Shown here: piece after piece, positions 1 to 41,652 of the stretch
Layout: the number at the start of each line of letters is the position of its first letter
Numbering within the stretch: the stretch's first letter is position 1
From: Firmicutes bacterium ADurb.Bin080
GTDB taxonomy: Bacteria > Bacillota > Clostridia > Christensenellales > DTU072
Assembly (NCBI GenBank): GCA_002070965.1
Contig: MWEH01000169.1
Location: forward strand, 1 to 41,652
DNA length: 41,652 nt
Direction of reading: 5' to 3'
Notes under the pieces: model-generated
What the model saw: only the letters and a program-made list of their open reading frames with translations
Database searches by the model: none
Told to the model about the DNA's origin: nothing
Position numbers and translations under genes: made by a program

Positions 1-2
1 AT

Positions 3-197
3 GATAAAATTGTTCTACAGATTGATTCGTATTTTGCAAGTAGTCAATTATGTAGCGTATGTGGGTATAAAAATGAAGGAGTTAAAAAGTTGTCTATCAG
101 AAAATGGGAATGTCCTGAATGCCACACTATTCACGGAAGAGATGATAATGCAGCTATGAACATATTAAATGAGGGGCTTAGATTATTGAGTACTTAA
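3..197 (+). CDS. tnpB: TnpB RNA-guided nuclease, C-terminal fragment
   Basis: This open frame enters from the left edge and ends at TAA 195-197, giving the last 64 residues of TnpB. It carries the zinc-finger pairs CSVC and CPEC, followed by RDDNAAMNI, the RuvC-III block whose Asp is one of the three catalytic acidic residues of TnpB and Cas12. The residue before that Arg is Gly where many relatives have Asp. The catalytic Asp itself is kept, so this end of the nuclease looks intact. TnpB is the omegaRNA-guided DNA nuclease that supports retention of IS200/IS605 elements. Whether the upstream part is complete cannot be judged. Confidence 0.85.
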
Positions 198-301
198 AAA
201 AGAATACTACTGTAGGGACTACAGGAAGTTACGCCTATGGAGATGGAGAATACGAAGTCTATGAAGTAGGAATCTCAACACTTTAGTGGTGAGAAGTTCA
301 A
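198..301 (+). ncRNA. Putative omegaRNA (reRNA) scaffold 3' part
   Basis: The 104 bases after the tnpB stop have no coding frame and end in the element's right-end hairpin. In characterised IS200/IS605 systems this segment, with the 3' part of tnpB, is transcribed as the omegaRNA, and the bases just past the element end act as the guide. Here the guide would begin at 302 and include the ribosome binding site and start codon of the isomerase gene. The assignment rests on position next to tnpB and on the hairpin. The 5' end of the RNA cannot be placed. Confidence 0.5.
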
Positions 302-311
302 GAGGTATAAA

Positions 312-1619
312 ATGAAGCATAGAATTAAACTTGGAGTTGTTTGTCTAACAAGAAACACTTTTGACTTTCAGGCTGCAAAAGATATGTATGACAAAGTGCT
401 TTTAGATTTGGAAAAGCTTGAGAACGTTGAAATTATCTCAATAAGAGAAACTGTAATGGAAACACCCGAATCAATAGATGCTGGGAGAGTATTTGCGGAA
501 AATTCAGTTGATGGGCTAGTTATTATAAGTGGGACATTTCATCTAGGACATCTTTTGCTGGAAATAAAAAAGACTTGCGACAAACCAATTCTTCTTTGGG
601 CGCTTCCAGAGCTTCCATATAATGGAGGAAAAATCCGACTCAACTCTGCTTGCGGAGTAAATCTAAATGCATCAAACTTAATTAAAAGTGGCATTAATGA
701 TTTTGTATATCATATCGGGTCTAAAATTGATGAAACTTGGGTAGACGCAATACGAATGATAGTTGCACTTCGAGGGAGCAGAATAGGTATCGTAGGTTAT
801 CGCGCACATGGTTTTTTCAATGTCGGAGTTAATGAACTGGCTCTTTACGGTAAGTTTGGAGTAATTGTTGATCACTATGAACTTTCCGATTTATACAATG
901 AAATTTCAACTGAAACTGAGCGTTATCTCGATAAATTAAATAGCACTTTTGTTTCTACTGAGGTGCCCCAAGAAAAAAAGGTTAAAGTCGCTTCTCTCGC
1001 CTCAGCTTTCAAGGTTTTCATGGAAAAGCGCAATCTTCAAGCTCTAGCTATAAGATGTTGGCCGGAATTTGCTGCAAATTTTGGAATCGCACCCTGTGCA
1101 TCAATGTCCCTAGTTCAGGATGATAACTATATTGTTGCTTGTGAAGGTGATATCGACTGCACTATAACTATGATTTGCCATCAAGCAGCGGGAGCAAATA
1201 AACCTTTTATGGCTGACATCAGTCAAGTTAATCTTGAGGAGAATTCCGCCCTTCTCTGGCACTGTGGAGTCGCTCCATGCTCTTTGCGAGATGATAAATC
1301 GGTCTGCACTTTAGATTCCTATCATGCAGCAGGCAAAGGTATGACTGCAGGGTTTGTTTTAAAAACAGGTGAAATAAGCGTAGCCCGTCTTGATTCAATT
1401 AATGGTAGTTATAGGCTTTTCCTAGAAAAGGGGACCTCCCTTCCAATGGACAAATTACTTACAGGAACTTACGCTAAGGTAGAGTTCTCTCACCCTATGA
1501 AAGAAGTCTTTGATAAAGTAGTTTACACAGGTATCGCACACCATGTCTCCATGGTGTATGGAGACTTTAACGATGTATTCAAAATCTTCGCCAGGTTGAA
1601 AAATATAGAAATACTGTAA
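312..1619 (+). CDS. L-fucose isomerase-like sugar isomerase (COG2407 type)
   Basis: This 435-residue protein resembles the short fucose/arabinose-isomerase-like family that interconverts aldoses and ketoses with a divalent metal. E. coli FucI is about 590 residues, so this is the shorter subfamily. Candidate metal ligands in the expected order are E252 (CWPEF), D280 (CEGDID) and H410/H411 (AHH). The ribosome binding site AGAGG at 301-305 lies 6 bases before ATG and starts exactly at the insertion-element boundary, so the native promoter has probably been displaced. It leads a plus-strand arm with a DUF4867 protein, a transporter and a GH31 glycosidase. From memory, isomerases of this kind accompany GH31 enzymes in sulfoquinovose clusters of Bacillota. 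The substrate here is inferred only to be the sugar released by that glycosidase. Confidence 0.75.
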   Translation: MKHRIKLGVVCLTRNTFDFQAAKDMYDKVLLDLEKLENVEIISIRETVMETPESIDAGRVFAENSVDGLVIISGTFHLGHLLLEIKKTCDKPILLWALPELPYNGGKIRLNSACGVNLNASNLIKSGINDFVYHIGSKIDETWVDAIRMIVALRGSRIGIVGYRAHGFFNVGVNELALYGKFGVIVDHYELSDLYNEISTETERYLDKLNSTFVSTEVPQEKKVKVASLASAFKVFMEKRNLQALAIRCWPEFAANFGIAPCASMSLVQDDNYIVACEGDIDCTITMICHQAAGANKPFMADISQVNLEENSALLWHCGVAPCSLRDDKSVCTLDSYHAAGKGMTAGFVLKTGEISVARLDSINGSYRLFLEKGTSLPMDKLLTGTYAKVEFSHPMKEVFDKVVYTGIAHHVSMVYGDFNDVFKIFARLKNIEIL

Positions 1620-1704
1620 CACTCTGAATCTTTGCATATAAGTAGGCTCTTTTTTTATAGATACTAAGCTCAAAAACTAATAGTTTATATACGGTTAGGA
1701 AAAT

Positions 1705-2352
1705 ATGATAAGAGAATTAAGAGAAAAAAATCCCCATTTAAACATACAAACCTCCTATGAGTTCAGTCCCTTATATCGAAGGCTCGGAGGAGATTCTGCA
1801 GATGTTATTGCTTACTCAGAAATTTATGTGCCCAATTCGGAGGAAAATAAATATATTCCTTCTGATCCAAATTTGGAAAACATCCCTTTAATAACTAAAA
1901 TACAAAAAGATATATTCGACTATTCCAATATCCAAGCAGGATGGTGCTTTGGATCTGGCATTTCCATGAATGGAATGGAGTGGCATAAATCAAGTGAGGT
2001 AATAATTGCTTGTACTGACATGATTCTGTTTCTAGGCAATTTTGGGGATATAAAAAATGATGAATATGATAGTAAAAATGCTCTCTCTCTTTTTTTGAAA
2101 AAAGGAGAGATAATTGAATTATACCCTTTGACCCTTCACCTTGCCCCTATTCGCGTTTCAGGGCCTTTCAAAGCTGCAATAATTCTCCCCAAAGGAACAA
2201 ATCTCCCAAGGCCCGAAGGCATTGAGGGAAACTACAGAGCAATTAACAAATGGTTAATTGTTCATCCTGAAAACTTGAAGGCCGTTGCACAGGGAGCAAA
2301 AGTTGGGATAATCGGAAAGAACCTTTATGTAAATCCAATTATTGAGGAGTAA
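1705..2352 (+). CDS. DUF4867-family cupin-like protein
   Basis: This 215-residue soluble protein matches my recollection of the DUF4867 family. Its hallmark is WHKSSE at residues 93-98, with H94 and E98 as plausible metal ligands, followed by a second His in TLHLAP (H145). This gives a cupin-like pattern. No signal peptide or membrane segment is visible. The ribosome binding site AGGA stands 4 bases before ATG, and the gene follows the isomerase by 85 bases, so co-transcription is likely. DUF4867 proteins tend to sit beside fucose-isomerase-like genes. An epimerase, mutarotase or isomerase accessory role is possible, but no activity can be read from the sequence. Confidence 0.7.
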   Translation: MIRELREKNPHLNIQTSYEFSPLYRRLGGDSADVIAYSEIYVPNSEENKYIPSDPNLENIPLITKIQKDIFDYSNIQAGWCFGSGISMNGMEWHKSSEVIIACTDMILFLGNFGDIKNDEYDSKNALSLFLKKGEIIELYPLTLHLAPIRVSGPFKAAIILPKGTNLPRPEGIEGNYRAINKWLIVHPENLKAVAQGAKVGIIGKNLYVNPIIEE

Positions 2353-2375
2353 ATATATGTTCTTAAAATATCAAA

Positions 2376-2550
2376 AACTAATCTAATTAATTTTCGCTAA
2401 TATATGGGAAGATGAAAGACGAATCTACTTTAATCTTATTAATTTTTTGTTGATAAAGGGAAAAATGAAAGACAAATCTACTTCAATCTAATTAATTTTT
2501 TGTTGATATAGGGGAAGATGAGGGACAAATATAAAGCAAATATAATAAAT
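2376..2550 (+). repeat. About 53-bp imperfect tandem repeats covering the transporter start
   Basis: The core (a)atctaattaatttt recurs at 2381, 2433 (atcttattaattttt) and 2486, and in degenerate form near 2539 inside the transporter gene. The spacing is 52-53 bases. Each interval also holds a GGGAA stretch followed by ATGA. Two decayed copies of the transporter's ribosome binding site and first codons therefore precede the real start at 2518. Copy 1 reads through to TGA after 13 codons and copy 2 meets TAA after 8. Confidence 0.8.
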
Positions 2551-3537
2551 TTTCTATTTATCGTAGGGATGATTGTCTCTTGGGCAACTTACTACATTAT
2601 TTCAAAATGGACGGTTGACTATACTGGTTCAGTCTTTCTAACTGGCCTTTTTTTAAGAGGGTCCGCGTTCATCTTTTTAACTATATACATATTTGTTAAA
2701 AAAGAGTTCAGGCATATTTTCAAGTTAGGGAAAGCAGGTTTTATATTACTTCTAATCGGGTTACTTGGGTATCTATTAGATTTATTTGCTAACCTTGGAT
2801 TCAGCCATGGAACAGTCAGTACTGGTACAGTGCTTTTAAAGCTAGATGTACTTATGGCTAACTTTGTTAGTGTAATAATAATAAAAGAAAAGCTCTTTTT
2901 ATCTGACTGGATTAGCACCATTATTATGATAATTGGAGTAATCCTCGTATTAGATATTGACTTTTCATCTATGACTTTTAATTGGTATGATCTCTTCTTC
3001 ATTCTCAGTGCAATGGCAGTAACAACCAATGCCTTCGTAATTAAATTTACTCAAAAGAAATTTAAAATTAACCAGGATATAATTGGATACTACAACAATT
3101 TTGTAGTAATGCTTCTTTTCCTTTTTACTGCACTAATTAGCGGAGATATTAGTACCATTTCGAATATCAATGCCCCTTACTGGTTCTACTTGTTAATTCT
3201 CTTAGGAGGCCTAGCTCAAGGGTTAATTTATGTCTTCTATTACCGAAATCTGAGAGTTTATGAGGTTTGGAAAGTTAAACTTTTTTTACTCTTTATTCCA
3301 ATAGTGAGTTCAATTATCGGATTATTCGCTTTTGGAGAGACCTTTTCATGGGTAAAAATTTCGGGTATCATTGTAATACTTACAGGTTCAATTGTTATAC
3401 TTCTTAGAGGTAAAATCAACCATAAAAGAATCCAAACAGCTGTGCTTTTTAACTCATCTGTTTTATCTACCGAAGATAATAACGAATCAAATAACGACAA
3501 ATATGATCCTCCTGCTGATGATTTAGAGGGGAAGTGA
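2518..3537 (+). CDS. EamA/DMT-superfamily membrane transporter
   Basis: This 339-residue protein is strongly hydrophobic, with about ten predicted membrane helices in two halves, the layout of EamA (drug/metabolite transporter) proteins. A charged cytoplasmic tail of about 40 residues ends in DDLEGK. DMT proteins move small metabolites, often as exporters. In this cluster it could export an end product or import the sugar. The GGGGAAG purine stretch abuts ATG with almost no spacing, so initiation may be inefficient. Two upstream copies of the same start region make the start less certain. The stop codon lies inside a duplicated copy of the next gene's ribosome binding site. Confidence 0.75.
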   Translation: MRDKYKANIINFLFIVGMIVSWATYYIISKWTVDYTGSVFLTGLFLRGSAFIFLTIYIFVKKEFRHIFKLGKAGFILLLIGLLGYLLDLFANLGFSHGTVSTGTVLLKLDVLMANFVSVIIIKEKLFLSDWISTIIMIIGVILVLDIDFSSMTFNWYDLFFILSAMAVTTNAFVIKFTQKKFKINQDIIGYYNNFVVMLLFLFTALISGDISTISNINAPYWFYLLILLGGLAQGLIYVFYYRNLRVYEVWKVKLFLLFIPIVSSIIGLFAFGETFSWVKISGIIVILTGSIVILLRGKINHKRIQTAVLFNSSVLSTEDNNESNNDKYDPPADDLEGK

Positions 3538-3626
3538 AAATGAGATTAGTAAAAGTATCAAAACGCAAATAGGTTTAATGCTTGAGATTTAGAGGAGAAG
3601 TGAAAATGAAATTAGTAAAAGATCAA
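3520..3626 (+). repeat. 66-bp-spaced duplication of the GH31 ribosome binding site and start
   Basis: The block gatttagagg(g/a)gaagtgaaaatga(g/a)attagtaaaag occurs at about 3520-3556 and again at about 3586-3622. The second copy holds the real GH31 start (ATG 3606). The first supplies the last codons and stop of the transporter gene. It also has a perfect-looking ribosome binding site with ATG at 3540 opening a ten-codon frame that ends at TAG 3570-3572. Confidence 0.85.
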
Positions 3627-5585
3627 GGAATATCTCTTTATTACAAAGACTTTCTTGTTTTTTCACACACTAGTGACAAGCCCTTTGTCACGGCGGATAT
3701 TTGGGAGAGCAAAGTTAAGCGCTTTCTTGGAAAATTTGAAGAAAAGGGAGAAATAATTGAAAAGATTGCTCTAACAGAATCGAATGTAATTAGTGAGACA
3801 GATAAACAAACTGTAATTGTTTTCAAAGAGGGAAGTATATCTTTGACTATCACATTTGAAGAAAAAGAAAATTATCTAAAGCTGTTTTTTGAATCAAAAA
3901 GTGATTGTGGTTTCTCCTTTATATTTCCAGCATATCCGGATGAAGGCATATTCGGAGGAGGAGAACAGTATCGTCAATTAAATCTAAAAGGTGAAAGAGT
4001 AGTTAACTTAGTCTCCGAGCACATTAAAGTAAAGCCTATTGCACAGAAAATTCTTTTTAAGAAATTATATAAACCCAAGAAGCATTCAGAGATATCTTCC
4101 TACTCTCCTATGTGCACATTTGTTTCGAGTAAAATTTATGCTATTAGATTTAACGTATCTTCATATGGAGTTTGTGACTTCTATAACTCATATAAATCCG
4201 TCTTTTCCTTCCAGATTTGCCCTAAAGAAGCTACCTTTTTGAAAGAAGAAACATTTGAAAATATAGCAGTTGCTCTAGCAAAAGACATTCCTAACAGACA
4301 ATATCTCCCAGCTTGGTGCTATGAAGGAATGATTTTGGGTGTCCAAGGAGGGAGAGAAATTGTTACAGAAAAAGCCCTAAAGATGTTAGACGCGGGAGCA
4401 AATATTTGTGGTGTATGGTGCCAGGAATGGTCGGGACAATACGTAACTGCCGCGGGAAAACAAGTTTATTGGAATTGGGAAGTAGATAAAGAAAGATACC
4501 CAGACCTAAAAAAAACCATCTCCTCTCTAAAAGAAAAAGGGGTTCATTTTCTCGCATATATTAACCCTTATTTGATTGTGGATGGCCCTATGTATAATGA
4601 ATGCAAAAATAAGGACTATTTAGTAAAACGAAAAGATGGATCAATATACCTTATTAAGTCAACCACCTTTGACGCTGGAATGATGGACTTAACAAATCCC
4701 GGAATGGTGTCTTATCTTAAAAATACTATAATCAAACACAATATGCTTGACCTCGGAATCGAAGGATATATGGCTGACTTTGGAGAATATCTCCCCCTTG
4801 ATTCAGTGCTTTTCTCGGGAGACCCAAAACTATTACACAATGAATGGCCTGTCATATGGGCAAGAATTAATAGAGAAGCTATCGAAGAAGCTGGGCTTTC
4901 TGATTCCGCCTTCTTCTTTACTAGATCTGGATATGATGGAGCGCAATCTTATTCTCCCATTATGTGGAACGGAGATCAACATACCGACTTTTCAATAGAT
5001 TATGGTATGCCTTGCGTTATGCCCGCCTCATTTAATTTAGGTTTTTCGGGATTGTGCGCAATTCACTCTGATGTTGGAGGTTTTATCAGCTTTGGACCTC
5101 TTAAACGGGATGCCGAGCTCTTTATTCGTTGGATGGAAATGAACACTTTTTCTCCCTTAATGCGCAGCCACGAAACTATTCGTCCGGATGTCAATTGTCA
5201 GTATGATGACAAATTTGTTCTTCCCCACACTGTCAATCTTACAAATATACACGCTAAACTTGCACCATATATAAAGCATGTTATGGAGGAAGCAAAAAGG
5301 GGAATTCCTACAATTAAACCTGATTTCTATTTAAATAATGACTTCAGTTCCCACCAAGATGAGTATTCATATTTCTTTGGAAATGATATTTTCGTGTCCC
5401 CGATAATACAAAAAGGGCAACTTAATAAGGAAGTTTATTTACCTGACGGAGATTGGCTTCATTTCTTCTCAAAAAAACAGTATTCAAAAGGGAAAAATAA
5501 TATTGAGTGCCCACTAGGGTGTCCTCCCGTTTTTTACCGAGCAGACAGTGCATTTGCTCCTTTATTCGCCTCAATAAAGATTTAG
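3606..5585 (+). CDS. GH31 alpha-glycosidase, sulfoquinovosidase-like with altered substrate pocket
   Basis: I start at ATG 3606, behind GAGGAGAAG, rather than at an in-frame TTG at 3582. This gives 659 residues against 678 for E. coli YihQ. No signal peptide is seen, so it should act in the cytoplasm. GH31 catalysis is intact: nucleophile D391 (MADFGEYLP) and acid/base D457 (WNGDQ). Similarity to YihQ is high along the barrel (GVQGG, WCQEW, FLAYINPY, PVFYRADS). From memory, YihQ grips the sulfonate of sulfoquinovose with Arg301, Trp304 and water-bound Tyr508. The aligned residues here are Q286, W289 and F493, while the two Gln of the QQRWY set remain as Q247 and Q273. A related alpha-glucoside altered at C6 is therefore likelier than a standard sulfoquinovoside. 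It closes the plus-strand arm. Confidence 0.85.
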   Translation: MKLVKDQGISLYYKDFLVFSHTSDKPFVTADIWESKVKRFLGKFEEKGEIIEKIALTESNVISETDKQTVIVFKEGSISLTITFEEKENYLKLFFESKSDCGFSFIFPAYPDEGIFGGGEQYRQLNLKGERVVNLVSEHIKVKPIAQKILFKKLYKPKKHSEISSYSPMCTFVSSKIYAIRFNVSSYGVCDFYNSYKSVFSFQICPKEATFLKEETFENIAVALAKDIPNRQYLPAWCYEGMILGVQGGREIVTEKALKMLDAGANICGVWCQEWSGQYVTAAGKQVYWNWEVDKERYPDLKKTISSLKEKGVHFLAYINPYLIVDGPMYNECKNKDYLVKRKDGSIYLIKSTTFDAGMMDLTNPGMVSYLKNTIIKHNMLDLGIEGYMADFGEYLPLDSVLFSGDPKLLHNEWPVIWARINREAIEEAGLSDSAFFFTRSGYDGAQSYSPIMWNGDQHTDFSIDYGMPCVMPASFNLGFSGLCAIHSDVGGFISFGPLKRDAELFIRWMEMNTFSPLMRSHETIRPDVNCQYDDKFVLPHTVNLTNIHAKLAPYIKHVMEEAKRGIPTIKPDFYLNNDFSSHQDEYSYFFGNDIFVSPIIQKGQLNKEVYLPDGDWLHFFSKKQYSKGKNNIECPLGCPPVFYRADSAFAPLFASIKI

Positions 5586-5589
5586 TGGA

Positions 5590-7095
5590 TCATTGTTTTT
5601 CTAGTTTTACTTCAGAGGAGCCGTCAGCCCAAAGCTCGGCTTCCTTTTTTCCTGTTGCGATTTCTATATCCTTCCTTTCATCTTCGCTTAAATTCTGCAA
5701 CGTGCCTGATAGTTTGAAACTATCGATTCCTTTAATAACGGAATCATATCTTTTCTTGTTAATTCTGTTCAGTAGAGCAAATACAAGGGTTATTGTCAAA
5801 AGAACAGCCGGGACAATTATAAATAGCCATTTAATCCCCGAAACAATCCCAGACTGAGCGTATGTTGCAGGATCAAAAGTATCCGATGAAGTTTTCAAAA
5901 TATTATATTCGTTTTGGTCAAACCCCATAGCTGATAATCCAAAACCTAAAATAAAGATTGATAGACCACTCGCTGCCTTCCTTAAAAAGGTGGTAATCCC
6001 ACTATAAACCCCTTCTCTTCTCTGTCCTGTTTGAATCTCATCTAGATCAAATATATCAGTAAGCATGGACCAAGTTGATAGATTTCCGGCAGAAGCACCA
6101 AGAGCGATTAATAGAGCACAAAGTATAAGCCAAATAATAGACGTGGTTGTATCAAAGAAAATAAAGATAAAACAAGTCAGGATCCATACAGGGATTCCTA
6201 TATATAGTGGGAATGCTTTACCTTTCTTATTTGCTATCGCTCCATGCATCAACATAAACAAAATTTGTGCTACAAGCAATACTCCCATCAAAAGTTCATA
6301 ATCTTTGTATTTCATAACAACTATATCTACATAAAAAATAAAAAGCGCCAAGACAAGATCGATTGCTATTTGAAAACTTAGGAAAATGCCTAAAAAGTTT
6401 CTGTATGGTTTATTTTTGAATACTGAAAGCCAATCCTTGATGGTAATCTTTTCTACTGGTGGAAGATCTTTCTTTTCCTTTGTTCCAAGATAAGCAAAAA
6501 GCCAGCCTAAACCAAATATCACCGCGAGAACAACAGCCATTACCAGATATCCGTATACTTGATTGGATCCAATCGTATCTCCGCCAACTCCTTTTATTAT
6601 CATCCCTGGGACTACCGCGCAAACTAGTGACGCGGCGCCTGACATCATCATTCTAATTGTCGTAAATCCAGTCCTTTCGTTGTAATCTGAAGTCATGTCC
6701 GAAAGTATGGCATTGTAAGGAACCATCACTATGGTGAATGCAGTACAGAAAAACATGTATGCAAACACATGATAAATAATTCTTCCGGTTACTCCGGGTA
6801 TACCAAAAGAATAAAACAACATAATAAAAGATAAGACCACTGGAATTATTCCAAACAAAAAGTAAATACGTCTTCTCCCAAATTTTGACCTTGTAGAATC
6901 GGAAAATCTACCCATTAACGGATCAGTGATGGCATCCCATAATTTCCCAGCAAATATTATTGCGGTTGTAGCAAGAACTGGTATCCCTTCCACTAACACC
7001 AGGAAGTTCATGTAGAGGAGGGAAAAAACTAAAAATGCTCCTCCCCCGTAAATATCACCCATTCCATAGCAAATCTTTGCTTTAATGTTTTTCAT
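5590..7095 (-). CDS. GPH-family (glycoside-pentoside-hexuronide:cation) sugar symporter
   Basis: This 501-residue protein has about twelve membrane helices. Its N-terminal signature D-x-x-DPLMGRFSD followed by SKFGRRR is typical of MelB/YihO/XynB-type GPH symporters, which couple Na+ or H+ entry to uptake of glycosides, pentosides or uronides. AAGGGGG precedes ATG by 8 bases. It is the last gene of the minus-strand arm, 73 bases after iclR, and its stop codon lies 4 bases from the GH31 stop on the other strand. As the only clear sugar-uptake gene of the locus, it is the best candidate importer of the GH31 substrate. YihO and YihP of the E. coli sulfoquinovose cluster belong to the same family. 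Confidence 0.85.
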   Translation of the reverse strand: MKNIKAKICYGMGDIYGGGAFLVFSLLYMNFLVLVEGIPVLATTAIIFAGKLWDAITDPLMGRFSDSTRSKFGRRRIYFLFGIIPVVLSFIMLFYSFGIPGVTGRIIYHVFAYMFFCTAFTIVMVPYNAILSDMTSDYNERTGFTTIRMMMSGAASLVCAVVPGMIIKGVGGDTIGSNQVYGYLVMAVVLAVIFGLGWLFAYLGTKEKKDLPPVEKITIKDWLSVFKNKPYRNFLGIFLSFQIAIDLVLALFIFYVDIVVMKYKDYELLMGVLLVAQILFMLMHGAIANKKGKAFPLYIGIPVWILTCFIFIFFDTTTSIIWLILCALLIALGASAGNLSTWSMLTDIFDLDEIQTGQRREGVYSGITTFLRKAASGLSIFILGFGLSAMGFDQNEYNILKTSSDTFDPATYAQSGIVSGIKWLFIIVPAVLLTITLVFALLNRINKKRYDSVIKGIDSFKLSGTLQNLSEDERKDIEIATGKKEAELWADGSSEVKLEKQ

Positions 7096-7109
7096 AATAC
7101 TACCCCCTT

Positions 7110-7142
7110 AACGAAATCGTTTATTAACGCCATATTTTCGTT
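7110..7142. promoter_or_regulatory. Candidate palindromic operator before the symporter gene
   Basis: The 73-base gap between iclR and the symporter contains AACGAAA and TTTCGTT arms at 7110-7116 and 7136-7142, with a CGTTTATTAACG core at 7118-7129. Such CGTT/AACG symmetry could serve the adjacent IclR protein. The stretch CGAAATCGTTTATT also partly fits a CcpA cre box but misses three consensus positions. No clear promoter is visible here. This is a suggestion from symmetry alone. Confidence 0.25.
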
Positions 7143-7168
7143 GGTTCATTAGATAACTAAATGATGAT

Positions 7169-7924
7169 TTACTCCTGGGCTTCGTATCCTAGTTCATTTG
7201 ATATTCTTTTTGTAGTCTTTATTATTTCTCTTATAATTCTTTCTATTTTCGTTTCGTTCATTCTGCTTATCGGGCCAGATACACCTATTGAGTAATTACA
7301 TTCCCCTTTATTGTTAAAAATCGGCGCAGCAACACATCTGACATCCAGTGACAATTCCGCGTTGTCTATTGCGTATCCTTGATTTCTTATTTTATCTATT
7401 TCTTGAATCATTTCCTCTTTGTTTTTTACTGTGTTATGCGTATATATTTCATATTGGAGTTCTTCGAACATCCTCTCTTTTCTGACCTCGCTTGCAAATG
7501 CAACCAGACATTTTCCTACCGAAGAAGCATGCAGGGGCTCCGTAGATCCGATTTTTGCGTTTGCCATCAAAATACCTGATGCTGCTATTTGGTCTATTAC
7601 CACTGCCCTATTGTTTGATACCACACATAAATGAACCGATTCGCCAAGTATTTCGCTAAGTCTTTCCATGTGAGGACGAGATACACCCGCAGCACTTAAA
7701 CTGCTGTAATATCTATCTGCAAGTTTTAGAATAGCCGGGCCTAATTTATACTGAGCCGTATCAGGGTTTTTCTCTACAATGTTGTCAGGCATAAAGGTTT
7801 CCATTATTCTAAACGCCGTACTTTTATTAACATTTAGAGCTCCTGCTATCTCCGTAACCCCGGCACATTTTCTGGATGCGAGATACATAAGCGCATCCAC
7901 TCCTCTCTTCAAAGATTGACTCAT
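7169..7924 (-). CDS. IclR-family transcriptional regulator
   Basis: This 251-residue protein has an N-terminal winged helix (about residues 4-65, with NKSTAFRIMETF as the recognition helix) and a C-terminal effector domain typical of IclR (GKCLVAF, DNAELSLDVRCVAAPIF, GVSGP). IclR proteins bind a pathway metabolite and repress or activate the neighbouring catabolic operon. AAGGGGG stands 6 bases before ATG. It sits in the minus-strand arm between the RpiB-like gene and the symporter, so it most likely controls this locus. Candidate sites are the palindromes at 13581-13607 and 7110-7142. The upstream spacer is filled by 56-bp tandem repeats. Confidence 0.9.
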   Translation of the reverse strand: MSQSLKRGVDALMYLASRKCAGVTEIAGALNVNKSTAFRIMETFMPDNIVEKNPDTAQYKLGPAILKLADRYYSSLSAAGVSRPHMERLSEILGESVHLCVVSNNRAVVIDQIAASGILMANAKIGSTEPLHASSVGKCLVAFASEVRKERMFEELQYEIYTHNTVKNKEEMIQEIDKIRNQGYAIDNAELSLDVRCVAAPIFNNKGECNYSIGVSGPISRMNETKIERIIREIIKTTKRISNELGYEAQE

Positions 7925-7981
7925 TTAAATCCCCCTTACTATATATTTAGTTCAATTCCTCATGAAATCTGAGTTTTTGTT

Positions 7982-8125
7982 ATCCCCTCTTATCACCCAC
8001 TCGGATAAATACTCTTTTGCATCGAGCAAGTTTTTAATTTCCCCCTTATCACCCACTCGGATAAATACTCTGTTGCATCGAGCAGGCTTTTTATTTCCCC
8101 CTTATCAACCTACCCGATGCAACTT
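7982..8125. repeat. 56-bp tandem repeats in the spacer upstream of iclR
   Basis: The core ttatcacccactcggataaa starts at 7990 and 8046, and a shorter diverged copy (ttatcaacctacccgatgc) at 8102, so the period is exactly 56 bases. Two copies are near identical over about 50 bases. On the minus strand each unit carries TGATAAG(A/G)GGG, which resembles the iclR ribosome binding site. The first two also carry a short ATG frame (ATGCAA...GGGTGA) of nine codons. There is no spacer diversity, so this is not a CRISPR array. Confidence 0.85.
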
Positions 8126-8132
8126 TGTATTC

Positions 8133-8762
8133 TTACAAATAGTTTCCAATAATGAAATTCTGAAGCCTCTTGTCTTTCACTTCCCCTTGCACTAACTCTT
8201 TAAAATCAGGATAAGAAAAAATTGCCTTAAGAATTTCTTCATCTGTTTCCTGGAGAATCTCTTCCATACTCCTATGGGTATAGTTGCTTATTGCCTGAAG
8301 CCTTTCTCTACTCTGCTTTTGGCTGGCTTTTCTCGCTTCAGGATACCCTGCACCAAATTCATCCTGGAATAATTTATCAAAAATGATTTTCAGATTGAGA
8401 TTAGCAGCCCAACCAAAACCTTTGTTCAGCGGAAGAGATATACAATTCCCTCCGTTAATTTGGCTATATAGCCATGCATCTAGTGGATCAACTATTAATC
8501 CTGTGTATACACAGGGATACTGCATTGAAGCGATTAGAAATCCTTGACCAGTTCCACATCCTCCGACAACAAAATCCACAGCTCCAAGGTTTATAAGAAT
8601 TGCTGCCATCAAACTGGTATGAATGTAAGTTAATTCGGATGGGTTATTATCCCCCGCTTTCATTCCAACATTAAAAAGATCAAACCCCCTGTTTTCCAAT
8701 GCTTCCACTATCATAGGATTCTTGTCTCTAGCCGAAACCTCATTAATTATCGCTATTTTCAT
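8133..8762 (-). CDS. RpiB/LacA/LacB-family sugar isomerase, divergent
   Basis: This 209-residue protein has the family core GGCGTGQGFLIAS at residues 67-79, where C69 aligns with the catalytic Cys of RpiB (CGTGIG). GGNCISLP at 104-111 follows in place of the usual DANVLCLG strand. The family isomerises aldose and ketose phosphates (ribose 5-P, allose 6-P, galactose 6-P, erythrulose 4-P). This protein is longer than RpiB (about 150) and carries an extra helical C-terminus of about 60 residues. The conserved His/Arg phosphate-binding pattern of RpiB is not obvious, so a phosphorylated substrate should not be assumed. GGAGG lies 7 bases before ATG. It lies between the oxidoreductase and iclR genes in the minus-strand arm. 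Confidence 0.75.
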   Translation of the reverse strand: MKIAIINEVSARDKNPMIVEALENRGFDLFNVGMKAGDNNPSELTYIHTSLMAAILINLGAVDFVVGGCGTGQGFLIASMQYPCVYTGLIVDPLDAWLYSQINGGNCISLPLNKGFGWAANLNLKIIFDKLFQDEFGAGYPEARKASQKQSRERLQAISNYTHRSMEEILQETDEEILKAIFSYPDFKELVQGEVKDKRLQNFIIGNYL

Positions 8763-8821
8763 TTTTCATCCTCCATTTTTTTCCTTCTTATGCAAACGAT
8801 CTTGTAAATTGGAAAAATATC

Positions 8822-10018
8822 TTATTTTTTCTTCTTGAAGAAAATACTTAACACGCCCTTTTTCTTTGGAACTGGTTTATCCTCATAACTATCTAAGATA
8901 ATCTCAGAGTTCTTTTTTGAGGAGTCAATTGCGGCAAGTGCAAATTTCAGGACTTCTCTACCTTTCTCCCCCGTCAATATAGGATCTCTGTCATATTTTA
9001 TGCAATCTATAAAATCGTGGGTAGAATTAATAAACGCATCCTGCCAGTCACAAGGGTCATCCCTGAACTCGGTCATTTTCCCGTCCTTATACATTATGAG
9101 AGGAGCAACTGGGAGCATCTCAGCGGTACACCTAGTTAACCACAATATGCCCCTTGAACCAGTTATTTCCATTCTCTCATCGCATGTGTAATATTTTCCC
9201 TTGATATATAGGTCCTCGGAAGCCGTTATATCCCATACTCCGTATACTTTCTTGTCTTTATACTTCCACATCACAACTGCAGGAGAATCTTGGGTAACGC
9301 CTGGAAGAACAGGTGTTTCATCGATCCAGGCCGATACCTTTTCTACATCACCAATCAAGTCAATAAAAATTGAAAACTTATGGTACCCATCATCAAAAAC
9401 AACCGGGCCTCCTCCTGACAGTGTTTCATTCAATCTCCAAGTCCAGGATAACGGATCAACCTTCCAACCGGTCGGTGGCAGTTCAACTTCGGCTGCACCC
9501 CCCATTTTTGCTCTCATCTTAGCGGCTGGAACATTTATCGAACATAATCCCCCGTTATTCATTTTATATCTAACCCCCTTTATCTCCCCAATTTCTCCCT
9601 CTGCAATTAATTTTTTCGCTCTAAGATATGGGGGATAATGGACAAAATTTTCAAAAACTTTCAGTTTTACACCATTCTCCTTTGCCGCAGCAATCATTTT
9701 ATCGCATTCCTCAAGATTCATTGCCATAGGTTTTTGAACAGATACGTGTTTTTTTGCGTTACAAGCTTGGATTGTTAAAGCACAGTGCAAATGATGCGGA
9801 ACTAAAATTTCCACTCCTGTCACATCCGGGTCATTCAAAACATCCTCGTAGGTATCATATACTTTCTCGATACCATATTCCTTGGCAAAATCTTCAGCGG
9901 CAGTTTTTTTCTTGTCATAAACTCCGTAAAGAACTGCATCATCGCGATCTTTGTATCCGGCTACATGCAGTGTCGCTATCCTTCCACAACCAATTAGTAC
10001 AAATTTCATTTTTTCCAT
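8822..10018 (-). CDS. Gfo/Idh/MocA-family NAD(P)-dependent oxidoreductase
   Basis: This 398-residue protein has an N-terminal Rossmann fold with GCGRIA at residues 10-15 and the family's KP motif. Here the usual EKP is QKP (Q95, K96, P97). H213 in DDGYHKF is the likely catalytic His. The family oxidises or reduces sugar and inositol hydroxyls (inositol dehydrogenase IolG is one member) or catalyses NAD-dependent hydrolysis. GAGGAG precedes ATG by about 7 bases. The C-terminus is a Lys-rich tail (GVLSIFFKKKK), unusual for a soluble dehydrogenase. It sits in the minus-strand arm between the aldehyde dehydrogenase and the RpiB-like gene, suggesting keto-sugar formation before carbon-carbon cleavage. 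Confidence 0.85.
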   Translation of the reverse strand: MEKMKFVLIGCGRIATLHVAGYKDRDDAVLYGVYDKKKTAAEDFAKEYGIEKVYDTYEDVLNDPDVTGVEILVPHHLHCALTIQACNAKKHVSVQKPMAMNLEECDKMIAAAKENGVKLKVFENFVHYPPYLRAKKLIAEGEIGEIKGVRYKMNNGGLCSINVPAAKMRAKMGGAAEVELPPTGWKVDPLSWTWRLNETLSGGGPVVFDDGYHKFSIFIDLIGDVEKVSAWIDETPVLPGVTQDSPAVVMWKYKDKKVYGVWDITASEDLYIKGKYYTCDERMEITGSRGILWLTRCTAEMLPVAPLIMYKDGKMTEFRDDPCDWQDAFINSTHDFIDCIKYDRDPILTGEKGREVLKFALAAIDSSKKNSEIILDSYEDKPVPKKKGVLSIFFKKKK

Positions 10019-10083
10019 GTGACTTCTCCTCTATTTCCTTTCAAGATGAAGCATATGCGAGTATATATGATAAATTCTTTTGC

Positions 10084-10160
10084 TAATTTAATTTTTCAGT
10101 TATTTGTGAAATATTTCTTAGTTGTTTTAATCTTTCAGTTATTTGGGCAATATTTTATAT
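10084..10160. repeat. 39-bp imperfect tandem duplication at the end of the aldehyde dehydrogenase gene
   Basis: The segment ttaatttttcagttatttgtgaaatatttcttag is followed 39 bases later by ttaatctttcagttatttgggcaatattttatatag (cagttattt at 10097 and 10136). The second copy runs into the stop codon of the aldehyde dehydrogenase gene (TTA at 10155-10157 on the plus strand). The spacer therefore contains a decayed copy of that gene's end. No gene is visible in 10019-10154. Confidence 0.7.
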
Positions 10161-11657
10161 AGTCCCATCCCAAGTAGATACTTTTGTAGATTTCATTTCA
10201 TGTTCATCAAACCAATGGGAAGTTACTGATTTTGACTCGGTATAGAAACGATATGCATCTTTACCTAAGCAGTGCAAATCCCCGAAGAAACTGTCCTTAT
10301 GCCCCGAGAACGGAAAGACTCCTATTGGAACAGGAATTCCTACATTTATCCCGACCATTCCTGCGTGAGTGTTCTTTGCAAACTCTCTGGCATAATATCC
10401 GTTTTGGGTAAATATGACCGATCCATTTCCATACGGAGAATCGTTCATTATCTTAATTCCCTCGTCAAAATCCTTTACTCTCTTTATACATAACACGGGT
10501 CCAAATATCTCTTCTGTCCCAACGCTCATTTCCGGAGTAACATGGTCGAGTACTGTCGGGCCTAAATAAAACCCTTTTTCAAACCCGGAAACACTCACCT
10601 TTCTTCCATCCAAAGCAAGTTTTGCACCTTCCGATATCCCTTTTTCTATCCATGCAAGAACTGATTGCCTGTGTTCTTCTGAGTACACTGGGCCAAGCTT
10701 TGAACTCTTATCGTATGCAGGTCCAATTTTTAATTCCTTTGCTAGTTCCACAATCTTCGCAACCAATTGGTCAGCTATGCTTTCCTCTGCTACCACTACT
10801 GGAAGCGCCATACATCTTTCTCCAGCGCATCCGTATGCAGCGTTTATTATTCCTGCTGCAGTCCTATCAATTGGAGCATCCGCGAGCACAAGTGCATGAT
10901 TTTTTGCTTCACAAAGGGCTTGTACTCTCTTTCCGTGAGCAGCGCCAGTAGAATAGATATGCATCCCAACCTTTGTGGATCCTACAAATGAAATCCCTTT
11001 AATTGTTGGATTAGTAAGGAGCTCGGTGGTTACTTCTCTATCACAAGAAATGACATTCAAAACGCCATCAGGGAGCCCCGCTTCTTTATATAGTTCAGCA
11101 ATTCTGAGACTGGTAAGAGGTGTTGCTCCAGACACTTTCATAACAATAGTATTCCCGGCTGCAATGCAATTTGGGGTCATCCATCCCATTGGAATCATAG
11201 CTGGAAAATTAAATGGGGAGATGCCACAAAAAACTCCTATTGATTCTCTGTATAGGACTGTATCATATCCTTTTGATGCGTTCATGAGAGCATCACCTTG
11301 CATCAAAACAGGCATATTAATTGCAATTTCCGTTCCTTCGATTGCTTTTAGAACATCCCCTTTTGCTTCGCTATAGACTTTTCCGTGCTCAGTTGCAACG
11401 AGAATTGAAAGTTCCTCCAAATTTGCTTCAAGAAGTGCTTTTAATTTGTATAGAACCTGAACTCTCTTCACTACCGGAGTGTCCGACCATGCCGGGTAGG
11501 CAGCTTTTGCATTGTCAATGACTTCCCTGACTTCTTCAAGAGTAAGTCTTGGGCAATTTGCAATTTGTTCCCCGGTTGAAGGATTAAATACTTTGTAAAA
11601 TTTATCTGTAGCTGAATTCTTAAACTGATTATTGGTAAAATATTGTAAGGTTTTCAT
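10155..11657 (-). CDS. MmsA/IolA-like CoA-acylating aldehyde dehydrogenase
   Basis: This 500-residue protein is a full-length member of the methylmalonate/malonate semialdehyde dehydrogenase group, which oxidises an aldehyde with NAD+ and transfers the acyl group to CoA. The catalytic Cys is C282 in CAGERCMALP, and FVGST (224-228) and PFNFP (148-152) are family motifs. In the B. subtilis enzyme, as I recall, Arg124 and Arg301 (numbering with Cys302) hold the substrate carboxylate. Arg301 is kept as R281, but the residue 178 before the Cys is K104 instead of Arg. The carboxylate pocket may therefore differ. GAGAGG precedes ATG. It follows the ThDP enzyme by 61 bases, as expected if it takes the aldehyde that enzyme releases. 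Confidence 0.85.
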   Translation of the reverse strand: MKTLQYFTNNQFKNSATDKFYKVFNPSTGEQIANCPRLTLEEVREVIDNAKAAYPAWSDTPVVKRVQVLYKLKALLEANLEELSILVATEHGKVYSEAKGDVLKAIEGTEIAINMPVLMQGDALMNASKGYDTVLYRESIGVFCGISPFNFPAMIPMGWMTPNCIAAGNTIVMKVSGATPLTSLRIAELYKEAGLPDGVLNVISCDREVTTELLTNPTIKGISFVGSTKVGMHIYSTGAAHGKRVQALCEAKNHALVLADAPIDRTAAGIINAAYGCAGERCMALPVVVAEESIADQLVAKIVELAKELKIGPAYDKSSKLGPVYSEEHRQSVLAWIEKGISEGAKLALDGRKVSVSGFEKGFYLGPTVLDHVTPEMSVGTEEIFGPVLCIKRVKDFDEGIKIMNDSPYGNGSVIFTQNGYYAREFAKNTHAGMVGINVGIPVPIGVFPFSGHKDSFFGDLHCLGKDAYRFYTESKSVTSHWFDEHEMKSTKVSTWDGTI

Positions 11658-11718
11658 TTTTTCCTCTCATTAATCTATTTGTATTTGTTCTTTTTCTCTT
11701 TTCAAGTAAAGGAGAGAA

Positions 11719-13509
11719 TTACAAAGTCTCTTCTTTTATACTGTTTTCATATGTTTCTCTTTTTTCTGTCATATATGACGGAATTGGGACATCCCACCAT
11801 CCAAAGGCTTTTCCTCCGGTATACGGATATTCTCTGCTGACTTCGGAAACGATAATTGCAGGTTTATTCTTTCGGGTTGCTTCCTTCAGTGCCCCAGCGA
11901 AAGAATCTTCAGTATTCGCCTTATAAGCGTCTATTCCAAAAGCTTTCCCTATTTCATAAAAGTTGGGGGAATATGGTTTATTGTCCCTCTCAAAGTCATT
12001 TCCAAAGGCACAATCTTTCCCAAGAACATCCATCTGAAGATCTCTGATTGCCATCCAACCGCTGTTGTCGGCAAGAACTATTATGATTGGAATGTTGTAT
12101 TGAGCCATTGTAGAAAGCTCCTGCATAATCATCATAAAATCACCATCTCCCACTAACGCGACAACCGGAGAATCCGGGGAAGCAAGCTTTGCTCCCATTG
12201 CAGCAGGCACTGCCCATCCCATAGTGGAAAAACCACCTGTTGTAAGGTTACAATAAGGTTTCTTATATTCGTATTCCTGAAAGAGTTGTGCCTGAGTGTT
12301 TCCCGAAGACGTCGAGATTATCGTATTGTCGGGAAGGGTCTCGTTCATCACGCCAATCATCCCCGAAATCGTCATTTTTTCGGCTTTTAGTTCTCTCTTT
12401 CTATTCTTATACTTTTTCCAGTCGGCTTTAAGTGCTTCAATCTCCTTAAAATAGAGCTCCCTGCTCTTTTTTACAATATCAGCAGAGTTGAGTTTGTCCA
12501 ACACATCCCTCATATCAGCAACAATTCCTACATCTGCTCCGTAGTTTTTGCCAATTTCTGATGGATCTATATCAACATGTATCAGTTTCGTATCCGGGAA
12601 GTTAAAACTTACACCTTTGCGGTATGAACAAGTGGTCTCATCAGCAAACCTAGTTCCAAGTGCAAGTACTACATCAGCTGAACTACACACGCTTAAACCG
12701 ACCGGTGTGCCTTTCGATCCGGTATGGAAGCAATATAACGGGTGAGTTTCATCAACGGCCCCTTTTGCAGCCAGAGTAGTTACTACGGCAGCCCCCCATT
12801 TTTCAGCAAGAGCTAAAATCCTATCAGAAACACGAGCTTTTAAAGCCCCTCCTCCAACAACAATTACTGGTCTTTTTGCACCATTCATTATTTCTATGGC
12901 TCTGGAAATAGAGCTGCTATCTGCAGAAGGTAGGGAAGTTGTCTTATTCTTTTCCGGAGGCATAAGAGACACATTTGCATATTCCGCTTGAACATCCATA
13001 GGAAGAGTAACTACACAAGGTCCTGGCCTTCCACTTAACATCTGATTAAAAGCCCTGTGCACAATTTTCGGGAGTTGTATGGTGGCCTCTGCTCTCCAGC
13101 TTCTTTTACTTAGCGGCTCCAAACTTCTTACAATATTACTGTCTGCATATCTTTCAACTTCCTGTAATACTCCCACACCCTTCATTCTGACATGTGTGTC
13201 CCCACACAATTGCAAAAATGCGGTTGAATCAACATATGCCGTACCTAGTCCAATTGCAGTATTCAAAGATCCTGGGCCAATAGAGGCAAATGTAGCAAGA
13301 GGTTTTCCGGAAACCCGGTAATATCCATCGGCTATAGCTGTCGCAGTCTGCTCATGTTTTACCTGGATATACTTTATATTTCCTTCTCTTTCTTCCTTTC
13401 GTATTGCATCAAACAATCCAAGGACCCCGTGACCAGGAATTCCTAGTATGTAAGGGACCCCCTCCATTACTAATTGTTTTACAACTATTTCTCCGCCGGT
13501 TAGTTTCAT
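11719..13509 (-). CDS. ThDP-dependent enzyme, IolD/acetolactate-synthase-like
   Basis: This 596-residue protein has the three-domain ThDP fold: a PYR domain with catalytic Glu53 (KHEQTATAIADGY), a central domain with VVGGGA, and a PP domain with GDGDFMM ending in ADN, the Mg/diphosphate motif. GIPGHG near residues 24-28 and the C-terminal WWDVPIPSY recall IolD, the inositol-pathway enzyme that hydrolyses a cyclic 1,2-diketone. It is about 40 residues shorter than IolD (637 in B. subtilis). Acetolactate synthase or sulfoacetaldehyde acetyltransferase are less likely given these motifs and the neighbours. It is first in the minus-strand arm, with a consensus promoter at 13543-13571 and GGAGG 6 bases before ATG. 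It probably cleaves a keto or diketo sugar intermediate. Confidence 0.8.
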   Translation of the reverse strand: MKLTGGEIVVKQLVMEGVPYILGIPGHGVLGLFDAIRKEEREGNIKYIQVKHEQTATAIADGYYRVSGKPLATFASIGPGSLNTAIGLGTAYVDSTAFLQLCGDTHVRMKGVGVLQEVERYADSNIVRSLEPLSKRSWRAEATIQLPKIVHRAFNQMLSGRPGPCVVTLPMDVQAEYANVSLMPPEKNKTTSLPSADSSSISRAIEIMNGAKRPVIVVGGGALKARVSDRILALAEKWGAAVVTTLAAKGAVDETHPLYCFHTGSKGTPVGLSVCSSADVVLALGTRFADETTCSYRKGVSFNFPDTKLIHVDIDPSEIGKNYGADVGIVADMRDVLDKLNSADIVKKSRELYFKEIEALKADWKKYKNRKRELKAEKMTISGMIGVMNETLPDNTIISTSSGNTQAQLFQEYEYKKPYCNLTTGGFSTMGWAVPAAMGAKLASPDSPVVALVGDGDFMMIMQELSTMAQYNIPIIIVLADNSGWMAIRDLQMDVLGKDCAFGNDFERDNKPYSPNFYEIGKAFGIDAYKANTEDSFAGALKEATRKNKPAIIVSEVSREYPYTGGKAFGWWDVPIPSYMTEKRETYENSIKEETL

Positions 13510-13542
13510 AACATTCCTCCGAAATTATATCTATATACCTCG

Positions 13543-13571
13543 ATTATATGTTTACAAATATTTAGAGTCAA
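13543..13571 (-). promoter_or_regulatory. SigmaA-type promoter of the minus-strand catabolic operon
   Basis: On the minus strand TTGACT (13566-13571) and TATAAT (13543-13548) are separated by exactly 17 bases, close to the ideal vegetative promoter. Transcription would start near 13536 and lead into GGAGG and the ATG of the ThDP enzyme. Confidence 0.8.
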
Positions 13572-13580
13572 TACAAGCTG

Positions 13581-13607
13581 GCAACCTCGGTTGCGTCATA
13601 GGCAACC
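13581..13607. promoter_or_regulatory. Candidate operator: GCAACC/GGTTGC palindrome plus extra half-site
   Basis: GCAACC-TC-GGTTGC at 13581-13594 is followed by GGCAACC at 13601-13607. The palindrome lies 10 bases upstream of the -35 box of the minus-strand operon, at a typical activator position. The locus-encoded IclR protein is the obvious candidate binder. Confidence 0.4.
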
Positions 13608-13703
13608 AAGTTAATGCTTCGCATAGTTTAGGCCTCTTTTGAAACCATTTCTGTCCGAAAAATACAAAGAGCTAGATATTATTCGTGAAAGTACAAAGAA
13701 AAA

Positions 13704-13730
13704 GAGAAGGCGCCTTTTGGGCGCCTTCTC
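13704..13730 (-). terminator. Rho-independent terminator of the RsgI-like lipoprotein gene
   Basis: A perfect 11-bp inverted repeat, gagaaggcgcc / ggcgccttctc, with a 5-base loop is followed on the minus strand by TTTTTCTTTG. It lies about 60 bases past the stop codon of the 13790-14728 gene and separates it from the catabolic operon. Confidence 0.9.
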
Positions 13731-13789
13731 CGGCATGGGGGTTCGTATGTTGGGGACATACTTTGTGAGTGATTTTAAGTGACTATTTA

Positions 13790-14728
13790 TTAGCCCTGAT
13801 TTCCGCCGCCTTGTCCTTGATGTTGTTGTTTTCTTTCTTGAAGAGCAGCCTTTTGTTGGGTTTTCGCATTTTCCATAGCATCATGATATTGAGTTCTGAG
13901 TTGGGTCATCTGTTGAAGTAATTCAGCATTTTCCGTTGCGAGTAATCCATTCTTTTCTTCTAGTTGAGCATTAATTTCCCCGATTTGCTCTTCGGTCAGT
14001 TCAGGATTTTCCAGTTGCTCTTCAAGACCCTCTATATCGGCGAGCAATTGTGTTCTGACTGTGTTCTGAGCAATAAGAGCATCTCTATCGGTATGGAACT
14101 GTTGTCTCAAGCCCGCATTTACTGACTTATTCTTAGCCATGTGTGCATACTGTGTAGCAAGCTCGCTCATTGTCTTTCCTTTAAGATCATCTTCTGTCAC
14201 AGTGGGATCATTTTCCATGATCCTTGCCATCATTCTGACTTCGGCATTGCTCTTGCCAAGGGCAGATGCTTGCGCTGCATATTCGGACATATCTCTGTCT
14301 TCGACTGGACAATTTAAACCCTTAGCTTGCAATTTTTCTCTTACTCTGGTCTTAACTCTTTCTCTGATTTGAGCGCCAATACCCTCATCTTCGGTATCCA
14401 CAGATATCTCAATATCTTCAGTTGTCTCATCAAGGTAACCAGCCTCTTCGGCGACATCGAGAATCTCATCGATAGCTTCATCGAGCGTCATTCCTTCCAG
14501 CTCCGAATCTGCTAAAAGTATTTCGGCGTCCTCATTTACTGGGTAAACCGCCTCGACCACTCCTTCCGCATCCGTTACCATTTCCACTTCGGGGTTAATT
14601 GACAATGTTACATACGATTGGGCATACGCTTCTTCGGTCCCTGGGGTTGTCGTACACGCAACTGCTACTGCTGCGATTACTGCCACCGCCAAAACCAACA
14701 TTGTTATCTTCATTGCTTTTGTTTTCAT
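13790..14728 (-). CDS. Lipoprotein with RsgI-like domain and coiled-coil tail
   Basis: This 312-residue protein has a lipoprotein-type signal peptide with Cys25 (VAVACTT) as the lipidated residue. Residues 39-72 (YVTLSINPEVEM and after) match the extracytoplasmic middle domain of RsgI-type anti-sigma factors. The cytoplasmic anti-sigma domain and transmembrane linker of true RsgI are absent, so this is probably a surface sensor, binding or structural protein. Residues 80-200 are acidic and helical, and 225-300 are a Glu/Gln-rich coiled coil ending in QHQGQGGGNQG. GGAGG lies 7 bases before ATG. It is divergent from the giant surface protein and has its own terminator at 13704-13730. Confidence 0.7.
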   Translation of the reverse strand: MKTKAMKITMLVLAVAVIAAVAVACTTTPGTEEAYAQSYVTLSINPEVEMVTDAEGVVEAVYPVNEDAEILLADSELEGMTLDEAIDEILDVAEEAGYLDETTEDIEISVDTEDEGIGAQIRERVKTRVREKLQAKGLNCPVEDRDMSEYAAQASALGKSNAEVRMMARIMENDPTVTEDDLKGKTMSELATQYAHMAKNKSVNAGLRQQFHTDRDALIAQNTVRTQLLADIEGLEEQLENPELTEEQIGEINAQLEEKNGLLATENAELLQQMTQLRTQYHDAMENAKTQQKAALQERKQQHQGQGGGNQG

Positions 14729-15115
14729 TTTTTGATCCTCCTTGTTGGGGTCTTCACAATATTAACAATACAGAAACCATTTTTGTTGGTAAAAATTTTT
14801 TCTTTTTTTACTACCTTCTTTTTCTTGTCTGATTTTCTCAAAACCTATTTGATAATCCTATTTCCCAATATTTCTTATTTTCTAGAATGCAACTCACAGC
14901 CCCTTTTTAAATAGCTTTTCTCATACCAACCCTCAACGAGTATCCTTGTGCAATTTTGTTTTGGAGCTTCCATTTTACCTAATTTTTAGGGTTTTCATTT
15001 TACCCAATTTATTGAAAAAACTTAAAAAGTAATAAAATTTATATATACGCGCGTGGAGTAAAAATGGTAAAACAATAAATAGATTAAAAATCTAAGTTTT
15101 TTAAGGGGTATTTTT
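14729..15115. other. 387-bp intergenic region between divergent surface-protein genes
   Basis: This AT-rich region must hold the promoters of both the RsgI-like lipoprotein and the giant protein. I see two 25-bp-spaced copies of cattttacc(t/c)aattt (14971 and 14996). A possible weak promoter, TTGAAA near 15012 with an AT-rich TAAAAT or TATATA stretch downstream, could serve the giant gene. AAGGGG stands 7 bases before its ATG. No open frame or stable RNA was recognised. Confidence 0.5.
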
Positions 15116-18100
15116 ATGAAAAAACATTTAGCAATTATTTTATCGTGTTCGCTTATTATTCTACTGGTTGGAGCTTTATTCTCTTTCAACTATAGTAAAG
15201 ATGTTGAAAATGCATATGCCGTTGAGTTATATGTTCCTACGGATACGATGGAGAACATCTACACTGAATATTATAACTACGGTTATTATGATGGAGCTAA
15301 TCCTATTCCAGGATACTACCCTATTTCGGATCTTGATGACCTAAATTATTTTAACAATTTAGTTCAAACTCCCGCTGACCTCAAAGATTGTGTGTTTTAT
15401 TTGACAAGTGATTTGGATTTGACGGGAATTACCCATACCCCAATCGGAGACGGGAATTATTTCGAAGGAGTCTTTGATGGCTGCGGATATAGTATCCGCA
15501 ATTTTTCAATTACTGAAACAACCCGTTCTATTTACGGTCTATTTCATGGGATTAGTGAAGATGGCATCATAAAAAATCTTAATATCGACAATGCTAATTT
15601 GACACAAAAAATCAATGGTGGAAAGATGGGAGCAATTGCCGGATTTAATGACGGTCTTATTGAAAAATGCTCTGTAACAAATAGCACAGTCGCAAGCTTA
15701 AGGTCGGGGAGCATCGGGGCAATTGTTGGAGATAATGAATACGGAAGGATAAACTATAGTTACGCAGTTTCTGTTAATATTGATGGACTTTATGCAAGCG
15801 GAATATCTAGATATGGATACATTGACAACTGTTTTACCTTTGATATTCAAGAAGCCGGCACCTATTCCTCTACATACTTTTATTATGTAGGCGGTTCTGA
15901 TTATATTACTAATTCATATTACTATTCAGACTGTACTACCCCTGAGAATTTTTACGATATAACCGAGTCAACTGTTAATGACTTCAGTTCAGGCAGAATT
16001 TGCATGTTTCTCAACAACTCCTTTTATTCCTCGGGTTCGAATGTTTTCGGGCAGGAAATTGGAGTAGACGAATACCCCGTTTTTCTAACACCGGGAAATT
16101 ATTCTACAAAACTAACCATCCCCGTGCATTTTGAAACAAATGGGGAAATTTTCGCAACAGAGGTTGCCAATGAAAATGGGTTTCTTCAATCCCTTCCAAC
16201 CCCTTATAACAAACAAAAGGGAACCTGCACGTATTATTTGGATGAAACCCCATTCACTCTTTCCAATGTAATTACGGATGAAATAACTGTAAATGTTTCG
16301 GGGGGAATTGCAAAAACCATTTCAACTTACTTCTTTGAAGATGCTTCGGGGACGGGAAGCATAGAAGATCCTTTTTTAATCTCAACAAAAGAAGATCTAG
16401 CGCTGTTTAGATTGGCCTGCGATGCCCAAGAAACAATCTCTTCGGGAGAAAGTTATGGGGTTATTGGAAACAAAGCCCACGTTGTTCTTTCAAATGATAT
16501 AGTTTTAAATCCCATGGAATCTAACGGTCTTGGGAACGTTTTTGTTGTTGAATATGAGGAAGATACCTATTTTTTTGAGCCAGGTTCAGGTTTTTGGTAT
16601 ATAAGTACTGATCTGGAAAACAAATTAATAGATCCTTCCCTTTTATCCACTCTTAGTGGTCTAGTATATCCCTGGAATTCCTTCGACGATTTTTATGGCT
16701 CATTTGATGGAAATGGCTTTGAAATTGAGGGAATATATATTAATGATACTGGAAGATACTATTCTGGGTTCTTTTCATTTTTACATGGAAGTGTCTTTGA
16801 TCTTTCTGTTTCGGGATATATAAAAGCGAGCTCATATGCCGGAGGTATATCCGGAATACTTCGAGAAAACGGAAGTATAGTAAACTGCATCAATCGGGCA
16901 ACGGTCCAAACTACCAGCGATGCTTCAGGAGGCATAGTTGGACAACTTGAAGAAGGAACCATCGATTCGTGCATAAACTACGCTGGTATTTCTTCTGCAA
17001 GTGCTGCGGGAGGAATCTCTGGTAGAATGTACAATTACAACAATTCAACATCCACAATTATAAACTGTATTAATTATGGGAACGTTACTTCTGTAGGGTC
17101 CTATACTGGAGGGATCATTGGAAGAGCCGATGGTAGATTCTCAGAAATATTTAATAATATTAACTATGGTTCGATTGCAGCTTCCGCCTCCTCGGCTGGA
17201 GGAATCCTTGGATATAGTTCAAATTATGTATCTTTAGAAATATCAAATAATATGAACTTCAATACCGTCAACTCCCCTCAATATGAGGGAGGGATTATTG
17301 GGTCTTATTCGTCTGGAACTTCTTTTTCGCATTACAACTACTGGTTAACAGGGTGTTGCGACAATGAAGATGGATATGGGTATAAAAATGTAAATACGGT
17401 ATGGGAAAATAACTCCAATTTTTCGGAAATTGATGGAACACTTACTGTCAGTTCTTTAATAGATGTAAACGGAGATGGAGTAGATTCTACCTCTTTACTA
17501 TCCCTAGCAAATGAATTTGCGACTATGTATCCTGGCTGCAAATCTTGGGAACAAACCCCAAATGTTACATTAATTTATTCTACAACCCCCTACTATACCA
17601 TTACTTATAACCCAAATTATGATTCGTTATATCGAGATACTATTGTATACTCTCCCTACCAAAGCACAATCTTTGATCCGGGATTTGTAAGAGATGGCTA
17701 TAGATTTCTCGGATGGTCGACAGAACAAAGCGAAACAGAAGCTGATGAAACTTACGCTCCCGGAGAACTATGTTTCTTAGAAGAAAATATTACTCTTTAC
17801 GCGATATGGGAGAATGATTATGAAGTTAAGTATATAAACTCTCTCGGAGGAATCTATCAAGAATATAACCAATATATAAGTACCAATGAAACGGAATTTA
17901 ATGTCCTTGGACTTGATGATATTGAATTTTGGCCCTTATTTGAAATCTATTATTTCCTTGGATGGAATACAGACCCTGAGGCAACTGACGCTGATCCGAT
18001 ATATTCAGATGGTTACGTTACGGCGCCCATATCAGGGGACTTAATATTACATGCTATATGGGGTTTTAATCCGAGCGAGACTCTTCAAGGTTCGGGGACT

Positions 18101-21100
18101 GAATCAGACCCCTTCCTAATTTCCAGCCTATATGATTTAGAAACTTTAGCAATATGGACTAATGACGGGTATTTCCTACAGGGAGCTCATTTCAAACAAA
18201 CCGCAGATATTATCATGAACAATTTCATATTAGTGGGTGATGTGCTTTATGCTGTATACGAAGACGGAGAAACTATTTACTATTTCGATTATTACGACTT
18301 TTCTTTTTACTCTCCAAGTGATTTGTTAACTCCCGTTTCTTTAGAGCCTTCAGTTCAAGAGGCACTTCTATCTCTAACATATTTTTGGACTCCTATAGGG
18401 CAAGAAGAGTTTGGTAATTTCCAGGGGAACTATGATGGAAATGGCTATTCAATCGAGGGGTTGATTCCCGACGGCGAATATTCTTACTCTGGTCTTTTTG
18501 GATATACTGAATATGCAACTATTTCAAATTTGCAAATTAAGTATGGTATTATCTCAATTCAAGAAATCGGGGGCGCCATTGCTGCGCACACCCAATCCAC
18601 AAAAATTATTAACTGCTCGGTTGAGGATGTTCATTTTTATGAAGCTTCATCTGGTGACCTTTACGGAGGTGGGTTAGTAGGAATTTTAGAAGATGAATCT
18701 TCAATCATCAATTCTTACGTTGTCGGCACCATAGTATTTGAGGATAGCGGAGGGGATAATTATTTCGGAGGGCTAGTTTACTCTATCGCCTATGATTCTT
18801 CTATAATTAATTGTTATGCCCATTTTACCCCTATTGGTCCTGATTCTTATAGCATCCATTACGCCGGGATTGCTATTGAGCTTGATTATTATGGAGAGTA
18901 TGATTCAACTCCTATGATATCCAATTGTTATTATTTCATTGGTGACCCTACTAGTCCATTCTATTTCCCTTCATCTTTTTATGATGATCCGTTTTACTTT
19001 GAATATAATAGGATTAAGGATGTTTTCTTTTTTGAAATACATTTCGAGGAAGAGTTCTTCCCAGAAAACCCACCTGAAAGCGGTTTCTGGGTAATTGAAT
19101 TAGTAGGCAAGAGTGATATCATCTTTACTGACCTAGCTGAAGCATTGAATTCATTTTCTTACAGTTATGAAGAGGCATCTAATTGGTCTTTGTATAATGC
19201 TCCCGATAAAACTCCTTCTTTAGAGTATTTCTTAACCTTAACCTTCAAAGATTCAACTAATAATGAAGCTACCGGGCTACTAATTAGTAGTTCAGAGACT
19301 ATCTCAATTGAAAAACGATTTGAAACAGGAGACGTATACTACACTTTAGATGGCTCCGAGCCAACAATGGAAACAGGCACCCAATATACCGAACCATTCA
19401 TTGTTCAAAATGGAGATATTTTAAAAGCAGTTGAGTATTATAACGGAAGTTACTTAGTTGTATCTACTATCGTTTTCGCCAGGGCTCTCTCCCTTGAATA
19501 CGATACAAGCTCAGCTATCTCTGGAAGTATGCCCTCCGATTCTAAATATTATTCGGTTGGGGATATTATTAATCTTGACAGAGGATATGATTTGGTTGGG
19601 CCCAGCGAAACTCCTGTATTCTCAGGATGGGCTCTATCTGAAAGTTCCACTGAAGGAACATACTCACTAGTTATAACGGCCCCTGCTGAGGGTTTTGTAG
19701 TTACACTATATCCTGTATGGAAATCAATACTAGATTCTCCATCTGTTTGGGATGGGGTAACTTTTGATGTAGACTGGTATTTCAATAATCCGAACGCAAA
19801 GGTATTTAACATCAGTACCGCTGCTGAATTCGCCGGGATTCCATACCTCGTTGATTTAATACAAATTACTGATTTTAAAAATCAAACTATAAATCTTCTT
19901 GCTGATATTGATCTTGGAAATCATGAGTGGCCTTCAATCGGGTGGAACGGGACTTTTTCCGGGAATATGAACGGTAATTTCCATACAATATATAACCTGT
20001 GTATATCCCCAAATAATCCCTGGTATGATTATGTTGACTACACTGGTCTCTTCGACAACGTATACAACGGGAGCGTGAAAAACCTTGGATTAAGCGGAGG
20101 TTATGTTTATGGGGAGAACTGCGCCGCATCTCTAGTCAATTACCTTGATTATTCATCTATAAGTAATTGCTGGGTTGAGGGAGTAGAGGTGGAAGCAACG
20201 GAATATGGATCCATTGTAGGCGGAATAGTAGCTAGCGCATATTATTCAAAAATAACCAATTGCTATTCACTTGCAAATCTTCGTGTAGGTATATCCGGAT
20301 CTGCTGGAGGAATTGTCGGAGACACATATACTAATGATGAATCTCTCTTCTCTAATTGCTATTTTGCAGGTTCTATTGAATATGAATTTATTGCAAATGC
20401 AGGTTCAATTTTTGGGAGATTCCAAACAGAAAATACCTCAATAGTTCCGGTTGCTAGCTCTTTCTATTATCCTGTAAATACTTTCCCTCTCATTGGTTAT
20501 TCCACTTTGTTGCCCGGAAGTATTTTATCAACATCTTCTTTCTTTTATCAGAACAACGAATTAACTCTTTCCAACGAGGTGGATCCAAACATGGATTCCA
20601 ATCCTGCTACTTCTCTTCTTATTGCCTTAAACGAAGGAGCCGAAGTGAGTTTCTTTCCCTGGGAAAATTCCCTCTGGTATGAAGATTCCTTTGGTATGAT
20701 TAGGCTTAACCCAATAGCTTTTGCGGAAGTTACCCCCAATCTATGGACGGATGAAGATATTGTTGACCTCGATTGGTATTATAATAACATAGGAAATAAT
20801 TCCTTCTATATCTCCACTCCTGCTGAGCTTGGGGGTCTAGCATATATAGTAAATACTTTAGGAGAATATTTTTCCGGAAAAACGGTTTACCTTTTAAATG
20901 ATCTCGATATGAGCGGAGCGATTTGGGTCCCAATTGGAAACAACTATAACTTCAGCATATATTTCTCTGGACTATTTGATGGAATGGGACATGTCCTTTC
21001 TAATCTTAATACCCCATCCTCCCTTTTCGAATATTCATCTGGCTTTTTCGGATCTGTATATCATGGAACTATACAAAACCTCGGGATTGTAGATTCATCC

Positions 21101-24100
21101 TCTTTTGCCAATGCAACGGCGGGAGGAATAGTAGGAATACTTGAAGGAAATATATACAACTGCTTCTATACTGGAACAGTGTTCGGCAGAACCTACTCCG
21201 GTGGTTTGGTTGGAGAATTCCAGGGCTCTTCGGAAGGAGGAGGAATACAGAATTGCTGGACTACTGCTGAAGTATCCGGCCTTCCTGGATGCATAATAGG
21301 GGCGCTTGTTGGTCGCTCAAGCGGATGGGACGACCAAACTAGTTATTGTTATTGGGTGGATAATGATTATATTCTTCCTATTGGCATGGAGCAGGACGGA
21401 GGCTCATATAGCGATTGCCAGCCACTAGCCTATAATGATGGTCAATATAATATGTTGTCATATCCAGTTGACTATGATGAGGACTTTGTAGAAAGCACAA
21501 CTCTTGTTCAGGCTCTCAATGAAGTTGTAAGAATGTTCGGAATTACCGAATACGCTAAACATGGCCTTACTTTAACCGGTGCGCCTACCTTTGATGGCTA
21601 TTACCAATCTTATGATGTCATTGCCGATTTTACTCACATTTGGATAGGATACGGTGTTGCTGGAAGAAATGTAGCCCTTGAAGGATATGATTATGTTATT
21701 GGAATCGCAGCTTCCGCCGGGTACACCTTAAATGGTGCTTTGCCTTCAGTTTATGTGGGAGGAGTCCTTCTAGATTCTTCAGGTTACTCATGGGATACTT
21801 CAGAGTCAATACTTACTATTTATGCGCAGTACATTACAGACAACATCACTATTACTTATGAAGCTCTACCCGCCCTATTGTCTATCTCTAAGGTAGCCAC
21901 AACCAACGGATCTTTTGAGGTAAATGCAAATGCTCTATACAGATCAACTGTAGAAATCACTGTTACCCCTGATGCGGGATATGAAGTATCTACCATTACC
22001 TGCCAGGAACTGTGGAGAGCCCCCTTTACACCTACTTACAACATTATTACTGGAAAGTATGAATTTGTAATGCCCGGAACAGCGACAACAATCACTGTCA
22101 CCTTCAGCGCAGTAGAATACACAATTACATTATTTGACGAGGACGGAGATGCCCTTCACGGTGTATACGAGACAGATTTGTCCGTTGCAACAATTAATGA
22201 CACCGTGGAAATAATTACATCCCCTAATTCTGGATATGAAGTTGACTCAGTAACCTATACCATCAATTCCATAGAAAGGAATGTCTCGTTTGACGAAGGT
22301 TATTGGATAACAGATATTACCGGAGATGTTATCGTCAAGGTTACTTTCAAGGTAAAACTCTATACTGTTTCCAAATATACAACTGATCCTGTCGGAGGAG
22401 ATTTTTCCATTTCTTCTTCGCAAGCACCCGCTGGGGCTAATGTATACGTTAGTTTATCTGTTGATCCAGGCTGGACCATCTCAAATCCTGCGGAAGATAT
22501 TTATTATTCTTATGGCGAAAAAGATTATTCTTTGAATCAAGACACTAATTATTACTACCGTAAATTTACTATGCCTGCAAGTGACGTTACAGTAAATGTT
22601 ATTTTCTCAGAAGTTCTTTACACAATAACTAAAAACCCCACATCTAATGGTTCATATATCGTTGTTAACGGAGATGACCAAGAGATATCTACTGCAAACT
22701 ATTCGGAAATGGTTTACGTAGTTCCTACTCCAAACACTGGATATGAAGTGGAGTCCGTAGAATACTCCACCGATATTGATTCCGTAAATATTCAATACGA
22801 TTTGGGATACAGCTTCTCTATGCCCGAAAATAACACTTCAATATCTGTTACTTTCAAAAAGGTGGTTTATGATATAACCGCAAATGCTACAACAAATGGA
22901 TCCTACACTCTTTCGAAAACATCCGGGTACTACGGAGATACTATTACTGTCACTCCAATTCCTGCCACAGGGTATGGAATTGATTCAGTTTCATATGATG
23001 ATGGTGCATCTCACGATATTACTCCTGTATCTGATGTATACTCTTTTGATATGCCTGCATCAGACATATCTATTTCCGTATCCTTTTATCCCCTCGACTA
23101 TGTAATAACAACAAACGAACCGATTAATGGGAGCTATACTGTTACCGATTCAAACAGTGACCCCGTCACATCTATGTCCTATGGCGGGGAAGTCAACATA
23201 AATCCAACTCCTGATTATGGTTATCAAGTTGATAAAGTTTACTACTATGCCGATTCTGTTGGGTTTGTATATATCCCAAATATTTCGGGTTATACTTTCG
23301 ATATGCCAGCATTTGACATTGATGTTTATGTAACATTCATTTCAACTAGCGCAAACATTCATGTAAACACACCTATTGGCGGGTGGGTAAAAGTAACGAA
23401 TGATTATTCTGGTGTAAATATTATTGATACGGCTCCGCCAGCTGCAACAGTTTATTTAACCTATTATTTAAACCCTGGGTATTCTTTAGATGAAGTTTTT
23501 TCTTTCACCATATTAAATGAAACCCCAGCAGAAGAAGACTACACTCTTGCGAGTGGGTCTACCTACTACTTTACTATGCCTCTCACTGGAGGAGTAACCA
23601 TATCACTAAATACTGTGTTGGGCTCAAAATCAATTAGCTACTACGACACTGATGGATATGCAACACATGGCTCTTACAGCGCACTCTCAGAAACCGTGAA
23701 TGTGGGCTCTTTGGTGGAAATAACCGCAACACCAGCTGACGGTTATTACATAAGCTCTATTTCATATAATGATGGAACTGACACTGTTTACCTGCCCTCA
23801 CTTGAGTTCGTCATGCCAAATAGTGATGTTACCTTGAGAGTCGAATTTGCTCCCATTACATATTATGTTACTAAAAATTCTAGCAACGGAACTTTTGTTG
23901 TAAACACCACCTCTACTACTGTCGGGGCAACAATCACAATACCCCAGTTCGACCCTAATACCGGATATGAGCTTTACAGCGTCAGCTATAATGATGGGGT
24001 AGACGACTATGATGTTTCTCCTGTTCTAGGCGTTTACTCTTTTAATATGCCTGCATCAGATGTAACAGTGACAGTGGTATTTACAAAAATTAATTATGCA

Positions 24101-27100
24101 CTTTCAAAAGATGAAACTGAGAACGGATCTTTCTTAATTACTTCTGATGGCATAGAAGAGATTTCTCTAGCTAATTATATGGATGAGGTTATCATTATAG
24201 TTAATCCCACGACAGGTTATGAGATTGATTATATGTACTATGAGTATTTGAGAGGGGAGAGCACTGTTACCATTTATATCGCATATAATAGCGGATATAA
24301 ATTCACTATGCCTTCACATGATACAACCGTCCATGTTTCTTTTAAAAAGTCTAATTATCTTATCACCAAAACTCCTACGGAGGGAGGAACAATTATAGTA
24401 GACGATGCCGATTTAGTTTCGGAATATGATGCTGTGATTACGTTAACTGTAACTCCTTTAAGTGGGTTCAAAATAGACCACGTATACTATACAAATAAAG
24501 CTACCAGTATCCAAACTGAACTCTATTATGTAACTACTCCTGGCAATTACATTTTCACAATGCCTGATGCAAACGTATCTGTTGAAGCCACTTTTTCTAG
24601 GGTGCAATATGGAATTACTGCTACCACTGTAGGTTTGGGCAACTATGAAATGTGGGATGGAAATGGGTTAATTGAATCAGGGCTTGCCACATTCGGATAT
24701 AACACATATGTTGTTCTGGAGGATTCATTTGCGCCCGCAGCAGGTTATAAATTCTTATCTGTTGAAATAATAAAGGACAGTGACTTGAGCGTAATTTCGT
24801 ACACTTACACACATGATACCGAACTTGGCTTGGGCAAGTATCAATTCTTAATGCCTAACAGTGCCATTACTGTTACTGTTACCTTTGTTGAAGAAAACTA
24901 TTTGGTTTCTTTTGAGGCATTGTCAAACGGAAATGCAAAAATTTATCGCGATGGTCAAGCAGAAGTTACCTACCTTGATGACGTAAAATACAATGAACAA
25001 ATTGCAATTAAAGTTTATCCAAATATCGGGTATGAAATAGCTTCAGTAACGGCTTTCTACGATAGCGCACCAAATCTCCTGTCTGACCCTGAATCCGACG
25101 GTGTTTACCTGTTATCAATGCCTGCAGAAAATGTTGTCCTGTCAGTGACATTTAGTGCAATCGATTATACCGTTACTTCCGAAATATCAGGAACAGGAAC
25201 ACTTCTGTTAAACGGCTCTGTTTCTCTCTCGGATGCGAATGTAGGGGACAAGATAACCTTGACCATCACTCCCGGGGATTATTATGAACTTTCAGAGATT
25301 TCCTATACATACGGGGCAACAACCAAAACCATTACCCCTGTTGAAGGTGTATACAGTTTCAATATGCCTGCTAGTGATGTTGAAATCGCAATATCTTTCA
25401 CAAAAATAATATATACCATTACTTATCAGTCACTAGAGGTAACTCCGCCTGAAGCAGTAACTTATGATTGCGAAACCGATCTAGTTTTAGCGGCAGGCAT
25501 TTCTCGCCCCGGATATATCTTTTCTGGATGGAAGATAACAACGGCTTCTGGCTCTTGGATGATCAATACGATTTATGGGGCTAGCGACAATCTTCCTACT
25601 ACTATGAACGGTAATGTAACTTTAACAGCTCAATGGGATGCAGTACTTTATGAGTTACAAATCAACGGGCAAACAATAACCTACTCTCGCGATGAGTCGA
25701 TTACTATACCTTCCGCAATCACTGCTCCTTTTGGCTACGCTTTCGCAGGTTGGGAGGTATTTGGATTGCCGACGGGAAATTGGGTTTCAGGCGAAATTGC
25801 TTTAGCAGATAGTGTTTATCCTATAGGCGAAAAGTACGGGGATGCTTCTCTGAGACCCAAAAACACAGCTCTTAGCTATGTTATGACTTTTGATGTACAG
25901 GGTGGGATATATATTGAAGACTTAACGTATTATTCCTCAGTTGTCCAGAAACTACATGGCGAAGCAAGTAAAACTGGGTACACCTTTACCGGGTGGAAAG
26001 TAACTGCTAATGATGGTAATTGGGTAATTGGAGAATTATATCCTGCAAACTATCAGTTCGAAGCTGTTGGTATCTATGGGAACGTAACCCTTCAAGCTCA
26101 ATGGAGCATTATTACTTACACAATTAACATCTATGAAGACAATGATTCAGCAAACGTTTTGCTGGATACACTTCAGTACACCATAGAAACCGGCTTCACT
26201 TTGTCTACAGGAACTCCGAGAAATGGTTATTTCTTGGCACATTATGAGGTCACATGGTCACAAGCAAATTGGGCCTCTGTATACGGCGAATATGAGCCTG
26301 GGTTTTTCGAAGCAGGAAATTACGGAAATGCCAATGTGAAGGAAAGATGGGAAAAAACTCTTTATACCATTTCTTTTGACACAGATGGAGGAAGCACTAT
26401 CGATCCAACTAATTACTATATTGGGGTAATTATCTCAATAGTTGCAAACCCAGAAAAAGAAGGGTTTACTTTAACTGGTTGGAAAGTTACTACTCCAGGG
26501 GGCTCTTGGAACTTAAACTATGTATACCCAACCGTTATTTCCTATCCAAACAATCATGAAATTTATGGAGATGTAACTTTAACAGCTGTTTGGGAAATAT
26601 CTGAATATTCTATCGATTACTCTGGGGCTGCAAACACTGGTGTTTTCTTACACAATCAAACCGTAAGCTTTGCAACAAAGGCCTCCTCTCCAGGACATAC
26701 TTTCTTGTATTGGGAAGTAATCAGTTCTGATCCTGAATCAAATTGGGTAATTGGGGAAAGATATAATTCGGGAGATAGCACCAGCGGAAAATATGGAGAT
26801 GTAGTTTTAACAGAGGTCTGGGAAACTCCAACCATCTCTATTACTTACGTCACTGGAAACAGTGCTTCTGTCCTAGTCCCTGGAACCCCATCAGTCGTAT
26901 ATGGACAATCAATTTCTGCATTACCCCTCGTCTCTCACACATTAAGACCGGGCTATTCATATAACCTAATAGGATGGTTCGATGCTGAAGTTGATGGAAA
27001 TCTTATCACTGGTGAGACGTTAATCAATGAAAGTAACTTAGCTATACTTAGTGATGCAAGAACAACGATTTCCCTTTATTCAAGATTCACTGAAAGCTTA

Positions 27101-28003
27101 AATACATATTCAATTCAGTACTACAATGTCGGAACATCTAGTAATTCTAATCCGGCATCTTACACAGTTGAATCAGAAAAAATAGACCTCGTTGCTATTT
27201 CAAAGATAGGCTATACTTTTGACGGATGGTATGATAATGATACATTTACTGGTTCTGCAGTCCTCTCTATTGAGGCCTCTAGCACGGGCAACAAAATGCT
27301 TTATGCAAAATTCAATGCAATTGAATATACCATCATCTACTTAAGTAATGGAGGAACTAATATTAACTCAGAACTATATACTATTGAAGATGCTTTAACC
27401 CTTTCAATCCCGCCAATTAGACCTGGCTACTCCTTCGAAGGATGGGTATCCGGAGCCACTACCGAAGGAAATTGGGAAAGCGAACATACTTTCAATGGGG
27501 CTGAAGCTCTAAACGCAGGGAAATACGGGAACATAACCCTTGAGGCACAATGGGAGAAAATAATTATTACTTTAAACGACTCTACTGTATCCGGGGACAA
27601 TGTTACCTTTAATCCTGATGGAACAGTATCCCTACCAAATCCAGAGAAAGATGGCTTTACCTTTGACGGGTGGTATCTTGATGCCGAATGCACTCAGTTC
27701 TTCAATCCAGAGACAGACACAATTACCTCTGGGATGACACTATATCCAAAATGGAATATAGTTGCTGCTGGAGGAACAACCCCTGGTCTTTCAGGAGGGG
27801 CAATCGCTGGAATAGTAGTAGGTTCAGTTGGCTTTGTAGCAATAGTATTAACCCTCCTCTACTTCTTTGTTCTTAAGAAAAAAGGATTCGATATAAAGAA
27901 TCTTCTTCAAAAGAAACCAAAAAGAATAGATAACCTAACTCCACAAAAACCTGAAGAACCTAAAACCACTGAATCCGATGGGGATAATACTCCCAAGGAA
28001 TAA
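15116..28003 (+). CDS. Giant 4295-residue surface protein with GLUG, InlB-type and chitobiase-like modules
   Basis: An N-terminal signal peptide (about residues 1-35, ending ENAYA) precedes four or more GLUG-type beta-helical modules (roughly 60-230, 405-720, 990-1290, 1545-1800, 1875-2110; GGISG, GGIVG and NCxNxG turns). A pair of InlB-like repeats lies near 830-985. A chitobiase C-terminal-like segment (YYTLDGSEPT) lies near 1386-1445. Next come 14 divergent InlB B-repeats (about 2256-3434, each ending in a MPxS...VxVxF pattern) and 10 InlB-type repeats (3435-4216, GWK...LTAQW). A membrane helix at 4228-4253 and a Lys-rich tail anchor it. There is no LPXTG sortase signal. Such proteins usually act as adhesins or polysaccharide binders. 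AAGGGG precedes ATG and a strong terminator follows. It is a single uninterrupted frame of 12.9 kb. Confidence 0.9.
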   Translation: MKKHLAIILSCSLIILLVGALFSFNYSKDVENAYAVELYVPTDTMENIYTEYYNYGYYDGANPIPGYYPISDLDDLNYFNNLVQTPADLKDCVFYLTSDLDLTGITHTPIGDGNYFEGVFDGCGYSIRNFSITETTRSIYGLFHGISEDGIIKNLNIDNANLTQKINGGKMGAIAGFNDGLIEKCSVTNSTVASLRSGSIGAIVGDNEYGRINYSYAVSVNIDGLYASGISRYGYIDNCFTFDIQEAGTYSSTYFYYVGGSDYITNSYYYSDCTTPENFYDITESTVNDFSSGRICMFLNNSFYSSGSNVFGQEIGVDEYPVFLTPGNYSTKLTIPVHFETNGEIFATEVANENGFLQSLPTPYNKQKGTCTYYLDETPFTLSNVITDEITVNVSGGIAKTISTYFFEDASGTGSIEDPFLISTKEDLALFRLACDAQETISSGESYGVIGNKAHVVLSNDIVLNPMESNGLGNVFVVEYEEDTYFFEPGSGFWYISTDLENKLIDPSLLSTLSGLVYPWNSFDDFYGSFDGNGFEIEGIYINDTGRYYSGFFSFLHGSVFDLSVSGYIKASSYAGGISGILRENGSIVNCINRATVQTTSDASGGIVGQLEEGTIDSCINYAGISSASAAGGISGRMYNYNNSTSTIINCINYGNVTSVGSYTGGIIGRADGRFSEIFNNINYGSIAASASSAGGILGYSSNYVSLEISNNMNFNTVNSPQYEGGIIGSYSSGTSFSHYNYWLTGCCDNEDGYGYKNVNTVWENNSNFSEIDGTLTVSSLIDVNGDGVDSTSLLSLANEFATMYPGCKSWEQTPNVTLIYSTTPYYTITYNPNYDSLYRDTIVYSPYQSTIFDPGFVRDGYRFLGWSTEQSETEADETYAPGELCFLEENITLYAIWENDYEVKYINSLGGIYQEYNQYISTNETEFNVLGLDDIEFWPLFEIYYFLGWNTDPEATDADPIYSDGYVTAPISGDLILHAIWGFNPSETLQGSGTESDPFLISSLYDLETLAIWTNDGYFLQGAHFKQTADIIMNNFILVGDVLYAVYEDGETIYYFDYYDFSFYSPSDLLTPVSLEPSVQEALLSLTYFWTPIGQEEFGNFQGNYDGNGYSIEGLIPDGEYSYSGLFGYTEYATISNLQIKYGIISIQEIGGAIAAHTQSTKIINCSVEDVHFYEASSGDLYGGGLVGILEDESSIINSYVVGTIVFEDSGGDNYFGGLVYSIAYDSSIINCYAHFTPIGPDSYSIHYAGIAIELDYYGEYDSTPMISNCYYFIGDPTSPFYFPSSFYDDPFYFEYNRIKDVFFFEIHFEEEFFPENPPESGFWVIELVGKSDIIFTDLAEALNSFSYSYEEASNWSLYNAPDKTPSLEYFLTLTFKDSTNNEATGLLISSSETISIEKRFETGDVYYTLDGSEPTMETGTQYTEPFIVQNGDILKAVEYYNGSYLVVSTIVFARALSLEYDTSSAISGSMPSDSKYYSVGDIINLDRGYDLVGPSETPVFSGWALSESSTEGTYSLVITAPAEGFVVTLYPVWKSILDSPSVWDGVTFDVDWYFNNPNAKVFNISTAAEFAGIPYLVDLIQITDFKNQTINLLADIDLGNHEWPSIGWNGTFSGNMNGNFHTIYNLCISPNNPWYDYVDYTGLFDNVYNGSVKNLGLSGGYVYGENCAASLVNYLDYSSISNCWVEGVEVEATEYGSIVGGIVASAYYSKITNCYSLANLRVGISGSAGGIVGDTYTNDESLFSNCYFAGSIEYEFIANAGSIFGRFQTENTSIVPVASSFYYPVNTFPLIGYSTLLPGSILSTSSFFYQNNELTLSNEVDPNMDSNPATSLLIALNEGAEVSFFPWENSLWYEDSFGMIRLNPIAFAEVTPNLWTDEDIVDLDWYYNNIGNNSFYISTPAELGGLAYIVNTLGEYFSGKTVYLLNDLDMSGAIWVPIGNNYNFSIYFSGLFDGMGHVLSNLNTPSSLFEYSSGFFGSVYHGTIQNLGIVDSSSFANATAGGIVGILEGNIYNCFYTGTVFGRTYSGGLVGEFQGSSEGGGIQNCWTTAEVSGLPGCIIGALVGRSSGWDDQTSYCYWVDNDYILPIGMEQDGGSYSDCQPLAYNDGQYNMLSYPVDYDEDFVESTTLVQALNEVVRMFGITEYAKHGLTLTGAPTFDGYYQSYDVIADFTHIWIGYGVAGRNVALEGYDYVIGIAASAGYTLNGALPSVYVGGVLLDSSGYSWDTSESILTIYAQYITDNITITYEALPALLSISKVATTNGSFEVNANALYRSTVEITVTPDAGYEVSTITCQELWRAPFTPTYNIITGKYEFVMPGTATTITVTFSAVEYTITLFDEDGDALHGVYETDLSVATINDTVEIITSPNSGYEVDSVTYTINSIERNVSFDEGYWITDITGDVIVKVTFKVKLYTVSKYTTDPVGGDFSISSSQAPAGANVYVSLSVDPGWTISNPAEDIYYSYGEKDYSLNQDTNYYYRKFTMPASDVTVNVIFSEVLYTITKNPTSNGSYIVVNGDDQEISTANYSEMVYVVPTPNTGYEVESVEYSTDIDSVNIQYDLGYSFSMPENNTSISVTFKKVVYDITANATTNGSYTLSKTSGYYGDTITVTPIPATGYGIDSVSYDDGASHDITPVSDVYSFDMPASDISISVSFYPLDYVITTNEPINGSYTVTDSNSDPVTSMSYGGEVNINPTPDYGYQVDKVYYYADSVGFVYIPNISGYTFDMPAFDIDVYVTFISTSANIHVNTPIGGWVKVTNDYSGVNIIDTAPPAATVYLTYYLNPGYSLDEVFSFTILNETPAEEDYTLASGSTYYFTMPLTGGVTISLNTVLGSKSISYYDTDGYATHGSYSALSETVNVGSLVEITATPADGYYISSISYNDGTDTVYLPSLEFVMPNSDVTLRVEFAPITYYVTKNSSNGTFVVNTTSTTVGATITIPQFDPNTGYELYSVSYNDGVDDYDVSPVLGVYSFNMPASDVTVTVVFTKINYALSKDETENGSFLITSDGIEEISLANYMDEVIIIVNPTTGYEIDYMYYEYLRGESTVTIYIAYNSGYKFTMPSHDTTVHVSFKKSNYLITKTPTEGGTIIVDDADLVSEYDAVITLTVTPLSGFKIDHVYYTNKATSIQTELYYVTTPGNYIFTMPDANVSVEATFSRVQYGITATTVGLGNYEMWDGNGLIESGLATFGYNTYVVLEDSFAPAAGYKFLSVEIIKDSDLSVISYTYTHDTELGLGKYQFLMPNSAITVTVTFVEENYLVSFEALSNGNAKIYRDGQAEVTYLDDVKYNEQIAIKVYPNIGYEIASVTAFYDSAPNLLSDPESDGVYLLSMPAENVVLSVTFSAIDYTVTSEISGTGTLLLNGSVSLSDANVGDKITLTITPGDYYELSEISYTYGATTKTITPVEGVYSFNMPASDVEIAISFTKIIYTITYQSLEVTPPEAVTYDCETDLVLAAGISRPGYIFSGWKITTASGSWMINTIYGASDNLPTTMNGNVTLTAQWDAVLYELQINGQTITYSRDESITIPSAITAPFGYAFAGWEVFGLPTGNWVSGEIALADSVYPIGEKYGDASLRPKNTALSYVMTFDVQGGIYIEDLTYYSSVVQKLHGEASKTGYTFTGWKVTANDGNWVIGELYPANYQFEAVGIYGNVTLQAQWSIITYTINIYEDNDSANVLLDTLQYTIETGFTLSTGTPRNGYFLAHYEVTWSQANWASVYGEYEPGFFEAGNYGNANVKERWEKTLYTISFDTDGGSTIDPTNYYIGVIISIVANPEKEGFTLTGWKVTTPGGSWNLNYVYPTVISYPNNHEIYGDVTLTAVWEISEYSIDYSGAANTGVFLHNQTVSFATKASSPGHTFLYWEVISSDPESNWVIGERYNSGDSTSGKYGDVVLTEVWETPTISITYVTGNSASVLVPGTPSVVYGQSISALPLVSHTLRPGYSYNLIGWFDAEVDGNLITGETLINESNLAILSDARTTISLYSRFTESLNTYSIQYYNVGTSSNSNPASYTVESEKIDLVAISKIGYTFDGWYDNDTFTGSAVLSIEASSTGNKMLYAKFNAIEYTIIYLSNGGTNINSELYTIEDALTLSIPPIRPGYSFEGWVSGATTEGNWESEHTFNGAEALNAGKYGNITLEAQWEKIIITLNDSTVSGDNVTFNPDGTVSLPNPEKDGFTFDGWYLDAECTQFFNPETDTITSGMTLYPKWNIVAAGGTTPGLSGGAIAGIVVGSVGFVAIVLTLLYFFVLKKKGFDIKNLLQKKPKRIDNLTPQKPEEPKTTESDGDNTPKE
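21880..25417 (+). repeat. 14 divergent InlB B-repeats encoded in tandem
   Basis: About 84-residue units run from ISKVATTNGSF to VSFTKIIY-type borders. Each has an N-terminal ITKxxTxNGSY strand, a GYEVxSVSY strand, and a closing SFxMPASDVTVxVxF strand. Units are clearly homologous but well diverged at DNA level, so recent copy-number change is not evident. Confidence 0.8.
25418..27765 (+). repeat. 10 InlB-type (Flg_new-like) repeats encoded in tandem
   Basis: About 78-residue units have the pattern Y-T-I-x-F/Y ... GY-x-F-x-GW ... YG-N-V-T-L-x-AQW. Several contain an extra (G/N)xW(V/M)I insertion before the YG strand (for example GSWMIN, GNWVIG, SNWVIG), a variant not in classical Listeria repeats. 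Confidence 0.8.
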
Positions 28004-28021
28004 GTAACTATTTAAAAATTA

Positions 28022-28047
28022 GGACGGGTCACCCCGTCCTTTTTTTT
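28022..28047 (+). terminator. Rho-independent terminator of the giant gene
   Basis: GGACGGG / CCCGTCC with a 4-base loop (28022-28039) is followed by eight T (28040-28047), 19 bases past the stop codon. Confidence 0.92.
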
Positions 28048-28123
28048 AACCACCTCTTCATATATTATTAAGAAAGCCTGATCATTCAAATGAAGAAAAC
28101 GCATAAGGAATCCTAAATAGAAA

Positions 28124-28149
28124 AGGCGAGTAGTCAAAGCTACTCGCCT
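28124..28149 (-). terminator. Rho-independent terminator of hsp20
   Basis: A perfect 10-bp stem, aggcgagtag / ctactcgcct, with a 6-base loop is followed on the minus strand by TTTTCTATTT. It lies 31 bases past the hsp20 stop codon. Confidence 0.85.
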
Positions 28150-28180
28150 AATCTATCTAAGGAGGAGGATAGAAAGGGGA

Positions 28181-28603
28181 TTATTCGATCATAATTCTAC
28201 TTGATGTTTCAAGCTTTTCTTTTTCCTTAGGCACCGCTACAGTCAGAACGCCGTTGTCATATTTAGCTTTTATACTTTCAATCTTCACGTCGCCAACGTA
28301 GTAGGTTCTGTTACAGGTAAATGAACGTTCCTTACGAAGATATCTACCTTCTTTTTCTTTGTTTTCTTCTTTTTCCTGCTTATTGGCCGATACAGTAAGA
28401 TAACCATTTTTGAGATCAAGGGCTATATCTTCTTTTGTAAAGCCAGGAATTTCGACAGCAAGTTCATACCTGTCCTCAAACTCTTGAATGTCTGTTTTCA
28501 TCCCAGTGCATGAAAACTTGTCATAAACTGCCGGTTGAAAGAAGTTATCAAAAACTTCATCAAACAAACTACCTAAATCTCTTCTTACTAAATAATTTTT
28601 CAT
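28181..28603 (-). CDS. Hsp20/alpha-crystallin small heat-shock protein
   Basis: This is a 140-residue ATP-independent chaperone that holds unfolding proteins. The alpha-crystallin domain spans about residues 35-130, with VEIPGFTKEDI, LTVSA and the closing GVLTVAVPK motif (G-x-L signature). I use the ATG at 28601-28603 behind AAGGAG. The in-frame upstream ATG at 28669 would overlap the CIRCE operator and lies in the untranslated leader. The gene stands alone with its own sigmaA promoter, a CIRCE operator directly downstream of the promoter and a terminator, so it should be repressed by HrcA and induced by heat or protein damage. Confidence 0.93.
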   Translation of the reverse strand: MKNYLVRRDLGSLFDEVFDNFFQPAVYDKFSCTGMKTDIQEFEDRYELAVEIPGFTKEDIALDLKNGYLTVSANKQEKEENKEKEGRYLRKERSFTCNRTYYVGDVKIESIKAKYDNGVLTVAVPKEKEKLETSSRIMIE

Positions 28604-28662
28604 AAATACATCACGCTCCTTTTTAAAATGTATTCTTATTCGCCAATTGGCTGTTGAGTTTG

Positions 28663-28689
28663 CTAGCACTCTCTTCCATTGACTGCTAA
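28663..28689 (-). promoter_or_regulatory. CIRCE operator (HrcA binding site)
   Basis: ctAGCACTC-N9-GAcTGCTAA matches the CIRCE consensus TTAGCACTC-N9-GAGTGCTAA with exact 9-9-9 geometry and three mismatches (two in the left arm, one in the right). It begins one base downstream of the -10 box of the hsp20 promoter, covering the expected transcription start. Confidence 0.92.
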
Positions 28690-28690
28690 T

Positions 28691-28718
28691 ATTATAGTAT
28701 AAAAATCATTCTCGTCAA
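28691..28718 (-). promoter_or_regulatory. SigmaA promoter of hsp20
   Basis: On the minus strand TTGACG (28713-28718) and TATAAT (28691-28696) have a 16-base spacer and are followed at once by the CIRCE element. The remaining stretch to 28956 is AT-rich, and I recognise no gene or clear terminator in it. Confidence 0.85.
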
Positions 28719-28956
28719 CACTTTTTAACAGTAAATTTTACGTAAAATATCTATTCGCAAAATCCTTAATTTTCAAGCAAAAAAATATAATAAAGTAACT
28801 AGTGCCGGGCTATTTTCTTTAACACTTATATGGTTATAAATGTTATTAACGGCTAAGTTGTTTGTTTGATATAAAAAAATTTAAAAAAAATACTCCACCA
28901 AAATTTTATAAAATGCGTGAAAATATGGTTATTATCCGGTTCAATAGATTGATTAG

Positions 28957-31900
28957 CTATTGTGAAATCTTCTTTTTAGAGATTTTCTTTACTGGTTTCA
29001 AAATAATCCATTCAGCAAGAAGAATTAAGGCCAGGGATAAGAAACTTATTACATATACCCAGGGTGAGATGCTGGCATATTCAACAAATTCTCCCTCTAC
29101 TATTAATGCGAAGTCCCCAGTGGAACTCATCGGAAATACTATATTGCCATTCAATACCTCTGTATAATACGAAACCAATTCTCCATCTTCGTATACAACA
29201 ATCTTAACCCCCCTACCTTCTTCTAAGTCATCCATCCCAAGGGTTACAAGGTAATTACCAAGATCTCCAACAATTATTGTATCGCCACTCTGCAAGGAGG
29301 TATTATATATCGAATACAACTCCTCTCCCTGAGATATTTCCGAAGAAAAATCTATAATACTTGAATTTACCTTCCTGCCAATTATTCTTGTCCCCTGGTT
29401 AAAACCGCCCTCTAGGAAAGCCGAAATATTCACTCTAGCTTGATCATTTGGGTCGGGATATACGTTAAGAGGTCTTGGGGCAAATACAGCACTAATTATT
29501 ACACTTTCCGTTACTCTTATAGCATCGTTATCCCATCCTATGAATTCATAAGCATTTTCCCCGTCTGTCTCTTTTGAAACAGCTGGAGGGTACTCAATAA
29601 TTTCATTAAACCTATAGTTCAACCTTCGGGATACAACGATATCATCCTTCCTAAATTCCACAGAGTACATCCGAAATTCCCTTTCATATACTGGAGAATA
29701 GACTATATCCGAAGTCACCTGGGTAATTTGCGGGTCCCAACCAATAAAAGTGTACTCGTATTCCTGATCGGGCATCTTAGCCAAATCAGGGCCGTTTACC
29801 TCAGCGCCATAAGGTAAATTGAGTGAGCAAAGAATTACTTCTTCCTCCGAAAAAACAATAGAGTATAATCTTTCACTCCTATTAAAAATTGCGGAATACA
29901 CTTTGTTTCCATCAACCGGAATTACCTCTTCATTCCATCCCGAAAAGGTATACTCATATTGAAGATCACTTTCTTTGGTGGGCTCGGGGGGTAGTATTTC
30001 CTCTCCGAAATGATACACATCCGAACTTAAAATAATCCCATCGCTAATAAAAGTGATTATATAATCCTTGTAGATTGAGTTAAATCTGGCATTGAAATCA
30101 ATATCCGATTCCACGGTTGACAATGCCTTGTCCCATCCGGAAAACTCATAAGTAAACGTATTGTCTGAGGATTTTGTTGGGTTTTCAGGGGGAAGAATCG
30201 TATCACCATAATGGGCATTTGTCTTCTCTTGAATAACCGTTCCTTCGCTTAAAAATCTTACCGTGTATTCCACAAAAAATGCAGAAAAAATAGCTATGTA
30301 TTGTTTGCTCTCATAAACATTGGTTAATTCACTGTCCCAGCCTGAAAAAGTATAGTAGTAAATTTCCTCTGCTTGTTTTTCCGGGTCACTCGGAACAATC
30401 AGCTCCTGTCCATATTCATAATCGTTTTTTTCAGAGATCGTCTCCCCTTCATTCAAAAAAACTACTGAATAGTATCTAGTACTCTCCTGATATAAAGCAT
30501 AAAATGTAACATCTGAACTTATCGGGAGGAGTTCTTTATCCCATCCGATAAATGAAAAGGTTTTTGTTTCAGTAGGCGCTTTTTCGGGGTTAATTGGAGG
30601 AGCCGGGATGTCGCCGTAATGAAAATCATATCTTTCACTTAAAACATCATTGTCAGATACAAATTTAACTACATACTCGTTTGGAGTAATATCCTCTACG
30701 GTTATATTAATATTCTCTGTAATCGAGGATACTGTGTATACTCCCGAAGATCTGAACAACACTACACCGTTTGCTTTTACGGTAATAATACTGTTTGTGT
30801 ACCCGGGAAGTAGGGTAACTACAAATGAAAATGCTTCGTTTTCCATGACAGGAGAAGAACTTCCTCCATAGGGAGAAAAGGTGCATCCTTGAACAGAAGG
30901 AAAATTTACTGAATACTTGGCAAGAAATTCAGGTAAATCATCCCCTTCTTTCCATGATATATAATCTCCCCCTTCTGCCTCTGCCCAATCATGAAGTGCA
31001 GAAGATAATAGGGTAGTATCATCAGCGGTAACAACCTGAGAGTAAATAATGTACTGTTCGAAAGCATTAACCCTATATGCCCCTCCCTCAAAGGAAAAAG
31101 CGTTTCTCTTTGTATTTTGCTCCTCGGAAGTATCTTCCTCAGAAAGGTAGTAGCAGTAAGATATATAATCTGCGCTCTCATTTCCAATGGGATCTCCAAG
31201 CAATATCTGTCCTGCATTAAAGCAGTTTCTAACATTAGAGTTAACTGTTCCCGCTATTCCTCCCGAAGTTATATCCCCATCAATCCTCCCAATGTTGTAT
31301 GAATTATCGAGTATTCCTCCTGATTGATGCTCCCCAGCAATTCCTCCTATATAGGAGTTGCCCTGAATATCTCCCTCATTATATGAATTGAGAATAATCC
31401 CTGTAGCTCCGTTTATGCCTGCAATTCCTCCGAGTAAACTATTCCCAAGTACACGCCCCTCATTAAAGCTATCCTTAATGTACCCTTGATTTTCCCCCGA
31501 AATACCTCCGATAATATTATTTTCCCCTTCTATACTTCCATAATTTTCGCCATCTGAGATTACGGTGTTTGTTCCGGTAATTCCTGTAATTCCCCCGAGA
31601 TACCCAAATCCATATATACTCGAAGAATTATATGTACGTAAGATTTCCCCTTCCCCAGACAAAACTCCTGTGATACCACCAATGTATGAGTCCCCAATAA
31701 TATTTACTCCATTATTTCTGGAATCGTAAATTTTTCCCGTACTACCCCCGGCTAAGGCACCTACATTTTCTCCTCCATTTATATACCCTTTATCTAAAAT
31801 AACGTTTTCAATATCCCCTGGTATTGCTGAAAACAAACCTTGAGGAAAGGTTGAACCCGGAGAATTGATATATACCCCGTTTATAGTATTACCTCCGCCC

Positions 31901-32628
31901 TTTAATGTCCCCTCAAATATATCAGTTAGTGTTCCTATTGGAATCCACTCATAATCTCCTAAAAATATATTATTATCTATGAAGATTACATCTCCAATAA
32001 AAGACTCCGGAGTGGTAAGATCAATAAAATTACCAGTGGAGCTTAAAATACCTAAAGCATCATAATTCAATACTCCGGCCCCGTTATTTACTATCGCGGC
32101 TAGTCCGGCAAGATCTGCTCCGGAACTGATGTGAAACTCTGAGGATGAAGGGTTATTAACATACCATCCTATATTCGCACTCCCTATTCCCCAGGTTTCT
32201 ACAGGGGTTTCTTCGGTTAACCCCTCTCCAAAATCATAAAATTCTATAGTCTCAAAAATATTTTGGTTTATTTCCAAGAGTATTTCCTCAACTATTTGAT
32301 TGCTCTCAGAAAAGATATATAGATAATATGAGCCGTCTAAAACCTCTGTCAGAAATTCTCCATCGACATAGCCCAGTTGATATTCAAAATCATCAATTTG
32401 ATTTTCTTCACTGTCTAAATATGCGTCAAAATTCTCATTTGGAAAACCGTTAACCGTTATTGTTACTGATACATCATAAAACGATACAGCATTTGCATGA
32501 ATAAAACTTGGCGAAGCCAGAGCAATAACTAATGAGAAAAACACAACGCAAAAAAACATATATATAATATTTGCTCTGCTCGTTTTTCCAGTTGTTCTTT
32601 TGTTGATTATTTCCATATTCCCTATCAT
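28957..32628 (-). CDS. 1223-residue surface protein with GLUG and InlB-like repeats, membrane anchored
   Basis: A signal peptide with hydrophobic residues about 21-40 and cleavage near IHANA (about 47) precedes a beta-sandwich-like domain (about 48-125). A GLUG module (about 140-480) opens with WYVNNP...FHISSGADLAGLAAIVN and continues as GGI(A/S)G turns about every 25 residues. A single divergent repeat (about 580-650) and six InlB-like repeats of about 70 residues (about 655-1080, FSGWD...YxAxF) follow, then a C-terminal domain and a membrane helix before Lys-rich KKISKKKISQ. There is no LPXTG. The start is uncertain: no good ribosome binding site precedes the first ATG, and a second ATG four codons in has AGGGA very close. 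The module architecture matches the giant protein, so the two are probably functional partners or paralogues. Confidence 0.85.
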   Translation of the reverse strand: MIGNMEIINKRTTGKTSRANIIYMFFCVVFFSLVIALASPSFIHANAVSFYDVSVTITVNGFPNENFDAYLDSEENQIDDFEYQLGYVDGEFLTEVLDGSYYLYIFSESNQIVEEILLEINQNIFETIEFYDFGEGLTEETPVETWGIGSANIGWYVNNPSSSEFHISSGADLAGLAAIVNNGAGVLNYDALGILSSTGNFIDLTTPESFIGDVIFIDNNIFLGDYEWIPIGTLTDIFEGTLKGGGNTINGVYINSPGSTFPQGLFSAIPGDIENVILDKGYINGGENVGALAGGSTGKIYDSRNNGVNIIGDSYIGGITGVLSGEGEILRTYNSSSIYGFGYLGGITGITGTNTVISDGENYGSIEGENNIIGGISGENQGYIKDSFNEGRVLGNSLLGGIAGINGATGIILNSYNEGDIQGNSYIGGIAGEHQSGGILDNSYNIGRIDGDITSGGIAGTVNSNVRNCFNAGQILLGDPIGNESADYISYCYYLSEEDTSEEQNTKRNAFSFEGGAYRVNAFEQYIIYSQVVTADDTTLLSSALHDWAEAEGGDYISWKEGDDLPEFLAKYSVNFPSVQGCTFSPYGGSSSPVMENEAFSFVVTLLPGYTNSIITVKANGVVLFRSSGVYTVSSITENINITVEDITPNEYVVKFVSDNDVLSERYDFHYGDIPAPPINPEKAPTETKTFSFIGWDKELLPISSDVTFYALYQESTRYYSVVFLNEGETISEKNDYEYGQELIVPSDPEKQAEEIYYYTFSGWDSELTNVYESKQYIAIFSAFFVEYTVRFLSEGTVIQEKTNAHYGDTILPPENPTKSSDNTFTYEFSGWDKALSTVESDIDFNARFNSIYKDYIITFISDGIILSSDVYHFGEEILPPEPTKESDLQYEYTFSGWNEEVIPVDGNKVYSAIFNRSERLYSIVFSEEEVILCSLNLPYGAEVNGPDLAKMPDQEYEYTFIGWDPQITQVTSDIVYSPVYEREFRMYSVEFRKDDIVVSRRLNYRFNEIIEYPPAVSKETDGENAYEFIGWDNDAIRVTESVIISAVFAPRPLNVYPDPNDQARVNISAFLEGGFNQGTRIIGRKVNSSIIDFSSEISQGEELYSIYNTSLQSGDTIIVGDLGNYLVTLGMDDLEEGRGVKIVVYEDGELVSYYTEVLNGNIVFPMSSTGDFALIVEGEFVEYASISPWVYVISFLSLALILLAEWIILKPVKKISKKKISQ

Positions 32629-32718
32629 TTATGTCTGCAAACCATTATCAGAGTATAACTCACATATTGCAGAATACTTTATTACCATGTAATAAGTTTT
32701 ACATGAAAACCTAAAGGC

Positions 32719-32797
32719 GTAGCCAAATAGGTCCCTTTCTTCGATTAAGTAGTTTATTTAGCCAAATAGGTCCATTTCTTCGATTAAGTAGTTTATT
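32719..32797 (-). repeat. 39-bp tandem duplication of the HD-hydrolase gene's 3' end
   Basis: agccaaataggtcc(c/a)tttcttcgattaagtagtttattt occurs at 32721 and again at 32760, period 39 bases (13 codons). The copy at 32760 encodes the last residues NYLIEEMDLFG. After the TAA stop the frame continues as NYLIEERDLFGY in the second copy. A single change in the stop codon separates the present protein from a version 13 or more residues longer. Confidence 0.88.
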
Positions 32798-33342
32798 TGG
32801 TCTTCCGAATCCCTCATAGCAAGTATTGTTTCTTCCAGAAGGGAATCTAGTGGCATACCCAGCATTTCTGCGCCTTTTTCAATTACATCACGACTACATC
32901 CTGCAGCAAATTTTTTGTCCTTAAATTTCTTTTTCAAGGATGAGAGTTCCATATCTTTTGTACTTTTGCTGGGACGCATTCTAGCAGCGGCTCCAATAAG
33001 CCCTGTTAGTTCATCTATGGCAAAAAGAACTTTTTCCATATACAAAGATGGAACATACTCTGTTTCAGTTTCACCGTAACCGTGAGAGCAAATTGCTTTA
33101 ATAATATCTCCAGCGTAACCGTTTTCTTTCAATATACTTTCAGCTGCAACGCAGTGTTTTTCGGGAAACTCTTCAAAATCAATGTCATGCAATAATCCCA
33201 CAATTCCCCAGTATTCCGGGTCCTCTCCCGCAGCCTTTGCATAATATCTCATAACACCTTCTACTGTGAGCGCATGCACAATATGAAAGGGTTCCTTGTT
33301 GTATTTTTTCAATAATTCAAATGCTTCTTCTCTTCCGCTCAT
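32758..33342 (-). CDS. HD-domain metal-dependent phosphohydrolase
   Basis: This 194-residue protein has the HD superfamily pattern: H23, H52-D53 (LLHDID), H87 (CSHGYG) and D110 (AIDELTG). The family removes phosphate from nucleotides or related compounds using one or two metal ions. This short stand-alone type is often annotated as a hydrolase of unknown substrate. GGAGG stands 6 bases before ATG. It follows ridA by 88 bases on the same strand, so co-transcription is possible. Its 3' end has been tandemly duplicated (32719-32797). Confidence 0.85.
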   Translation of the reverse strand: MSGREEAFELLKKYNKEPFHIVHALTVEGVMRYYAKAAGEDPEYWGIVGLLHDIDFEEFPEKHCVAAESILKENGYAGDIIKAICSHGYGETETEYVPSLYMEKVLFAIDELTGLIGAAARMRPSKSTKDMELSSLKKKFKDKKFAAGCSRDVIEKGAEMLGMPLDSLLEETILAMRDSEDQINYLIEEMDLFG

Positions 33343-33430
33343 CGTAATCCTCCGTATAGATTCCTAGTTATTTATATCAAAAATAATCCTAATCCGTTTG
33401 TTGTTTTTTCTTAATAACACTCCAACAAAT

Positions 33431-33802
33431 TTATCTTTCGGCTATTACTTCAATCTCTACCAAGGAATTTTTGGGTAGCTTTGATACCTCGACACATGCT
33501 CTTGCAGGTTTATCCGTAAAATACTCCGCATAAACCTCATTAAAGGCACGGAAATCAAGCATGTTAGTTATATAACAGGTGGTCTTGACAACCTTACTTA
33601 ACGAAGACCCGGCTTCTTCAAGAATTGCCCTGATGTTTTTAATTACTTGTTCGGTTTGAGTTGTTATATCAGTTGCCGATATAACCCCAGTGTCCGGATT
33701 AATTGGTAATTGTCCTGAAACAAAAACTAAATCCCCTGAAACTATGGCTTGGGAATAGGGTCCAATTGCCTGGGGGGCTTTACCCGTAGATAATCTTTTC
33801 AT
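33431..33802 (-). CDS. ridA: RidA family enamine/imine deaminase
   Basis: This 123-residue protein has the full YjgF/YER057c/UK114 length. It keeps the residues expected of active RidA: Y16 in GPYSQA, G30 in VSGQLP, R101 in PARACVEV and E116 in SLVEIEV. RidA hydrolyses reactive 2-aminoacrylate and related imines released by PLP enzymes such as threonine dehydratase. TAGGAGGT precedes ATG by 4 bases. The trimer-forming fold and Arg are conserved, so a deaminase rather than a divergent Rid1-7 member is likely. Confidence 0.92.
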
Positions 33803-33972
33803 ACAAACCTCCTAAGTAGTGTGGATAATTTTGCATATTATTAATATACCACACGCGCACGTACTTTTCACTACTGGATAGTTATTTGATCACTATATCA
33901 GGACGCAAAAGAAGAGAATTAATATATATTGGTTCCTTTTTCCCCTCTATTTCAATCTATATCTCTTCTTAG

Positions 33973-34001
33973 TTGCTAAAACTCACATTGTAAAATATAA
34001 T
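33973..34001 (+). promoter_or_regulatory. Promoter of the fructokinase-GH32 pair
   Basis: TTGCTA (33973-33978) and TATAAT (33996-34001) are separated by 17 bases. The start codon follows 26 bases later, behind GAGGGAGGG. Confidence 0.6.
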
Positions 34002-34027
34002 TGACTTATAGGTATGAGGGAGGGAAC

Positions 34028-34942
34028 ATGTTTTATACAATTGGTGAAGCACTTATCGATTTTTTACCCGAAGGAAACGGCTATATCCCTGTCACTGGAG
34101 GAGCTCCTTTAAATGTTGCCGCTTGTATTGCAAAATTAAAAGGCAGTTCTCATTTTATTGGAATGGTTGGAAATGATCTTTTTGGAAAAAGAATCAAAGC
34201 CGACCTTGAAAAAGAACAGGTTGGGACGGAATACTTATATTTTACAGACATTGCAAATACTGCCCTCGCCTTTGTAAGTTTAGATAAATCTGGAGAAAGG
34301 GAGTTTTCTTTTTACAGAAAACCCTCCGCAGATATGTTTCTTGACACCGAACATGTAAAAAATATTCCTTTCAAGAATGGGGACGTTTTACATTTTTGCT
34401 CTGTGGACTTAATAGATATGCCCGTAAAACAAGCTACGAAATTCGCCATTTCTTCCTGCAAAAAAGCTGGGGGGATAATATCTTTTGACCCAAATATCCG
34501 TTTGTCTCTTTGGGATAACCACGAAGAGTATAAAAATACAATTCTAGAGTTTTTGCCAACCGCTGACATAGTCAAATTATCCGAAGATGAAATCCCTTTT
34601 ATTTTAGGAAACATGTCAAAAGAAGATGCAGCCAAAGAACTTTTAAAAACAGCAAAGGAAGTCGTAATTACTCTGGGCTATAGAGGAAGTATTCTGTACA
34701 CACAAGAAATGTCCATTAAGCAAAAACCCCTTCGAATCCGCTGTGTAGATACAACTGGTGCCGGAGATACTTTTATTGGTACTTACCTTAGATATCGCGC
34801 AATTTCTTCTCTGGAAAATGCTCTCAAACTAGCAAGCATAGCCTCTGCTATAGTTTGCACAAAAAAAGGTGTTATGAGTGCTCTTCCAACCGAAGAAGAG
34901 GTCTTTAGTGTACTACTTAAGGATGAGTTTAATGTCGTTTGA
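34028..34942 (+). CDS. PfkB-family fructokinase
   Basis: This 304-residue protein starts at ATG 34028 behind GAGGGAGGG. An in-frame TTG at 34001 overlaps the -10 box and is rejected. Ribokinase-family motifs are GGAPLNVA (24-31) near the substrate site and GAGDTF with catalytic D247 near the ATP/anion hole. Bacterial fructokinases of this size (ScrK/FrkB type) phosphorylate free fructose to fructose 6-phosphate. The next gene, 116 bases downstream, is a GH32 sucrose/fructan hydrolase, which supplies fructose. A 2-keto-3-deoxygluconate kinase is the main alternative, but the GH32 context favours fructokinase. Confidence 0.87.
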   Translation: MFYTIGEALIDFLPEGNGYIPVTGGAPLNVAACIAKLKGSSHFIGMVGNDLFGKRIKADLEKEQVGTEYLYFTDIANTALAFVSLDKSGEREFSFYRKPSADMFLDTEHVKNIPFKNGDVLHFCSVDLIDMPVKQATKFAISSCKKAGGIISFDPNIRLSLWDNHEEYKNTILEFLPTADIVKLSEDEIPFILGNMSKEDAAKELLKTAKEVVITLGYRGSILYTQEMSIKQKPLRIRCVDTTGAGDTFIGTYLRYRAISSLENALKLASIASAIVCTKKGVMSALPTEEEVFSVLLKDEFNVV

Positions 34943-35058
34943 CCTGGCTTTCCCTTTACTCTTAGATTAAATCTTAATAAACTTAAAAAGGCTTTGTCAC
35001 ATTCAGTATACTTGTTCCTCTTTAAGCCTTTCTCAAAATCGGCTTACCAGGAGATCCC

Positions 35059-36492
35059 ATGAAAAAGCAATATTCGAGAAAAAAACCTCTAAACGGAACT
35101 TATCGTCCCCTATTTCATCTTACCGCTCCCTTCGGCTGGATAAATGATCCTAATGGTTTTTCATATTACCGGGATAAATATCATTTATTCTATCAATACA
35201 ACCCAAAAGGAGAAAAATGGGGGGTAATGCACTGGGGCCATGCGGAATCGATGGACCTTGTTAATTGGAAGGATCTTGGGATTGCTCTTTACCCGGATAC
35301 AAAATATGATAATTTCCTCGGTTGTTTTTCAGGATCAGCAATTGAAAAAGATGGCTCTTTATATCTTATGTACACCGGTGTTCCTTTTCTCTCACAAATA
35401 CAATTACTTGCGGTAAGTGAGGACGCCCGAAATTTCAAAAAATGCCCTAAGCCAGTTATAGGAAGTTCCAATCGTCCCCCTCACTCGGGTAAATTTGCCT
35501 TCAGAGATCCCAAAATATTTAAACATAATGATACATTTTATTCTGTTATTGGGGCCTCATACAACAAAGGAAGACAAATTGCTTTATATAAATCAGAGGA
35601 TCTGAAAGCCTGGTCATTTATAGCGCCTATAAAACTAGGAACCACAAAAACAAACGGGATATTCGAATGCCCGGACTTAGTAATTACCGATTCGGGCGAT
35701 ATACTTATATATAGCATTATGAATACCAAAACTGATGGAATAAGATACCAAAACGTACATTCTTCAGTTTACGAGTTAGGAAAGGCTAATCCTCTTAATG
35801 GCTCATTTACCCCATCAACTGAACCACTTGAATTTGATGCAGGAGCTGACTTTTATGCCCCCCAGACTACCACTCTTCCAGATGGAAGAATACTATTAAT
35901 TGCCTGGATGCAAATGTGGTTTCGTAAAATTCCGACCGCTTATCTTTCGCATGGGTTTGCGGGGATGATGACCCTCCCAAGGGAAATCGCAGTATCTGAT
36001 AACAAGCTGGTTCAAAAGCCCGCAAAAGAGATTTTTTCTTCCTTCCCAAGTTGCACTTTCTCTCTTTCCGATACTATTAAGGATGAACTAATTTTACCCG
36101 TTACTCACCCGGGCGCTCACATGACTAAACTATCTTCCCCCTTCGATTCATCTTTTTCTCTTCATATACATAAAGGGGATGCTTGTTACACAGAAATTAA
36201 ATATAACAATGGTTTCTTATCTTTTAACAGAGAACTGTCCGGACATCCAATATCTGGAAGTAAGCTCTGCGGAAATCCAAATATCAGACATATGAAAATA
36301 TCTCAGTCAAATACGATTGAGTTATTAATTTTTACCGATAAAAGTTCGATTGAGATTTTTGCAAACAATGGACAAACTATGAGTAATACTGTTTATCCAT
36401 TCCCTGATTCAAACGATATTTCTATATTTTCAGAAGAGGGGGCAAAAATAAATCTGGAGTTTTATCCTTTCGTAGAGACTTCTTCAAATTAG
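35059..36492 (+). CDS. GH32 beta-fructofuranosidase (sucrose or sucrose-6-phosphate hydrolase)
   Basis: This 477-residue protein has the complete GH32 catalytic triad: nucleophile D30 in WINDPNG, transition-state stabiliser D150 in FRDP, and acid/base E203 in FECPD. The N-terminal five-bladed propeller is followed by the beta-sandwich ending in SSIEIFANNG. No signal peptide is present, so it acts inside the cell on imported sucrose, sucrose 6-phosphate or short fructans. AGGAGA stands 4 bases before ATG. Between it and fructokinase lie long-range complementary arms (aaaggctt near 34987, aagccttt near 35024) that might modulate expression. No sucrose transporter or PTS gene is in the window. 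Confidence 0.92.
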   Translation: MKKQYSRKKPLNGTYRPLFHLTAPFGWINDPNGFSYYRDKYHLFYQYNPKGEKWGVMHWGHAESMDLVNWKDLGIALYPDTKYDNFLGCFSGSAIEKDGSLYLMYTGVPFLSQIQLLAVSEDARNFKKCPKPVIGSSNRPPHSGKFAFRDPKIFKHNDTFYSVIGASYNKGRQIALYKSEDLKAWSFIAPIKLGTTKTNGIFECPDLVITDSGDILIYSIMNTKTDGIRYQNVHSSVYELGKANPLNGSFTPSTEPLEFDAGADFYAPQTTTLPDGRILLIAWMQMWFRKIPTAYLSHGFAGMMTLPREIAVSDNKLVQKPAKEIFSSFPSCTFSLSDTIKDELILPVTHPGAHMTKLSSPFDSSFSLHIHKGDACYTEIKYNNGFLSFNRELSGHPISGSKLCGNPNIRHMKISQSNTIELLIFTDKSSIEIFANNGQTMSNTVYPFPDSNDISIFSEEGAKINLEFYPFVETSSN

Positions 36493-36557
36493 ATTATTTT
36501 CAGACTATTTTTCCCACTGTTTTTTTCTTTCTTTATGAAACTGAGACGAACTGTTTT

Positions 36558-37397
36558 TTATATTGGATTAACTGAGATGATATCCGAGAATAACGTCCAG
36601 TTGGGATCGGCTTTATAGGCGTCAGCTGTGGTTTCATCGGGGACATAAATATGTGATAAGGAAGTGCATCCAAGAAATGTATCTGTTCCAAGGGAGATAA
36701 TCCCCTCTTCTGAAGTAGCGGTAATTGTAAGCACATTCATTCCTGTACAATTCTCAAATGCTTTTGTGCCAATATATTTTACTCGGGATGGTATTACAAC
36801 ACGTGCAATAGATCCGCAGTTATCAAAAGCATAGTCGTATATACCTACCGTATCTTCAAAAATATTAACTACTGATATTGAGTTGTTAATTGCGCCTATG
36901 AGCCAGTTGCTAAGGTATTTTATTGTTAAATCTTCATTGTGTTTGTCATAAACTAAGCTTCCGCAAGTATTAAATGCGCCCTGTCCAATAAAAGTGACGG
37001 TATCGGGTATAATGAGTTTTTTAAGCTTTGTGCATTCTCTGAAAGCATATTCTCCAATTTGAGTAACTCCTTCTGGTATTACTATACCTTCAATCGCAGA
37101 ACACTTTTCAAAAGAGCTATCCCCTATACTTATTAAAGTTGAAGGCATAGCCACTCCGGTAAGTGTACTTTTTTCAAAAAATGCGTTATTACCAATGGAA
37201 GTAACTGCCTTTCCATTATATGTTTCAGGAATAGTAATAGATGTCTCTTCCCCTGAATAGCCGGTTACTTCGTATGTGTCATTTTCCAGAAGCAAATAAA
37301 TTATATCTCCATTAGCTGAAGGAAGAAGTGTGCATCCGGAAAAACATAGTAAACAAAAAACTGTCAGTATCCCGACAAAAACAATACCTTTTTTCAT
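36558..37397 (-). CDS. BspA-type leucine-rich repeat lipoprotein
   Basis: This 279-residue protein has a lipoprotein signal with Cys22 (CFSGC). From about residue 45 to 265 it consists of LRR_5 (BspA/TpLRR) repeats with the pattern T-xIGxxAFxxCxxLxxIxIPxxV. In gut and oral anaerobes such proteins bind host or microbial surfaces. The repeat set is short and there are no extra domains. It is monocistronic, convergent to the GH32 gene 65 bases away. No terminator is visible in that gap, and only an 11-base near-repeat, aactgaga(c/t)ga, was noted there. Confidence 0.88.
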   Translation of the reverse strand: MKKGIVFVGILTVFCLLCFSGCTLLPSANGDIIYLLLENDTYEVTGYSGEETSITIPETYNGKAVTSIGNNAFFEKSTLTGVAMPSTLISIGDSSFEKCSAIEGIVIPEGVTQIGEYAFRECTKLKKLIIPDTVTFIGQGAFNTCGSLVYDKHNEDLTIKYLSNWLIGAINNSISVVNIFEDTVGIYDYAFDNCGSIARVVIPSRVKYIGTKAFENCTGMNVLTITATSEEGIISLGTDTFLGCTSLSHIYVPDETTADAYKADPNWTLFSDIISVNPI

Positions 37398-37573
37398 AGC
37401 ATTTTCCCCTACTTATATCACCATATATTTTTACTATACCCTAATCTAACATACTTTTACAATGGTTAATAAGAGTAAACAACTATTCATATACCAATAT
37501 TTCCTTTTTGATTAATGCTTTTTTCTGATCACCTTGATGATAAATATACTATGTAATCTGTCAATTTCAGGGA

Positions 37574-37602
37574 TTAACTAAGGGTTCTATGCGTGATATA
37601 AT
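37574..37602 (+). promoter_or_regulatory. Promoter of the FAD oxidoreductase gene
   Basis: TTAACT (37574-37579) and TATAAT (37597-37602) are 17 bases apart, with the ribosome binding site GAGGT and ATG 26 bases further on. The rest of 37398-37573 is AT-rich and shows no gene. Confidence 0.5.
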
Positions 37603-37627
37603 ATAAGATAATGCTTTGAGGTAAATT

Positions 37628-38959
37628 ATGAAAAAAATAGTGGTTTTGGGTGCTGGACACGGCGGAATATTGGCAGCAATTAAGCTTGCATCTAAAGGAT
37701 ATGACGTCACTGTTCTTGAACAAAATAGCCGTGGAAATGTCAGCCACGACTGGGAAGATGATATTCGTTTTGATATCTTCCAGTTTTTAGAAATAGATCC
37801 CCCTCCCAAGGAAGTATATTCTCAAAAACTTAAATGGCGTTTTATTTCTCCTGATGAAAAGAGTTTTTTACGCGTTCCTCAACTTCCCCCTCTTGAAGAA
37901 GTATCTGTTTCAAGGAGAGGTCTTATTGATTACCTTATTTCTCTCGCTGAAAAAGCGGGTGCAAAAATACAATTCAATACTAAGGCACTTTCACTAAAAT
38001 TTAATGGAGATATGGTTGTAGGTGTCTTGGCCGAGACTGGACAGGAATATGACTCAGATTTAGTTATAGATGCTTCCGGTCTCAGATCTCCTTTCAGGGG
38101 GCAGCTTCCTGATTCGTTTCTAGTTCAAAAAAAGCCCGCTGAGGATGATTTAATGCAGGCCTGCAGGGCTTTTTACCAGTCTTCAGAGGGTGTAGCTAAA
38201 CCTGATCCAGATAACTCGCTTACCATACTTCATTTGGATTATCCCGGAATAGCTTGGTGTAATCATAACCATTTAGGTGAGGTAGACGTATTAATCGGAA
38301 GAATTGGAAAGCTCACACAAGAGGAAGCTAGATTAGCAATAGAAAACCTTAGGTTTTCAAATCCAATACTTTCAGACATCGAACTTAAAACCCCTACTTT
38401 TGCGGAAATCTGTGTTAGAAACCCTCTTCCAGTTCCAGTTGCAGATGGATATGCAGCAGTAGGAGATAGCGCGTTCCAAACCATGCCTCTAATGGGTAGC
38501 GGTATAGAAGCGTCCATGAAAGCGGGAAAATACCTTTACGAGACAGTCGTTGCAGCTGGAGATATTAAACTTACAGCCTCTGTTCTCTGGCCCTATCAGG
38601 TTCGTTTCATGGAGGATATCGGAGCATCATATATGTTTATCGATGTCCTTAAACGATGGGCCCTTTCCCTTCCTCCAAAGCAAATTAACTGGCTTTTTGC
38701 TTCAGGTGCAATTTCTGAATCAGATCTTGCTATGATATCCACAGAAAAAGATCCAGACGCAAAACCCGGGTCCACAAGTATTGCCCGTAAAGCAATGATA
38801 CTTTTAAAAAATCCACGTCTTATAGGACTTGCTGCAGGATGTCTTATCCGAGCATCTTTTGCCAAATCAATCGCCTCTAAGATTCCAGAAAAATATGACA
38901 TTCAAAAAATTGCGAAATGGAAAGAGAAATATGATGGGTGTATTGACCATAAACAATAA
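37628..38959 (+). CDS. FAD-dependent oxidoreductase (geranylgeranyl-reductase/FixC-like)
   Basis: This 443-residue flavoprotein has the N-terminal dinucleotide motif GAGHGG (8-13) with the acidic end of the second strand in VTVLEQN, a DASGLRSPFRG strand-turn, and the second FAD contact in AAVGDSAF...GSGIEASMKAG. This is the order seen in geranylgeranyl-reductase and PHBH-type enzymes (COG0644). Substrates in that group range from isoprenoid lipids to aromatic rings, and the sequence does not decide. GAGGT stands 5 bases before ATG. It is followed 63 bases later by an alpha/beta hydrolase with its own ribosome binding site, so the two may be co-expressed. Confidence 0.75.
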   Translation: MKKIVVLGAGHGGILAAIKLASKGYDVTVLEQNSRGNVSHDWEDDIRFDIFQFLEIDPPPKEVYSQKLKWRFISPDEKSFLRVPQLPPLEEVSVSRRGLIDYLISLAEKAGAKIQFNTKALSLKFNGDMVVGVLAETGQEYDSDLVIDASGLRSPFRGQLPDSFLVQKKPAEDDLMQACRAFYQSSEGVAKPDPDNSLTILHLDYPGIAWCNHNHLGEVDVLIGRIGKLTQEEARLAIENLRFSNPILSDIELKTPTFAEICVRNPLPVPVADGYAAVGDSAFQTMPLMGSGIEASMKAGKYLYETVVAAGDIKLTASVLWPYQVRFMEDIGASYMFIDVLKRWALSLPPKQINWLFASGAISESDLAMISTEKDPDAKPGSTSIARKAMILLKNPRLIGLAAGCLIRASFAKSIASKIPEKYDIQKIAKWKEKYDGCIDHKQ

Positions 38960-39022
38960 TTTCTAACACTATTTACAAAAACATATATCATGATTATATA
39001 AGCTTCAGTAAAGGAGAAAAAT

Positions 39023-39922
39023 ATGACAAAAATTATCTGCAAATTAGGTGCTGCTTTTATGAGAAGGCCGGATGTAAAAAGGCTGAAGACTCAGCCGAAA
39101 CCTGAGGGCGTAAAAGCATACAAAGATATCCCGTATGTAAATGATGGTAATAGATATCACCAACTAGATGTATACCGCCCAGAAGGAAACGAGGAACTCC
39201 TCCCGATTATTATTAGCGTTCATGGAGGTTCCTGGTTTTATGGAGACAAAGAGTTATATGAGAACTTTTGTATGGACCTTTCGAAACGCAATTTCGGGGT
39301 TGTCAATTTCAGTTATATTCTATCCCCGAATGCATCTTATTATGAGCAACTGAAGGATGTGTATTCGGTTTTCACTTGGGTAAAAGAAAATGCCGAAAAA
39401 TACAAGCTTGATCTTAATAACATCTTTGTCACTGGGGACTCGGCTGGGGCACATTTATGCGGGATGGCAGTTAACATAGTATATAATGAGAACCTACAAA
39501 AAATCTTTGGCTTATCACCTGTCATTACCCCAAATGCGATGTGTCTAAACTGTGGAGCAACAGAACTTAAGGACCTTGCCAACCAATTTGGAAGGCTTGT
39601 TTTTAAATATATGATAGGCCCGGGATTTAAAAAATCTACTTACTATGAAGTTGCAAACTACTCTGATTCGGTAACAAAAGATTCTTGTCCGGTATTCTTT
39701 ATTTCCTCTTATGCTGATTTCATGAGACATCAAGCGTGCAGAATATACAAGAAAGTGTCAGATATGGGCATCCCCACCGAAATGCATTTTAGAGGAAAAG
39801 GAGACCATGCAAAAGAGCATAAACCTGAACACGTATACACAGTTCTATATCCCTATTGGGAAGAATCCATTGAGGTAACAAACAAGATGTGTGATTTCTT
39901 CAGAAAATATATGAAAAAATAA
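39023..39922 (+). CDS. Alpha/beta hydrolase (esterase, HSL/carboxylesterase-like)
   Basis: This 299-residue protein has the oxyanion-hole motif HGGSW (67-71), nucleophile S140 in GDSAG, likely acid D232 (SSYADF) and His in the KGDHAKEH region (H262 is the best candidate). This is the layout of HSL/BD-FAE-type esterases, which cut small acyl esters. No classical signal peptide is present. AAGGAG precedes ATG by 6 bases. The aminopeptidase gene starts 36 bases downstream, suggesting an operon of the two, perhaps with the FAD oxidoreductase. The natural ester is unknown. Confidence 0.85.
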   Translation: MTKIICKLGAAFMRRPDVKRLKTQPKPEGVKAYKDIPYVNDGNRYHQLDVYRPEGNEELLPIIISVHGGSWFYGDKELYENFCMDLSKRNFGVVNFSYILSPNASYYEQLKDVYSVFTWVKENAEKYKLDLNNIFVTGDSAGAHLCGMAVNIVYNENLQKIFGLSPVITPNAMCLNCGATELKDLANQFGRLVFKYMIGPGFKKSTYYEVANYSDSVTKDSCPVFFISSYADFMRHQACRIYKKVSDMGIPTEMHFRGKGDHAKEHKPEHVYTVLYPYWEESIEVTNKMCDFFRKYMKK

Positions 39923-39958
39923 TCAATTGAAACATTTTTTTTAAAAAAGGAAAATATT

Positions 39959-41182
39959 ATGGAACAAACTTTAAAACGTTATGCAGAACTTATAATCAAA
40001 GTAGGTGTCAACCTCCAAAAGGGAGAGGATCTAGTTATTAATGCTACAACTGACTCAGCCTTTTTTACACGTTTTGTCGCAGAGAAAGGATATGAAGCCG
40101 GGGCAAAAAGTGTTACAGTATTATGGTCTGATGAACCTCTAAACAAGATGAAGCTTCAAAATGAGAGCTTGGAAACTTTAACAGATTTCCCCGAGTGGCT
40201 AGTTAAATCAAGGGAATATGTAGTCGACAAAAAAGCTGCTTATGTGGCAATTCTTGCTGAAGATCCCGAGATATACAAGGATATTCCACCCGAGAAAGTC
40301 GCTGCGGTTTCTAGAGCTCGTAGGCAGGCATATAAACGCTTCTACGAAGCTTCAATGTCCAATGAGATACGTTGGTGTCTTGTTGCTATCCCTAACCTTG
40401 CATGGGCAAAGAAAGTTTCTCCAACCCTGAAAGATGAGGAAGCCGTAAGATATCTTTGGAGCCTGATTTTTAAGACAATGAGACTAGATAAACCGGATAG
40501 TGTGAAAGCTTGGAGAGATCATCAAGACAGGCTCAAATCTCTATGTAAAATTATGACAAATAAAAAATTTGAGTTTCTTAAATACAAAAACTCTCTGGGC
40601 ACTGACTTTTCAATAGGCCTTCCTAAAGGATACTATTTTACCGGTGGCTGTGAAACGGGTCGGGACGGAATTGAGTTTTCCGCCAATATGCCCACTGAAG
40701 AGATTTTTACTGCTCCAGACAGAAAAACCGCTAATGGAAAAGTCGTAGCTAGCATGCCGCTTTTTTATAACGGAAATCGTATTGAAGATTTCTACTTTGT
40801 CTTCAAGGATGGCAAGGTAGTTGAATATGATGCGAAAATCGGAAAGAATATCCTCAAAGAACTTCTAGATACGGATGAGGGCGCAAAATATCTAGGTGAA
40901 GTTGCTCTAGTTGAGTACAATTCCCCTATTCAGAACCTTAAAACCCTGTTCTACAACACTTTATTTGATGAGAATGCCAGTTGTCACCTCGCGCTTGGAA
41001 AAGCATACCCCTGCATCGCAGGAAGCGAAAACATGACTAAGGAAGAGCTTTCCTCTCTAGGGCTTAATGAAAGCTTAGAACACGTTGACTTTATGCTCGG
41101 TACTCCTGACTTATCAATTATTGGGATTGATAAAGCCGGCAATGAAACTATAATCTTTAAGGATGGGAACTTTGTAATATAA
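39959..41182 (+). CDS. M29-family metallo-aminopeptidase (AmpS/PepS-like)
   Basis: This 407-residue protein has the usual M29 length. The expected metal ligands and catalytic residues are all present: E248 (MPTEEIFTAPD), E314 (LGEVALVE), H343 (NASCHLALG), H375 and D377 (EHVDFM). M29 enzymes are cytoplasmic two-metal aminopeptidases that remove N-terminal residues from peptides. AAGGAAAA precedes ATG. It closes the plus-strand group, and an IS3-family end begins about 48 bases after its stop codon. No terminator is visible in that gap. Confidence 0.92.
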   Translation: MEQTLKRYAELIIKVGVNLQKGEDLVINATTDSAFFTRFVAEKGYEAGAKSVTVLWSDEPLNKMKLQNESLETLTDFPEWLVKSREYVVDKKAAYVAILAEDPEIYKDIPPEKVAAVSRARRQAYKRFYEASMSNEIRWCLVAIPNLAWAKKVSPTLKDEEAVRYLWSLIFKTMRLDKPDSVKAWRDHQDRLKSLCKIMTNKKFEFLKYKNSLGTDFSIGLPKGYYFTGGCETGRDGIEFSANMPTEEIFTAPDRKTANGKVVASMPLFYNGNRIEDFYFVFKDGKVVEYDAKIGKNILKELLDTDEGAKYLGEVALVEYNSPIQNLKTLFYNTLFDENASCHLALGKAYPCIAGSENMTKEELSSLGLNESLEHVDFMLGTPDLSIIGIDKAGNETIIFKDGNFVI

Positions 41183-41230
41183 AAATATTTTTATTTCTAA
41201 AAGATTACTAAAAATTAAACCGCTTTTAAA

Positions 41231-41652
41231 TGATATGCTACCTCCAAAGTAGACACTTGAAAAAGTAAAAGCTTTGGAGGTATTTTTATGGACAGAAGAA
41301 GGAAGTTTAGTAAAGAAGAGAAGGTAAGAGCAGCAAGCAGATATTTAGCAGGAGAGAAAGGAAGCACTTCCCTGGCCAGGGAAGTGGGCTGCAATGGAAG
41401 AACAATTCTTGAATGGGTAGAAATATATCGAGAACATGGTGAAGAAGGCTTTGAAGAAAGAGCGCACAACAGATCATATACAAAGGAACACAAGGCTACT
41501 GTTGTTGAAGAATACTTAATGGTAGGTTCCCAAAACATTATTGCGGCTAAGAATGGTATTTCGAAACGAGTTTTAGTAAATTGGATAAAAGAGTACAATG
41601 AAGGTAGATTAAAGGATTACCATCCTATGCCAGAGGTGTACTCAATGAAAGG
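41231..41652 (+). mobile_element. Left end of an IS3-family insertion sequence (partial)
   Basis: The segment starting TGATATGCTACC at 41231 and running through CAAAGTAGACACTTG resembles the left terminal repeats of IS3/IS150-group elements, which begin with TG. It is followed by a well-placed ribosome binding site and an OrfA-like frame that runs off the window. The exact outer boundary is inferred, since the right end and target duplication cannot be seen. Confidence 0.7.
41288..41652 (+). CDS. IS3-family transposase OrfA (5' part)
   Basis: A frame open to the window edge encodes 121 residues. GGAGG at 41276-41280 lies 7 bases before ATG. Two helix-turn-helix units are visible: residues about 7-45 (STSLAREVGCNGRTILEWV) and about 65-105 (SQNIIAAKNGISKRVLVNW). 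Then comes LKDYHPMPEVYSMK, a junction sequence common in IS3/IS150 OrfA proteins. OrfA binds the element ends. OrfB with the DDE catalytic domain is expected beyond the window, usually reached by frameshifting. The open frame on the opposite strand (41215-41598) is a shadow. Confidence 0.85.
   Translation, partial: MDRRRKFSKEEKVRAASRYLAGEKGSTSLAREVGCNGRTILEWVEIYREHGEEGFEERAHNRSYTKEHKATVVEEYLMVGSQNIIAAKNGISKRVLVNWIKEYNEGRLKDYHPMPEVYSMK

Follow-up and report, generated by a model that had tools for sequence, protein, structure and literature searches.

A YihQ-type GH31 enzyme with glutamine at the sulfonate-binding arginine position in a probable sulfoquinovose-degradation operon of a Firmicutes bacterium

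Sulfonate recognition in the sulfoquinovosidases (SQases) of glycoside hydrolase family 31 (GH31) goes with a QQRWY or KERWY signature, which in YihQ includes the sulfonate contact Arg301. The window under study, a stretch of 41,652 nucleotides from Firmicutes bacterium ADurb.Bin080, encodes a GH31 protein that lacks this signature and reads QQQWF. From the loss of the arginine, an initial annotation of this DNA had argued for a substrate with a neutral or differently charged group at C6. What, then, does such an enzyme cleave, and is the altered sulfonate site the oddity of one protein or the property of a lineage? The analysis presented here indicates that it is most likely a variant of the GH31 SQases that still acts on sulfoquinovosides. 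In the open-access literature, covered by motif names and by sulfonate binding, no description was found of GH31 SQases with glutamine at position 301 (hereafter Gln-type, as opposed to Arg-type), and we know of no such enzyme that has been assayed.

Family placement and active site

The open reading frame starts with an ATG at 3606, an AGGAG ribosome-binding site lying directly 5′ of it, and its stop codon ends at 5585 (Table 1). Its product scores 614.7 bits against the NCBIfam YihQ model PRK10426 (cut-off 553), is also assigned to GH31 by Pfam, and has only SQases as its nearest solved structures by sequence. An AlphaFold model computed with the window protein and 44 relatives as input (mean pLDDT 94.1, pTM 0.94) retrieved with Foldseek, as its top matches, every solved SQase (8R56, 5OHT, 6PNR, 5OHY, and 5OHS; TM 0.91–0.95, rmsd 2.4–3.0), the TM falling to about 0.73 for other GH31 enzymes. 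Profile, fold, and a tree with outgroups all place the protein in the YihQ subfamily; the initial annotation, too, had put it next to YihQ.

Residues were mapped by an alignment with E. coli YihQ, the B. megaterium SQase (8r56), and the A. tumefaciens SQase that reproduced the YihQ numbering exactly. D391 and D457 align with the YihQ nucleophile and acid/base, D405 and D472; Q286 and F493 occupy the positions of Arg301 and Tyr508; and Q247, Q273, and W289 correspond to the retained Q262, Q288, and W304, so that each residue had been correctly named at the outset. The local anchors are equally sound, with GKQVYWNW facing GKRVMWNW and 36 residues in both cases between the acid/base Asp and the aromatic residue of GG(Y/F). 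With the known GH31 SQases (E. coli YihQ, the A. tumefaciens SQase, E. rectale SftG, and B. megaterium 8R56), the window enzyme shares the Asp pair, the fold, the equivalents of Gln262, Gln288, and Trp304, and the pathway neighbourhood, but it is only about 32–36% identical to them and differs at the positions of Arg301 (now Gln), Tyr508 (Phe), Glu369 (Thr), and Asn474 (His) as well as in one loop (EH-x8-K in place of GVGRxK).

Table 1. Coordinates of the operon genes and of the GH31 residues discussed (positions in the window)
Feature	Position	Strand	Basis
L-fucose-isomerase-like protein, divergent (W-type) relative of the sulfoquinovose isomerase SftI/SqvD	312..1619	+	profiles, comparison, context
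DUF4867 cupin (SftX/SqvB-like)	1705..2352	+	profile, alignment
EamA/DMT transporter, ortholog of that in sulfo-TK clusters	2518..3537	+	profile, context
YihQ-family GH31 alpha-glycosidase, 659 aa, motif QQQWF	3606..5585	+	ORF, Pfam, NCBIfam, alignment, Foldseek
H139 to K148, EH-x8-K loop of the N-terminal domain	4020..4049	+	alignment, motif counts, model
Q286 codon, at the YihQ Arg301 position	4461..4463	+	alignment
T353-T354 (TTF motif), at YihQ G368-E369	4662..4667	+	alignment
D391 codon, catalytic nucleophile (YihQ D405)	4776..4778	+	alignment
D457 codon, acid/base (YihQ D472)	4974..4976	+	alignment
H459 codon, two residues past the acid/base, at YihQ N474	4980..4982	+	alignment
F493 codon, at the YihQ Tyr508 position	5082..5084	+	alignment
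GPH/MFS_2 sugar symporter, convergent with GH31	5590..7095	-	profiles, context

Distribution of glutamine at position 301 and its companion changes

Genome sets of the family, order, and phylum, together with 80 named contigs, supplied the relatives of the enzyme. Position 301 is Gln in 90 and Arg in 12 of the 102 distinct near-full-length sequences, a ratio biased by the seeding of the collection with the window protein. Of the 396 genomes sampled across the order, 24 encode a YihQ-type GH31, which is Gln-type in 23 and Arg-type in one (G768). When an Arg-type protein served as the seed for a sample of the phylum, four Arg-type and three Gln-type genomes came up, the window's own among them. 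Gln at 301 is common to a large group and is not peculiar to the window protein, and Phe at 508 marks a sub-clade within it. The QQQWF sequences form a clade of their own (53 rows, SH-aLRT 99; one member reads EQQWY), which settles a check proposed in the initial annotation; QQQWY sequences are scattered across several branches, and the Arg-type sequences make up one clade, in which L158 is the only Gln-type member. Since the outgroups sit on long branches and the root is uncertain, either Arg or Gln may be ancestral. In a survey of the rumen, about half or more of the yihQ amplicons fell on a long branch (PMC13219744); these may be candidates for Gln-type enzymes.

The exchange of the arginine is part of a broader switch. 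Nine alignment columns change together, namely H139 (YihQ Q153), K148 (Y162), Q286 (R301), D294 (N309), T353 (G368), T354 (E369), M359 (V374), H459 (N474), and S516 (T531), and all of these except Q286 go beyond the residues considered at first. In 89 distinct Gln-type sequences, the N-terminal domain has an EH-x8-K pattern, residue 369 is non-acidic, and residue 474 is His, whereas in 12 of 12 Arg-type sequences a GVGR(N/D)K loop goes with an acidic residue 369 and residue 474 is never His. Gln-type enzymes thus have EH-x8-K where the Arg-type has the E(Q/P)GVGR(N/D)K loop; L158 and two Arg-type sequences, all of which keep the Arg-type loop, contain a match to the bare pattern as well. In the model of the window enzyme, this loop region contains a short helix (142–150) at lower confidence.

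As the simplest reading, these coordinated gains fit a rebuilt sulfonate or substrate pocket, in which the Arg-Glu charged pair would have been replaced (Arg301 by Gln, Glu369 by Thr) and the exchanged EH-x8-K loop would supply new cationic residues; K148 and the new histidines, including the one at 474, probably take over the contact with the sulfonate anion. The switch is, however, not all-or-none. L158 (9153–11195) has Gln at 301 together with an Arg-type loop, its residue 369 being Ala; in L125/G321, represented by partial genes, Gln at 301 goes with the related loop EQGIGRGRD and residue 369 is Asp. A strict coupling of Arg301 and Glu369 was rejected in favour of a strong tendency: the 12 Arg-type and all main Gln-type sequences fit it, but G321 pairs Gln with Asp.

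The operon, its relatives, and a dispersed pathway

The GH31 gene closes an operon (isomerase, DUF4867, EamA, GH31) that matches the clusters of the sulfoglycolytic transketolase (sulfo-TK) pathway and, like those of its relatives, is placed among genes of sulfoquinovose (SQ) degradation. In the DUF4867 protein, alignment shows the E, H, E, H motif with which B. megaterium 9GYY binds metal to be conserved, the EamA protein is likely to be a sulfonate exporter, presumably in the role of SqwE, and the convergent symporter belongs to the same family as the symporter beside most Gln-type GH31 genes. The type of transporter (ABC or GPH) was considered as a discriminator between Arg- and Gln-type enzymes and set aside; Gln-type genes often lie beside a GPH symporter, but too few Arg-type loci were sampled for a comparison, and a GPH-type permease also accompanies YihQ in E. 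coli.

Loci of the relatives were surveyed by searching the six-frame translation of every locus with profiles that had been built from clustered neighbours and named by Pfam; loci with at least 7 kb on each side of the gene were counted as well flanked. QQQWY loci combine GH31 with a transaldolase, a reductase of the 3-hydroxyisobutyrate-dehydrogenase type (SLA-reductase-like), and an SftI-like isomerase, mostly together with DUF4867, TauE, ROK, and GPH genes, which is the layout of sulfofructose transaldolase (sulfo-TAL/SFT) clusters (PMC11968277). QQQWF loci contain GH31, GPH, SqvD, a split transketolase, RpiB, Fe-ADH, EamA, ROK, and DUF4867, which is the layout of sulfo-TK clusters (PMC9594981, PMC12890257). 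Pathway genes are present in 22/23 well-flanked QQQWY loci (a transaldolase in 18) and in 20/25 well-flanked QQQWF loci (a split transketolase in 14 and the isomerase in 19). With the sulfo-TK clusters, the window shares a SqvD-like isomerase, DUF4867, EamA, GH31, and GPH, to which relatives add RpiB, Fe-ADH, ROK, and a split transketolase. The window sub-clade differs from them in its divergent isomerase and in having no clustered transketolase, and the SqwI- and SqwF-like genes of the window's genome lie on other contigs. The sulfo-TAL/SFT clusters, for their part, carry a Gln-type (QQQWY) GH31 with SftI, DUF4867, GPH, and ROK, whereas the window has no transaldolase or SLA-reductase-like gene.

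In full, the cluster of the window sub-clade comprises RpiB, Fe-ADH, ROK, isomerase, DUF4867, EamA, GH31, and GPH without a transketolase. Its RpiB, Fe-ADH, EamA, and GH31 are 45–59% identical to their counterparts in full sulfo-TK clusters. The window isomerase is only 24–28% identical to the usual SqvD/SftI, as compared to 54% between the isomerases of sulfo-TK and sulfo-TAL clusters, and it scores 219.9 bits against the SftI model, whose cut-off of 700 is also missed by the usual sulfo-TK and sulfo-TAL isomerases (about 400 bits). Three observations nonetheless lead us to read this W-type protein as, most likely, an alternative SQ isomerase, an assignment made by context. An isomerase 64% identical to that of the window occurs in G768 (L242) with a QQRWY GH31, GH188-like and ABC genes, a split transketolase, RpiB, and DUF4867; intermediate forms occur in the sulfo-TAL clusters L071, L086, and L090; and a YihQ-type GH31 is found in 14 of the 15 genomes of the order set that have a W-type isomerase as against 24 of 396 overall (hypergeometric probability about 1e-18, uncorrected for relatedness). 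In G768, an Arg-type GH31 serves the same pathway genes as the Gln-type does elsewhere. The GH31 gene of G321 also adjoins an isomerase of W-type appearance.

The remaining pathway genes are spread over the window's genome, four contigs in all. The RpiB gene (SqwI-like, LacAB_rpiB) lies on C156 and adjoins the isomerase gene in the sister genome G024, while C105 carries the Fe-ADH (SqwF-like), a ROK gene, and a second copy of the GPH symporter; both SqwI and SqwF of the sulfo-TK pathway are accordingly represented. An IS200/IS605 insertion separates rpiB from the isomerase gene and broke the assembly, as judged from the C-terminal tail of a TnpB-like protein that opens the window (1–200) and the start of an IS200-type TnpA that ends C156 right after the RpiB gene (L210 2136–2295; both names come from reading of the translations). 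A dedicated split transketolase, SqwGH, is absent from the window; the split transketolase on C109 looks like a general enzyme, since 36 of the 40 genomes of the family have relatives of it, whether or not they encode the GH31.

In the proposed route, an SQ glycoside such as sulfoquinovosyl glycerol would enter through the GPH symporter, whose substrate and direction are presumed, and SQ would be released by retaining hydrolysis, with the aligned D391 and D457 acting as in YihQ. The isomerase and DUF4867 would convert SQ into sulfofructose; two transketolase steps, probably carried out by the general enzyme, would follow with the RpiB-like SqwI isomerase acting between them; and sulfoacetaldehyde would be reduced by the iron-ADH SqwF to a C2 sulfonate, which the EamA protein may export. 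Taken as a whole, the explanation that the window encodes a retaining alpha-sulfoquinovosidase-type GH31 of the Gln-type branch, with a rebuilt pocket, feeding a dispersed pathway of the sulfo-TK type, is one that we hold to be fairly probable.

Two further candidates for the pathway were discarded. A Gfo/Idh dehydrogenase (8822–10018) as a hidden second SQase of the GH188 type has other oxidoreductases as its best matches, and neither 8QC2 nor 8QC3 is among the 60 matches listed. A ThDP enzyme (11719–13509) as a substitute transketolase accompanies GH31 only within the same genus (G024) and not in other transketolase-less clusters. Both genes belong to an operon (7169–13509, minus strand) of an IclR regulator, a PRK09273-type RpiB-like protein, the Gfo/Idh dehydrogenase, a CoA-acylating MMSDH-type aldehyde dehydrogenase, and the acetolactate-synthase/IolD-like ThDP enzyme, which occurs as a set only in G024 among the fetched loci and whose substrate is possibly a cyclitol or a sugar acid. 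The rest of the window includes a gene for a repeat protein of 4,295 aa, with domains of the InlB B-repeat and Listeria-Bacteroides repeat types (15116–28003, plus strand), which adjoins one for an RsgI-like anti-sigma factor (13790–14728, minus strand), and a PfkB kinase gene followed by a GH32 fructosidase gene (34001–36492, plus strand), likely a pair for sucrose or fructan utilisation.

Alternative readings and significance

Does the rebuilt pocket bring a new specificity? That the Gln-type enzymes make up a GH31 class with a function of its own, acting on another SQ conjugate than the Arg-type or binding the sulfonate through differently arranged cationic groups and so accepting other conjugates, is a tentative proposal and on the whole doubtful. 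Unlikely, too, is a division of labour in which the Gln-type would cleave SQ conjugates that the Arg-type handles poorly (with another aglycone, or acylated or otherwise modified SQ), the new His and Lys serving the aglycone side. In its favour, three clusters (L027, L033, and L074) hold both a QQRWY and a Gln-type GH31, which suggests that the two are not redundant or interchangeable and makes different SQ conjugates possible; H459 follows the acid/base by two residues, and the whole N-terminal loop has been exchanged; and two yihQ copies are reported in some organisms (PMC13219744). The Gln-type enzyme is, however, nearly always the sole candidate SQase of its cluster and usually the sole GH31 of the well-flanked loci, and must therefore be able to feed the pathway alone. 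Of the 107 loci, likewise, no more than 6 contain Gfo/Idh relatives (GH188 superfamily). The one relative that proved SqgA-like, with 8QC2/8QC3 as its nearest solved structures, adjoins an Arg-type GH31. It lies in the sulfo-TK cluster L242 (G768:C3:8790-28789), where a QQRWY GH31 and a GH188/SqgA-like protein stand side by side; GH188 has been reported from clusters without GH31 SQases.

The substrate first proposed for the enzyme, a glycoside whose C6 group is neutral or carries a different charge (glucosyl, quinovosyl, or glucuronosyl) in a cluster degrading that sugar, is distinctly improbable. The charged sulfonate contact is indeed lost, the window sub-clade does combine a divergent isomerase with the lack of a local transketolase, and genes for DUF4867 and fucose-isomerase-like proteins are also paired in clusters for non-sulfonated sugars (PMC11968277). 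Against this, the same Gln is found in enzymes embedded in complete sulfo-TAL and sulfo-TK clusters, the W-type isomerase recurs beside the Arg-type GH31 of G768 and has related forms in sulfo-TAL clusters, and the cluster contains neither a kinase nor an aldolase of a pathway for neutral deoxysugars. The Gln-type group has moreover gained one Lys and two His that are conserved and putatively located in the pocket, which are the kind of substitution that the initial annotation itself had named as speaking against its idea. Its kinship with YihQ, the replaced sulfonate Arg and Tyr, and the QQQWF clade thus stand, but the step from the lost arginine to another C6 group is left unsupported. The loss of two motif residues might suggest an enzyme that is degenerate or relaxed and has little activity left. 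This is scarcely credible, given an Asp pair intact in every aligned relative spanning that region, 51–57% identity among family members, intact frames, and a conserved operon position.

The preferred reading, a Gln-type SQase with a rebuilt pocket, has a counterpart in another SQase family, in which a sub-clade altered at the sulfonate-contact position is also found in sulfo clusters. Fold and mechanism are unrelated there, and the contact is a main-chain amide, as opposed to the side-chain Arg lost here.

The Arg-containing motif is used to recognise SQases, and the arginine does not appear to be a safe marker. A large branch of gut and rumen bacteria has YihQ-type enzymes without it in complete SQ pathways, and annotation based on the motif would miss or misname them; a divergent type of isomerase appears tied to the same pathway. 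If the Gln-type branch is a distinct class, bacteria with both types would split the plant sulfolipid pool between them.
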